64,000 bases of DNA from Prorocentrum cordatum (lineage: Eukaryota > Sar > Dinophyceae > Prorocentrales > Prorocentraceae), in the NCBI GenBank assembly GCA_963575745.1, contig CAUYUJ010000194.1, positions 30,001 through 94,000 of the forward strand. Reading direction: 5' to 3'. The translations under genes were made by a program, and so were the position numbers. This document shows, one piece after another, positions 1 to 64,000 of this stretch (position 1 is the stretch's first letter; each line of letters begins with the position of its first letter). Below the pieces are notes generated by a model. It was not told the DNA's origin, searched no databases, and saw nothing but the letters and a program-made list of their open reading frames with translations.

Positions 1-387
1 CATTGATATTATTGGTGGTACTTTTGCTATGATTGTGATTCTGACCAAAAGTAAAATGACCCCTAGTATGATTAACAGTATCACCGTTATTTGTAGTACG
101 GTGACTAGTAGTATCATCACCATCATCATCAGTATCATCATTGAAATGATTACTGTCATTAGTAATTGTATTACATGTTGTTAGTGTTGTTATTAGTGCT
201 GCTTGCGATTATACCTAGATTAGCGTTGATAACATTGTGGTTCGTAAGGTTCGTAAGATTGAAAGTCATGAGTATTACTGCTATCACTGACCATAGTAAT
301 AAAACTCGCCTGTATTCAGTGATAGTCGCTGTGTTAATACCATTATTGTTAATGTCACCATTAGTGTTAGTATTCTGAACGGGAATG
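1..387. other. AT-rich low-complexity lead-in
   Basis: Degenerate trinucleotide-like sequence (ATT, GTT and ATC-rich stretches) with no recognisable gene. The short open frames reflect the repeat composition and have no protein-like features. Confidence 0.6.
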
Positions 388-403
388 ACGACGACTACTA
401 CTC

Positions 404-443
<40 letters not shown>

Positions 444-444
444 A

Positions 445-497
<53 letters not shown>

Positions 498-517
498 GAC
501 CGTTGCTACTGAAACTG

Positions 518-557
<40 letters not shown>

Positions 558-570
558 TACTACTACTGCC

Positions 571-632
<62 letters not shown>
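388..632. repeat. (ACT)n microsatellite
   Basis: Nearly pure ACT repeats with a few point interruptions (for example CGACCGTTGCTACTGAAACTG near 497-520). The poly-Thr, poly-Leu and poly-Val frames are products of the repeat. Confidence 0.97.
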
Positions 633-1069
633 GATTCGTGATAGTATGTGTCTTATTGGGGTTACTAGTAGTACGAGGCTTGTGCGGTTTGCTGTACTGA
701 TTGATTAATATCTTTCGTTTTCTTATCAAGATAATTATCGGTATCATTATGTATCTAATTCGTCTATTCTTCGTACAATGAACATTGTGTTTCGTATTAG
801 TACTCCTCTTGTTCCTCTTCTTCAAACTACGATCCAGATTGTTATGAGTCGTCTTTTTCTTCGTATTAATACCCTTCTCATTATTATTAATACCCTGTTC
901 CTTAATTGTACAAGTTGTCTTTCTTGTAATGTTCGCATCTTCCGTAGTATTGGTATTATTCTCATTCGTATTAGTATTCCTCTCCTTCATATTATCAAGA
1001 GTATGATTAGTAACATTACTGTGCCTCTTGTTCCTCTCATTATTCATCTCCTTCGTCTTCCTCGTCTTC
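633..1069. other. Pyrimidine-rich degenerate sequence
   Basis: Degenerate mix of CTT, TCG and ATT triplets joining two microsatellites. It probably derives from older trinucleotide repeats. No gene seen. Confidence 0.5.
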
Positions 1070-1325
1070 TTTCTCATTATCATCAGCATCATCATCACCA
1101 TCGACACCACCATCACCGGCATCATCATCATAATCGCCTTCATCATCACATTCACCCTCACCATCACTAGCATTATCATGATATTCAGCAGCATCATCAT
1201 TATCGTAATCATAATGATCCTCCCCTTTATCGTCATGAGCAGCACCAGCAGCATCATCATCATCATCAGCAGCATCATCCTCATCAGCATACCATCATCC
1301 TCGACACCACCACCACCACAACCAT

Positions 1326-1375
<50 letters not shown>

Positions 1376-1632
1376 GCATCATCATCAGCATCATCATCCT
1401 ATTCATCATCAGCATCATAAACATCATCATTATTATTATCACCATCATCATCATCATTATCATCAGCATCATCATCAGCAGCATCATCGACATCATCAGC
1501 ATCATCAGCAGCAGCATCATCAGCATCCTCATCATCAACAACATCATCATCATCGTTTCATCATCGTTTCATCATCATCATCATCGTCATCATCATCATC
1601 ATCAGCATCATCATCATCATCATCAGCATCAG

Positions 1633-1684
<52 letters not shown>

Positions 1685-1685
1685 G

Positions 1686-1724
<39 letters not shown>

Positions 1725-1738
1725 GCATCATCATCAGC
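1070..1738. repeat. (ATC)n microsatellite with AGC interruptions
   Basis: Long ATC/CAT array with regularly spaced CAGCAT variants, purest at about 1325-1375 and 1575-1735. All six frames are open because the repeat lacks stop codons. Confidence 0.97.
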
Positions 1739-1908
1739 TCTCTCCTCCTCGTCCTGTCTCTCCTCGTCCGTAACCTCATCCTTATCTGCCTCCTCCACAT
1801 CCTGCTCGCCAACCTCCGCAGCATCATCCTACATCGCCTTTTCCTTACCTCCTCTCCGTACTCCTCCTCTTCCTCCTCCTCCTCCCCCTCCTGCGCCTCC
1901 TCCCACCA
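1739..1908. repeat. (CTC)n degenerate pyrimidine tract
   Basis: CTC and TCC-rich tract forming a pyrimidine strand; purest at about 1850-1906. Confidence 0.85.
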
Positions 1909-3210
1909 CTACTGAACACGCGCATAACAAACAACACCTGTGGCAAACACCCACGCCCCATAACACACATAGCGCTAGCCTGCGCGCGAACCCACAGCAG
2001 TAAAAACAGCATGACACATAGTGCTGCGACAATCACAACCCTTGACGAGCAATTGCCGTACGCACAAACCCTCCAATAAGCCAGGCACAGGGAAGCCGAT
2101 AAACCCTCAAATCAGCAAACGCACCAAATATTCCGCGACAGGCAACATTGTCAAACAACAGCACTCCGCATACGAATCACGCTACACATGGCTACATACT
2201 AACTGAGGCTCCTAAAAGTTAATGCCCGCTAGTGTCCACGAGCCTGAGAGTACGATACCAGCGACGGTGTCGCAACATCAACTGCAACGCTCTTGCCCGA
2301 AACGCCAAGCAACAACAAACCAGAACTGTTGCCCAACAGCACAACAAAACCAATGACACTAGCACATTTCTTTCCGACGCCTGCACAGCACAGAACCAGC
2401 CAAACGTGAACACAACTGAACACTTTCAGCCCGCAGCCTCCAAAACCAATAACAAATAAGCGCCAACGTGTCCAGTCAACATGCGCCCAAAAACACCACT
2501 CTGGAGTGAATAGGTAGCTGTCACTGCAAACTGTCACCTGCTCAACCATATAGCACTCCGCAAGTCCACCAACCCCTCCGCCTGCTTCACATGACATGTG
2601 AGCACACACACACACTGGGCACGAAAACACCCAACCGGAGGAACAACCCGAACTCAACCAGTGAGGCTCCAACAACTAAATGAACAGTCATGCTCATTGC
2701 AGTGCCACGGCGGAAGGACAACTGAGAACCCATGCTGCAGACGGAATGCTACCTTTCCGTATTCGCATTGCGAAACAAGATGCAACCACCCTTTTGTAGG
2801 AACGTACCCAAACTGAACCGGTGAGGCTCCGATAAATCAACGACCGCTGCTGCTGATAGAGAGCACATGTACAACACAAGCGCGTCACCCCGCATGATCC
2901 GGCCATTATGCAAACTACGAACTCCCGATGAAACAATGTAACCACTGCAGGAGAACGTATGGCATGCAGCATGTCCAACTCCACAACAATAACTGACAAG
3001 CAATGACAGGCCCACAAAGTGACCACGGGAAAACTTTTGAGCGCCACGCCGCTTCCGAGACGCGCCCCCACGAGGCATCCAGACCCAGGCATCTCGAACA
3101 AGCCGACACGGGCAACGTCACTTCCAAGAAGAACATTGTTCCATCAAGCCCACTTGCTGCATAGAAAAACGTACGACAGGACGCTTGCCGCGGCGCCCCT
3201 GCACCCCAAC
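1909..3210. other. Unassigned sequence without a gene
   Basis: Moderate-complexity, C and A-rich sequence. A short motif TGAGGCTCC recurs at 2214, 2662 and 2822 with similar flanks, so part of the region is an old dispersed repeat. Open frames up to 148 codons occur on the minus strand but show no domain, no consistent composition and no good start context. Confidence 0.5.
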
Positions 3211-3312
3211 ATTCCTCCTCCTCCTCCACTTCCTCCTCCTCCTCCTGCTCTTCCCCCTCATCCTCCTCATCCTCCTCCTCCTTTTTTTGCTCGTGCTCCT
3301 CCTGCTCCTTTC
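3211..3312. repeat. (TCC)n tract
   Basis: TCC repeats followed by CTT/CTC triplets; a pyrimidine strand. Confidence 0.9.
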
Positions 3313-3660
3313 ACAGATGGAAGGCTCCTTTTCTAAATATGGATCTCGTTTTGACGCCAAGCACACTTGTCTGTAAAATTAGCACAAGTTTCACGAATGG
3401 AGGGCGGCCCGTTTTCAAAATGTAGTTTTCGCCTTGGCACCGCGCGCATGTGTGTTTTAAACTGCAAGAGCTTCACGGTTGGAGGGCGGTTCCTTTTCAA
3501 AATGTGGTTAACGCCTGAGCGCCGCGCGCATTCGTTTCTGTTAAGATGCAAGAGATTCACGGTTGGAAGGCGGTCCCTTTTCCCAATGTGGTGATCGCCT
3601 TAACACCCCGACCATGCATCGTAAGAATGTGCAACAGTTTCAAGGACTACCATGGTAACG
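3305..3660. repeat. 82-84 bp tandem repeat, four to five copies
   Basis: The block TTCACGnnTGGAGGGCGG followed by a CTTTTCAAAATGTGG-like core recurs with anchors near 3310, 3390, 3472, 3556 and, weaker, 3639. Steps are 80-84 bp. Copies have diverged by point changes and no protein function is apparent. Confidence 0.8.
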
Positions 3661-3964
3661 TCCTGGAGATGCTGTTTTGGTACGACGTCGGGATCTCAGG
3701 GCGCAACAGTTACGTTGATGTGTAGCGTTGGGGTCCCAGGAATGGCCTTCGGCCACGATCCTACATCGTCCAGATGCAAGAACAAAAAAAGATTCGCGGC
3801 GTTGAAATCCCAGGAATGGAGTTCTGGCACAACTCCAGATGTTCAAACGATTCTGCCAACGAAGCACTTCCGTCAGTGAACACGAACCCCTGTAGGGGAC
3901 TATGGAGAGGGAACTTGGAGGCAGGGCTTATTGCAAAATCGTTGATGAGTATTGGGTTCACGCT
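3661..3964. repeat. Short degenerate repeat around TCCCAGGAATGG
   Basis: The phrase TCCCAGGAATGG occurs near 3735 and 3809 (about 74 bp apart), with a weaker relative near 3690. The rest is unassigned. Confidence 0.5.
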
Positions 3965-4231
3965 GGTGCTCCTCCTCTTCATACTCCCCCTCCTCTCCTC
4001 CCACATCCCCCTCATTGTCCCCCTCATCATGATCGACACCACCAACAACAACAACGACAACAAGAACAGCAACAACACCATCGCCAGCATCATCAGCACC
4101 ATCATTGTCAACATCCACGTCAACATCATCACATTCACAGCCCACATCATCACAATCAGCGCCATTTTCACCACGATCTGCATCACCATAAGCATCACCA
4201 CCAGCAGAATCCTCATCATCATCATCATCAA

Positions 4232-4289
<58 letters not shown>

Positions 4290-4405
4290 GTCATCATCCA
4301 TAGCATCATCATCTTCATTATCGCCGGCATCATCATCACAATCATCGTGATCATCATCACAACTACCAACATGAGCATCATCAGCATCATCGTCATCATC
4401 ACCAA

Positions 4406-4437
<32 letters not shown>

Positions 4438-4556
4438 GCAGCATCATCATCATCATCATCGTCGTCAGTTTCAGCAGCATCATCACCATAATCATCAGCA
4501 GCATCAGCATCATCAACCTGGTCATCACCATCAGCTCTAATTATCATACTCTCTAT
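3965..4556. repeat. (ATC)n microsatellite, second block
   Basis: CTC-rich lead-in to about 4025, then ATC repeats with CAC, AGC and ACA interruptions. Purest at 4215-4300 and 4405-4465. Poly-His, Asp and Ile frames are artefacts. Confidence 0.95.
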
Positions 4557-4564
4557 CATCAACA

Positions 4565-4735
4565 TCAGGTGGAGAAGGAAAAGGAGGGGGAGGAGGAAGA
4601 GGAGGAGGAGGTGGAGGAGGAGGAAGAGGAGGTAAAAGAGGAGGAGAAGGAGGAGGGAGAGTAGGAGAAGGGGGAGGAGGAGGAGGAGGAGGAGGAGGAG
4701 GAGGAGGGGGAGGAGGAGGAGGAGGAGGACGGGAT
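4565..4735. repeat. (GGA)n purine tract
   Basis: GGA repeats with AGGAAG and GGG interruptions. It has the opposite strand sense to the pyrimidine tracts upstream. Confidence 0.95.
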
Positions 4736-4736
4736 T

Positions 4737-5524
4737 GGCGGCGTGAAATGCAAGGCGGCGCAAAGTGTGGGCGAGTGCGTGGGTGATGCTGCTTGGAGGG
4801 CGTCGCGGGGCGCGGGCAAGTGCGTCGGTAATGCTGAGTTGCGCGTGGCATGTCTTCGCCGCGCTGGGCGGCGTGCTTGCCGACAGAACCTCACGCGTGG
4901 GTCTGGGCTCTGCCAGGATGTCTGGCGCGTCCCGCGCGTGGCGTCGGCGAATTCGACGCGGCGTCGCGTCGGGGCGACTCAGAGTCGCCGACGCAGGAGA
5001 TAGCTTGGGTGCGTGGCGGAATAAGCGTTTGCAGTTGAGCGTGGCTGGGCTTCGCTGTGCTGGCGCGCGCGCCCAAGCAGAGGTTTCGTTTGAACTGCAG
5101 TGCGAGAATGCTTCCACGGGACCAGAGCGTCTTGCGACGCTGCGGAGAGAGCGAATGTCGCGGCTGTGCAGGGTTGGCTGGAGACGGCAGGGCCGAGGGT
5201 GCGCGTCAGGCTGGTTGGCGCTGGGCACGCGGGCGGCAGCGCTGGCGACGAAGGGCGCGGCGGCGGTCGTGGCCGTGCCGCGGAGCGGCGTCGGGGAGCG
5301 GCGGGCGGGGAGCTGCCCGGCAGTGCATCATTCCAGATGTGAGCGATTTCAGCAGCGCCACGGATGGTGGATTTGGCGCTCAGGGCGAGGCGGGCGCCAT
5401 TGGCCGCGAGGCGCAGGGCGGCGGCGGGGGGCGCGATAGCGGTCGCAGGTCGGGGCAGGGGCGCAGGGGCGGCTGCTGGACCCCGTCGCATCATTCCAGG
5501 TGTAAACGATTTCAGAAGCGATGA
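4737..5524. other. GC-rich sequence with about 160 bp internal repeats
   Basis: Very GC-rich sequence, open in several frames on both strands, so ORF length alone means little. A segment containing GATTTCAG recurs near 5344, 5507 and 5663 (steps of about 163 and 156 bp). Read on the plus strand each copy starts with a V-x-DF motif followed by acidic residues, but the copies lie in different frames. It could be a decayed repeat-containing gene or simply GC-rich repeat. Confidence 0.4.
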
Positions 5525-6190
5525 GGAGGGAAGGATCGTTGGCGCCGAAGTCGAGCTGGAGGTCATTGCCGGTGAAAGGGTAGCGGGGAGGGAAGTCGCG
5601 GCGGGGGTGCGGAGGCGCGGCGGGGCAGGGGGGCTGCTCTTCTTCCCCGCGCCCTGGGCGTCGCGGATTTCAGCGACGATGATGACGGCGCGCTCGCTGG
5701 GCCCGAAGAGGGCGGAGTTTCTCGCCCGCGCAGGGGCAGCGGGGCGCGCCGAAAGCGCGGGGCCGCGGACGGGTCGCTCGCGACGGAGGCGGAGTCCAGG
5801 CAGTTCCAGCCGGATTACGCGGATGAGGACCGGCGCAAACGGATGACGTGGGGGGGGCGGGAGGAGCGCCAGTTTCGGCCTCAGAGAGGAAGCGACGCGC
5901 GCGGGAAGTGCGCCACACATGGGTGTCCGCACGGGCGCGTCAGGGGCCCGACTCCGGCGCTCGCGTCGGACAAGTTCAAGGAGTTCGCTCTGAAGGCGAA
6001 CAGGCCGTCGAAAAAATGGCACGCGCGGCACGCGATGTGGGAGGCGGCGCCGAAGATGAAGCCTGAGTTGAAGTCCATACGCGAGGTGGACGAGCACGGG
6101 CAGTTTGCTTTGTCGAACGGCGAATACGAGCAGTGCTTGAAGCAAGCGCATGGGATTTCCCAACAACAACACCCCCCCGGAAAATATGCA
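5525..6190 (+). CDS. Possible coding fragment, function unknown
   Basis: A stop-free plus-strand frame runs from the TGA at 5522-5524 to 6397; its first ATG is at 5843. The part up to about 6170 looks protein-like. It has an acidic stretch with a V-A-DF-S-DDDD motif (about 5660), a basic region, then a segment rich in Lys, Trp and His with a Cys-x4-Cys pair (about 5912-5930) and a balanced hydrophilic tail. I do not recognise the family. After 6170 the frame enters CAA/ACA repeats, so the natural end or a splice site lies before that. No splice signal was assigned. The GC-rich context makes open frames easy to obtain, and a decayed mobile-element gene is as likely as a host exon. Confidence 0.25.
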
Positions 6191-6455
6191 GCAACAAAAA
6201 CAGTAATAACCACAACAACAACAACAATCATTTTACCCTCATGCGCCATGCTTCCACATGACACATGCATCCATCTGGATAACACACCCCATCATGGGGG
6301 ATTTTTCTGGCATGCGGGATCCGATATTCCCTCACCCAGATATCCCGCCCAAGAAGGTTTGGCCACCACCTCTTCCGAGGAACTTCAACATCCATAGCTC
6401 GGACGGCACATCGCCTTCGCAATCGCCTTGCGCATGCCCCGCATCTCAGAGGGAG
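6191..6455. other. Unassigned spacer
   Basis: ACA/CAA-rich start, then mixed sequence containing CATGACACATG-like and CACCCCATCATGG elements. No gene recognised. Confidence 0.4.
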
Positions 6456-6537
6456 AGGAAGAGGAAGAGGAGGGGGAGATGAGAGAGATAGGGAGGGGGA
6501 GGAGGAGAAGGGAGGGGGAGGAGGGGGAGGAAGGATG
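6456..6537. repeat. (GGA/GGGA)n purine tract
   Basis: Purine-only tract of AGG and GGGA units. Confidence 0.9.
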
Positions 6538-6539
6538 AG

Positions 6540-7083
6540 TAGTTGTAGTAGCAGCAGTTGATGATATTGTTGTTGCGGCTGTAGCACTAGTAGTAGTGGT
6601 AACGGTAGTAGTAGTCCAAGTAAGAGTAACAATAGTAATATTAGTAGTAGTAGTAGTAGTAGTTAGTAGTGTTGTTGTTGTCGTAGTGTTCGTCGTAGAG
6701 GAATTGAAGTAGCAGTAGTAGCAGTAGTAACCAAAATAGTAGTAGTACTAGTATCAATAGTAGTAATAGTAGTACTAGTAGTACTAGTAATTCGAATAGT
6801 TTTCAGTAGTACTAAGTAGTAGTAGTAGTAGTAGTAGTAATAGTTGTTGTTGTTGTAGTAATAGTAGTAGTAGTAGTAATAGTAGTAGTAGTAATAGTAG
6901 TAGTAGTAGTAGTAATCGTGGTAGTGGCAGTGGCAGTAGCAGTGGCAGTAGCAGTAGCAGTAGCGGTAGCGGTAGTAGTCGTAGTAGTAGTAGTTGCTGT
7001 AATAGTAGTAGCTGTAGTACCTGTAGTAGTAGTAGTAGTAGCAGCAACTGCAATATGAGTAATAGTTGTGGTAGTAGTAGTAA

Positions 7084-7119
<36 letters not shown>

Positions 7120-7199
7120 CAGTAGCAGTAGCAGTAGCAGTAACAGTAGTAGTGTAAGTAGTGGTAGTAGTTGTTGATGTTGTAGTTGTAGTTGTAGTT

Positions 7200-7238
<39 letters not shown>

Positions 7239-7250
7239 TAGTAGTAGTAA

Positions 7251-7321
<71 letters not shown>

Positions 7322-7395
7322 TAGTAGTAGTAGTAGTAGTAGTAGTAGTACTTGTTGTTGTCGTTGTTGTTGTTGTAGTAACAGTAATCTGCCAC
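6540..7395. repeat. (AGT)n microsatellite
   Basis: About 850 bp of AGT/TAG repeats with GTT, GCAGT and AAT variants, purest at 7200-7350. The poly-Tyr, Leu and Thr frames are artefacts. It is the reverse complement class of the (ACT)n block at 388-632. Confidence 0.97.
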
Positions 7396-8205
7396 CGTGC
7401 CCTTGGCGCGAACTGGAATGCCCCAAGGCTCACGCAGCTGCGGTGCTGCAGCCGGGATTCTAAATAAATACCTAGGGGGTCGGAACCCAGGTTTCCCGGG
7501 CGCTCCTGGGCGCTCCCGGGCGTTCTTGGGCGCTCCTGGGGCTTCTCGCGTGGCTTGTCCGAAATCCAAAAATCTCCGAAACGGGCCAAAAGAGCTCCAA
7601 GAAATCCCCAAGGCGGTCCAAGAAGGACTCGCGACGCCCAAAGATCGCTCCAAGGTACCCAAGACGGCCGCAGGACGGCCCAAGAGGCACCCAAGACGCC
7701 CCATGACGCCTCCAAGAGCACTCCGAAAAGAGCCCCAAGAGGCCAAATTCGTCAAATTCATATGGGAAATAATATATTTTGAGCACATACGATTTGTCGG
7801 CCCTCACGGCGTTGAAGACGGCCCAAGAAACCCCCAAAGACCCCGCCAAGACGGCCCAGGAGGCCCCGAGGACGGCCAAGGAGAGCCACAGGACGGCCCA
7901 AGAGGCTCCCAGGACGGCCCAAGAGAGCCCCAAGACGGCCCCAGGAGAGGCTCAAAAAGGGGAGCCCGAACCGAAAATCCGAGCCCTCCGCCCCTGGAGG
8001 CGCCCAGGACGCCCCAAGAAGCTCCCCAGAGGCCCCAAGAAGCCCCCAAAAAAACCCAAAGACGCCCCACCCCCCCCCCCAAGAGGCCCCAAAACAGCCC
8101 CCAAGAGGCCTCCACAAACGGCCCCCGAAAGTCTTTGACGCTGCCTCAAAGAAGCCCCCGAAAAGCCTCCCAAGACACCCCAACGAACATCCCGTAAGCC
8201 TCATA
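7396..8205. repeat. GC-rich degenerate short tandem repeat
   Basis: Variations on CCCAAGACGGCC, GGCCCCAAGAAGC and CCCCAGGACG recur throughout with spacing close to multiples of three. The minus strand reads as endless Leu-Gly-Ala-Ser-Trp-Gly-like peptides and the plus strand as Pro/Lys-rich peptides, all without stops. It is a low-complexity repeat and not a proven gene. An AT-rich patch at 7745-7795 interrupts it. Confidence 0.75.
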
Positions 8206-9553
8206 CCCTCAACCCAGGCACGGTGGCGGGATGGGCCGAAGGCCAGCAGTAGTAGTCGCAAGGGTGGTCGTAACAGTACTTCTCGCGTCGCATTCGCCTG
8301 GCAACGTTATGTGATTGTTCGCACATGTGTTCCTCGCCCCCGTTGTTCTCGCTGTTTCGAACGGGGATTCGCGGAACGGGGCGCCCCCCCAGGTGCCTCT
8401 TATCTTCGCGCTGGCGCCGGCAATGTGCACCCAGGGGGGCGTGGGTTGAAATGAGTGGAGCAGGAAGGATGTGGAGTGGCGTTCCGCTCTGAAGCGCCCT
8501 CACAATCCAGCGAAACCGCAACCCCTCCCAGGGGGCACCGCGCGGGCTGGACCAGGCACATGCGGCGCCCTATGTCGGCGCGCACATGTGAAAGGCCAAT
8601 GTTTGTGTGTCTGTCGGGGAATCCTGGAACACCCACCGCCCCGTTGGCTCGGCGGCATCCAAACGCGCGGGACGCCTTCCTGGTAAGGTCCCCGGGGGCC
8701 CCCGGGAGCATCTGGAGGCCTCCAAGAGCCGTCGGGCCCCGAAGAGCCCCCCTCACCCACCGAGAGGCCACCAAGAAGACCCCTCCCCCAAGAAGGCCCG
8801 ACATGGCAAGCAGAAGGCCCCAAGAATTCGTCCGACTGACCCCCCAGAAGACCGCAGGGAGCCTCCCAGAGAAGCCTCGCGTGCACGACATTGGCCGAAG
8901 GCCACTGGATATGGAAGTACAACATTTTAAGCAGAAATCTCTTTGCATCTGATGGTACGCGCCGGTGCCGCTGCTGCGAGCACGCTGCCCCATCAGCAGC
9001 ACAAGGATGGTTCGGACTGGGCTTGCCAACCGTACGAACAACGAGTACCACTGCGAAGGAGCTGCTCCTGATCGTGGACGCAACGCTCGAGCCCATACTG
9101 AACCCGTCCCTCCTCTGTGCAGCCGGCCGGCCCGCGCACCCGCCGTTCCCGTGCAGCCAGCCGGCCCGCGCTGCCCGGCATCGGAAAGGTTGTTCCACTC
9201 TGGAGCTCTGGCGCCCGCGACCCGTAGACTGACCCCAAGCCCGCCCCCCAGACCGCATTGGAAGAATCACGGGGCCCATCGGGAGGGGCCGCAGGTCGCG
9301 ACCTTGCACGATGTCCACGCGTCCTTACGCGAGCAGCCACGCAAAAGCGGAACCCACCGAGATTGTCCTAGCGGTCGTCCTGACGCCCATTGAGCCTGAC
9401 GACAAACCCTCCTTGATCATCCCTTCACACCCTCCATGGTCCACGCACGGCCCGAAACTACGCAGAAAGACGAAGGAGAGCGGAGAAAGCAGGAAGGACG
9501 AGGCTCTCGAGGATTGTCCAGAGGCGAGCCTGAGGCACCCCGGTGCCCCCAGG
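8206..9553. other. GC-rich unassigned sequence
   Basis: Mixed GC-rich sequence, with traces of the preceding CCCAAGAAG-type repeat at about 8640-8880. Frames up to 272 codons are open on both strands because stops are rare; none shows a recognisable domain. Confidence 0.5.
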
Positions 9554-9760
9554 GGCGGGCCCGAGTAAAAAAAGTGGGAGCATCGAAAAGACGCGTTGTT
9601 GTCGGAGGGCCGGCTTCGGCGAGACCCCGAAACGCCTGGGCGTGAGTTTCGATATCAAAGTAAATGCAGCCGGCGCCTGGGCGAAAGCCCGAGGGCGTAT
9701 TGAGGGGGGCCAACAACGACAATGATATTTGTTTAGTAATGAAAGCTCAACAGGGACTCC
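9554..9760 (+). repeat. About 200 bp dispersed repeat, copy 1
   Basis: Shares ordered blocks with 10712-10910: a GAGTAAAAAA stretch, a GTTGTTG run, GGGCCGG, an ACCCCGAAACGCCTG-like block, AAATGCAGCCGG, and a final GTTTAGTAAT. The two copies bracket the tandem repeats between them in direct orientation. Confidence 0.8.
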
Positions 9761-9789
9761 TCTGGAAGCCCTCCAGGGGTGTTGCCGCC

Positions 9790-10245
9790 ACGAGGGCCCC
9801 AGTCTTCAGTGAAAACTGCGGCATTGTCACGCGAAAGCGCCGCGGTTGTAGGGGGCGGGACGTTCGCGGCGCCGAGGCGAAAGCGCCGATCCTGAGTAGA
9901 AGGAAATATCGAACGGGAACGCTGGTTTGGTGGGACCGGCATTCGGCGGCGAGCAAGAGCACCTGGCCTGAGTCAAAAAAGGGGTATCGAACGGGAGCGG
10001 TGGCATGGGCTTTCGGCAGCAAGGCGAGATCGCCAATCCTGAATAAAAAGCGTGGAAATATCGATCGGAACACAGGTTTGGTGGGAATGCCAGCTTTCGG
10101 CGGCGAACAAGAGCAGCGGGGCTAAGTAAAACAGGACCAATATCGAACGGACCCGCTGGTTTGCTGGGGAAGCCGGCTTTCGGCGGCGAGCAAGAGCACC
10201 GTACCTGAGTAGACAAGGAGGAAATATCGAGCGGGAGCAGGAGGA
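9790..10245 (+). repeat. 70-84 bp tandem repeat
   Basis: The unit contains TTCGGCGGCGAGCAAGAGC, then CTGAGTAAAAAAGG, then ATATCGAACGGGA and GGTTTGGTGGG. Anchors are near 9863, 9942, 10012, 10096 and 10179, with steps of 70-84 bp. A further unit lies at about 10690, beyond the purine tract. Confidence 0.8.
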
Positions 10246-10255
10246 GCGAAGATTC

Positions 10256-10457
10256 GGAAGGAGGAGGAGGAGGAGGAGGAGGAGGGGGAGGAGGAGGAGG
10301 AGGAGGAGTAGGAGGATGAGGAGGAGGAGGAAAGGAGGAGGAGGAGGAGGGGGAGGAGGAGGAGGGAGGAGGGAGGGAGGGAGGAGGAGGAGGAGGAGAG
10401 GAGGAGGAGGAGGAGGAGGAGGAGGAGGAGGAGGAGGGGGGGGGGGGGAGGAGGGGA
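10256..10457. repeat. (GGA)n purine tract
   Basis: GGA repeats ending in a run of eleven or so G residues (about 10438-10448). Confidence 0.95.
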
Positions 10458-10463
10458 GCAAAC

Positions 10464-10494
10464 GGGCCCGACGCGGCGGAGCCGCGTCGGGCCC
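10464..10494. repeat. Perfect 14 bp hairpin, 3-nt loop
   Basis: GGGCCCGACGCGGC and its exact reverse complement flank GGA. It lies directly before the 21 bp tandem repeat. Confidence 0.9.
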
Positions 10495-10556
10495 TCAGTC
10501 TTGAGTAAACGGCCCTCAGTCTTGAGTAAACGGCCCTCAGTCTTGAGCAAAGGGCC
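10492..10556 (+). repeat. 21 bp tandem repeat, three copies
   Basis: CCCTCAGTCTTGAGTAAACGG starts at 10492, 10513 and 10534, the third copy with small changes. A related CCAGTCTTGAGTAAAGGG lies near 10662. Confidence 0.9.
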
Positions 10557-10711
10557 CGGCCGGAGCACGCGCGGCGGCCGCGCGACGGGCGACCCGAGAT
10601 CGCGACAGGCGACCGGGGGCGCCGAGGCGACCGAGCGCGGAGCGCTGGCGACCGGAGGGCCCCCAGTCTTGAGTAAAGGGTGAGGGCTCTCGGCGGCGAG
10701 CAAGAGCACCG
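10557..10711. other. GC-rich spacer with GCGACC repeats
   Basis: GCGAC/GGCGACC-type short repeats followed by one more unit of the CTCGGCGGCGAGCAAGAGC repeat. Confidence 0.5.
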
Positions 10712-10910
10712 AGCCCGAGTAAAAAAGGAGGAAGTCTCGAGCCGGAGCGTTGTTGTTGTTGGGGGGCCGGTTTTGGCGGAACCCCAAAACGCCTGAGCGT
10801 GAGCCTCAATTTCAGAGGAAATGCAGCCGGTGCCTCGGCGAGAGCGCCAGGGCGAATATAGGGGGTCCAACAATAATGATTGTTTAGTAATTAAGGTTCA
10901 ACAACAACAA
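10712..10910 (+). repeat. About 200 bp dispersed repeat, copy 2
   Basis: Second copy of the block at 9554-9760, in the same orientation, ending GTTTAGTAATTAAGGTTCAACAA. Confidence 0.8.
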
Positions 10911-10957
10911 CAACAACAACCACAAACCAAATCTATATATATATATATATATACATA
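10903..10957. repeat. (CAA)n and (TA)n short repeats
   Basis: CAACAACAACAACAACAAC followed shortly by an uninterrupted TA run at about 10934-10953. Confidence 0.9.
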
Positions 10958-10959
10958 TA

Positions 10960-12887
10960 AGCGATCGGGCTTCGTGCGTGCCCAGGGCGAAGTGGCGCGG
11001 GCCACGCGAGCTCGCTGCGTGGAGGGCGAAATTCAGCTCCGCTCCGACAGGGAGTCGCACAGTGGGCGGGATCGGGGTAGGGTGTTCATGCGGTACAGCC
11101 AGCTGGTCTTCAACAAGTACTCGGCGCAGTTCGATGCGCGGTACTGTCGGCGCCTGCTCTCGCCTGCCTGCGCTGCGCGCGCAGGGAGGAGTATTACTGG
11201 GCTCGCGACACAGACCCGGACTTGGAGGGGTGGTTGGGGGGGGCGGCGGCGCGGCGCGCGGCGGCGGTAGCTGCGTCGGGAGACAAGGGCGCCGCGCTCG
11301 GCGGAGCGGGCGGCGACGTTGCTGGGAGGCGCCGCAGAAGGACGGCGGCGCGGGGGGGGGTGCGCCACGAGTGCCGCGAGCGGCGGCAGGGGCGCAAGGC
11401 GTCGCAGTAGGAACGAGACCAGGCGGAGGGTGCCGGAGCTATTCCTGCGTCAGATGGCCAGGGCGCTGCGCGCGGCGGCGAGGGCGGCGACGTCGCGGGA
11501 TGCGCGGCACAGGAGGGCGGCGCGGCCGCGGGCGGCGGGCGCGGGAGGCGACGAGACGTCCAAGGTGGAGGCTGCGGTTGGGGCGCAAGACCTCCGAGGC
11601 CGAGGCCGCGGGAGCTGGCCCAGGGCGCGGGGTCGCGGGAGACGGGCGCGCCGGGGCGAACGCGGCGGGGGCGGCGAAGGCGTCAAAGCGAAGGAGGCTC
11701 GGGCACAAGACGCCCGCCGAAGAACGGGCCGAGACGAGCGGCGCAGGGCGCGGGGGCGCGGAGGAGGCGCTCGGCGCCGAGGTCGCGGCGGCGATGGCGG
11801 GGCTTTCGGCGTCCGAGCATGACGACGACTTGTCTGCGTCGGATCGCGAGGTCGCGTCGGAGGACGTCGCGCTGCCGGGCGAGGCGCGCGCGCCGCTCGG
11901 CGCGGACCTGCCCGGCGCGGGGCTGCCGCAGAGGCGGACTTGGCGGTGGCGCGAGTGGTGGCGCGGACTGGCCTCGAATGGGACGGCGGGGTGCGAGCGC
12001 GTGGACAGCGGCGTCGGTGCCTCTCTGAGGGGGATGCGACTGCCGCAGCTGGTCGCTGCAGCGCGCGATTAGATGATGTCGCGGCGACAATGCTGTCGCG
12101 CGGCCGCGCGCATTGAAGGGTCCGACGGGAAAACGCTGCGGGGGGGGCTGATGGAGTCCAAGCAACCAGGGCGCTGCAGATGTGCGCTGCTAGAGCTGGA
12201 GGGTTGCGCGCAGGGTCGCGACGCAAGCAAGGCGCGCGCAGAATGGGAAGAGGTCGTCGTGGATGGAACTTCCGTTGGCGCTCGCAGTGGCCTTGGGTGC
12301 ATTTCGAGTGTATCATGTTGCAGACGCCAGTCGTGGGCGAGGGTCGCGCGACGCAGTGGCAGTCGGCGCGGTGCTGCGACAGGCCTGACAGGGGGGGGGC
12401 GCGAAGGATTTCCGGGCTGCGCCAGCGCGGGTCGCGCATCGCGGCTGGGTTCGCAGCGAACGCGGTGCCAGACGACGACGTGGTCGTCTTGCCCGCGGAG
12501 CGGCCTGCCAGGTGCCGGGAGCTGTAGACATGGCAAGAGATTCGTGGAAGGACGCAGGGCCCGAGCATGCGCCCTTTCTCCATCTGGGTGGGCCAGCTGC
12601 AGGAGGGCGCGGGAGTGGCGGGACTGCTAACGCAGGGTCGACGCGCTACAGCGGGGTAGCTGGAGGCGCGGCCGTGGAGCTCGAATTCGAGGGCGCAGAG
12701 GAAGCGCTGCCGGCACGGTGATTTGGGCGTGGTGATCCGGGCTCAGCGGGCGATTCAAGGGCCGGTCAGTCTGGTGCGGTGGAGCCATTCCGCCTGGTGC
12801 GGAGGCCTGGATCTTCGTTTGCATGCTCGCTTGACGAACAGGGGGCAGCGGCAATTGGGGCGATCGGTCGGAGGCCGCGTGGCTGCG
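10960..12887. other. GC-rich region, possibly decayed mobile-element coding sequence
   Basis: Extremely GC-rich, with long frames open on both strands. Pockets on the plus strand look protein-like but shift frame: one at about 11080-11150 with a V-F-M-R-Y-S-Q-L motif, then a differently framed acidic/aromatic stretch near 11190. An acidic Ser/Asp/Glu stretch at about 11800-11890 is similar. Because a Helitron-like relic follows at once, this may be its decayed N-terminal part. I could not identify a domain. Confidence 0.3.
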
Positions 12888-13507
12888 GGAGACGCGGCGC
12901 AGGGGTGCATGCTGCTTACGCTGAAGACGATGCCGCTGCGCGTGGCAAAGTACGACGCCAAGCTAAGCCACGCGTCCGCGCGGGCTGCGAAGGCAGCGCA
13001 GGCGGTCCTCACGCGCGGGGTGAAGTTTACGTGCCACGAGTGCCAGGAGCGGCTACCGGCGTTCACCATGCCTTCGAGCCGCTGGATGAGCTCTCGGAGG
13101 AGACGTTCCTGCTGCGGCACGCCGAAGATGTGCTGGCCGCGCGCAAGACGGAGGTGGCCTACCGGCCAGACGACTTTGCTCTGGAGCGCGCGGGCGCGCG
13201 CATGCGGCACAGGCAGAACCTTGACAGATTTGCGGCCGCGCCCACTGAGGACGATCTGCATCAGGTCTATGCGTACTGATCGACCAAGGCACGCTCAGAG
13301 GGCCTGCTCATTGCGCTAGACCACGTGTCCCGGACGGGTCTGCGCAAGTTCTGCAGGCACACCGTCTCCTTCCCGCAGGACGTGACAGGGCTTGCGTGGC
13401 GTCACAAGCTCATCGAAGGGATTTGCGTCGGAGGCAGCGCGAACTGGGCGCGCGGGCCTGGCGAGCGCCCAGACAGCCCAGACTGGTCCGAGCGCGGAGC
13501 GCCATGA
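12888..13507 (+). pseudogene. Decayed Helitron-like (RepHel N-region) fragment
   Basis: Plus-strand remains of one protein, broken at least twice. The first piece ends in F-T-C-H-E-C-Q-E-R-L-P-A-F at about 13026-13064, a Cys-x2-Cys motif followed by a short proline turn. A frameshift near 13062 carries the reading into a frame with an acidic, charged helical stretch to a TGA at 13277-13279. Beyond that TGA the same frame continues, with an R-K-F-x-R-H-T-V-S-F-P-Q-D-V motif near 13349-13390, and ends at 13507. As I remember them, the F-P-Q-D-V and Cys-rich motifs are typical of the region ahead of the Helitron helicase-like domain. No Rep HUH motif or helicase is in the window. The assignment rests on motif memory only. 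Confidence 0.45.
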
Positions 13508-13550
13508 CATCCATGGAGCGCTGGGCATTTCCTCGTCGGGTCGCGGACTG

Positions 13551-13617
13551 GAAGCCGGCGGCGCCACGTCAACCTTGGTTGTTTGCATTGCGCAGAGCCG
13601 CAGGCCTGAGTCCGGAC
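13551..13617 (+). other. Degenerate LINE-target-like sequence at mosaic border
   Basis: GCCGGCGGCGCC is followed by GTCAACCTTGGTTGTTTG, very like the left hairpin arm plus the junction seen at the 36.9 kb LINE (GTCAACCTTGGTTTTTGTTTG). Satellite sequence starts just after it. It may be the scar of a short 3' LINE fragment, or coincidence. Confidence 0.35.
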
Positions 13618-14036
13618 CTAGCTCGAACAGTAGACCGAATTCAGACATCTGGATGCAACAGACGAACGCGCCTGATGATTCTGAATCGGTTTCTGTAAGT
13701 ATCAGCTCTGTGGCTGTCCTACAGTTCGAGTTAAGTACAAAAAACCAACAACGCCTATCAAGATGACTCAAAACGGCCGATCCCGCCGCAACACTTTTTG
13801 GCAGTGATAGCTACCCGATCGAGCTGAGATCAAGACGGCGAGCGGGAATAAGATCGAATATGGTCAGAACAAATACTAGAGCTCTAACGAATGGTTGAAT
13901 TTCGAGAACCAAATTTTCAACCGACCAAAAGTCAGCAAAAGGTGCGTCGAGATTTTTCTTGCCAACTAGCTCTCCAGCGCCCCTGAATTATTCTTAAGCT
14001 TCCAGCAACTAGCTAAGGGAAGCTCTACGAGTTATC
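13618..14036 (+). repeat. F1 unit, right half
   Basis: One satellite monomer, then the conserved F1 right region: GATCCCGCCGC, CCCGATCGAGCTGAGATCAA, GGCGAGCGGGAATAAGATCG, CTTGCCAACTAGC. It ends with the right hairpin AAGCTTCC..GGAAGCTCTACGAG (terminal repeat at 14018-14031). The left half is missing. Confidence 0.8.
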
Positions 14037-14266
14037 TCACAATGTTTGCCCAACCGGCCCAAAGTTCGCACATTGTCCGTCGGGGCCGGGTTGGCCAACT
14101 AGCTGCACCCGCGACGGAATTCCTCTATCGATGCCGAAGAGCTCTACGAGGTAAAAACCGACCCCAAGTCACCATTGGTAGCGTCCAAAACCGGGAGAGC
14201 GAAGAGACCCTCGGGGACGGGAAATTGGTAGCGTCCAAAACCCGGAGAGCAGAGAGACCCTCGGAG
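14037..14266 (+). mobile_element. F2 right end plus F3 left-end duplication
   Basis: The F2 right region (GGCCAACTAGCTGCACC to AGCTCTACGAGGT) is followed by two copies, 50 bp apart, of the F3 left-end block TTGGTAGCGTCCAAAACC (starts at 14175 and 14225). Confidence 0.6.
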
Positions 14267-15619
14267 ACTGGGCGCCGGCGGTAAACCGTCAACCCTTCTC
14301 ACCGCCGGGAGACTCGCAGAGCTTCCTTTCCATATATTATGTCCAAAGAAGTAGCAGGGGACGAATATCTTTTCAGTCCGAGCGCTGATAGCAGACTGAT
14401 CTCAGGCGTCTAGATACTATTGCCGCTGATAATTCCCTTCCCATTGTTGTGCTGAACAGATCCAGCCAAGCGGCGCCTCATGATTTCCATCTCATTTATG
14501 TGCCAAAGATCTCTCAAGTTAGGTGAAGAAATTCACCGTCATTTCGAAGAAAAATCGGTCCAGTACGAATAATTTTGCGACCTAGCTCGAGTAGCAGACT
14601 GAGTTCAGAGCTCTGAGTGCTTCAGAAGAACGCGCCTGTGATTCTGAATCGATTATGTGTGCGTACAAGCTCTGTAGCTGTGCTAAAGCTCGAGTTAAGT
14701 ACAGAAAAGCAACAGCTGCCTGTTTTAGATAACTCGAAAAATACAAATGGTTTCGCGGACCTAGCTCGAGTAGCAGACCGAGTTCAAATCTCTCGATGCA
14801 ACAGACAAGCGCGCCTGATGATTCTGAATCGGTGTCTGTGAGTACCAGCTCTGTAGCGTTTCTACAACCGAGTTAAGTACTGAAAACCGACAGCACCTGT
14901 CAAGATGACTCGAAGAATACGAATAGTTTCGCGGACCTAGCTCGAGTAGCAGACCGAGTTCAGACCTCTAGATGTAACTGATGAACGCTCTACGTATGCG
15001 CATCAGCTCTGTAGCTCCTCTACAGCTCGAATTAAACACCGAAAACCGACAGTATCCGCCAACAAAATTCGTAGAATACGAATAGTTTCGCGACCTAGCT
15101 CGAGTAGTAGACCGAGTTCAGACCCCTAGATGCTAGAGACAGACGCGCCGGATGATTATGAATCGGTGTCTGTGAAGACCAGCTCTGTAGCTCTCCTACA
15201 GCCCGAGTTGAGTACAGAGAACCGACAGCACCTATCAAGATGACTCGAATACTCAAATAGTTTCGCGGACCTAGCTCGAGTGGCAGACCGAGTTCAGACC
15301 TCTACATGCAACTGACGAACGCACCTGATGAGTCTGAATCGGTTTCTGTAAGTATCAGCTCTGTAGTTGCTCTACAGATCGAGTTCAGCACAAAAAAACC
15401 GTCAACGCGTATCAAGATGACTCGAAACGGCCGATCCCGCCGCAACGCTTTTTGGCAGTAAAAGGTACCCGATCGAGCTGAGATCAAGATGACGAGCGGG
15501 AATAAAATCGAATACGGTGGGAAAAAATACTGGAGCTCTAACGAATGGTTGAATTTCGAGAACAAAATTTTCAACCGACCAAAAGTCACCAAAAGGTCCG
15601 TCGAGATTTGTCTTGCCAA
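14267..15619 (+). mobile_element. F1 unit (right end interrupted)
   Basis: It starts CTGGGCGCCGG with the GC hairpin and CTCGCAGAGCTTCC at about 14313. Then come the TATATTATG block, divergent sequence, and about five satellite monomers (anchors 14773, 14949, 15107, 15283). The conserved right region is broken off at CTTGCCAA (15619) by the next F2 unit. Confidence 0.75.
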
Positions 15620-15949
15620 CTGGCGCCGGCGGTAGACCGTCAACCAGGTTACCGCCGGAACCCTCGTAGAGCTCTTTTCTCGCACGATGCTTTTCGGAAA
15701 ACGTGCAGAAGCGAGAATCCAAAAACTAGAAAAAGGACGTTTTTCTGTTTTTATCCAACGTCGGTTGCTCCAAGTGTTTTTATAATAATACTGCACCTAC
15801 GGGCCTGAGAATTTCAGAGGCGCACGCGTCATAACCCACTACAGGTGCGAAAAATCTGGTTTCTGAAAATGAATTGTCAAATATCTTTCAAATTCTGGGA
15901 ACACCGACCCGAAGTTGTCACATTGTCTCTTCTCGTCGGGTCGACCAAT
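15620..15949 (+). mobile_element. F2 unit (interrupted)
   Basis: Begins CTGGCGCCGGCGG with the hairpin and CCTCGTAGAGCTC. Internal F2 blocks are TCGGTTGCTCCAAGTGTTTT, GGTGCGAAAAATCTGG and ATTGTCAAATATCTTTCAAA. It is broken at GTCGACCAA by the next F1 unit. Confidence 0.75.
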
Positions 15950-17422
15950 TGGGCGTCGGCGGTAAACCGTCAACCTTTCTCATCGCCGGGGGACTCGTAG
16001 AGCTTCCTGACCATATATTATGTCCAAAGAATTAGCAGAGAACGAATAGTTTTTCAGAGCGCTGATAGCAAACTGATCTCAGGCGTCTAGTGATATCCCG
16101 TTGCTGTGCTGAACAGTTCTATAGCTCATCTGCAGCGTGTAGAAAATACCAGTACGGAGAAAATAGCAGAGTACGAATCCGTGTTTGGCGTCTGCGCTCA
16201 CAACAGACCCAAACCAAGCGTCTAGATGCTTCGCGCCTCACGATGTCCTTCTGATTTTTCGGCCGAAGAGCTCTCGAGCTGCTCTGCAGCTCGAGTTCAG
16301 TGAAGAAATTGATCATTTGGAAAAAAATTGTCGGTCGAATACGAATAGTTTTGTGAACCTAGCTCGGATAGCAGATCGAGTTCAGACCTCTCGATGCAAC
16401 AGACGAACGCTCCCAATGCTTCTGCATCAGTTTCTGTGCGTAGCAGCTCTGTAACTCTCCTACAGCCCAAATTCAATACAGAAAATTGACAACATCTGTC
16501 AAGATGACTCGAAGAATACGAATAGTTTTGCAAACCTAGTCCGAGTAGCAGACCCAGTTCAGAGCTCTGGATGCAACAGACAAACGTGCCTGATGATTCG
16601 GAATCAGTTTCTGTGCGTATGAGCTCTGTAGCTGTCCTACAGCCCGAGTTGCGTGCGAAAACGGACAGCACCTCTCAAGATGACTCGAATGATACGAATA
16701 GTTTCGCGGACCTAGCTCGAGTAGCAGACCGAGTTCAGACCTCTGGATTCAACAGACGAACGCGCCTGATTATTCTGCATCGTTTTCTGTGCGCATTAGC
16801 TCTGTAGCTTCCCAGGAGCTCGAGTTAAGCACAGAAAACCGACAGTCCCTGTCGAGATGACCCGAGCGATACGAATAATTTTGCGGACCTAGCTCGAGAA
16901 GCAGACCGGTTTCAGACCTCCACATGCAACAGGCGGACGCGCCTGATGTCTCCTAATCGGTTTCTGCGATTACCAGCCCAGTAGCCCCCCTACCGCCCGA
17001 GTTAAGTACAGAAAACCGACAGCATCTCTCAAGATGACTCGAACAATACGAACAGCTCCGCGGACCTAGCTCGGGCAGCAGACCGAGTTCAGACCTCTGG
17101 ATGCATCAGACGAACGCGCCTGATGATTCTAAATCGGTTTCTGCAATTATCAGCTCTGTAGCTCTCCTACAGCTCGAGTTAAGCACAAAAACCGTCAACG
17201 CGTGTCAAGGTGACTCGAAACAGCCGATCCCGCCGGGATGCTTTTTGGCAGTAATATCTACCCGATCGAGCAGAGATTGAGACGGCGAGAAGGAATGAGA
17301 TCAAATATGATGGGAGCTCTAACGAATGGTTGAATTTCGAGAACAAAATTTTCAACCGACCAAAAGTCACCACACGGTCCGTCGAGATTTTTCTTGCCAA
17401 CTAGCTCTCCAGCGCCCCGGAA
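15950..17422 (+). mobile_element. F1 unit (interrupted)
   Basis: GC hairpin, CTCGTAGAGCTTCC, CATATATTATG, several satellite monomers (16.3-17.17 kb), then the F1 right region. It is interrupted at CCGGAA (17422) by an F2 unit and resumes with ATTACT at 18205. Confidence 0.75.
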
Positions 17423-18204
17423 CTGGGAGCCGGCGGTAAACCGTCAACCAGGTTACCGCCGGGGGCCTCGTAGGAACACATGGAAAGAGCTTCATCAAGC
17501 GTTAGCTGTTGATATCAGTTGAAAACTCGAGAAATATTGTTTCTGGGTTTTACGCAATGTCGGTTCCTTCTGATCTTTTGATAGAAATAATGCAGCTAGA
17601 GCCCTGAGAATTGCACCATCGAACGCGCCATGATTCACTGCAGAGAATAAAGATCTGGATTTCCAAAACGAATTTCAAAATCTCTCACAATCTCCGAAAA
17701 ACCGACCCCAGGTTACCACATTGTCCACCCGGGCCGGGTCGGGCAACTCGCCCCGGCGCTGAACCGTCAACCTGGTCACCGTCGGGAACCTCGTAGAGCT
17801 CTTTACACTGGTAAGGGTGCTCAGAATCCAAGTAGAGTCATAAAATAAAGATTCCCCTAAAATCTTGGTTTTCGATTTTTTCGATGTTCATATTGTCTCG
17901 GTTCCGGGAAGTCAACTCTTGATAGTATACATCGGGAGAGCTCAGCTGCTGTCAGAGAGAAGTTTATATGCCAATGATCGGCGTAAAAATCTGCTTCCTC
18001 ACAATGAATTGTCAAATATCTTTCAAATCTTCGCAAAACCGACCCAATGTTAACACATTGTCCGCCCAGGCCGGGCCCGCCAACTAGCTCCACCCCGCGC
18101 CGGAATTCCTCTAGCTAATCGATGCCGAAGAGATCTACGAGGTACTAGCTCCACCCTGCGCCGGAATTCCTCTAGCTCATCGATGCCGAAGAGCTCTACG
18201 AGGT
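17423..18204 (+). mobile_element. F2 unit containing a nested F2 unit
   Basis: The outer unit opens CTGGGAGCCGG at 17423 and is interrupted after GGGCAA by an inner F2 unit (17747-18143) opening CTCGCCCCGGCGCTG. The inner unit ends CTACGAGGT at 18143. The outer unit resumes ACTAGCTCCACC and ends CTACGAGGT at 18204. The F1 host then resumes ATTACT. The two consecutive right ends are closing brackets of nested units, not a tandem duplication. Confidence 0.75.
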
Positions 18205-18208
18205 ATTA

Positions 18209-18238
18209 CTGGCGCCGGCGGTGAACGTCAACCTGGTC
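18209..18238 (+). repeat. F2 left hairpin arm, occupied LINE-type target
   Basis: CTGGCGCCGGCGGTGAACGT followed by CAACCTGGTC (18229-18238), which is the target duplicated around elements A and B. The other half of the hairpin, ACCGCCGGG, follows only at 21799. Confidence 0.85.
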
Positions 18239-19472
18239 TGCGATGTCTGCGTTGGCCGATTCGAGCTCCCTGGACAGCAGGCCAGGACACAGAGAACCTA
18301 AACAGCGAAGCTGCAAAGATTAAAGCAGAGATGCATTCAAACAGCGAAGCTGCACAGATATGCACAAGACTGCAAGTACACGAGAAAACAACTAACAAAA
18401 TAATGAGAGAAGCAATGCAGACCATAGATATGGAAGCAAAGCTAGAAGCAGTGAGAGACCACACAGTAACCACTGGTTTATACAGCGATTACCGTCTCAA
18501 CACCACTGAGAAAAACACGAAACTAAGAACTAAAATAGCGAGTGCGCTACAAAGTAATGCGAGACCATGCAGTAACCACATATAGCGATTACCGTCTCAG
18601 CACCACTGAAAGACAATGCACGTGAAACACAACGTCGAAATGTGGACTAGATAACGAATTAAGAGGGCAACATACAGAGTGAGCCAAGACACCCACCACT
18701 ACATAGAGCGAATGCGGGCTCTTATCCGAACAAAGTGAAGATCAGGCGAAGCTCTTATTCAACACACGTGCATGCACGACAACACACACAGGCATGAAGA
18801 AAGGCAACGCAATGACAAATCACAATAGTTCGAACACGAAGTATGTGGAAATCAAGTGCAATGAAATCTGAACTTCACTCGAGGCGAAGTATAAAATCGG
18901 ATGCCCAGAGACCTCAATATCAAGATACTCTAATGTCACAAAACTGTCAAAGTACCTCAACGTTGAAGAAACCACACGTGTACAAGAGCAATAATGAAAC
19001 GAAAGAAACGATTCCAACCACCCCTCGAAGGTTCCCACTGCGTTGTGAATAAGAGTACTCAGACTGCGACCAAAGTCAAAATTGGATACGTGCTGAGAGC
19101 AACTCGTACAAGATAACAAATGCGGCAAGTACAATCACAAGCGGCCTGGAAGTGCAAGCAGACAACGCAACAAGTACAAAACAAGCGGCCTGGAAGTACA
19201 GGAAAACAAATGCAGCAAGTACGATCAAAGCAAGCGGCCTATGCACCTGCTCCAATGGGAGCTGTCTCACTTGACACAACAGAGAACCTGGTGCCTATCG
19301 TCTGTAGGCCCACGGAGTGGAGGTCGTCGCAGACGACGAAATACCCGAAGATATGGGACGGTTCAGTGGCGTACGATACGTGTGCGTGCACAGAAACCTG
19401 TCCGCACAATGCGGCTCGGGGAAGCCACCGACGGGCCAGGTCGCCGCTGAACTCCCCCAGGAGGGACAGCAG
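18239..19472 (-). mobile_element. Element A: hairpin-targeted short retroelement
   Basis: It lies between two copies of CAACCTGGTC (18229-18238 and 19473-19482). Both ends resemble those of element B: the right end reads CTGCTGTCCCTCCT on the minus strand, and the left part shares TTCGAGCTCCC and AACCTAAnCAGCnAAGCTGC. No terminal inverted repeats. It contains two copies of the block GCGATTACCGTCTCA (about 18485 and 18588). Minus-strand orientation is inferred from element B. No long ORF survives, so it is probably a deleted or non-autonomous copy. Confidence 0.65.
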
Positions 19473-19482
19473 CAACCTGGTC
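19473..19482. repeat. 10 bp target duplication shared by elements A and B
   Basis: CAACCTGGTC, identical to 18229-18238 and 21789-21798. It is the only sequence between the two elements. Confidence 0.85.
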
Positions 19483-21788
19483 TTTTGCGTCTTTTGCGAA
19501 GGCCGGTTCGAGCTCCCATGGGAGCAGGCCTAAACACAAAGAACCTAAGCAGCAAAGCTGCAAAGATTAAGTACAAGTGCACAAACAGCGAAGCTGTACA
19601 GTATACAATACACGAGAATGCAACTCAAAAATTGACGGAAGTAAAGCAGTGCGAGACCATGCAGTAACCACATATAGCGATTACCGTCTCAGCACCACTG
19701 AAAATAAAAACAGTGAGTGACCATACAGTAACCACTGGTTTATACAGCGATTACCGTCTCAACACCACTGAGACAAACACAAAACTAACAACTAGAATGA
19801 CGAGTACACTCCAGTCCTCTTTGAGGCAACCGTAGTGTCGACAGATCAAAGGCCTACTTTGAGGCACCACGTGACAAATCACGGAAAGTCACGTTCAAAG
19901 GTCAATGAGCACTCAAATCAAGGAAGCAACGAATGCACTCAATCAATGAAGAAAGGCAACGCAATGACAAATCAAGCGTGCAGGATCAATCGCATGTGCA
20001 TCATCTGTGCCGTTTCCGATGCTTCTTGCCGCTCCGCGTCAATGCACTCCTGGAAGTAAAACTCTGAGGACCCCCTTGTTGCGAATCATCCTCCTCGGAG
20101 CTTTCAATTCCCAAATGCAGCCTGTATGCATTAAGAGCCTCAGTCCTACGCTGAAGCTCCTGTGTCGGGAGTCGGTGTAGCTCAAGCCAAAGAGCCCTCA
20201 TATCGACACCGGCAAGAGCCCAGTCCCTGGCAGCTTGGCACTCAGAGCGTGTCTCACTCGGTCGATCTGCAGAACTCCCATTCATGGAACTCCCTACTGC
20301 ATCAGCTGAACTCCCAACTGCAGAACTCCCAGCTGTTGAACTCCCAACTGCATCCTCAACTGCATCAGCGGAACTCCGAACTGTGGAACTTCCTGCTGAA
20401 CTCCCAAGTGTTGAACTCCCGACTGCACTGGAACTCCCGACTGCATCAACTGTACTCAAAACTGCGGTACTCTCCACCGCACTCCCGTTGGTCGCATGCA
20501 ATTCTGAAGTGCGCAACTTTGTACTCTCGATAGTCTCCGTTCGTTTGAAACAATATCTCTTCATTCTGAGAGAAGCATCACCCCGATCAACGTGCACTCG
20601 ATGACACTCCTCCTTCTCCCCCTCACCAACATGAACAAAATCCTCCTCAGCCACCTCCTCCTGCTCCAGCTTAGTAACTGCTTCACTATGAGCATTATCA
20701 TCCTCCTCGTCCTTGCAGCCAGGGTTCGATGCCACAGCATCAGCTGAACTCCAAACCGCGGTACTCCCAACTGCAGAACTCCCAGCTGTTGAACTCCCAA
20801 CTGCATCCACAACTGCATCAGCGGAACTCCGAACTGTGGAACTTCATACTGCACTCCGAACAGTGGAACTCCCGACTGCACAGGAACTCCCAACTGCAGA
20901 AGCATCACCCTGATCAGCGCGCACTCGATGACACTCCTCCTTCTCCTCCTCACCAACAAAGAGAACACAAAGATCAGTCTGAGTCCCACACTCAATGTGA
21001 ACACAGGGATCTGTCTGAGTCCCACAATCGGAACACTGCGAACGCAAAGAGTTGCCAGCCAATTCAACTGCATCCATATCAGTCTGTGTTCCACAAGTGT
21101 CCTCAACCCACTCCTCTTCCTCAGAATCGTCCGAGCAGAAATTCCGATAATATCTGGGCGCGAAAATGCCCGCGCGAACAAGGCACGACGGATCTGGCCC
21201 CCGAGCCGTGGACCACAAACGATACCTGACACGTTTCGCCCGCAAACGGCGCAACTTCGATTGAGAAACTTTGACACCATGCCCATACAGCTGGTCTCGC
21301 TCATGCATGCGAGACTCACCTCCGTACGAAGGGCGAACACGGCAATATAGATCACTAACACACACTTCGACCGTAGACAAACGAGCAGACAAACAAGCGA
21401 GAGACTCGGAAGTAAACAACGCCGTATCTGTCCAATCTGAAGCAAGAAAATCCGCGCCTGACAATTCAGATGAAACAAACTCCATATATAAAAACGTGGA
21501 CTCGCTCTACAAGAAGGCAAATCACAAGCAATAACTAGATGGACAGTTGAGATAACCAAGGAGAATGCTGTTCCAACGATACTCCGACAATCTCAACAAT
21601 TATATGCACTCCGACGACAATCAATAAGAGGCCGTCGACAAGCAATAAGAGTGTACGGTACTCAGGCAAAAGAGACACTGAAGCACCGTGTACGGTAAAG
21701 AGAACCAAACGCCAGGCACGGCACGATGCCGCTCGAGGAGGCATCCGACAGGCCAGGTCGCCGCTGAGATCCCGAGGAGGGACAGCAG
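19483..21788 (-). mobile_element. Element B: hairpin-targeted retroelement with acidic ORF
   Basis: About 2.3 kb between CAACCTGGTC copies, inside an F2 hairpin. The minus strand starts CTGCTGTCCCTCCTCGG, has about 300 bp of leader, a TATATATGG just before the ORF start, the ORF at 20001-21485, and about 520 bp of 3' region. That region holds two copies of the GCGATTACCGTCTCA block and ends in a short A-rich stretch (AAAAGACGCAAAA). It has no terminal inverted repeat, a target duplication and an A-rich 3' end, so it looks like a LINE-type or LINE-mobilised element. It carries no reverse transcriptase. Confidence 0.65.
20001..21485 (-). pseudogene. Acidic Ser/Glu-rich ORF of element B, interrupted by UGA
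   Basis: One minus-strand frame starts at ATG 21483-21485 and ends at TGA 20001-20003. It is broken by a single in-frame TGA at 20844-20846, giving 213 and, after an 11-codon gap, 269 residues. The first part has a basic stretch (about residues 75-90), then an acidic cluster and three C-G-T-Q-T-D motifs (residues 131, 154 and 166). The second part has many A-V-G-S-S repeats, a second copy of an E-K-E-E-C-H-R-V motif, and a basic C-terminus. Comparison with the neighbouring internal repeats suggests the TGA replaced a Gly codon (GGA). No known domain; a gag/ORF1-like structural protein is possible. The TQT motifs resemble dynein light chain LC8 anchor sites, which is inference. Confidence 0.55.
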
Positions 21789-22083
21789 CAACCTGGTCAC
21801 CGCCGGGAACCTCGTAGAGCTCCTTTCACACGTGAGAGTGCTCAGAATCAAAAGACAGAGCTTCTGGAAGCATTTCTCGAAAAAGGCAATATTGATTTTT
21901 TTCATGTCGAAATAAAGTTGGTTCCGCCAAGTGTTTTGATAGTAAAAGTGCGCCTACGGAGCTCATATAGTCTTTCACGGGTGCGAAAAATCTGGTTTCT
22001 CAAAATGGATGGTTGAATATCTTTGAAATCTTAGCAAAACCGACCCAAAGTCACCACTTTGTCCTTTCTGGTCGGGTCGACCA
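21789..22083 (+). mobile_element. F2 unit, right part after elements A/B
   Basis: CAACCTGGTC then ACCGCCGGGAACCTCGTAGAGCTCC resumes the interrupted hairpin. F2 internal blocks follow (TTGGTTCCGCCAAGTG, GTGCGAAAAATCTGG). Broken at GTCGACCAA by the next F2 unit. Confidence 0.75.
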
Positions 22084-22530
22084 ACTGGGAACCGGCGGTA
22101 AACCGTCAACCAGGTTACCGCCGGGGCCCTCGTAGAGCTCTTTTCTCACACGGCGCTCATCGGTAGACATGAAGAAAGCGTCTGGAGCAAGACCTGAAAA
22201 ACTCGAAAAATCACGTTTTTCTGTTTTTATCCAACGTCGGTCCCCCAAATGTTTTGATAGTAATACTGCAGCTACGGACCTGAGATTTTCACTGGAAGAC
22301 GCGGCACAACCCACTACAGGTGCGAAAAATCTGGTTTCTCAAAATCAATTGTCAAATATCTTTCAAATCTTCGCAAAACCGACCCGAAGTTACCACATCT
22401 TGTTTTCTGGTCGGTCGACCAACTAGCTCCACCCCGCGCCGGAATTCCTCTAGCTCATCGATAACGAAGAGCTCTACGAGGGACTAGCTCCACCCCGCGC
22501 CGGAATTCCTCTAGCTCACCTGGTAGCGTC
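22084..22530 (+). mobile_element. F2 unit with stacked right ends
   Basis: Opens CTGGGAACCGGCGG and runs through the F2 body. It closes with AACTAGCTCCACC..CTCTACGAGGG, then a second partial F2 right end, then an F3 left end (TGGTAGCGTCC). The stacking fits closure of nested units. Confidence 0.65.
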
Positions 22531-22531
22531 C

Positions 22532-23913
22532 ACTGGGCGCCGGCGGTAAACCGTCAACCTTTCTTACCGCCGGGAGACTCGTAGAGCTTCCTTTCCATAT
22601 ATGATGTCCAAAGAAGTAGCAGGGGGCGAATATTTTTTCAGTCCGAGCGCTGATAGCAGACTGATCTCAGGCGTCTAGATACTACTGCCGCTGATAATTC
22701 CCTTCCAATTGTTGTGCTGAACAGATCCAGCCAAGCGGCGCCTCATGATTTCCATATCATTTATGTGCCAAAGAGCTCTCAAGTTAGGTGAAGAAATTCA
22801 CCGTCATTTCGAAGAAAAATCTGTCCAATACGGAAAATTTTGCGACCTAGCTCGAGTCGCAGACTGAGTTCAGAGCTCTGGATGCTTCAGACGAACGCGC
22901 ATGCGATTCTGAATCGATTATGTGTGCGTACAAGCTCTGTAGCTATGCTAAAGCTCGAGTTAAGTACAGAACACCGACAGCGCCTGTTTAGAGACCTCGA
23001 AGAATACAAATGGTTTCGCGGACCTGGCTCGAGTAGCAGACCGAGTTCAGACCTCTGCATGCGACAGACAAGCGCACCTGATGATTCTGAATCGGCGTTT
23101 GTGAGTACCAGCTCTAAAGCGTTTCTAGAGCCCGAGTTAAGTACGACAGCACCTGTCAAGATGACTCGAAGAATACGAATAGCTTCGCGGACCTAGCTCG
23201 AGTAGCAGACCGAGTTCAGACCTCTAGATGTGACTGCAGAACGCGCCCGATGATTCTGAATCGATTACGTGGGCGCATCAGCCCTGTAGCTCTCCTACAG
23301 CTCGAGTTAAGCAGCGAAAATCGACAGCATCCGCCTACAGAAATTCGTAGAATACGAATAATTTCGCGACCTAGCTCGAGTAGTAGACCGAGTTCAGACT
23401 CTAGATGCTAGAGACAGACGCGCCTGATGTTTATAAATCGGTTTCTGTGAACACCAGCTCTGTAGCTCTCCTACAGCCCGAGTGAAGTACAGAAAACCGA
23501 CAGTACCTGTCAAGATGACTCGAATGATCAAACAGTTTCGCAGATCTAGCTCGAGTAGCAGACCGAGTTCAGACCTCTAGATCCAACTGACGAACTCGCC
23601 TGATGATTCTGAATCGGTTTCTGTAAGTATCAGCTCTGTGGCTGCTCTACAGCTCGAGTTAAGTACAAAAAACCGTCAACGCGTATCAAGATGACTCGAA
23701 ACGGCCGATCCCGCCGCAACGCTTTTTGGCAGTAAAAGGTACCCGATCGAGCTGAGATCAAGATAGCGAGCGGGAACAAGATCGAATATAGTGCGAAAAA
23801 TACTAGAGCTCAAACGAATTGTTGACTTTCGAGAACAAAATTTTCAACCGACCAAATCAGCAAAAGGTCCGTCGAGATGTTTCTGGCCAGCTAGCTCCCC
23901 AGCGCCCCGGAAT
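22532..23913 (+). mobile_element. F1 unit (interrupted)
   Basis: GC hairpin and CTCGTAGAGCTTCC, a divergent section closely matching 14.33-14.58 kb, five or so satellite monomers, then the right region. Broken at GGAATTA by the next F1 unit. Confidence 0.75.
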
Positions 23914-25154
23914 TACTGGGCGCCGGCGGTAAACCGTCAGCCTTTCTTACCGCCGGGGGACTCGTAGAGCTTCCTTGCCATATATTTATCCAAAGAATTG
24001 GCAGAGAACGAATAGTTTTTCAGCCTCCGCTGATAGCAGACTCGAATACAACACTCAGTTCAGAACTCTAGATGCAACAGACGCACGCGCCTGATTATGC
24101 TGAATCGATTGATGTGCGTACGAGCTCTGTGGCCTTCCACATTTCGAGTTAAGTACAGAAAAACGACAGCATCTGCCAAGATGACTCAAATAATGCGAAT
24201 AGGTTCACGGACCTAGCTCGAGTAGCAGACCGAGTTCAGACCTCTAAATGCCATAGATGAACGCGCCTGGTGATCTCGAATGGGTTCTGTGAGTATCAGT
24301 TCTGTAGGTGTCCCACAGCTCGAGTTAAGTCCAGAAAGCCGACAGCATCTGTCAAGATGACTCGAATAATACGAATAGGTTCGTGGACATAGCTCGGGTA
24401 GCAGACCGAGTTCAGACCTCTAGATGCAACGAATGAACGCGCCTGATGATTCAGGATCAGTTTCTGTTAATATGAGCTCTGTAGGTGTCCTACAGCTCGA
24501 GTTAAGTACAGAAAACCGACAGCATCTGTCAAGATGACTCGAATAATATGAATAGCTTCGCGGACATAGCTCGGGTAGAAGACCGAGTTCAGACCTCTAG
24601 ATGCGACAGATGAACGCGCCTGATGATTCTGGATCGGTTTCTGATAATAAGAGCTCTGTAAGTGTCCTACAGTTCGAGTTCGTACAGAAAACCGACAGCA
24701 CCTGTCAAGATGATTCGAATACTACGCATAGTTTCGCACGACCTAGCTCGGGTAGCAGACTGAGTTCAGACCTCTAGATGCAACAGACAAACGCGCCTGA
24801 TAATTCTAAGAGGGTTTCTCTGAATATCAGCTCTGTAGCTGTCCTATAGCTCGAGTGATGTTCAGAAAACCGCCACCGCGTGTCAAGATGACCCGAAACG
24901 GCCGATCCCGCCGCAGTGCTTTTTGACAGTAGTATCTACCCGATCGTGCTGAGATTGAGACGGCGAGCGGGAATGAGATCGGATATCACGGGAAAAAATA
25001 CTAGAGCTTAAACGAGTGTTGAAATTCGAGAACAAAAATTTCAACCGACCGAAAATCAAAAAAAAGTCCGTCGAGCTTTTTTCTGGCCAACTAGCTCTCC
25101 AGCGCCCGGAATTACTCTTAAGCTTCCAGCAACTAGCTAAGGGAAGCTCTACGA
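23914..25154 (+). mobile_element. F1 unit with right end
   Basis: GC hairpin, TATATTTATCC, satellite monomers, right region from about 24870, and the right hairpin ending GGAAGCTCTACGA at 25142-25154. Its last bases run straight into monomer sequence of another unit. Confidence 0.7.
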
Positions 25155-25486
25155 ATACTCGAATACTACGAACAGCTTCGCAGACATAGCTCGGGTAGCA
25201 GACCGAGTTCAGACCTCTAGATGCAACAGACGAACGCGCCTGATGATTCTAGGAGGTTTGTTTTGTTAATATCAGCTCTGTCGCTGTCCTATAGCTCGAG
25301 TTATGTTCAGAAAACCGCCACCGCGTGTCAAGATGACCCGAAACGGCCCATCCCGCCGCAGTGCTTTTTGGCAGTAATATCTACCCGATCGATCTGACAT
25401 TAAGACGGCGAGCGGGAATAAGATCGAATATCACGGAAAAAAATACTAGAGCTCAAACGATTTGTTGAATTTCGAGAACAACTATC
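25155..25486 (+). repeat. F1 fragment (monomer plus right region)
   Basis: One and a half monomers and a right region, cut off after TTGAATTTCGAGAAC where the inverted fragment starts. Confidence 0.7.
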
Positions 25487-25870
25487 AGAAAGCGTTGCGG
25501 CGGGATCGGCCCTTTCGATTCATCTTAAGACGCGCTGTCGGTTTTTTGTACTCAATTCGAGCTGTAGGACAGCTAAAGAGCTGATACTGACAGAAACCGA
25601 TTCATAATCATCAGGCGCGTTCGTCTGTTGCATCCAGAGGTCTGAACTCGGTCTGTTGCCCGAGTCATTGCTCGATTCATCTTGAAACGTGCTGTCGGTT
25701 TTCTGTACTTAACTAGGGCTGTAGGGAGGCTACAGGGCTGGTAATTACATACACCGATTCGGAGGCATTAGGCGCGTCCGCCTGTCGCATGCAGAGATTT
25801 AAAATCGGTCTACTACTCGAGCCAGGTCAGCAACACTATTCGCATCGCTCGGGTCCACAGGGACTGTCGG
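25487..25870 (-). repeat. Inverted F1 fragment
   Basis: Reverse complement of the F1 right region (GCGTTGCGGCGGGATCGGCC) followed by about two inverted monomers. Together with 25155-25486 it forms a large imperfect foldback. Confidence 0.75.
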
Positions 25871-26101
25871 TTTTCATACTGGATCGTCTCATGTGCATAC
25901 CAGCTTTGTAACTCTTCTAAATCTTCAATTGAGTAAGGAAGACTGAGAAAACTTGTCAAAATGACTAAGAAGAATAAAGAATAGACGAACGCGCCTAAAT
26001 CTCGAGTTAAGTACTCAAACCGTTCAACGATATTCGCAAAACCACCCAACAGTTTCTCCCTTCTGCATTCGATAGATGCCGAAGAGCTCAACGTGGTTCT
26101 G
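25871..26101 (+). repeat. Satellite and F2 remnants
   Basis: Short pieces of monomer-like sequence and an F2 right end (GATGCCGAAGAGCTCAACGTGG), all diverged. No gene. Confidence 0.5.
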
Positions 26102-27736
26102 GCTGGCGCCGGCGGTGCACCGTCAACCTGGTCACCGCCGCGTAAGATTACTCAGAATCGAAAGAGACAGCTTCTGGAAGCATTTATACAATTCATATTT
26201 TTTCATGTCCACGTGAAGTTGGTTCCGCCAAGTGTTTTGTAAAAGTGTGCCTACACAGCTCATATTATGAAGCAGAGGCTCTCACTGTCATCTACAGATG
26301 CGAAATATATGTTTTTCTCAAATGAATTGTGAAACATCTTTCCAATCTTTGGAAAACCGACCTAAAGTTGACACATTATCTCTTCTTGTTGGGTCGACCA
26401 GCCCGCACCGGAATTTCTCTAGCTCATCGATAAAGAAGAGCTCTAAGAGCTAGAAGCGTCGGCTTGGTAGCATCTACTTGGTAGCCACTGGACCCCGCGG
26501 TAAACCGTTAATCTGGTCGCCGCCGAGAACTCCGCAGAGCTCCTCCGACGCGTGAAGTGCTGAGAGTCGAAGGAGAGAGCTCCTCGAGCCATTTCTCGGA
26601 AAATTGAATTCATTTGTTGATTAAAGTTGGTTCCGCCAAGTCTTCTGTTGTAAATTTATGCCTAAGACACAGAAACTCTCATAGTCGTGTACAGGTGTGA
26701 AAAATATCGTTTCTCAAAATACATGGTGAAGTATCTCTGAGATCTTAGCAAAACCGACCACTCGGTAGCGTCCACTCGGAACCGGCGGTGCACCGTCAAC
26801 CAGATTACCGCCGGGGCCCTCGTAGAGCTCTTTTCTCACACTGCGCTCCTCCGTCAGCATGAAGAAAGCGTCTAGAGGAACACCGAAAACTCGAAAAATC
26901 ACGTTTTTCTGTCTTTATGCAACGCCGGTTCCTCCAAGTGTATACTGCAGTTACGTACCTGAGCATTTAACTGGCAGACGCATAACCCACTACAGGTGCA
27001 ACACATCTTTTTTCTCACAATGAATGGTCAAATGTCTTTTAAATGTTCGCAAAACCACCCAAAGATTACCCCTGTGTCCTTTCTGGCCGGGTCGACCAAG
27101 TAGCTCCACCCCGCGCCGAAATTCCTCTAGCTTATCGACAACGAAGAGCTCTACGAGGTACTGACGCCGGCAGTGAACCCTAAACCTGGTCACCGCCGGG
27201 AACCTCGAAGAGCTCCTTTCACGCGGGAGAGTGCTCAAAGTCGAAAGAGAGAGCCTCTCGAAGCTCGAAAAAGAGAAACATTGATTTTTTCGTGTCCCAG
27301 ACTGGGAACTGGCGGTAAACCGTCAACCAGGTTACCGCCGGGACCCTCGTAAAGCTCTTTTCTGATGAAGAAAGCTTCTGGGGCGAGGCCCGAAATAATA
27401 GAAAAAGTACGTTTTTCGATGTTTATCTGTCGTCAGTTGCTCCAAGTGTTTTGGTAGTCATACTGTACCTACGGGCCTAGAAATTTTACAGGTGCACGCG
27501 TCAAAGCCCATTATAAGTGCGAAAAATCTGTTTTTCTCTGAATGAATTGTCAAATATCTTTCAAATCTTCGCAAAACCGACCCAACTTTGTCTCTTAAGG
27601 CCGGGTCGACCAACTGGCGCCGGCGGTGAACCGTCAACCTGGTCACCGCCGGGAACCTCGTAGAGCTCCTTTCACACGTAAGAGAAAAAATCGAAAAATT
27701 ACGTTTTTCTGATTTCACCCAACGTTGGTTCCCCCA
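26102..27736 (+). mobile_element. Cluster of F2 units, nested and truncated
   Basis: Hairpin starts are near 26103, 26490, 26777, 27160, 27300 and 27612. Each is followed by CTCGTAGAGCTC (or a variant) and part of the F2 body; some right ends are present (for example CTCTACGAGGT near 27155). The last unit, from 27612, is interrupted at CCCCCA (27736) by an F1 unit and resumes at 28938. Confidence 0.65.
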
Positions 27737-28937
27737 CTGGGCGCCGGCGGTAAACCGTCAACCTTCCTTACCGCCGGGGGACTCGTAGAGCTTCCTGAGC
27801 ATATATAATGTCGAAAAAATTGCAGAGAACGAATATTTTTTCATCCTCAACGATTCCAGACCTCTGGATGCAACAGCCAAACGCCCCTCATGCTCGTGGA
27901 TTGTTCTGTGCGCACGAGCTCCGTAGCTCTCCTACAGCCCGAGTTACGTGAAAATCGACAGCACCTCTGAAGATCACTCGAACAATACAAATAGTTTCGC
28001 GAATCTAGCTCGAGTATCAGACCGAGTTCAAACATCTGAATGCAACAGGCGGATGCGCCTGATGTCTCCGAATCGATTCCTGTGATTGCCAGCCCTGCAG
28101 CCCCCTTACAGCCCGAGTTAAGTGCAGAAAACCGAGAGCACCTCTGAAGACGACTCGAACAATATGAATAGCTTCGCAGACCTAGCTCGGGCAGCAGGCC
28201 GAGTTCAGGGCTCTGAATGCGACAGATGGACGCGACTGATGTCTCCGAATCGATTTCAGTGATTACAAGCCCTGCAGCCCCCTTACAGCTCGAGTTAAGT
28301 GCAGAAAACGGACAGCATCTCTCAAGATGACTCGACAAATACGAATAGTTTTGCGAGACTAGCTCGGGCAGCACAGCGAGTTCCGAGCTCTGGATTCGGC
28401 AGGCCGACACGCCTGATGTCTCTGAACCGATTCATGTGACTACGAGCCCTGTAGTCCCCCTACAGCCCGAGTTAAGTGCAGAAAACTGTCAGCAGCTCTC
28501 AATGTGACTCCAACAACACGAATAGTTTCGCGAACCTAGCTCGGGCAGCAGAAGGAATTCAGACCTCTAGATGGAACATACGAACGCGGCTGATGATTCG
28601 CCATCGATTGCTGTGAGAATGAGCTCTGGTGCTGCCCAAGTACAACATACCGACAACACGTATCAAGATGACTCGAAACAGCCGATCCCGCCGCGATGCT
28701 TTTTTGCAGAAATATTTAACCGATCGAGCTGAGATTAAGATGGCGAGCGGGAATAAGATCGAATTTTGCAGAAAAAAAACTAGAGCTCTAACGAATTGTT
28801 GAATTTTGAGAGCAAAATTTTCAACCGAGCAAAAGTCAGCAAAAGGTCCGTCGAGAGTTTTCTTGCCAACTAGCTCTCCAGCGCGCCGGAATTACTCTTA
28901 AGCTTCCAGCAACTAGCAAAGGGAAGCTCTACGAGTT
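27737..28937 (+). mobile_element. F1 unit, complete (reference copy)
   Basis: Complete 1,201 bp unit. Left end: CTGGGCGCCGG; hairpin stem CCGGCGGTAA/..TTACCGCCGG; then CTCGTAGAGCTTCC (27782-27795) and CATATATAATG. Core: a partial monomer and four satellite monomers about 177 bp apart (anchors near 28021, 28198, 28376, 28554). Right region: GATCCCGCCGC, GATCGAGCTGAGATTAAGA, TTCAACCGAGC, CTTGCCAACTAGC, then the hairpin AAGCTTCC..GGAAGC ending CTCTACGAGTT. The 14 bp right terminus (28922-28935) is the exact reverse complement of the inner left repeat. The F2 host breaks at CCCCCA and resumes AAGTGTTTTGATAG, so one A is repeated. Read on the minus strand this is Helentron-like: terminal repeat at one end, inner repeat plus hairpin at the other, T on both flanks. 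Confidence 0.75.
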
Positions 28938-29264
28938 AAGTGTTTTGATAGTAATACTGTACCCACGGACCTGAAAAATTACTGCGAGTGCGGCCGTTAA
29001 CAGGTGCGAAAAATCTGCTTTCTCAAAATGAATTGTCAAATATCTTTCAAAAAATTGCGAAACCACCCAAAGTTTACCACTTTGTCCTTTCTGGCCGGGT
29101 CGACCAACTAGCTCCACCCCGCGCCGGAATTCCTTTAACTCATTGATGCCAAGGAGCTTTACGAGGTACTACCTCCAGCCCGCGCCAGAATTCTTCTGGC
29201 TGGTCGATGCCGAAGAGCTCTGCGAGGTACTCGCTTCCATGCATGCTTGCACGCGTGCAAGCAC
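28938..29264 (+). mobile_element. F2 host resumed, with stacked right ends
   Basis: AAGTGTTTTGATAGTAATAC continues the F2 unit broken at 27736. Two successive F2 right ends follow (ending near 29166 and 29229), then a fragment with the F3 palindrome CTTGCACGCGTGCAAG. Confidence 0.65.
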
Positions 29265-29583
29265 ACTGGAGACGGCGGCGAACCGTCAACCTGGCTACCG
29301 CTGGAACCTCGTAGAGCTCTTTTCTTGCACGGCGATCGTCGGAACACGGAGAGAAAGCTTCTGGAGCGAGAAAGAAAAAACTCAAAAAAAACACGTTGTT
29401 CTGCTTTTACTCAACGTCGGTTCCCCCAAGTCTTTTGAAAGCAACACTGCACCTACAGACCTGAAAATGTTACTGGCAGACGCGGCAAAACCCACTACAG
29501 GTGCGAAAAATCTCGTTTCTCAAAATGAATTGTCAAACATGGTATCATCCGAAACCCGGAGAGCAAAGATAACACGCAACAGA
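29265..29583 (+). mobile_element. F2 unit (interrupted)
   Basis: Starts CTGGAGACGGCGGCG with a diverged hairpin, CCTCGTAGAGCTC, then the F2 body to ATTGTCAAAC. A short F3-like segment precedes the next F1 unit. Confidence 0.6.
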
Positions 29584-30659
29584 AACTGGGCGCCCGTCAA
29601 CCTTTCTTACCGCTGGGGGACTCGGAGAGCTTCCTGACAATATATAATGTGGGAAAACATGCAGAGAACGAATAGTTTTTCAGCCCAAGTGATTTCAGAC
29701 CTCTCGATGCAACAGGGGAACGCCCCCGATGCTTCTCGATTGTCTTCTTCGCGAGCTCTGTAGCTCTCCTACAGCCCGAGTTACGTGCGTGAATCGACAG
29801 CACCTCTAAAGATGAGTCTAATAAAACCAATAGTTTGAGAACCCAGCTCGAGTATCAAACCGAGTTCAGATCTCTCAATGCGACAGGCGGACGCGTCTGA
29901 TGTCTGCGAGTCGACTCCTGAAATTACCAGCCCTGCAGCCCCCCTACAGCCCGAGTTAAGCGCAGAAAATCGACAGCACCTCTCAGGATGACTCGAACAA
30001 TAGAATAGTTTCGCGGACCTTGTTTGGGCACTCGAACAATAGAATAGTTTCGCGGACCTTGTTTGGCCAGCAGACCGAGTTCCGAGCTTTTGATTCGACA
30101 GGCGCACGCGCCTGACGTCTTCAAATCGATTCCTATGACCACACTGTAGCCCCCCAGCCCGAGTTGAGCAGAAAACCGAGAGCACTTCTCAAGATGACTC
30201 GAACAAGACGAATAGTTTCGCGAGTCTGGATCGGGCAGCAGACCGAGTTGAGAGCTCTGGATTCAACAGACAAATGCGACTGATGATTCTGAATCGCTTT
30301 CTGTAAGTATCGGCTCTGTAGATGTTCTATAGCTCGAGTTAGTACAGAAAACCGAGAGCTTGTGTTAAGATGACTCGAATAATACGGATAGGTTTGCGCA
30401 CATAGCTCAGACCTCTAGATTCAACAGGCGAACGCGTCTGTGGATTCTGGTTCGATTAGCTGTGCTAACCAGCTCTGTAGCTGTCCTCAAGCTCGAGTTA
30501 TGTTCAGAAAACCGTCATCGCGTGTCAAGATGACTTAAAACGGCCGATCCCGCCTGCCTGCTTTTTGGCATAAAAGGTAACCGATCGAGGTGAGATCAAG
30601 ATGGCGAGCGGGGGAACAATACTAGAGCACACACGAATTATTGAATTTCAAGAACAAAA
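29584..30659 (+). mobile_element. F1 unit (interrupted)
   Basis: Its hairpin is damaged: the left arm is shortened to GGGCGCCCGTCAACC. Satellite monomers follow, with a small local duplication at 30010-30060 (the phrase CTCGAACAATAGAATAG twice). The right region breaks at GAACAAAA (30659) and resumes at 31864. Confidence 0.7.
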
Positions 30660-31863
30660 CTGGGCGCCGGCGGTAAACCGTCAACCTTTCTTACCGCCGG
30701 GGGACTCGTAAAGCTTCCTGACAATATATAATGTAGAAAAAAATACACAGAAAAAAAAATTGTTCAGCCCAAGCAATTCCAAACCTCTCGGATGCAATGC
30801 CGAACGCCCCCGACGCTTCTGGATTATCTTCTGTACGAGCTCTGTAACTCTCCTACAGCCCGAGTTTCGTGCGAAAATCGACAGCACCTCTCAAGATGCC
30901 TCGAATAATACGAATAGTTTGGCAAACCTAGCTCGAGTGTCAGACCGAGTTCAGACCTCATGCCACAGGTGGACGCGTCTGATGTAAGCGAATGGACTGC
31001 GATTACCAGCCCAACAGCCCCCCCTGAGTTAAGTGCAGGAAACTGACAGCACCTGTCAGGATGACTCGAACAATGCGAATATTTTTGCAGACCTAGTTCG
31101 GGCAGCAGACAGAGTTCGAAGCTCTGGATTCGAAAGGCGGACGCGCCTGATGTCTTCGAATCGATTCTAGTGATAAACCAGCCATGCAGCTGCCCTACAG
31201 CCCGAGTTAAGTGCAGAGAACTAACAGCATCTCTCAAGATAACTCGAGCAATACGAATAGTTTCTGCGATTCTAGATCGGGCTGCAGACCGAGTTCAGAG
31301 CTCTGGAGTCAACAGACAAGGGCCACTGATGATTCTGAATAAGATTCTGTACGTATCAGCTCTTTACTGTCCTTTAGCTCGACTTTACAGAAAACCCGGA
31401 GCGTCTCTCAAGATAACTCGAATAATACGAATAAGTTTGCGGACCTAGCTCGGCTAGCAGACCGAGTTCAGACCTCTGGGTTGAACAGGCGAACGCGCCT
31501 GATTATTCTGAATCGATTAGCTGTGCTTATCAGCTCTGTGCCTGCCCTGAAGCTCGAGTTATCTTGAGAAAACCGTTACAGCGTGACAAGCTGACCCGAG
31601 ACGGGCGATCCCGCCGCAGTGCTTTTTGGCAGTAAAAGGTACCCGATCGAGCTGAGATCAAGATGGCGAGCGGGAATAAGATCGAATTTTGCAGAAAAAA
31701 TACTAGAGCTCCAACGAATGCTTCAATTTCGAGAACCGAAATTTCAACCGACCAAAAGTCATCAAAATGTCCGTCGAGATTTTTCTTGCCAACTAGCTCT
31801 CCAGCGCCCCGGAATTACTCTTAAGCTTCCATCAATGACTTGCTAAGGGAAGCTCTACGAGTC
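30660..31863 (+). mobile_element. F1 unit, complete, nested in F1
   Basis: Intact hairpin, CTCGTAAAGCTTCC (30704-30717), four to five monomers, right region and right terminus GGAAGCTCTACGAG (31848-31861). The host F1 unit reads GAACAAAA before it and ATTTTCAACTGAC after it. This restores GAACAAAATTTTCAAC once one A is removed. Confidence 0.8.
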
Positions 31864-31995
31864 ATTTTCAACTGACAAAAAGTCAGCAAAAGGTCCGTAG
31901 AGATTTTCCACCAGCGTCCGGCTTCTAAACCCTTTAGCTCTCAGCGAGCTCTCCGGATATTACTTTTAAGCTTCCAGCGACTTGGTAGCGTCCAA
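31864..31995 (+). repeat. Resumed F1 right region and F3 left end
   Basis: ATTTTCAACTGAC..AAGTCAGCAAAAGG continues the unit broken at 30659. Fragments of an F3 right end (CCGGCTTCTAAACCC, TCAGCGAGCTCTCCGG) and an F3 left end (TTGGTAGCGTCCAA) follow. Confidence 0.65.
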
Positions 31996-32279
31996 CTGGG
32001 AACCCGCGGTAAACCGTCAACCAGGTTACCGCCGGGAGCCTCGTAGAGCTCTGCATAGACCAGCTTGGTTCCGAGATAACGCAGAATAATAGCTTCAAAC
32101 ATAAAGACACTGTTTTTTTGGTCGTACACAATGGTGGTTCCCCCTAGTCTTTTAATCGAAATAATGCAGCTAGGGCCCTGAGAATTGCACTATCGAAAGC
32201 GCCATGATTCACTGCATAGAATAAAAATTCAAATTCGCAAAACGAATTTCAAAATCTCTCGCCATCTTCGAATCTTTCA
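31996..32279 (+). mobile_element. F2-like unit, diverged
   Basis: CTGGGAACCCGCGG hairpin and CCTCGTAGAGCTC, then a body distinct from most F2 copies but matching 17.46-17.7 kb (TTGATAGAAATAATGCAGCTAG-type and ATTTCAAAATCTC blocks). Confidence 0.6.
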
Positions 32280-32572
32280 TGGTAGCGTTCAAAACCCGGA
32301 GAGCGAAGACACCCTCGGAAACGGGAATCTTTCCTGCAGAGTCTTGGGGGGCCCCCCTACAGCGCTGCTGAAGCGCTGCCAGGATTGCTTCCATGCATGC
32401 CTGCAGGCGTGCAGGCACGCTTGGAAGCTTACCGGAAGCTCTCCCGGACCCGTTGCCGGGTCGCCGGAGTTTCTGCGGGGAACGTGGAGCGCCGTGGAGG
32501 AGCTCCTGGCAGGCACCACCACCGTCCGGCTTCTAATCTTAAACCCTTTAGCTCTCAGCGAGCTCTCCGGGA
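32280..32572 (+). mobile_element. F3 unit: palindrome-rich GC element (reference copy)
   Basis: Left end TGGTAGCGTTCAAAACCCGGAGAGC; right end TCAGCGAGCTCTCCGGGA. The right terminus GCTCTCCGGG is the reverse complement of the inner left CCCGGAGAGC, the same asymmetric design as F1/F2. The inside is crowded with palindromes: GGGGGGCCCCCC, AGCGCTGCTGAAGCGCT, GCCTGCAGGCGTGCAGGC and CCCGGACCCGTTGCCGGG. Confidence 0.65.
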
Positions 32573-32573
32573 A

Positions 32574-33378
32574 CTGGGCGCCGGCGGTAAACCGTCAACC
32601 TTCCTTACCGCCGGGGGACTCGTAGAGCTTCCTGATAATATATAATGTGGAAAAAATGCAGAGAACGAATAGTTTTTCAGCCCAAGCGATTTCAGACCTC
32701 TCGATGCAACAGCCGAACGCCCCCGATGCTTCTGGATTGTCTTCTTTGCGAGCTCTGTAGCTCTCCTACAGCCCGAGGTACGTGCGTAAATCGACAGCAC
32801 CTCTCAAAGATGACTCTAACAAAACGAACAGTTTGGCAACCCAGCTCGAGTATCAAACCGAGTTCAGACCTCTGAATGCGACAGGCGGACGCGTCTGATG
32901 TCTGCGAATCGATTCCTGTGATTACCAGCCCTGCAGCCCCCCGACAGCCCGAGCTAAGTGCAGAAAACCGACAGCACCTCTCAGGATGACTCGAACAATA
33001 CAATAGTTTCGCGGACCTAGTTCGGGCAGCAGACCGAGTTCCCGGCTCTGGATTCGACAAGCGGACGCGCCTGATGTCTTCAAATCGATTCCTGTGACCA
33101 CCAGCACTGTAGCCCCCCCAGCCCGAGTTGAATGCAGAAAACCGAGAGCACTTCTCAAGATGACTCGAACAATACGAATAGTTTCGCGATTCTAGATCGG
33201 GCAGCAGACCGAGTTCAGAGCTCTAGATTCAACAAAAAAATGCGACTGGTGATTCTGAATCGGTTTCTGTAAGTATTAGCTCTGTAGCTGTCGTATAGCT
33301 CGAGTTAATTACAGAAAACCGAGAGCGTCTGTCAAGATGACTCGAATAATACGAATAGGTTTGCAGACCTGAAAAAAA
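32574..33378 (+). mobile_element. F1 unit, left end and first monomers
   Basis: Hairpin, CTCGTAGAGCTTCC, ATATATAATG, head block, then about four normal monomers. It continues into the divergent array and right region up to 34603. Confidence 0.75.
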
Positions 33379-33923
33379 CGAATCACGCAAGCACGTGTAG
33401 CACTCATGTGAAGAAGTTTTTCGATCATAACTTCTTCAATAGCCAGCTCTGAACACTCTTCCGCCACAAGTAGACGCACATCATCATTCTCAAACGATTT
33501 GGTTTGCTTGCCATCTCTGTAGCTTGCCTACAGCTCGAGTTAAGTTTAAAAAACCGAATCACGCAAGCACGTGTAGCACTCATGTGAAGGAGTTTTTCGA
33601 TCATAACTTCTTCCATGACCAGTTCTGAACACTCTCCCGCCACATGTAGACGCGCATTATCATTATACATCGATTTGGTGTGCTTGCTATCTCTGTAGCT
33701 GGCCTACAGCTCGGGTTAAGTTGAGGAACCGAATCACGCAAGCACGGTTAGCACTCATGTGAAGAAGTTTTTCGATCATAACTTCTTCAATGGCCAGCTC
33801 TGAACACTCTCCCGCCACATTTAGACGCGCATCATCATTCTACATCGATTTGGTGTGCTTGCCATCTCTGTGGCTGGCCTACAGCTAGAGTTAAGTTGTT
33901 TTTTAATTTTATTTTTTTTTTTG

Positions 33924-34005
<82 letters not shown>

Positions 34006-34360
34006 GAATCACGCAAGCACGTGTAGCACTCATGTGAAGAAGTTGTTCGATCATAACTTCTTCAATAGCCAGCTCTGAACACTCTTCCGCCACATGTAGA
34101 CGCACATCATCATTCTGAATCGATTTGCTGTGCTTTCCATCCCTGTAGCTTGCCTACAGCTCAAGTTAAGTGGAGAAAAACCGAACCACGCAAGCAAGTG
34201 TAGCACTCATGTGAAGAAGTTGTTCGATGATAAATTCTTACATAGCCAGCTCTGAACACTCTCCTGCCACATGTAGACGCGCATCATGATTCTGAATCCG
34301 AAAGCTGTACTTGTCATCTCTGTAGCTTCCCTACAGCCCGAGTTAAGTTCAGAAAACCGA
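33379..34360 (+). repeat. Divergent 175-177 bp satellite subfamily, five copies
   Basis: Copies start with CGAATCACGCAAGCACG at 33379, 33555, 33730, 34005 and (as CGAACCACGC) 34182. Steps are 176, 175, 275 and 177 bp; the long step contains a T/A-run insertion. They share only the CTGTAGCTnnCCTACAGCTCGAG segment with ordinary monomers and carry a distinct GAAGAAGTTTTTCGATCATAA segment. Confidence 0.9.
33898..34004. repeat. T-run/A-run insertion
   Basis: A T-rich run, a single G at 33923, then 81 consecutive A (33924-34004), interrupting one monomer. A poly(A) insertion or an assembly artefact is possible. Confidence 0.85.
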
Positions 34361-34603
34361 CGACACCTGCCAACATGGCACTCAGCAGTCGATCCCGCCA
34401 TGACGCTTTTCGATAGTAATGCCCACCCGATCGAGCTGATATCAAGATGGCGAGCCGCAGTAAGATCATAGATCACGGGAAAAAAATACTAGAGCTCTAA
34501 CGAATGGTCAGATTTCGAGAACATAAATTTCAACCGAGCCAAAGTTGTGAAAAGTTCAGTCGAGATTTTTCGAGCCAACTAGCCTGCCAGCGTTTTCGAA
34601 TTA
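34361..34603 (+). mobile_element. F1 right region (variant)
   Basis: GATCCCGCCATGACGC, CCGATCGAGCTGATATC, GGCGAGCCGCAGTAAGATC and CTAGCCTGCCAGCG: a subtype also seen at 35390-35610 and 40700. Broken at GAATTA by the next F1 unit. Confidence 0.7.
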
Positions 34604-35649
34604 CTGGGCGCCGGCGGTAAACCGTCAACCTTGGTTACCGCCGGGAGACTCGTAGAGCTTCCTAGCTCGACTTAAGTTGAGAAAACCGACAGCACCTACC
34701 AACATTCCGACTTATAGTGAATATTTTTTGACCTCTCAATGCGACAGGCGGACGCGTCTGATGTCTGCGAATCGACTCCTGTCATTACCAGCCCCGCAGC
34801 CCCTCTCAGCCCGAGTTAAGTGCAGAAAACCGACAGCACCTCTCAGGATGACTCGAACAATACGAATAGTTTCGCGGACCTAGTTCGGGCAGCAGACAGA
34901 GTTCAGAGCTCTGGATTCGACAGGCGGACGCGCCTGATGTCTTCAAATCGATTCCTGTGACCACCAGCACTGTAGCCCCCCCCTCAGCGCGAGTTCAGTG
35001 AAGAAAACCGAGAGCACTTCTCAAGATGACTCGACCAATACGAATAGTTTCGCGATTCTAGATCGGGCAGCAGACCGAGTTCAGAGCACTGGATTCGACA
35101 GACAAACGCAACTGATGATTCTGAATCAGTTTCTGTAAATATCAGCTCTGTAGCTGTCCTACAGCTCGAGTTAAGTACAGAAAACCGAGAGTTCCTGTCA
35201 ATATTACTCGAATAATACGAATAGGTCTGCGGACCAAGCTCGGCTAAAAGACCGAGTTCAGACATCTGGATTCAACAGGCGAACGCGCCTAATCGTTGTA
35301 CATCGATTGGCTGTGCTTACCAGCTGTAGCTGTCCTAAAGCTCGAGTTATGTTCAGAAAACCGTCAGCGCGTAGCAAGATGACTCAAAACGGCCGATCCC
35401 GCCATGACGCTTTTCGATAGTAATACCCACCCGATCGAGCTGATATCAAGATGGCGAGCCGCAGTAAGATCATATATCACGGGAAACATACTAGAGCTCT
35501 AACGAATGGTCAGATTTCGAGAACATAATTTTCAACCGAGCCAAAGTTGTGAAAAGTTCAGTCGAGATTTTTCGAGCCAACTAGCCTGCCAGCGTTTTCG
35601 AATTACTCTTAAACTTCGCCGCTGCGCTCTCAGGGAAGCTCTACGAGTC
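34604..35649 (+). mobile_element. F1 unit
   Basis: Hairpin with GGTT arm, CTCGTAGAGCTTCC, about four monomers and the variant right region. The right hairpin is of the type AAGCTTCGCCGCTGCGCTC..GGAAGCTCTACGAG, ending near 35646. Confidence 0.75.
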
Positions 35650-36750
35650 ACTGGGCGCCGGCGGTAAACCGTCAACCTTGGTTACCGCCGGGAGACTCGT
35701 AGAGCTTCCTAGCTCGCCTTAAGTTGAGAAAAACCGACAGCACCTACCAACATTCCGGATTATAGTGAATATTTTTTTACCTGTGAATGCGACAGGCGGG
35801 CGCGTCTGATGTCTGCGAATCGACTTCTGTCATTACCAGCCCTGCAGCCCCCCCACAGCCCGAGTTAAGTGCAGAGGCCCGACAGCACCTCTCAGGATGA
35901 CTCGAAGAATATAATAGTTTTGCATACCTGATTCGGGCAGCAGACCGAGTTCTGAGCTCTGAATTCGACAGGCGGACGCGCCTGATGTCTTCAAATCGAT
36001 TCCTGTGACAACAAGCACTGTAGCCCCCCCTCAGCGCGAGTTCAGTGAAGAAAACCGAGAGCACTTCTCAAGATGACTCGACCAATACGAATAATTTCGC
36101 GATTCTAGATCAGACAGCATACCGAGTTCAGAGCTCTGGATTCGACAGACAAACACAAGTGATGATTCTGCATCGTTTTCTGTAAATATGAGCTGTGTAG
36201 CTGTCCTACAGCTCGAGTTAAGTACAGAAAACCGAGAGTTCCTGTCAAGATGACTCGAATAATACGAATAGGTTTACGGACCTAGCTCGGCTAAAAGACC
36301 GAGTTCGGAGCTCTGGATTCAACAGGCGAACGCGCCTAATCATTCTACATCGATTAGCTGTGCTTACCAGCTCTGTAGCTGTCCTAAAGCTCGAGTTATG
36401 TTCAGAAAACTGTCAACGCGTATCAATATGACTCAAAACGGCCGATCCCGCCACAGTGCTTTTCGATAGTAATATTCACCCGATCGAGCTGAGATCAAGA
36501 TGGCGAGCGGGAATAAGATCGAATATCACGGGAAAAAATACTAGAGCTCAAACGAATTGTTGAATTTCGAGAACAAAATTTTCAACCGACCCAAAGTCAG
36601 CAAAAGTTCCGTCGAGATTTTTCGAGCCAACTAGCTCTCCAGCGCGCCGGAATTACTCTTAGCTTCCAGCAATAACTTGCTAAGGGAAGCTCTACGAGTT
36701 ACTCTTAAGCTTCGCCGCTGCGCTCTCAGGGAAGCTCTACGAGTCACTTG
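35650..36750 (+). mobile_element. F1 unit with two stacked right ends
   Basis: Hairpin, about five monomers, right region, first right terminus GGAAGCTCTACGAG at 36685-36698, then a second right end of the CGCCGCTGCGCTC type. The second may close an outer unit. Confidence 0.7.
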
Positions 36751-36911
36751 CCAGCGTCCAAAGCCCGGAGAGCGAGATGACCTTTGGGGTCGGGAGATCT
36801 TTCCTAGAGAGCTCCCTGGGGCCCTCTTGAAGCGCTTCGAAGGCACTGCCAGGCACGCCCCCGTGCGTGCCTGCACGCGTGCCAGCACACGTGGATGCGT
36901 GCCTTCCTGCA
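36751..36911 (+). mobile_element. F3 unit fragment
   Basis: Starts GCCAGCGTCCAAAGCCCGGAGAGCG and holds the palindromic segment GTGCCTGCACGCGTGCCAGCAC. It lacks an F3 right end before the next hairpin. Confidence 0.55.
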
Positions 36912-36945
36912 ACTGGGCGCCGGCGGTAAACCGTCAACCTTGGTT
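36912..36945 (+). repeat. F1 left hairpin arm, occupied LINE target
   Basis: CTGGGCGCCGGCGGTAAACC then GTCAACCTTGGTT, cut at the junction with the second LINE copy. The right arm (ACCGCCGGGG) is missing beyond the element, where sequence resumes GGGGAACTCGTAGAGC. Confidence 0.85.
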
Positions 36946-39714
36946 TTTGTTTGTTTGGACTCGCGTTCCCAGCTGAGTGCAGCTGGGCGAGGACCGGTCC
37001 CGCAGAAGCACACGGGCAGCGCTGAGCAGCGCTTCGGCTGCCGACAATTCACATTCTGTGACTGTAGCTCCTTCGAGGAGCCACGCGGCCTCGGCCAAAT
37101 CGCTCCAAACGAGGGACACGGCACTAGAAACAGCAAGCTCATGCCCAGCAGGGAAGGGGCCCACGGTTCTCGCGGAAGCGATGCCTATCTCACTGGGATT
37201 GCACTGAGTATTGATTAAGCCGATCTGAAGCCAGAAACCACATCCTGATCCTTGCTGGTCAACCCCGCCATCAAAGCCTCCCCTGATAGCGAACGGTAAG
37301 AGATAAGTTTCGAATGGATATAGATAACAATGAGTTCTGTAGAATGTGCGGCCACATCTGGCCTCATGCGTCAATTCATCCGCTCGTGTATTGTCCTCCC
37401 TGAATTCATGTCTCCATATCTCACGTCCCAAGGCAGCAGGCCTCAGATTGAAACACGCAGCGAGCTCAAAGGTACAATCAATCATGGCAGCTGTCCTCTT
37501 GCAGTAGCCACGATTCTCACATCTCCATTTCCCCTGTAGCCAGGAGCAGATAAGTAATGAGTCACCCTTGAACTCAGCAGCAAAACCCTCTGAGGATATA
37601 TCCCACACAGTCGCACGTTCCTGGATCATAGCATAACGTATTGCAAGCTTGGCGGACTCTTTGGGGTCGTACTTGGGGTGCAGAGGGTTGGTCGCGATGT
37701 CGACCGCCTCAGTATCGGCCTTCTCTCGAGCCTCAGGGGAGCCTCGAGGTCCATTAGGAGAGCCCTTCCAAGACACCACAAAGTAATCATAGACCTTAGT
37801 TTTGTTGTATTGTGTAAGGAGTTGCTTCCATACCTCCAAGAACTGAACCCAATCGCCCCGTACAGACTCCCACCACTTTTCCCCAAAGAACTGAATGTAG
37901 GGGAACTGCCAAGACCGACCGCCCACAGACACAGGGCCTCCACGAAGCCGCTTGCCCGAACTAGATAAGGCCCTGTTGCCGTGTTGTCGTAGAACCTCTG
38001 TTATTGTGTCGCGAGCCGTGACCCAGCCAACATTGCACATCATAAGCGCACGTCGGGAGTCTCGAAAGGCCCTCCTCCCCTTTGAGACGGCAAGTGGCTC
38101 GTCTCTGAGAGTGTGGGCAGCTCCCTCTCCAGAGGGCATCGGCTGTGAGCGGGCAATGGAACAGGCGACCTGCGAGCAAAGATCCTCCAGCCGCCTCTCC
38201 ATATCCGTAATCCTCCCCTCCACCTCCGTCACAGTCGCTGCAGGTACATCCTCCCCCCGTCCATCCGTAAAGCGAACACGTTTAGCACGTTGAGTCGTTG
38301 ATCCCTCCACCTCAACCTCCGTCCTTGCCGTCCTGTCCTCCTCCAAAGATAGTAAATATTGCCTCGTGGAGCGCATCATGCCCCAGCTCTTCCAACACAG
38401 CATCTGCACAGCCGACGGGAAACCCCCATCGCAGAAGATTGTCCTGACTCGTGTCAGTGCAGCTGGCCGCCATACCTCCCACCCCACATCTCCTGGCTTC
38501 CTCCTCCCTGACATTCTCAGAAGACACATACCCTCGAACGCATGGATAACCCTCACACACTCACTGTCAATCGTGATGGCCTCTGCTGCATATAAAAGAC
38601 GGCTCTGCACAGTCGATTGATATCGACGAAACTTCTTCACCAGAGGCAGCGCCCTGCACGTAAAGTACTGCACCTGCGCAAAGAATGCCCTTCGGGCCTG
38701 CTGGACGCGCTCCTGCACATCCGCGTGGATAGAAGTGAAACTTCTGGGAATCTGATACCCCAGCACATTCAAACTCTCAACATGCTTGAAAGGAACAATC
38801 CGCGAGCCAATCTGAACCGTGACCGTATCAGTGTACTGAGTACCACACACCATCATCTCTAGACTCTCCTCCTTCCACTCCATCCCCCAATCCCTGAGAG
38901 CAGTAGTGAAGGCAGTGGCCGCTACCTGCGCCTCCGATGCTGATTTGGCGGCCAGAAAAATATTGTCAGCCCAGAGAGCATGATTCCAACGTGCATACCG
39001 ACAATGATCATCATGGCATGGCATCTCGACTCCGACACCGCGCTGATCCAGGCGAGCAATCACATCACGCCACATAGCAATAGTGACAATAGTAAACGCG
39101 ATAGGTGATTCGGTACCCCCAGTACGGAGCGACCGATCCCACTGCACATTGGGGATTGTCACTCCTTCAAACAGCACCGTGCATGAAGTAGATGAGAGAG
39201 GCTCCAATAACGCATACTGTAACCGTGCACTGATCCCAAGGGCCGTCATCGCTCTCGACTGTCGGCAACGTCACAGCATCAAACGCCCGCTCGATGTCAC
39301 AGCTGAGGAGCCACGCCGTTTGATCTCGCCCCCATGTGGAAGCATGTTGTGCAATACATTTCATGGCCGATGAAATCTCCCAGCAACGTCGTCCGCTGGT
39401 AAAACCGTAAACCGCCATATCACTCATGAAGGGTTCCACACATCGTTCCAGTAAAATCGTCACACACGTGAGATACCATTTGGCCAAGGTATTTCCGACA
39501 AGCAGGTTCCTTGTTTGTCGCAGTGTTTCCAGTTTGCTCGTTTTCGGCATAAGTGTTAGGTATACTTCCTGCCATTCCCTTGGCGTCGGGCGAAGCCCGT
39601 TGAATATATCAGAGAAAACCTTACCAATAGAACGCACTGACCTCCACGAAAGAGACTTGAGAAGTTCAACCGAGATGCCGTCGGGCCCACAGGCCCGTCC
39701 TGTTCGGAGCCTGG
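36934..39714 (-). pseudogene. LINE ORF2 fragment: reverse transcriptase and permuted RNase H
   Basis: The minus-strand frame begins at the truncation with G-R-A-C-G-P-D-G-I, aligning with residue about 490 of the long copy. It keeps RT motif A (C-D-I-E-R-A-F-D). A one-base frameshift near 39250 splits it from the remaining 771-codon frame. That frame has motif B-like R-T-G-G-T-E-S-P and motif C as W-A-D-N (residues 93-96), a long connector, and RNase H-like motifs in the order G-D-S (D563), H-E-F-R-E-D-N-T-R-A-D (D624), F-D-G-G (D660), C-E-L-S-A-A-E (about 734). The frame has no stop of its own. It runs through the A-rich tail and stops at a TGA formed by the target sequence (36934-36936). 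The frameshift and truncation make it inactive. Confidence 0.85.
36946..39714 (-). mobile_element. LINE copy 2, 5'-truncated
   Basis: About 2.8 kb non-LTR retrotransposon inserted in the F1 hairpin on the minus strand. Its 3' end is a short A-rich tail (ACAAACAAAAA) abutting CCAAGGTTGAC of the target. The 5' end is cut just before the reverse transcriptase start and joins GGGGAACTCG of the F1 unit. The right hairpin arm was deleted, so no duplication is visible. Confidence 0.9.
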
Positions 39715-40772
39715 GGAACTCGTAGAGCTTCCTGACAGTATATAGTATGGAAGGAAAATCCAGAAAACGACTAGTTTCTGAGCTCAAGCGATTTCAGACC
39801 TCTCAAGATGACTAACAAAAAAACAGTTTGCCAACCCAGCTCGAGTATCAAACCGAGTTCAGACCTCTGAATGCAACAGGCGGACGCGTGAAATGTCCGC
39901 GAATCGACTCCTGTGACTGGCCCTGCAGCCCCCCTACCGCCCGAGTTAAGTGCAGAAAACCGACAGCATGACTCGAATAATACAATAGTTTCGCGAACCT
40001 AGTTCGAACAACAGACCGAGTTCCGAGCTCTGGATTCGACAGACGGACATTGCTGATGTCTCTGAATCGATTTATGTCACCAGCAGCACTGTAGCCCTCC
40101 CCAAGCACGAGTTAAGTACAGAAAACCGAGAGCACTTCTCAAGATGACCCGAACAATACGAATAGTTTCGCAGACCTAGCGCGGGCAGCAGGCCGAGTTC
40201 AGAGCTCTCGATTCAAGAGACGAACGCGCCTAAAGATTCCCAATCGATTTCTGTGACTATGAGCTCTGCAGCTGCCCTACAGCTCGAGAAAAGTACAGAA
40301 AACCGAGAGCGTCTGCTACAATGACTCGACTAATACGAATAGGTTTGCGGACCTACCCCGGCTACCAGACCGAGTTCAGACCTCTGGGTTCAACAGGCGA
40401 AGGCGCCTAATCATTCTACATCGATTAGCTGTGCTTACCAGCTCTGTAGCTGCCCTAAAGCTCGAGTTATGTTCAAAAAACCGTCAGCACGTATCAAGAT
40501 GACTCGAAACGGCCGATCCCGCCACAGTGCTTTTCGATAGTAATATTCACCCGATCGAGCTGAGATCAAGATGGCGAGCGGGAATAAGATCGAATGTCAC
40601 GGGAAAAAATACTAGAGCTCTAACGAATTGTCAAATTTCGAGAACAAAATTTTCAACCGACCAAAAGTTATGAAAAGTTCAGTCGAAATTTTTCGAGCCA
40701 ACTAGCCTGCCAGCGTTTTCCAATTACTCTTAAGCTTCGCCGCTGCGCTCTCAGGGAAGCTCTACGAGTCAT
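39715..40772 (+). mobile_element. F1 unit flanking LINE copy 2
   Basis: Resumes CTCGTAGAGCTTCC and CAGTATATAGTATGG after the LINE. About four monomers, right region, and right end of the CGCCGCTGCGCTC type ending CTCTACGAGTC near 40769. Confidence 0.75.
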
Positions 40773-41866
40773 GCTCTGTGGCACCCTCCCGGGACGCTTG
40801 CAGAGCTCTGTCAACCCTTTCTGAAGCGATCCTGCATTGCTGCGGACCCGCTGCCGGGTCGGGCAATTTCAAAATCTCTCGCCATCTTCGAAAAACCAAC
40901 CCCAGGTCATCACATTGTCCGCCCGGGCCGGGTTGGCCAACTAGCTGCACCCCGCGCCGGAATTCCTCTAGCTCATCGATGCCGAAGAGCTCTACGAGGT
41001 AAACTCCAAGAGCGAAAACACCCTCTGGAACTGGAAATCTTGTCTCGGGATGTCTGGGGGGCCCCCCTGCAGCGCTGCTGAAGCGCTGCCAGGAACGCTT
41101 CCATGCGCGCCTGCACGCCTGCAGGCACGCGTGGACGCTTGCCGGAAGCTCTCCCGGACACGTCGCCGGGCCGGGCGAGGCGCTGCGAGGCGCGTGGACT
41201 GCCGTGGAAATACTTGTAAGCTTCCAGCAATAACATGCTACGGGAAGCTCTGCGAGTTATTTGTTCTGGCGGTCCTTCGGGCGCTCTCGTGAGGCGCTAC
41301 TGGGGTTCTGGGGGGTTCCCCGGCAGCGCTTCTGAAGCGCTGCCAGGAACGTTTCCGCGCGTGCCTGCACGCACGCGTGCAGGCACGCGTGGAATCTTGC
41401 TGGAAGCTCTTCCCGACCCGCTGCGACGTTTTAGCTCCCTCCGGGGATTCTGGACCGGCGAAGATGGGCTGCTGGCGGGCACCACCACCGTCCGGCTTCT
41501 AATCTTAAACCCTCTAGCTCTCAGAGAGCTCTCCGGGAATATCTTTCAAATATTCGCAAAACCACCAAAAGCTGTCACATTGGCCGCCTCGGCCGGGTGG
41601 GCCAACTAGCTCCACCCCGCGCCGGAATTCCTCTAGCTCATCGATACCGAAGAGCTCTACGAGGCACGTGGAAGCTTGCCGGAAGCTCTTCCGGACCCGT
41701 TGCTGGGTTGGGCGAGGCGCCGCGGAGAACGTGGACCGCCGTGTAGGAGCCCCTGACGGCACAACCACCGTCCGGCTTCTAATCTTAAGCGCTCTAGCCC
41801 TCAGCGAGCTCCCCGGGAAAAACCCGGAGAGAGAAGAGGTCCTTCGGGGGCGGGAAAACGGGAAAC
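40773..41866 (+). mobile_element. Mosaic of F3 and F2 fragments
   Basis: Interleaved pieces: F2 body and right end (40860-41000); F3 palindrome blocks at 41045-41215, 41290-41545 and 41660-41815; an F1-type right hairpin near 41218-41258; and an F2 right end at 41590-41665. One F3 right end, CTCTCAGAGAGCTCTCCGGGA, is followed directly by ATATCTTTCAAATATTCGC, the resumed F2 body, showing F3 nested in F2. No gene; frames are products of GC content. Confidence 0.6.
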
Positions 41867-41898
41867 TGGGCGCCGGCGGTAAACTGTCAACCTTGGTT
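41867..41898 (+). repeat. F1 left hairpin arm and 12 bp target duplication
   Basis: CTGGGCGCCGGCGGTAAACT then TCAACCTTGGTT (41887-41898), repeated at 46953-46964 on the other side of the long LINE. Confidence 0.9.
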
Positions 41899-42110
41899 TT
41901 TCGTTTCGCGGACACACGGGCCCTAAGGCCCCGTCCAGTCCGAGGCGGGCGGGCACGCCAAACGCGGGCCACCGAGCGGCTAAGGCGAAAGCCTCACCAC
42001 GCCAAGCACGTGGGGGGCGGCTTAGGCGGTAGCCTCTGGCAGCTCTTATAAGGAGTGCGTACATCAACACAGTGTGTGCACGCATGAAGGCAACACACAA
42101 AAGAGAATCA

Positions 42111-45100
42111 TCAATCACACAACTTATCGCTAAAATAGGCCTGCAAAACCCGTGGGAGTGCTGCAATAACGCACTCTGCAGCGGGGAGTTCCGTATCCGT
42201 CACCGTGGACCCGTCTTGGAGAGCGAAGGAACAAACGTAAACGTCCTTGAAGATAATCTGTGGGGATTCACAGAAGGAAGAGGTGGGCGAGAGATGGGAG
42301 AATCGAGAACGCAGTCCTATCTGAATCCAAGCTCCACTTCCTGCTCCCAGGCTGCACACACCACCATCAAAGCCCGCTTTGATGAGGCAAGGTTCATAGC
42401 ATGACTGTTCGTATGGCTGCAACTGGTACTGTTCGTTCGTGTATTGGTGGCCCTCGCGGGCCTGGTGGGTAAGGAGGTCGGCTTTCTCATTCCATTCCCG
42501 AAACTCATGCTTCAGAAGATCGCGTCCTGCTTCAGCAGGTCTCACACCATACATACAACACATTCCTTCCAAAGCATTAATCATATTATCAACACGTGTC
42601 TGGTATAAGTGATTATCGGCCTTCCAGAGGCCGCAAAGCCAGCAAATGATAAGAAGAGAATCTCCTGTGATCTCCAACGGCACGCCTCCTGAAGTCACGT
42701 CCCAACATGTGCTCCTCATGTTGTGGATTGCTAATCTCTTACTGAATCGCAGGCGTGCAGCGGGAGAATCATCCTCTGTAACAACATACTCCTCATTTCG
42801 TTCAGCCAGAAAGACAGGGGAGTTACCATCATGGATACCTTTGCATTTCTTCTGGAAAAGCTTAAGCATAGAGGGTGTACAATGATGAGTTGCAAACTGC
42901 ATAAAGGCATGAAGGCCGCCTTGGAATACTTCCCACCACCGTGGGCCAAAGAACTCATGAAAGGGTGTCTGCCAACAACGTTGTCCGATCGCTTGCCCTC
43001 CTGACCTCCAGCGTTTCATAACTCCACATTCCCTCCACTTGCCGAAAGCCCGAAGGGCTTCTCCCTCAAGTGTGCGCAGCGTATCATAACTTATTCCAAA
43101 GGCAATCAAACACATGCGTGCATCACTCCATGCTCTATGCTCGTCCGTCATGTCCTCTCCCTGATACAACCTCTGCGCATATGCCGAGACATCCTTTGCC
43201 AGCAGCCACTGAGCTCGGAGAAATCTCTGGACCAAACTGTGGTACCCAGCCTCTGCGAACCTCGATCTGGCATCGCTGTATCTTCTCTCGTGCCATGTAG
43301 CATGGGATTCGTCTGGTTCTCGGCGGCATCGAAGCATGAAGCATAAACACTTGCCCTCAAACGCGTGCAATGCATGGAGGCTATCCTTGTCGGCCGTGCA
43401 GCCATCCGCACCGAAAAGGGCAATACTCTGAACCTTTTGCTGGTATCGTAGGAACTTGTCCTTCAGAGGCGTGCTTTTGTTCCGAAAATATCCTGCCTGG
43501 GAATAAAATGTCCGACGAGCCGCCTCAATCCTAGAGTCCACATCAAGGTGCGAGGAGTACTTATAATCAGAGAACAACTGGACGCCTAGAACCGTCATCT
43601 CAGTAACACGCCTGAACCGCATAACGTCATTCAGGAAGGGTACAAGTAAGTCGGCTGAAGATAGGATCAGCCCCTCTGCATCTCTCGCAGCGTCGGCTCC
43701 GAAGACCATGTAAAGCAAGCTTGAGGGTTTCCAGCGCATGCCGAAATCGTGGAGTCTAACAGTAAGGTCGTGAATCATGCGTGCCAATTCTTCCCTGCTT
43801 CGTGCCAAGATGTAGCAATTGTCTGCCCATACGAAGTGATTGACGACCGACGTGTAGGACGATTTGCCAGACTCCATGGGATCCCCAGTTTTAAAACACA
43901 CTTGATAACCTATGTTCTGTCTATCCCATTGTCGGAAGGTTTCCTGCCACATCGCAGCAATAATAAGATTGAACCCTAGGGGTCCCTCGGCACCGCCCGT
44001 TCTAATACATCTATCCCATCTCACACCCTCCACCTCGATACTTTCATGGCAAACCGTCCCCACACTATCGCATAGTGGATCAAGAAACGCATATTGAAGA
44101 TGATAAGGTACATGCGCGTGCTGCAAACCCCGTCTAACATTGGCTACCGTGCAATGGTCGAAGGCTTGTAGGATATCTGCATTGGCCAGATGTGCTGTTT
44201 CCCCCTTTCCCCATGTAGAAGCATGCTGTCCGATGTGTTTCAAACTCGCCGTGATCTCGTTCGTGGTGCGATTAGATTGGAAGCCGTAAAGACCGAGAGG
44301 GCGAAAGAGACCGTTTCGCTCGACATGTTGTTCCACCAAGATAACAATACATGTGCTGTACCATCGTGCAATAGCGTTCTGCATACATAGAAGCCTACCG
44401 TCCCTAAGATCCGTGATGCCAGGAAGCTCGGGCATAAAGGAGATGAGGATATCACGCCATGAGGAGGGGTACGGTGTGCACATGTGTAGCATATCGTCGA
44501 ACAGGCGTCGGATGTTGCGCAATATCGTCCAAGGGAGACACTTTAACACCTCACACGGTACTCGATCTGGCCCTGTGGCTCGTTGTGTACGGAGACGCGC
44601 CCGCCCACGTCCGAGCAACGCCATAGTGATGGTCGAATACGTGCTGCTACAGAGCTCCTCCCTCGCCTTCTCCTTGATCTCCTCCATCATACTAGCGTTC
44701 TCCTCCCGCATCTGATCCGATGAAAGCTTATTTCTGCAGAAACTGTCGAGCTCCTTCCTCCAAACCTCCCTGTCCTCCGTCTCCTGGCCCTCCACCACCA
44801 AGTGTTTAATATGATGACGAGTCTTTCGACGATTGAGGGGACACTTCCAGGCTGCAACATCTCTGCGATATCGACGGCGATGTAGATTAAGCTCACTCCT
44901 GAGACGTTTCTTTTCCTCTGGAGTCGTGTCTGACGGTAGTTCCCGCCATCTCTCCAAAAGACGAGTCAACTCGATCGGCCTCACAGGTGGCCTCTGCTTG
45001 CCGCTCTGCGTCGTGGTAAAGTCCACGTCAGGAGCAGCAACAAAAGACTGGATGAGCGTGCTAGGTAAGCTGGCTGGCTCCATCTCGAGAGAACGTGCGG

Positions 45101-46103
45101 GAATCCCACGAAACACAACATCTCCCAAGCTCCGATCCACCCTCCTCCTGGCATTGAACTCATCTCCCCATGTCACGCATCGATATCCTACCAGAGAGGG
45201 CGCCGGCGGCTCCACCCGCTCCCTGTGGTCACGTCGCACAATCACACGGCCAGGCGATGCAAACAGCCCAGTTAGAAGTGCATGATCACTTAATCGACTC
45301 CTATTCCTCCTTCCTCCTCTTGCATAACACCAAGAAACTTCACACTCAGAGCACTCCCAGCGGCTGGGCACCAAGATGTAATCGAGCACCTTCTGAATTC
45401 GTCCAAAGCTACGTTGCTCGCACCACGCTTCCCAAGTAGGACGCCTATCTGCAGAAAAGGTATTGGCCGCCTTAAACATGTGGGTCTGCATGAACCCCAG
45501 TAGCATCTCCATCATCCTCCTCCTCCTGTTGATACGCTCCCTCTCCTCCGTACCACATGCCAAGGTCCTGACCTCCTTCCTCAAGCCCTCTCCCGTGGCA
45601 AGATACAATTCCCCATTACATTCTAACTCACATAGTGGCGGTAGCTCAACATTCCCGTCAAGCAAACAAACAAAGCTGGCCTGGCTATACCTGTGTCTGA
45701 GGCTTCTGAAAGTGGCAGACACACGCTCAAGCGTGAGTTCATACTCCGCTTCGCAATCTTCTCGATGAGAATCGGGCAGGTAAAGAGAGCAGACAACCAA
45801 GGGCGAGATGGATGTACCGAACACACCAATGGCGAATCTAGAGAAAGTAGTAACGAATTCCCTGGACGTCGAGGCCCAACTTCGATCGAAGAGGAGCCCC
45901 GCCTTCCTGCAGGCACTGTGCTTGATCTGCCATCCGAGACGGGCGGCATCTGCATGAATTATATTCTGGGCCTCCTGAAGCGCGAACAGACCGCCACATG
46001 CACGCATATGGTTGAGCACCTCCACGCCTCTGAAGTTGTTCTCACCAGCCTTGTCGAGGTTCCAGCATCCCAACTTGATCCCCGACAGCCGGTGCCGATT
46101 CGG
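42111..46103 (-). CDS. LINE ORF2: APE endonuclease, reverse transcriptase, permuted RNase H
   Basis: Pol-type protein for target-primed reverse transcription. Numbering is from the codon at 46071-46073. That codon is TTG, not ATG; the frame is open from just after the UGA at 46104-46106 and the first ATG (residue 22) lies inside the endonuclease. The APE domain has all key residues: N5, E34, Y98, D139/N141, D231 and S-D-H at 262-264. The RT has G-P-D (about 501-503), motif A D633 with F638-D639, motif B as R-T-G-G-A-E-G-P (691-698) lacking the usual Gln, and motif C as W-A-D-N (749-752) instead of x-A-D-D. A long connector (about 800-1100) follows. The C-terminal RNase H-like motifs are in permuted order: G-D-S (D1138), H1189..N1195..D1199, then F-D-G-G (D1236) and E-L-P-A-A-E (E1295). 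Stop is TGA. No internal stop or frameshift was seen, so it may be functional if translated. Confidence 0.92.
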   Translation of the reverse strand, partial: PNRHRLSGIKLGCWNLDKAGENNFRGVEVLNHMRACGGLFALQEAQNIIHADAARLGWQIKHSACRKAGLLFDRSWASTSREFVTTFSRFAIGVFGTSISPLVVCSLYLPDSHREDCEAEYELTLERVSATFRSLRHRYSQASFVCLLDGNVELPPLCELECNGELYLATGEGLRKEVRTLACGTEERERINRRRRMMEMLLGFMQTHMFKAANTFSADRRPTWEAWCEQRSFGRIQKVLDYILVPSRWECSECEVSWCYARGGRRNRSRLSDHALLTGLFASPGRVIVRRDHRERVEPPAPSLVGYRCVTWGDEFNARRRVDRSLGDVVFRGIPARSLEMEPASLPSTLIQSFVAAPDVDFTTTQSGKQRPPVRPIELTRLLERWRELPSDTTPEEKKRLRSELNLHRRRYRRDVAAWKCPLNRRKTRHHIKHLVVEGQETEDREVWRKELDSFCRNKLSSDQMREENASMMEEIKEKAREELCSSTYSTITMALLGRGRARLRTQRATGPDRVPCEVLKCLPWTILRNIRRLFDDMLHMCTPYPSSWRDILISFMPELPGITDLRDGRLLCMQNAIARWYSTCIVILVEQHVERNGLFRPLGLYGFQSNRTTNEITASLKHIGQHASTWGKGETAHLANADILQAFDHCTVANVRRGLQHAHVPYHLQYAFLDPLCDSVGTVCHESIEVEGVRWDRCIRTGGAEGPLGFNLIIAAMWQETFRQWDRQNIGYQVCFKTGDPMESGKSSYTSVVNHFVWADNCYILARSREELARMIHDLTVRLHDFGMRWKPSSLLYMVFGADAARDAEGLILSSADLLVPFLNDVMRFRRVTEMTVLGVQLFSDYKYSSHLDVDSRIEAARRTFYSQAGYFRNKSTPLKDKFLRYQQKVQSIALFGADGCTADKDSLHALHAFEGKCLCFMLRCRREPDESHATWHERRYSDARSRFAEAGYHSLVQRFLRAQWLLAKDVSAYAQRLYQGEDMTDEHRAWSDARMCLIAFGISYDTLRTLEGEALRAFGKWRECGVMKRWRSGGQAIGQRCWQTPFHEFFGPRWWEVFQGGLHAFMQFATHHCTPSMLKLFQKKCKGIHDGNSPVFLAERNEEYVVTEDDSPAARLRFSKRLAIHNMRSTCWDVTSGGVPLEITGDSLLIICWLCGLWKADNHLYQTRVDNMINALEGMCCMYGVRPAEAGRDLLKHEFREWNEKADLLTHQAREGHQYTNEQYQLQPYEQSCYEPCLIKAGFDGGVCSLGAGSGAWIQIGLRSRFSHLSPTSSFCESPQIIFKDVYVCSFALQDGSTVTDTELPAAECVIAALPRVLQAYFSDKLCD

Positions 46104-46934
46104 TCACACCTTGCGGTTGACCTCTACCTCGAAGTCCGTCGCTGTGATCGTCAGATTTGGGAACTTCACCTGAAGTTGGCCCCACTGCGTCTCATGGATC
46201 GTCCACGTCTGGGCTGCTCCGAATTCAGCGATACAGATCGGGCGGAGGAGTCGGTCGCCCTGAGCCTTGACCCACATGTTCGATTTCGGGGGGCCAACCT
46301 CTCCCCTCACCTCCAGGACCAAGCCGTGGCGCTGGCACACGTTACGCCAGGCCCCGCAGAAGCGACCAACTGCACGAACATGGTCGCGCTTCCAAGGAGC
46401 TGATTCGATATTGAAACGTAACTGAGTCGGGTCGATGACCTGCGTCATGCCTGCGATGAGCACGCTGGGATCTGGAATAGTCGTCCCTTCTGGCAAGGGG
46501 GCTCGCTGTGCAGTGGGAGTCACAATGATCCTGAGGAGCTTCTGGAAACGATATAGCACCTCTCGATCAGTGAATGGAAGAAACTTGATGCGACAACTGC
46601 CGAACATGTAGCGACCCGCATTGATACGCTCTGTCCCCTCCTTGCTGAGAAAGGCCTGGTCATCTGAGGCAATAACTTTGGATATATTGTCTACGAGTAT
46701 CATGGTGTCGTCAGAAGTCAGCATTTGAGCACAACGATTCTGATGATTGGCCCAATCCGTAACCCACCCCTTGACCTCGATGTATGTTGGAGAGAACTGG
46801 TTCCTACCCCCGCCTCCTCCACCGCCCCCGTCAGCGGGGCCGCTCCCAGCACTGAAGGTAGACACCGCACTCCCATTCTGAACCGTTTTTAGTGTTTTCT
46901 CGAGTTCGTCCATACGTTTATCCGTTCCGTCCAT
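46104..46934 (-). CDS. LINE ORF1: nucleic-acid-binding-like protein
   Basis: 276 codons from ATG 46932-46934 to TGA 46104-46106. The N-terminus (about residues 1-20) is a charged heptad-like coiled coil, followed by a Ser/Gly-rich linker with eight Gly in a row (about 36-44). The rest is a compact alpha/beta-like region (about 48-270) with no CCHC zinc knuckle. ORF1 proteins of LINEs often have this coiled coil plus RNA-binding fold layout; the fold is inferred only. Its TGA is in frame with ORF2, with 30 nt between the stop and the first residues of the endonuclease. The stop is followed by C, a context often leaky in eukaryotes. The product may therefore be an ORF1-ORF2 fusion made by readthrough, or the TGA may be a recent nonsense change (CGA to TGA is one transition). 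Confidence 0.8.
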   Translation of the reverse strand: MDGTDKRMDELEKTLKTVQNGSAVSTFSAGSGPADGGGGGGGGRNQFSPTYIEVKGWVTDWANHQNRCAQMLTSDDTMILVDNISKVIASDDQAFLSKEGTERINAGRYMFGSCRIKFLPFTDREVLYRFQKLLRIIVTPTAQRAPLPEGTTIPDPSVLIAGMTQVIDPTQLRFNIESAPWKRDHVRAVGRFCGAWRNVCQRHGLVLEVRGEVGPPKSNMWVKAQGDRLLRPICIAEFGAAQTWTIHETQWGQLQVKFPNLTITATDFEVEVNRKV

Positions 46935-46952
46935 ACGTTTAGTGTGTTCTGC

Positions 46953-47934
46953 TCAACCTTGGTTACCGCCGGGAGACTCGTAGAGCTTCCTACCTCGACT
47001 TAAGTTGAGAAAACGAACAGCACCTACCAACATTCCAACTCATAGTGAATATTGTTTGACCTCTGAATGCGACAGGCGGACGCGTCTGATGTCTGCGAAT
47101 CGAATCCTGTCATTACCAGCCCTGCAGCCCCCCTGCAGCCCGAGTTAAGTGCAGAAAACCGACAGCACCTCTCAGTATGACTCGAACAATACAATAGTTT
47201 CGCAGACCTAAATCGGGGAGCAGACCGAGTTCCGAGCTCTGGATTCGACAGGCAGACGCGCCTGATGTCTTCAAATCGATTACTGTGACCACCAGCACTG
47301 TAGCCGCCCTCAGCGCGAGTTGAATGAAGAAAACCGAGAGCACTTCTCAAAGATGACTCGACCAATACAAAGAGTTTCGCAATTCTAGATTCGGCAGCAG
47401 ACCGAGTTAAGAGCTCTGGATTCGACAGACAAACGCAACGAATGATTCTGAATCGGTTTCTGTAAATATCAGCTCTGTAGCTGTCCTACAGCTCGAGTTA
47501 AGTACAGAAAACCGGGAGATCCTGTCAAGATGACTCGAATGATACGAATAGGTTTGCGGATATAGCTCGGCTAACAGACCGAGTTCAGACCTTTGGATTC
47601 AACAGACGAACGCGCCTAATCATTCTACATCGATTAGCTGTGCTTACCAGCACTGTAGCTGTCCTAAAGCTCGAGTTATGTTCAGAAAACGGTCAGCGCG
47701 TATCGAGATGACTCAAAACGGCCGATCCCGCCACAGTGCTTTTCGATAGAAGTATTCACCCGATCGAGCTGAGATTAAGATGGCGAGCGGGAATAAGATC
47801 GAATATCACGGGAAAAAATACTAGAGCTCAAACGAATTGTTCAATTTCGAGAACAAAATTTTCAACCGACCAAGATTTTTCGAGCCAACTAGCTCTCCAG
47901 CGCGCCGGAATTACTCTTAGCTTCCAGCAACTGG
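46953..47934 (+). mobile_element. F1 unit flanking LINE copy 1
   Basis: TCAACCTTGGTT (46953-46964) then ACCGCCGGGAGACTCGTAGAGCTTCC, completing the split hairpin. About four monomers and the right region, broken within the right hairpin at TTCCAGCAA. Confidence 0.8.
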
Positions 47935-48829
47935 GAGCCGGCGGTAAACCGTCAACCAGTTACCACCGGGAGCCTCGTAGAGCTCTTTTCGTGCGGGGCT
48001 ACCCGGTACACATTAAGGGAGTTTTCTTCAAGATTTCTATGCGAAAGAGCTCTCAAGCTCATCTGGAGCTCGAGTAAAGTAGAAAAAACACCTGTTCCAA
48101 CAAAAATCGGTCGCATACGAATAGTGTTGCGGATCTAGCTCGGGTAGCAGACTGTGTTCAGGGCTCTAGATGCTCAGCCGAACGCCCCTGATGATTCTCG
48201 ATCGGTATCCGTGCGTCCTAGCTCTGCAACTCTGCTACAGTTTCAGTTAAGTACAGAAGACCGACAGCGCCTGCAAAGAGAACTTGAAGCGAATAGTTTT
48301 GCGGACCTAGCTCGGTAGCAGACCGAGTTCAGACCGCTCGATGCAACAGACGGACGCGCCTAATGATACAGAATCCTATCATGTGCGTACCAGCTCTGTA
48401 GCTATTCTAGATCGTGAGTTAAGTACAGAAAACCAGCAGCACTTGTTAAAATGACTCGAAGAATACGAATAGATTTGCGGACCCTGCTCGAGCAGCAGAC
48501 CGAGTTCAGAGCTCTCGATGGGAGAGACGAACGCGCCTGAAGATTCTGAATCGGTTCCTGTAAGCATCAGCTCTGTAGCTGTCCTAAATCTCGAGGTAAG
48601 TACAGAAAACCGTTAACGCGTGTCAAGATGACTCCAAACGGCCGTCGGTTCCAGCAAGTCTTTTGATAGTAATATTGCAGCTACGGACCTGAGAATTTAA
48701 ATGGCAGACGCGGCACAGCCCACTACAGGTGAGAAAAATACCACTTTCCAAAACGAATTTTCAAATTTCGCACAAAGATTCAAACACCGACCCAAAGTTA
48801 ACACATTGTCTCTTACGGTCGGGTCGGCC
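47935..48829 (+). mobile_element. Mosaic unit: F2 ends around satellite monomers
   Basis: F2-type left end (CTGGGAGCCGGCGG, CCTCGTAGAGCTC), then about four divergent satellite monomers (48.1-48.63 kb), then a switch at GGCCGTCGGTTCC into F2 body up to GTCGGCCAA. Either a nested truncated F1 or a recombinant between families. Confidence 0.55.
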
Positions 48830-49895
48830 AACTGGGCGCCGGCGGTAAACCGTCAACCTTTCTTACCGCCGGGGGACTCGTAGAGCTTCCTGACAGTATA
48901 TAATGTGGGAAAAAACTCCAGAGAACGACTAGTTTTTCAGCCCAAGCGATTTCGGACCTCTCAAGATGACTCTAACAAAAACAAACAAACAGTTTCGCAA
49001 CAGAGTTCGAAAATCAAACCGAGTTCAGACCTCTGAATGCGACAGGCGGACTGACGACTCCGAATCGACTCAGGTGATTACCAGCCCTGCAGCCCCCCTA
49101 CAGCCCGAGTTGAATGCAGAAAACCGACAGCATCTCTCAGGATGACTCGAATAATACAATAGTTTCGCGGACCTAGTTCGAGCAGCAGGTCGAGTTCCAA
49201 GTTTTAGGTTCGACGGACAGACGCGCCTGATGTGTCCGAATCGATTTCTGTGACCAGCAGCACTGTAGCCCTCTCCCAGCACGAGTTGAGTGCAGAAAAT
49301 TGAGAGCACTTCTCAAGATGATTCCGAGAATACGAATAGCTTCGCGAACCTAGCTCGGGCAGCAGGCCGAGTTCAGATCTCTCGATTCAACAGACGAAAG
49401 CGCCTGATGACTCCAATCGATTTCTGTGACTATGAGCTCTGTAGCTGCCCTACAGCTCGAGTTAAGTACCGAAAACCGAGAGCGTCTGTCAAGATGACTC
49501 GAATAATACAAATAGGTTTGCGGACCTAGCTTGGCTAGCAGACCGAGTTCAGACCTCTGGATTCAACAGGCGAGCGCGCCTGATGATTCTGAATGCGATA
49601 GGTGTGCTGACCAGCTCTGTAGCTGCCCTACAGCTCGAGTTAAGTACAACGTACTGACAACGCGTATGAAGATGACTCGAAACGGTCGATCCCGCCTGCC
49701 TGCTTTTCGGCAGTAAAAGGTACCCGATCGAGCTGAGATCAAGATGGCGAGCGGGAATAAGATCGAATATCACGGGAAAGAATACTAGAGCTCTAACGAA
49801 TGGTTGAATTTCGAGAACAAAATTTTCAACCGACCAAAGGTCACCAAAAGGTCCGTCGAGATGTTTCTTGCCAACTAGCTCTCCAGCGCCCCGGA
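48830..49895 (+). mobile_element. F1 unit
   Basis: Hairpin, CTCGTAGAGCTTCC, CAGTATATAATGTGG, head block, about four monomers and the right region, broken at CCGGAA. Confidence 0.8.
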
Positions 49896-51039
49896 ACTGG
49901 GCGCCGGCGGTAAACCGTCAACTTTTCTTACCGCCGGGGGACTCGTAGAGCTTCCTGACAATATATAATGTCGAAAAAAATTGCGGAGAACGAATAGTTT
50001 TTCAGCCCAAGCGATGTCAGACCTCTCGATGCAACAGCCGAACGCCTCCCGATGCTTCTGGATTGTCTTCTGTACGAGCTCTGTAGCTCTCCTACAGCCG
50101 CAGTTACGTGCGTCAATCGACAGCATCTCTCAAGATGACTCGAACAAAACGAATAGTTTGGCAACCCCAGCTCGAGTATCAGACCCAGTTAAGACCTCTG
50201 AATGCGACAGGCGGACGCGTCTGATGTGTCCGAATCGATTCCTGTGATTACCAGCCCTGCAGCCACCCTACAGCCCGAGTTAAGTGTAGAAAGCCGACAG
50301 CATCTTTCAGGATGACTCGAACAATACGAACAGTTGCGCGGACCGAGTTCGGGCAGGAGACCGAGTTCCGAGCTCTGGATTCCACAGGCGGACGCGTCTG
50401 ATGTCTCCAAATCGATTGCTCCCACCACCAGCACTCTAGCCTCCCTACAGCCCAAGTTAAGTGCAGAAAACCGACAGCACCTCTCAAGGTGACTCGAACA
50501 ATACGAACAGTTTCGCGATTATCGATCGGGCAGCAGACCGAGTTCAGAGCTCTGGATTCAACAGAGAAACGCGACTGATGATTCTGAATCGGTTTCTGTA
50601 AGTATCAGCTCTGTAGCTGTCCTTTAGCTCGAATTAAGTACAGAAAACCGAAAGCGCCTGTCAAGATGACTCGAATAATACGATTAGGTTTGCGGACCTA
50701 GCTCGGCTAGCAGACCGAGTTCAGACCTCTGGGTTCAACAGGCGAACGCGCCTGATCATTCTGCATCGATTGGCTGTGCTTACTAGCTCTGTAGCTGTCC
50801 TGAAGCTCGAGTTATCTCGATAAAACCGACAGCGCGTATCAAGATGACTCGAAACGGCCGATGCCTGCTTTTTGGCAGTGAAAGTGACCCGATCGAGCTG
50901 AGATCAAGATGGTGAGCGGGAATAAGATCGAATATCACGGGAAAAAATACTAGAGCTCTAACGAATGGTCAAATTGTGAGAACAAAAATTTCAACCGACC
51001 AAAAGTCAGCAAAAGGTCCGTCGAGATTTTCCTTGCCAA
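49896..51039 (+). mobile_element. F1 unit
   Basis: Same layout, about 1.14 kb; hairpin at about 49896-49945. The right region lacks the GATCCCGCC block (reads GGCCGATGCCTGC). Broken at CTTGCCAA. Confidence 0.8.
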
Positions 51040-52170
51040 CTGGGCGCCGTCGGTAAACCGTCAACCTTGGTTACCGCCGGGAAACTCGTAGAGCTTCCTA
51101 GCTCGACTTAAGTTGAGAAAACCGACAGCACCTGCCAACATTCCGACTCATAGTGAATATGTTTTGACTTCTGAATGCGACAGACGAACGCGTCTGGTGT
51201 CTGCGAATCGACTCCTGTTATTACCAGCCCTGCAGCCCCCCTACAGCCCGAGTTAAGTGCAGAAAACCGACAGCACCTCTCAGGATGACTCGAACAATAC
51301 AGTAGTTTCGCAAACTTAATTCGGGCAGCAGACCGAGTTCCGAGCTCTGGATTCGACAGGCGAACGCACCTGATGTCTTGAAATCGATTCCTGTGACGAC
51401 CAGCACTGTAGCCCCCCTCAGCGCGAGTTGAGTGAAGAAAACCAAGAGCACTTCTCAAGATTTGCGATTCCAGATCGGGCAGCGGACCGAGTTCAGAGCT
51501 CTGGATTCGACAGACGGGTGCGCCTGATGTCTTGAAATCGATTCCTCTGATTACCAGCACTGTAGCCCCGCTCAGCGCGGGTTGAGTGAAGAAAACCGAG
51601 AGCACTTCTCAAGATAACTCGACCAATACGAATAGTTTTGCGATTCAAGATCGGGCAGCAGACTGAGTTCAGAGCTCTGGATTCGACAGACAAACGCAAC
51701 TGATCATTCTGGATCGGGTTCTGTAAATATCAGCTCTGTAGCTCTTCTACAGCTCGAGTTAAGTACATAAAACCGAGAGTTTCTGTCAAGATGCCTTGAA
51801 TAATACGAATAGGTTTGCGAATCTAGCTCGACTAACAGACCGAGTTCAGACCTCTGGCTTCAACAGGCGAACGCGCCTAATCAATCTGCATCGATTAGCT
51901 GTGCTTACCAGCTCTGTAGCTGTCCTAAAGCTCGAGTTATGTTCAGAAAACCGTCAGCGCGTATCAAGATGACTCAAAACAGCCGATCCCGCCAGAGTGC
52001 TTTTCGATAGTAATTTCACCCGATCGAGCTGAGATCAAGATGGCGAGCGGGAATAAGATCGAATATCACGGGAAAAAATACTAGAGCTCTAACGAATGGT
52101 CAGATTTCGAGAACATAATTTTCAACCGACCAAAAGTCAGCAAAAGTTCCGTCGAGATTTTTCTTGCCAA
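51040..52170 (+). mobile_element. F1 unit (host of the next unit)
   Basis: Same layout, with one shortened monomer near 51460. Broken at CTTGCCAA (52170); its remainder ACTAGCTCTCCAGC resumes at 53209. Confidence 0.8.
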
Positions 52171-53208
52171 CTGGGCGCCGGCGGTAAACCGTCAACCTTG
52201 GTTACCGCCGGGAGACTCGTAGAGCTTCCTAGCTCGACTTAAGTTGAGAAAACCGACAGCACCTACCAACATTCCGACTCATAGTGAATTGTTTTTAACC
52301 TCTGAATGCGAAAGGCGGACGCGTCTGATGTCTGCGAATCGACTCCTGTCATTAACAGCCCTACAGCTTCCCTACAGCCCGAGTTCAGTGCAGAAAACCG
52401 ACAGCGTCAGAATGACTCGAAAAATACAATAGTTTCGCAGACCTGATTTGGGCAGCAGACCGAGTTCCGAGCTCTGGATTCGACAGGCGGACGCGCCTGA
52501 TGTCTTCAAATCGATTCCTGTGACCACCAGCACTGTAGCCCCCCTCAGCGCGAGTTGAGTGAAGAAAACCAAGAGCACTTCTCAAGATGACTCGACCAAT
52601 ACGAATAGTTTCGCGATTCTAGATCGGGCAGTAGACCGAGTTCAGAGCTCTGGATCCGACAGACGAACGCGCCTATTCCCAATCGATTTCTGTGACTATA
52701 AGCTCTGTAACTGCCCTATAGCTCGAGTTAAGTTCAGAAAACCGAAAGCGTCTGTTAAGATGACTCGAATAATACGAATAGTTTTGCGGACCTAGCTCGG
52801 CTAGCAGACCGAGTTCAGACCTCTGGATTCAACAGGCGAACGCGCCTAATCATTTTACATCGATTAGCTGTGCTTACCAGCTCTCTAGCTGTCCTAAAAC
52901 TCGAGTTATGTTCAGAAAACCGTCAGCGCGTATCAAGATGACTCAAAACGGCCGATCCCGCCAGCGTGCTTTGATAGTAATATTCACCCGATCGAGCTGA
53001 GATCAAGATGGCAAGCGGAACTAAGATCGAATATCACGGGAAAAAATACTAGAGCTCAAACGAATGGTTGAATTTCAAGAACAAAATTTTTAACCGACCA
53101 AAAGTCAGCAAAAGTTCCGTCGAGATTTTTCTTGCCAGCTAGCTCTCCAGCGCGCCGGAATTACTCTAAGCTTCCAGCAATAACTTGCTAAGGGAAGCTC
53201 TACGAGTT
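52171..53208 (+). mobile_element. F1 unit, complete, nested in F1
   Basis: 1,038 bp from CTGGGCGCCGG to CTCTACGAGTT with three full monomers. The host reads CTTGCCAA before it and ACTAGCTCTCCAGCGCG after it: CTTGCCAACTAGCTCTCC is restored once one A is removed. Together with 27737 and 30660 this fixes both ends of the family. Confidence 0.85.
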
Positions 53209-54267
53209 ACTAGCTCTCCAGCGCGCGGGAATTACTGGGCGCCGGCGGTAAACCGTCAACCTTGGTTACCGCCGGGGAACTCGTAGAGCTTCCTGACAGT
53301 ATATAATATATAAGAAAAATCCAGAGAACGACTAGTTTTTGAGCTCAAGCGATTTCAGACCTCTCCAGATGACTAACAGAAGAAGAAAAAGTTTGCCAAC
53401 CCAGCTCGAGTATCAAACCGAGTTCAGACCTCTGAATGCGACAGACGGACGCGCCTAATGTCTGCGAATCGACTCCTGTGATTACTAGCCCTGCAGCCCC
53501 CCTACAGCCCGAGTTAAGTGCAGAAAACCGACAGCATGACTCGAATAATACAATAGTTTGGCGAACCTAGTTCGAGCAGCAGACCGAGTTCCGAGCTCTC
53601 GATTCGACAGACAGGCAGTTCTGATGTCTCTAAATCGATTTATGTGACCAGCAGCACTGTAGCCCTTCCCAAGCACGAGTTAAGTGCAGAAAACCGAGAG
53701 CACTCAACAAGATTACTCGAACAATACGAATAGTTTCGCAAACCTAGCTTCGGCAGCAGGCCGAGTTCAGAGCTCGATTCAACAGACGAACGCGCCTAAA
53801 GAATCCCAATCGATTTCTGTGACTATGAGCTCTGTAGCTGCCCTACAGCTCGCGAAAAGTACAGAAAACTGAGAGCGTCTGCTACAATGACTCGACTAAT
53901 ACGAATAGGTTTGCGGACCTAGCTCGGCTACCAGACCGAGTTCAGACCTCTGGATTCAACAGGCGAACGCGCCTAATCATTCTACATTGATTAGCTGTGC
54001 TTACCAGCTCTATAGCTGTCACAAAGCTCGAGTTATGTTCAGAAAACCGACAGCGCATATCAAGATGACTCAAAACGGCCGATCCCGCCAGAGTGCTTTT
54101 CGATAGTAATATTCACCCGATCGAGCTGAGATCAAGATGGCGAGCGGGAATAAGATCGAATATCATGGGAAAAAATACTAGAGCTCTAACGAATGGTCAA
54201 ATTTCGAGAACAAAATTTTCAACCGACCAAAAGTCAGCAAAAGTTCCGTCGAGATTCTTCTTGTCAA
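53209..54267 (+). mobile_element. Resumed host tail, then F1 unit
   Basis: Host remainder ACTAGCTCTCCAGCGCGCGGGAATTA (53209-53234), then a new unit from 53235 with hairpin, CTCGTAGAGCTTCC, about four monomers and right region broken at CTTGTCAA. Confidence 0.8.
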
Positions 54268-55683
54268 CTGGGCGCCGGCGGTAAACCGTCAACCTTTCTT
54301 ACCTCCGGGGGACTCGTAGAGCTTCCTGACAGTATATACTGTGGAAAAAACTCCAAAGAACGACTAGTTTTTCAGCCCAAGCGATTTCAGACCTCTCAAG
54401 ATGACCCTAACCAAAAAACAAACAGTTTCGCAACCCAGTTCGAGTATCGAACCGAGTTCAGACCTCTGAATGCGACAGGCGGGCGCGTCTGATGTCTGTG
54501 AATCCACTCATGTGATTCACAGCCCTGCAGCTCCTCTACAGCCCGAGTTAAGTGGAGAAAACCGACAGTATCGACTCGAATAATAGAATAGCTTCGCGGA
54601 CCTAGTTCGAGCAGCAGACCGAGTTCCGAGCTCTGGAATCGACCAACAGACGCGCCTGATGTGTGCAAATCGATATCTGTGACCCGCAGCACTGTAGCCC
54701 TCCCCCAGCACGAGTTGAGTGCAGAAAATTGAGAGCACTTCTCAAGATGATTCGGACAATACGAATAGTTTCGCGAACCTAGCTCGGGCAGCAGGCCGAG
54801 TTCAGAGCTCTCGGTTCAATAGACGAACGCGACTGATGATTCCCCATCGATGTCTGTGACAATGAGCCCTGTAGCTGCCCTACAGCTCGAGTTAAGTACA
54901 GAAAATCGAGAGCGTCTGTCAAGACGACTCGAATAATACGAATAGGTTTGCGGACCTAGCTCGGCTAGCAGACCGAGTTCAGACCTCTGGATTCAACAGG
55001 CGAACGCGCCTGATAATTCTGAATGCGATAGGTGTGCTTACCAGCTCTGTAGCTGCCCTACAGCTCGAGTTAAGTACAGAAAACCAAGAGCGTCTGTCAA
55101 GACGACTCGAATAATACGAATAGGTTTGCGAACCTAGCTCGGCTAGCATACCGAGTTCAGACCTCTGGATTCAAGAGGCGAACGCGCCTGATAATTCTGA
55201 ATGCGATAGGTGTGCTTACCAGCTCTGTAGCTGCCCTACAGCTCGCGTTAAGTACAGAAAACCGAGAGCGTCTGTCAAGACGACTCGAATAATACGAATA
55301 GGTTTACGGACCTAGCTCGGCTAGCAGACCGAGTTCAGACCTCTGGATTCAACGTGCGAGCGCGCCTCATAATTCTGAATGCGATAGGCGTGCTTACCAG
55401 CTCTGTAGCTGCCGTACAGCTCGAGTTAAGAACAAAATACCGACAACGCGTATTAAGATGACTCGAAACGGCTGTTCCCGCCGAGACGCTTTTTGGCAGT
55501 AAAATGTACCCGATCGAGCTGAGATCAAGATGGCGAGCGGGAATAAGATCGAATATCATGGGAAAAAATACTAGAGCTCTAACGAATGGTTGAGTTTCGA
55601 GAACAAAATTTTGAACCGACCAAAAGTCACCAAAAGGTCCGTCGAGATTTTTCTTGCCAACTAGCTCTCCAGCGCTCCGGAAT
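54268..55683 (+). mobile_element. F1 unit with locally amplified monomers
   Basis: The hairpin arm is altered (TTACCTCCGG). Three neighbouring monomers at about 54890-55430 are nearly identical, so they were duplicated recently within the unit. Right region broken at GGAATTA. Confidence 0.8.
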
Positions 55684-55714
55684 TACTGGGCGCCGGCGGT
55701 AAACCGTCAACCTT
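55684..55714 (+). repeat. F1 left hairpin arm, occupied LINE target
   Basis: CTGGGCGCCGGCGGTAAACC then GTCAACCTTTG, followed by the T-run and G-run end of the third LINE copy. Confidence 0.85.
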
Positions 55715-56936
55715 TGTTTTTTTTTTGGGGGGGGAGGCTGACCAGGCACCGAGCGCCCCAGCGCCCGTTAAGTGCCTACCTAGTCTCTCTGCAGCTGGAG
55801 GTCTTGGGCCACCTGGGCTGCGGCCCGCAAGAGGCCCTCGAGACCCGAAAGCTCAGCGTCAGTGATACTGCTATGGGAGGGGAGTGCCTGTGCACAACGC
55901 CCTACTACTTCCCATATGATTGGACAAGGAGAGGAGGCTTGGGGGAAGAGGGAGACTACACGAGCTCTCTTATCTCTATGTTCAGGGTCAGGGTACGGAT
56001 CATGGAAACGAGGGATATATCCAATCTGCAGAAACCAACCAACGCCCACACCTTGGGCACACACTCCGCCATCGAAGGATCCGCGGAGGCCGATAACTCG
56101 AAAGTTGTCTTGAACATCAGGACGGAAGATATGGTGGTGGAACAGCTCTCTGAATATCTGGCCTTCCCGTGCTAGATGGGTAAGTTCATCAGCTACTGTA
56201 TTACTCTCCCGATATATGTGTCGAATAAAGTCATTGCCCCATGAGGGGGGTCGTACTCCTTCCTCCTCCAATTCTTCCAAAAGAGAAATAATATTTGCAA
56301 CCCGCCTACGATAAGAAGCCCCATCTCCTCCTTCTCCTCCTTCAACCTTCCAGAGACCGTTGATCCAATTACAGATAAGAAGCGAATCGCCCGTCAGCTC
56401 CAGACCGATCCCATCATCACTCAGATCCCAAGTCGGCTCCTGTTCATTGTTCGAGGCCAATCTCTGGGCCAGCTTCTCAGACTCCTTCACCGACAACGGA
56501 CGGGCCATCATCTCCTCCCCCCTCTCCTTTATGTAGTTTCCTCGTCCTCCAGTTCCTCCACGGACAACAAACAAGTCAAACAGAGAACCCAAAGTACAAG
56601 CTTCCAGGAACTGCCTGCAATACTGAACGAAGTCAGAGTAAGAGAAAGAGCACGCCCTCCACCACCGATCCTCCAGATTCACAAACGAGGGAAATATCGT
56701 CTGGAACATGAAACACCAAGGATGTTCACCCGTCGCCTGCCCCTTAGCACTGCCTAATCGTGTCAGTTTCGAGGCCTCCTTCCACTTCCACTGGGAACGC
56801 AAACATTCTGACTCAAGTGTCCTTTTCTCCTCCCACCTCGGGGTACAACACATCAGAAGCCGACGTGCGTCTCGATGCGCTCGAGGAAACACCGTCTGTT
56901 GTCCAGGTCCAGGAACTGCCACCCTCCGACGCTTCG
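55715..56936 (-). mobile_element. LINE copy 3, strongly 5'-truncated
   Basis: About 1.2 kb, minus strand. The 3' end is CCCCCCCC then an A-run against the target AAGGTTGACGG. The 5' end joins CGGGGGACTCGTAGAGC of the F1 unit, with part of the right hairpin arm lost. It diverges strongly from copies 1 and 2 at protein level, so it represents another lineage using the same site. Confidence 0.88.
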
Positions 56937-56985
56937 GGGGACTCGTAGAGCTTCCTGACTCGTAGGGATGTGAGAAAAAATCCAA
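55780..56985 (-). pseudogene. LINE ORF2 C-terminal fragment with permuted RNase H
   Basis: 401 codons; the first 16 or so come from the F1 flank, so the apparent ATG is not the native start. The LINE part has a W-W-R-A-C-S-F connector segment, then the RNase H-like motifs in permuted order: G-D-S-L-L-I-C (D200), H-I-Y-R-E-S-N-T-V-A-D (D266), F-D-G-G (D305) with G-x-G-W-F-L-Q-I-G, and A-E-L-S-G-L-E (E378). It ends in TAG 22 residues later. No frameshift or internal stop. Lacks endonuclease and RT; a dead-on-arrival copy. Confidence 0.85.
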
Positions 56986-58163
56986 AGAACGACTATTTTT
57001 TCAGCCGAAGCAATTTCAGACCTCTCAAGATGACTCTAACAAAAAAACAAACACCTCCAATAATACAATAGGTTCGCGGACCTAGTTCGAGCAGCAGACC
57101 GAGTTCCGAGCTCTGGGTTCTTCGACAGACAGACGCGTCTGATGTCTCAGAATCGATTTCCGTGACCAGCAGTACTGTAGCCCTTTCCAGCACGAGTTAA
57201 GTGCGGAATACCGAGAGCACTTCTCAGAATAACTCGAACAATACAAATAGTTTTGCGAACCTAGCTCGGGCAGCAGGCCGAGTCCAGAGCTCTCGATTCG
57301 ACGCACGAACGCGTCTGATGATTCCCAATCGATTTCTGTGACTATGAGCTCTGTAGCTGCCCTAGAGCTCGAGTTCAGTATAGAAAACCGAGGGCGTCTA
57401 TGAAGATGACCAAAATGATACGAATATGTTTGCGGACCTAGCTCGGCTAGCAGAACGAGTTCAGACGTCTAGATTCAACATGCGAACGCGCCTAATGATT
57501 CTGAATGCGATAGGCGTGCTTACCAGCTCTGTAGCTGTCATTTAGCTCGAGTTAACTACACAGAACCGAGGGCGTCTATCAAGATGACCCAAATAATACC
57601 AATAGGTTTGCAGACCTAGCTCGGCTAGCAGACCGAGTTCAGACCTCTAGATCCAACAGGCGAACGCGGTTAATGATTCTGAATGCAATAGGTGTGCTTA
57701 CCAGCTCTGTAGCTGTCCTGTAGCTCGAGTTAAGTACAGAGAACCGAGGGCGTCTATCAAGATGACCCAACTAATATCAATAGGTTTGCAGACCTAGCTC
57801 GGCTAGCAGACCGAGTTCAGACCTCTAGATACAACAGGCGAACGCGGTTAATGATTCTGAATGCAATAGATGTGCTTAACAGCTCTGTTTCTGATCTACA
57901 GCTCGAGTTAAGTACAAAATACCGATACCGCGTATCAAGATGACTCGAAACGGCCGATCCCGCCAGAGTGCTTTTTCGCAGTAAAAGCTACCCGATCGAG
58001 CTGAGATCAAGATGGCGAGCGGGAATAAGATCGAATATCACGGGAAAAAATACTAGAGCTCAAACGAATTATTGAATTTCGAGAACAAAATTTTCAACCG
58101 ACCAAAAGTCAGCAAAAGTTCCGTCGAGATTTTTCTTGCCAACTAGCTCTCCAGAGCGCCGGA
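56937..58163 (+). mobile_element. F1 unit flanking LINE copy 3
   Basis: Resumes GGACTCGTAGAGCTTCC. Several monomers, of which the last three (57.36-57.9 kb) are nearly identical. Right region broken at GCCGGAA. Confidence 0.8.
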
Positions 58164-58260
58164 ACTGGCGCCGGCGGTAAACCGTCAACCTGGTCACCGC
58201 CGGGAACCTCGTAGAGCTCCTTCCACGGGTGAGAGTGCTTAGAATCGACAGAGAGAGCTT
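58164..58260 (+). mobile_element. F2 left end
   Basis: CTGGCGCCGGCGG hairpin, CCTCGTAGAGCTCC and the first 50 or so bp of an F2 body, cut by the inverted F1 unit. Confidence 0.75.
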
Positions 58261-59367
58261 AACTGGTAGAGGTTCCCTTAGCAAGTTATTGCTGGAAGCT
58301 TAAGACTAATTCCGGGGCGCTGGAGAGCTAGTTGGCAAGAAAAATCTCGACGGACCTTTTGCTGACATTTGGTCGCTTGAAAATTTTGTTCTCGAAATTC
58401 AACAATTCGTTAGAGCTCTAGTATTTTTTCCCATGATATTCGATCTTATTCCCGCTCGCCATCTTGATCTCAGCTCGATCGGGTAACTTTGAAGGCCAAA
58501 AAGCAGGCAGGCGGGAACGGCCGTTTCGAGTCATCTTGATACGCGCTGTCGGTTTTCTCAAGATAACTCGAGCTTCAGGACAACTACAGAGCTGGTCAGC
58601 ACAGCTAATGCATTCAGAATGATCAGGCGCGTTCGCCTGTTGAATCCAGAGGTCTGAACTCGGTCTGCTAGCCGAGCTAGGATCGCAAACCTATTCGTAT
58701 TATTCGAGTCATTGTAGCAGACGCTCTCGGCTTTTCGTACTTAACTCGATCTGTAGGGCAGCCACAGAGCTGATAATCACAGAAATCGATTGAGAATTAT
58801 CAGGCGCGTTGGTCTGTTGAATCAAGAGCTCTAAACTCGGCCTGCTCCCCGAGCTAGGTTCGCGAACATTGGTATTGTTCGAGTCATCTTGAGAAGTGCT
58901 CTCGGTTTTCTGTATTTAACTCGTGCTGGGGAGATCTATAGTGCTGCTGGTCACAGGAAACGATTTCGAGACATCAGGAGCGTACGTTGATCGAATCGAG
59001 AGCTCGGAACTCGGTCTGCTGCTCGAACGAGATCCGCGAAACTGTTGTATTATTCGAGTCATCCTGAGAGGTACTCTCGGTTTTTTGCACTTAACTCGGG
59101 CTGTATGGGGGGCTGCAGGGCTGGTAATCACAGGAATCGATCCGAAGACATCAGACGCGTCCGCCTGTCGCATTCAGAGGTCTGAACTCGGTTTCATACT
59201 CGAGCTCGATTGGAAAACTGTTCGTTTGTTTTGTTAGAGTCATCTTGAGAGGTCTATAATCGCTTGGGCTGAAAAAATAGTCGTTCTCTGAAATTATTTC
59301 CCACATTATATATTGTCAGGAAGCTCTACGAGTAAGAAAGGTTGACGGTTTACCGCCGGCGCCCAGT
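58261..59367 (-). mobile_element. Inverted F1 unit
   Basis: Whole unit in reverse: it starts AACTGGTAGAGGTTCCCTT (right terminus with two changes) and runs through the right region and four monomers to CACATTATATATTGTCAGGAAGCTCTACGAG (59319-59332 is the inner repeat). It ends TTACCGCCGGCGCCCAG. The segment CCGCCGGGGGA between hairpin loop and inner repeat is missing, so one hairpin arm is gone. Confidence 0.85.
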
Positions 59368-59564
59368 CTGGAAGCATTTCGGGAAAAAGGGCAAATTTGT
59401 GTTTTTGCATGTCGATATGAAATTGGTTCCGCCAAGTGTTTTGATAGTAAATGTGCGCCTACAGAGCCCATGTTAAGACGCAGAGGCCCTGATAATCGTT
59501 CACAGGTGCGAAAAATCTGATTTCTCAAAATCAATTGTCAAATATCTTTCAAATCTTAGCAAAA
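59368..59564 (+). mobile_element. F2 body fragment
   Basis: TTGGTTCCGCCAAGTGTTTTG, GGTGCGAAAAATCTG and AATTGTCAAATATC blocks; resumes the F2 unit cut at 58260 and is broken at TTAGCAAAA. Confidence 0.7.
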
Positions 59565-60538
59565 CTGGACGCCGGCGGTAAACCGTCAACCTTGGTTACC
59601 GCCGGGAGACTCGTAGAGCTTCCAGCTCGACTGAAGTTGAGAACACCGAGCACCTACCAACATTCCGACTCACAGTGAATATTTTGTGACCTCTCAATGC
59701 GACAGGCGGACGCGTCTGATGTCTGCGAGTCGACTCCTGTCATTACCAGCCCTGCAGCCCCCCTACAGCCCGAGTTGAGTGCAGAAAACTGACAGCATCT
59801 CTCAGGATGACTCGAACAATACAGTAGTTCTGCAGACCTAATTCGGGCAGCAGACCGAGTTCCGAGCTCTGGATTCGACAGGCGGACGCGTCTGATGTCT
59901 TCGAATCGATTCCTGTGACCACCAGCACTGCAGCTCCCCTCAGCGCGAGTTGAATGGAGGAAACCGAGGGCACTTCTCAAGATGGTTCGACCAATACGAA
60001 TAGTTTCGCGATTCTAGATCGGGCAGCAAACCGAGTTCAGAGCTCTGAATTCGACAGACAAACGCAAATGATGATTCTGAATCGGTTTCGGTAAATATCA
60101 GCTCTGTAGCTGTCCTACAGCTCGAGTTAAGTACAAAAAACTTAGATTTCCTGTTAAGACGACTTGAATAATACGAATAGGTTTGCAGACCTAGCTCGGC
60201 TAGCAGACCGAGTTCAGACCTCTAGATTCGACATGCGAACGCGCCTGATGATTCTGGATGCGATAGGTGTGCTTACCAGCTCTGTAGCTGCCCTGAAGCT
60301 CGAGTTATGTTCAGAAAACCGTCGGCGCGTATCAAGATGACTCAAAACGGCCGATCCCGCCAGAGTGCTTTTTGACAGTAATATTCACCCAATCGAGCTG
60401 AGATCAAGATGGCGAGCGGGAATAAGATCGAATATCACGGGAAAAAAAAATAGAGCTCTAACGAATGGTTGAATTTCGAGAACAAAATTTTGAACCGACC
60501 AAAAGTCAGCAAAAGTTCCGTCGAGATTTTTCTTGCCA
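59565..60538 (+). mobile_element. F1 unit
   Basis: CTGGACGCCGGCGG hairpin with GGTT arm, CTCGTAGAGCTTCC, about four monomers, right region broken at CTTGCCAA. About 0.97 kb, one of the shortest. Confidence 0.8.
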
Positions 60539-61776
60539 ACTGGGCGCCGGCGGTAAACCGTCAACCTTTCTTACCGCCGGGGGACTCGTAGAGCTTCCTG
60601 ACAGTATATAGTGTGAAAAAATCCAAAGAACGACTAGTTTTTCAGCCCAAGCGATTTCAGACCTCCCAAGATGACTCTGACCAAAAAAAGAAACAGTTTC
60701 GCAACCCAGTTCGAGTATCGAACCGAGTTCAGACCTCTGAATGCGACAGGCGGGCGCGTCTGATGTCTGCGAATCCACTCATGTGATTACCAGCCCTGCA
60801 GCTCCCCTACAGCCCGAGTTAAGTGCAGAAAACCGACAGTATCGACTCGAATAATAGAATAGTTTCGCGGACCTAGTTCGAGCAGCAGACCGAGTTCCGA
60901 GCTCTGGAATCGACCAACAGACGCGCCTGATGTGTGAAAATCGATATCTGTGACCCGCAGCACTGTAGCCCTCCCCCAGCACGAGTTGAGTGCAGAAAAT
61001 TGAGAGCACTTCTCAAGATGATTCGGACAATACGAAAAGTTTCGCGGACCTAGCTCGGGCAGCAGGCCGAGTTCAGAGCTCTCGGTCCAATAGACGAACG
61101 CGACTGATGATTCCCCATCGATGCCTGTGACAATGAGCCCTGTAGCTGCCCTACAGCTCGAGTTCAGTACAGAAAACCGAGAGCGTCTGCCAAGACGACT
61201 CGAATAATACGAATACGTTTGCGGACCTAGCTCGGCTAGCAGACCGAGTTCAGACCTCTGGATTCGACAGGCGAACGCGTCTGATAATTCTGAATGCGAT
61301 AGGTGTGCTTACCAGCTCTGTAGCTGCCCTACAGCTCGAGTTAAGTACAGAAAACCGAGAGCGTCTGTCAAGACGACTCGAATAATACGAATAGGTTTGC
61401 GGATCTAGCTTGGCTAGCAGACCGAGTTCAGACCTCTGGATTCAACGGGCGAACGCGCCTGATAATTCTGAATGCGATAGATGTGCTTACCAGCTCTGTA
61501 GCTGCCCTACAGCTCGAGTTAAGAACAAAATACCGATAACGCGTATCAAGATGACTCGAAACGGCCGTTCCCGCCGGGACGCTTTTTGGCAGTAAAATGT
61601 ACCCGATCGAGCTGAGATCAAGATGGCGAGCGGGAATAAGATCGAATATCACGGGAAAAAATACTAGAGCTCTAACGAATGGTTAAATTTCGAGAACGAA
61701 ATTTTCAACCGACCAAAAGTCACCAAAAGGTCCGTCGAGATTTTTCTTGCCAACTAGCTCTCCAGCGCTCCGGAAT
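60539..61776 (+). mobile_element. F1 unit
   Basis: Very similar to 54268-55683, including the AATCCACTCATGTGATT stretch and two near-identical monomers (61.16-61.51 kb). The two units are recent copies of one source. Broken at GGAATTA. Confidence 0.82.
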
Positions 61777-63108
61777 TACTGGGCGCCGGCGGTAAACCGT
61801 CAACCTTTCTTACCGCCGGGGGACTCGTAGAGCTTCCTGACAGTATATAGTGTGGGAAAAAATCCAGAGAACGACTAGTTTTCAGCCCAAGCGATTTCAG
61901 ACCTCTCAAGATGACTCTAACAAAAAACAAACAGTTTCGCAACCCAGTTCGAGTATCAGACCGAGTTCAGACCTCTCAATGCGACAGGCGGACGCGTCTG
62001 ATGTCTGCGTATCGACTCATGTGATTACCAGCCCTGCAGCCGTCCTACAGCCCGAGTTAAGTGCAGAAAACCGACAGCATCTCTCAGGATGACTCGAATA
62101 ATAGAAAAGTTTCGCGGACCTGTTTCGAGCAGCAGACCAAGTTCTCAGCTCTCGAATCGACCAACGAACGCGACTGATGTGTGCAGATCGATTTCTATGA
62201 CCCGCAGCACTGTAGCCCTCCCCCAGCACGAGTTGAGCACGAGTTCAGAGCACTTTCCACGATGATTCGAACAATACGAATAGTTTCGCGGTTCTAGCTC
62301 GGGCAGCAAGCCGAGTTCAGAGCTCTCGATACAACAGACAAACGCGCCCGATAATTTCCAATCGATTTCTGTGACTATAGGCTCTGCAGCTGCCCTACAG
62401 CTCGAATTAAGTACAGAAAACCGAGAGCGCTTGTCAAGATTACTCGAATAATACGAATAGATTTGCGGACCTAGCTCGGCTAACAGACCGACGTCAGACC
62501 TCTGGAGTCGAGAGGCGAACGCGCCTGATGATTCTGAATGCGATAGATGTGCTTACCAGCTCTGTACCTGCCCTGCAGCTCGAATTAAGTGCAAAATACC
62601 CACCACGCATATCAAGTTGACTCTAATAATACGAATAGATTTGCAGACCTAGCTCGGCTAGCAGACCGAGTTCAGACCTAGGGATTCAACAGCCGAACGC
62701 GCCTGATGATTCTGAGTGCGATAGGTGTGCTTACCAGCACTGTAGCTGCCCTACAGCTCGAGTTAAGTAGAGAATACCGACAACGCGTATCAAGTTGACT
62801 CGAATAATACGAATAGGTTTACGGACCTAGCTCGGCTAGCAGACCGAGTTCAGACCTATGGATTGAACAGGCGAACGCGCCTGATGATTCTCAGTGCGAT
62901 AGGTGTGCTTACCAGCACTGTAGCTGCCCTACAGCTCGAGTTAAGTTGAAAATACCGACAGCGCGTATCAAGATGACTCGAAACGGCCGTTCCCGCCGGG
63001 ACGCTTTTTGGCCTTCAAAGTTACCCGATCGAGCTGAGATCAAGATGGCGAGCGGAAATAAGATCGAATATCATGGGAAAAAATACTAGAGCGCTAACGA
63101 ATGGTCAA
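61777..63108 (+). mobile_element. F1 unit
   Basis: Hairpin, head block, six or so monomers including three near-identical ones at 62.59-62.95 kb. Right region with GGCCTTCAAAG instead of GGCAGTAAAA. Broken early, at GGTCAAA. Confidence 0.8.
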
Positions 63109-64000
63109 ACTGGGCGCCGGCGGTAAACCGTCAACCTTTCTTACCGCCGGGGGACTCGTAGAGCTTCCTGACAGTATATAGTGTCCGAAAAAATCAGAGA
63201 ACCACTAGTTTTCAGCCCAAGCGATTTCAGACCTCTCAAGACTCTAACATAAAAAGAAACAGTTTCGCGACCCAGTTCGAGTAACAGGCCGAGTTCAGAC
63301 CTCTCAATGCGACAGGCGGACGCGTCTGATGTCTGCGAATCGTCATGTCATTACCAGCCTTGCAGCCCCCCTACAGCCCGATTTAAGTGCAGAAAACCGA
63401 CAGTATCTCTCAGGATGACTCGAATAATACAATAGTTTCGCAAACCTGTTTCGAGCAGCAGACCAAGTTCTGAGCTCTCGAATCGACCAACGAACGCGTC
63501 TGATGTGTGCAAATCGATCTATGACCCGCAGCACTGTAGCCCTACCCCAACACGAGTTGAGTGCAGAAAAATGAGAGCACTTTTCACGATGATTCGGACA
63601 ATACGAATAGTTTCGCGAACCCATCTCGGGCAGCAGGCCGAGTTCAGAGCTCTCGATACAACAGACAAACGCGCCCGATAATTCCCAATCGATTTCTGTG
63701 ACTATAGGCTCTGTAGCTGCCCTACAGCTCGAGTTAGTACAGGAAACCGAGAGCGTAGAGCGTTTGTCAAGATGCCTCGAATAATACGAATAGATTTGCG
63801 GACCTAGCTCGGCTAGCAGACCGAGTTCAGACCTCTCGAGTGAAGAGGCGAACGCGCCTGATGATTCTGAATACGATGGATGCTTACCAGCTCTGTAGCT
63901 GCCCTGCAGCTCGAATTAAGTACAAATACCCACCACGCGTAAGAAGTTGACTCGAATAATACGAATAGGTTTGCGGAGCTAGCTCGGCTAGCAGACCGAG
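63109..64000 (+). mobile_element. F1 unit, continues past window
   Basis: Hairpin, CTCGTAGAGCTTCC, CAGTATATAGTGTCC and about four monomers; the right region lies beyond the window. Confidence 0.8.

Follow-up and report, generated by a model that had tools for sequence, protein, structure and literature searches.

The last 199–225 residues of the ORF2 protein of a LINE, of which three copies are present in the window analysed here (64,000 nucleotides from Prorocentrum cordatum), probably form a working type 1 RNase H that is circularly permuted and belongs to the archaeal kind (aRNH). Few folds have been studied as thoroughly as RNase H, both in enzymology and in protein folding, and other non-LTR retrotransposons carry it in the conventional order. 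In the present copies, the motifs of the C-terminal half (C-half) come first and those of the N-terminal half (N-half) come last, so that the conventional chain order, b1-b2-b3-aA-b4 and onwards to aE, is found neither in the motifs of any of the three copies nor in the predicted structures. A working permuted fold had been suggested in a preliminary description of this DNA, and this reading, in which the activity is predicted, draws its weight from invariant acidic residues, homology of the first segment to the C-half of RNase H, the motif fit of the second segment, the element order predicted by AlphaFold (AF2) and selection at the codon level. With somewhat less confidence, we also lean towards regarding the domain as a natural, catalytically active (as predicted) type 1 RNase H permutant that has long been fixed in a LINE clade.

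The three copies all lie on the − strand. In copy 1, ORF2 (42111..46073; ORF and translation) is uninterrupted, encodes 1320 residues and runs from an endonuclease-like N-terminus, recognized by eye, through a reverse transcriptase and a linker to the permuted RNase H. An ORF1 of 282 residues (46104..46952, − strand) stands in frame with ORF2, with a single TGA between them. At this junction (46104–46106, − strand) the base next to the TGA is C, and ORF2 has no Met until residue 33 past the stop; both stop read-through and a single nonsense change are possible. Copy 2 comprises a frame of 771 residues (36934..39249) with the second half of the reverse transcriptase and the permuted RNase H, as well as the first half of the reverse transcriptase in a different frame (39167..39793; tblastn with residues 493–646 of copy 1). 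Because its reverse transcriptase is split over two frames, copy 2 is broken. Copy 3 (55780..57000; tblastn) is 5'-truncated and consists of the C-terminal part of ORF2 only; tblastn gave no reverse transcriptase match to copy 1 upstream of it. A fourth copy was not found in the window by tblastn with these LINE pieces.

In Pfam, RVT_1 matched residues 595–784 of copy 1 with an E value of 3.1e-6 and 27.5 bits, just under the cut-off of 29.6, and it matched copy 2 with an E value of 1e-4 and 22.5 bits, again under this cut-off. At the sequence level, the reverse transcriptase of a non-LTR retrotransposon (LINE) is present, and a PDB profile search with the reverse transcriptase alignment returned nothing at E ≤ 1. 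Motif C reads WADN, and not the F/YxDD of a LINE reverse transcriptase, in both of the copies that retain this part (43818–43829 in copy 1 and 38962–38973 in copy 2, − strand), which indicates that the second catalytic Asp has been replaced by Asn in two diverged copies. The hints of an AP-type endonuclease in copy 1 are DGN at residue 139 and SDH at residue 262, both recognized by eye and without a Pfam match.

The motifs of the C-terminal domain follow the same order in all three copies, namely GDS, H..RE.N..AD, FDGG..G.G.G and finally T..EL. Four carboxylates are invariant in this swapped order: D1138 (GDS), D1199 (KAD), D1236 (FDGG) and E1295 (TEL) in copy 1; D563, D624, D660 and E734 in copy 2; and D200, D266, D305 and E378 in copy 3, the last in 401-residue numbering, to which 5 is added in the 406-residue stop-to-stop frame. 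Alignment thus confirms the permuted motif order that had been described for the three LINE copies, and all twelve positions previously given for the acids are right (those of copy 3 in 401-residue numbering). The invariant columns include W-D, GDSLLI, W..G.W, H..RE.N..AD.LTH.AR.G, FDGGV, G.G.G, QIG, T..EL and E.

In copy 1, the C-half of the RNase H (b4-aB-aD-b5-aE), placed first, covers residues 1122–1206 (42456..42710, − strand; hhalign and AF2), with the GDS motif at 42657..42665 (D1138 codon at 42660–42662). It is followed by a linker of 19 residues (1207–1225; 42399..42455, − strand; AF2), which leads from aE, the natural C-terminal end, to b1, the natural N-terminal end. The N-half (b1-b2-b3-aA), placed last, covers residues 1226–1318 (42120..42398, − strand), with FDGG at 42360..42371 (D1236 codon at 42366–42368); its assignment is based on motifs and AF2, the profile being weak. 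The corresponding halves, likewise on the − strand, are located at 37357..37611 (D563 and D624) and 36994..37302 (D660 and E734) in copy 2, and at 56167..56436 (D205 and D271 in the 406-residue frame) and 55801..56103 (D310 and E383 in the same frame) in copy 3. Across the copies, the linker between the halves measures 18–21 residues. The interval to which the domain had been assigned in copy 1, 42114..42665, holds the domain, but the start was set too late, as the domain begins approximately 15 residues earlier, at an invariant Trp-Asp, near 42710. This Trp-Asp is located 13 residues ahead of the GDS Asp (residues 1124–1125 of copy 1, 42702–42707), occupies the same site in copies 2 and 3, and marks the new N-terminal end of the permuted domain.

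A conventional RNase HI alignment was prepared from 80 loci gathered from titled genome records, 78 of which were used. Comparison of the first segment with the C-half of this alignment using hhalign gave a probability of 95.9%, an E value of 5.5e-9 and a score of 46.9, the maximum from 200 column shuffles being 15.8, and by homology the first segment can be securely identified as the C-half of an RNase H. A profile of the three copies in native order had two matches in the PDB at E ≤ 10, both of which were RNases H and both of which fell on the first segment, the best being LC11 RNase H1 (E = 0.069). The rotated profile had four matches; three are RNases H, with E values down to 0.031, and the fourth is a GAF protein (E = 1). 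Furthermore, the Arg of the H..RE motif (R1192 in copy 1) is invariant in the three copies and replaces the active-site His. An Arg at this place distinguishes aRNHs from fungal and metazoan RNases H (PMC5348765), and on this mark the first segment appears to be an RNase H of the archaeal type.

In Pfam, the domain remained below the cut-offs for RNase_H and RVT_3 in either order and all three copies were missed; the best value, 13.9 bits against the 21.6 required for RVT_3, was obtained for copy 3 only. Rotation to the natural order was tried and brought little or no gain, either in Pfam or as a stronger PDB match. NCBIfam returned nothing for the three proteins, and in PHROGs one unnamed family was matched with an E value of 0.031, in one of three members.

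The second segment is a candidate N-half. Its score against the RNase HI N-half profile was 14.2, near chance, with a shuffle mean of 10.2 and 17 of 300 shuffles reaching this score. In both the stand-alone and the rotated-domain alignments, FDGG was left out and E1295 was shifted off the catalytic Glu, and a PDB profile search with this segment gave no match. When the native-order LINE profile was aligned with a tandem RNase HI profile, the alignment crossed the junction, extended over 131 columns and matched FDGG with TDGG and E1295 with the catalytic Glu, without a rise in score (49.5 versus 49.7). A pattern of the first-half motifs, which was written after both sides had been seen, matches all three second segments and 65 of the 78 conventional RNases H. 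This post hoc pattern matches nothing else in the 97,583 residues of the six-frame translation, and it was reached by one of 100,000 shuffles of the copy 1 segment.

Two AF2 runs, one for copy 1 and one for copy 3, used the same three-sequence alignment, so that they are not independent. The pTM was 0.61 for copy 1 and 0.72 for copy 3, with two of five and one of five models, respectively, being that confident. The predicted elements follow the order b4-aB-aD-b5-aE and then b1-b2-b3-aA, together with minor extra elements; in the second part a long helix follows three long strands. In the copy 1 model, aE ends at residue 166 and b1 begins at residue 186, with a three-residue strand (171–173) between them, and the strands and helix of the N-half occupy model residues 186–278. 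The GDS Asp comes just past strand one, and the Asp of AD sits in a short, late helix. The long strand that comes next carries the FDGG Asp, and the TEL Glu lies in the opening turns of the final helix; along the predicted elements, all four acids are thus positioned as in RNase H. The structure prediction that had been proposed as a check on the permutation thus yields a permuted element order in these models, from which we infer how the second segment folds and packs against the first.

Searches of the PDB with Foldseek showed no RNase H among the best 50 matches listed for either model, and for the second model no match named RNase H was present among the best 50 listed from BFVD, many of which were unnamed. 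Since Foldseek follows chain order, the absence of an RNase H match says little. With VIA, RNases H were aligned to the first segment only, and no RNase H was among the best 50 matches listed for the second model.

The three C-terminal domains are only 40–41% identical in pairwise comparisons, and the four acids are indeed kept across strongly diverged copies, as had been claimed. Codons agree between copies at 32–35% of third positions and at 48–59% of first and second positions, and per pair 48–52 of the 78–81 identical residues are encoded by different codons. This pattern indicates that the copies are old and were kept by selection at the protein level, which acted on the RNase H domain in these lineages.

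The difference in profile support between the two segments, strong for the first and near chance for the second, also fits half an RNase H, in which a true C-half has lost its N-half and FDGG..EL belongs to an unrelated beta-rich domain with chance motifs. The unit would then be a nucleic-acid binding or structural remnant, and the stand-alone register off the catalytic residues, the blindness of Pfam to both orders and the VIA alignments confined to the first segment point the same way. However, the invariants of the second segment (FDGGV, G.G.G, QIG and T..EL) are of the catalytic type despite the low identity of the three copies, and in each copy the segment follows the first at the same place. 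In addition, both AF2 runs gave one domain with a strand-strand-strand-helix arrangement and both acids at the expected points, and the first-half motif pattern, though post hoc, is rare by chance. We therefore regard the loss of the N-half as unlikely. A domain-swapped or intermolecular arrangement, in which the FDGG half of one ORF2 protein would pack on the GDS half of another to create a two-chain active site, is more improbable still; sequence alone does not tell packing within a chain from packing between chains across a linker of 18–21 residues, whereas AF2 gave one domain from a single chain at the above pTM values.

A tandem or degenerate conventional RNase H, with a decayed first half before GDS or a second C-half past the stop, is the least probable of these alternatives and has been largely refuted. 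A helix-like stretch of the KES.KLA.RLA type is located ahead of the domain in copies 2 and 3, but it lacks Glu in copy 1, and none of its acids is invariant. The region before the domain (residues 1069–1120 of copy 1) is poorly conserved, with five invariant columns of 60, although within the domain itself the b2-b3 loop and the linker are conserved no better. It contains no invariant Asp, E1095 being its sole invariant acid, and in hhalign this upstream part gave probabilities of 0.2% against the RNase H N-half and 0.1% against the FDGG segment. All window frames of at least 25 residues were scanned with the conventional RNase HI profile, and just two hits had E < 1, namely the second RNase H half in copy 3 (E = 0.023) and in copy 2 (E = 0.33); copy 1 was absent up to E = 20, and eight further rows at E values of at least 1.7 lay outside the LINE copies. 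At E < 1 the scan was empty upstream of GDS, and the earlier statement that no D-G-type first strand precedes this motif holds. A remnant N-half upstream of GDS was accordingly rejected, as neither the six-frame scan nor hhalign supported it.

In the permuted RNase H favoured here, the natural chain ends, before b1 and after aE, would be joined by the linker of approximately 20 residues, and the new termini would fall between helix aA and strand b4. The b1 (FDGG) and b4 (GDS) strands would run side by side, with D1236, E1295, D1138 and D1199 in the places of the catalytic acids of E. coli RNase HI, which we take to be D10, E48, D70 and D134, and two metal ions would be coordinated by the four carboxylates. 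Following target-primed reverse transcription, or in the course of it, the present domain may cleave the RNA strand of the RNA/cDNA hybrid, a role that is also ascribed to the RNase H of other LINEs. Permutation usually arises by tandem duplication, after which the outer halves are lost. We infer catalysis by the permuted domain and a likely origin by tandem duplication of an aRNH at the C-terminal end of ORF2, the outer halves of which would then have been lost; no remnant of these duplicated outer halves was seen.

The nearest known counterparts of the domain are the aRNHs (Pfam RVT_3, PF13456, and RNase_H, PF00075), for example those of LC11 (RNase H1, 3u3g/4h8k), Halobacterium (4e19) and Sulfolobus tokodaii (3aly). 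The LINE domain has in common with these the D-E-D-D acids, a GDS-like b4, the H..RE.N..AD motif with the aRNH Arg and, in the predicted models, the main elements, whereas its halves are swapped, its spacings are longer and its Pfam scores are under the cut-offs. Plant Ta11 L1 and oomycete L1 LINEs are described as having an aRNH at the C-terminal end of ORF2 after the reverse transcriptase, as here; a CCHC motif stands ahead of that domain, and its catalytic residues are listed as D-E-D-R/H-D (PMC5348765). The present LINE differs in its swapped order. With a loose zinc-knuckle pattern, a single doubtful match was obtained in copy 1, at residue 909, and none in copies 2 and 3. Fusion of RNase H to a LINE reverse transcriptase, as here, is also described for other non-LTR retrotransposons (cluster E.7) in the main text of a 2014 survey of the RNase H-like superfamily; this main text contains no word beginning "permut" and names no permuted member (PMC3985635). 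No natural permuted RNase H was present among the matches listed from the full-text literature, a search which left most subscription journals and Repbase outside. Natural permutation of a catalytic domain is also described for the DAM methylases of jumbo phages, the fold of which is unrelated (PMC7824862). Five scans of viral contigs gave 1, 34, 26, 113 and 93 pattern matches and one scan of genome contigs gave 33, none of which was confirmed as a relative; likewise, none was confirmed in plasmids or phages.

If the permutation is true, a LINE RNase H can have its termini relocated between aA and b4 and still keep the active site, and b4 instead of b1 is the first strand after the reverse transcriptase. 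A natural, selected permutant would provide a test case for the remodelling of a captured domain by mobile elements, and a test of whether the swapped order alters the hold of the domain relative to the reverse transcriptase. Since the Pfam models missed all three copies, protist LINEs listed without an RNase H could carry an unseen permuted domain.

Searches for tRNAs and Rfam families gave no match. At the start of copy 2 (39793), the first 27–35 residues match eight other sites in the window at E < 0.1, and those at the start of copy 3 (57000) match eleven; these repeated starts indicate that the LINE fragments abut a dispersed repeat. In addition, several frames at 27847–33222 and 47024–51608 (− strand) share a repeated peptide like ALNSGCRGAAGLVITGIDS, recognized by eye, and these frames look like a second dispersed repeat family.
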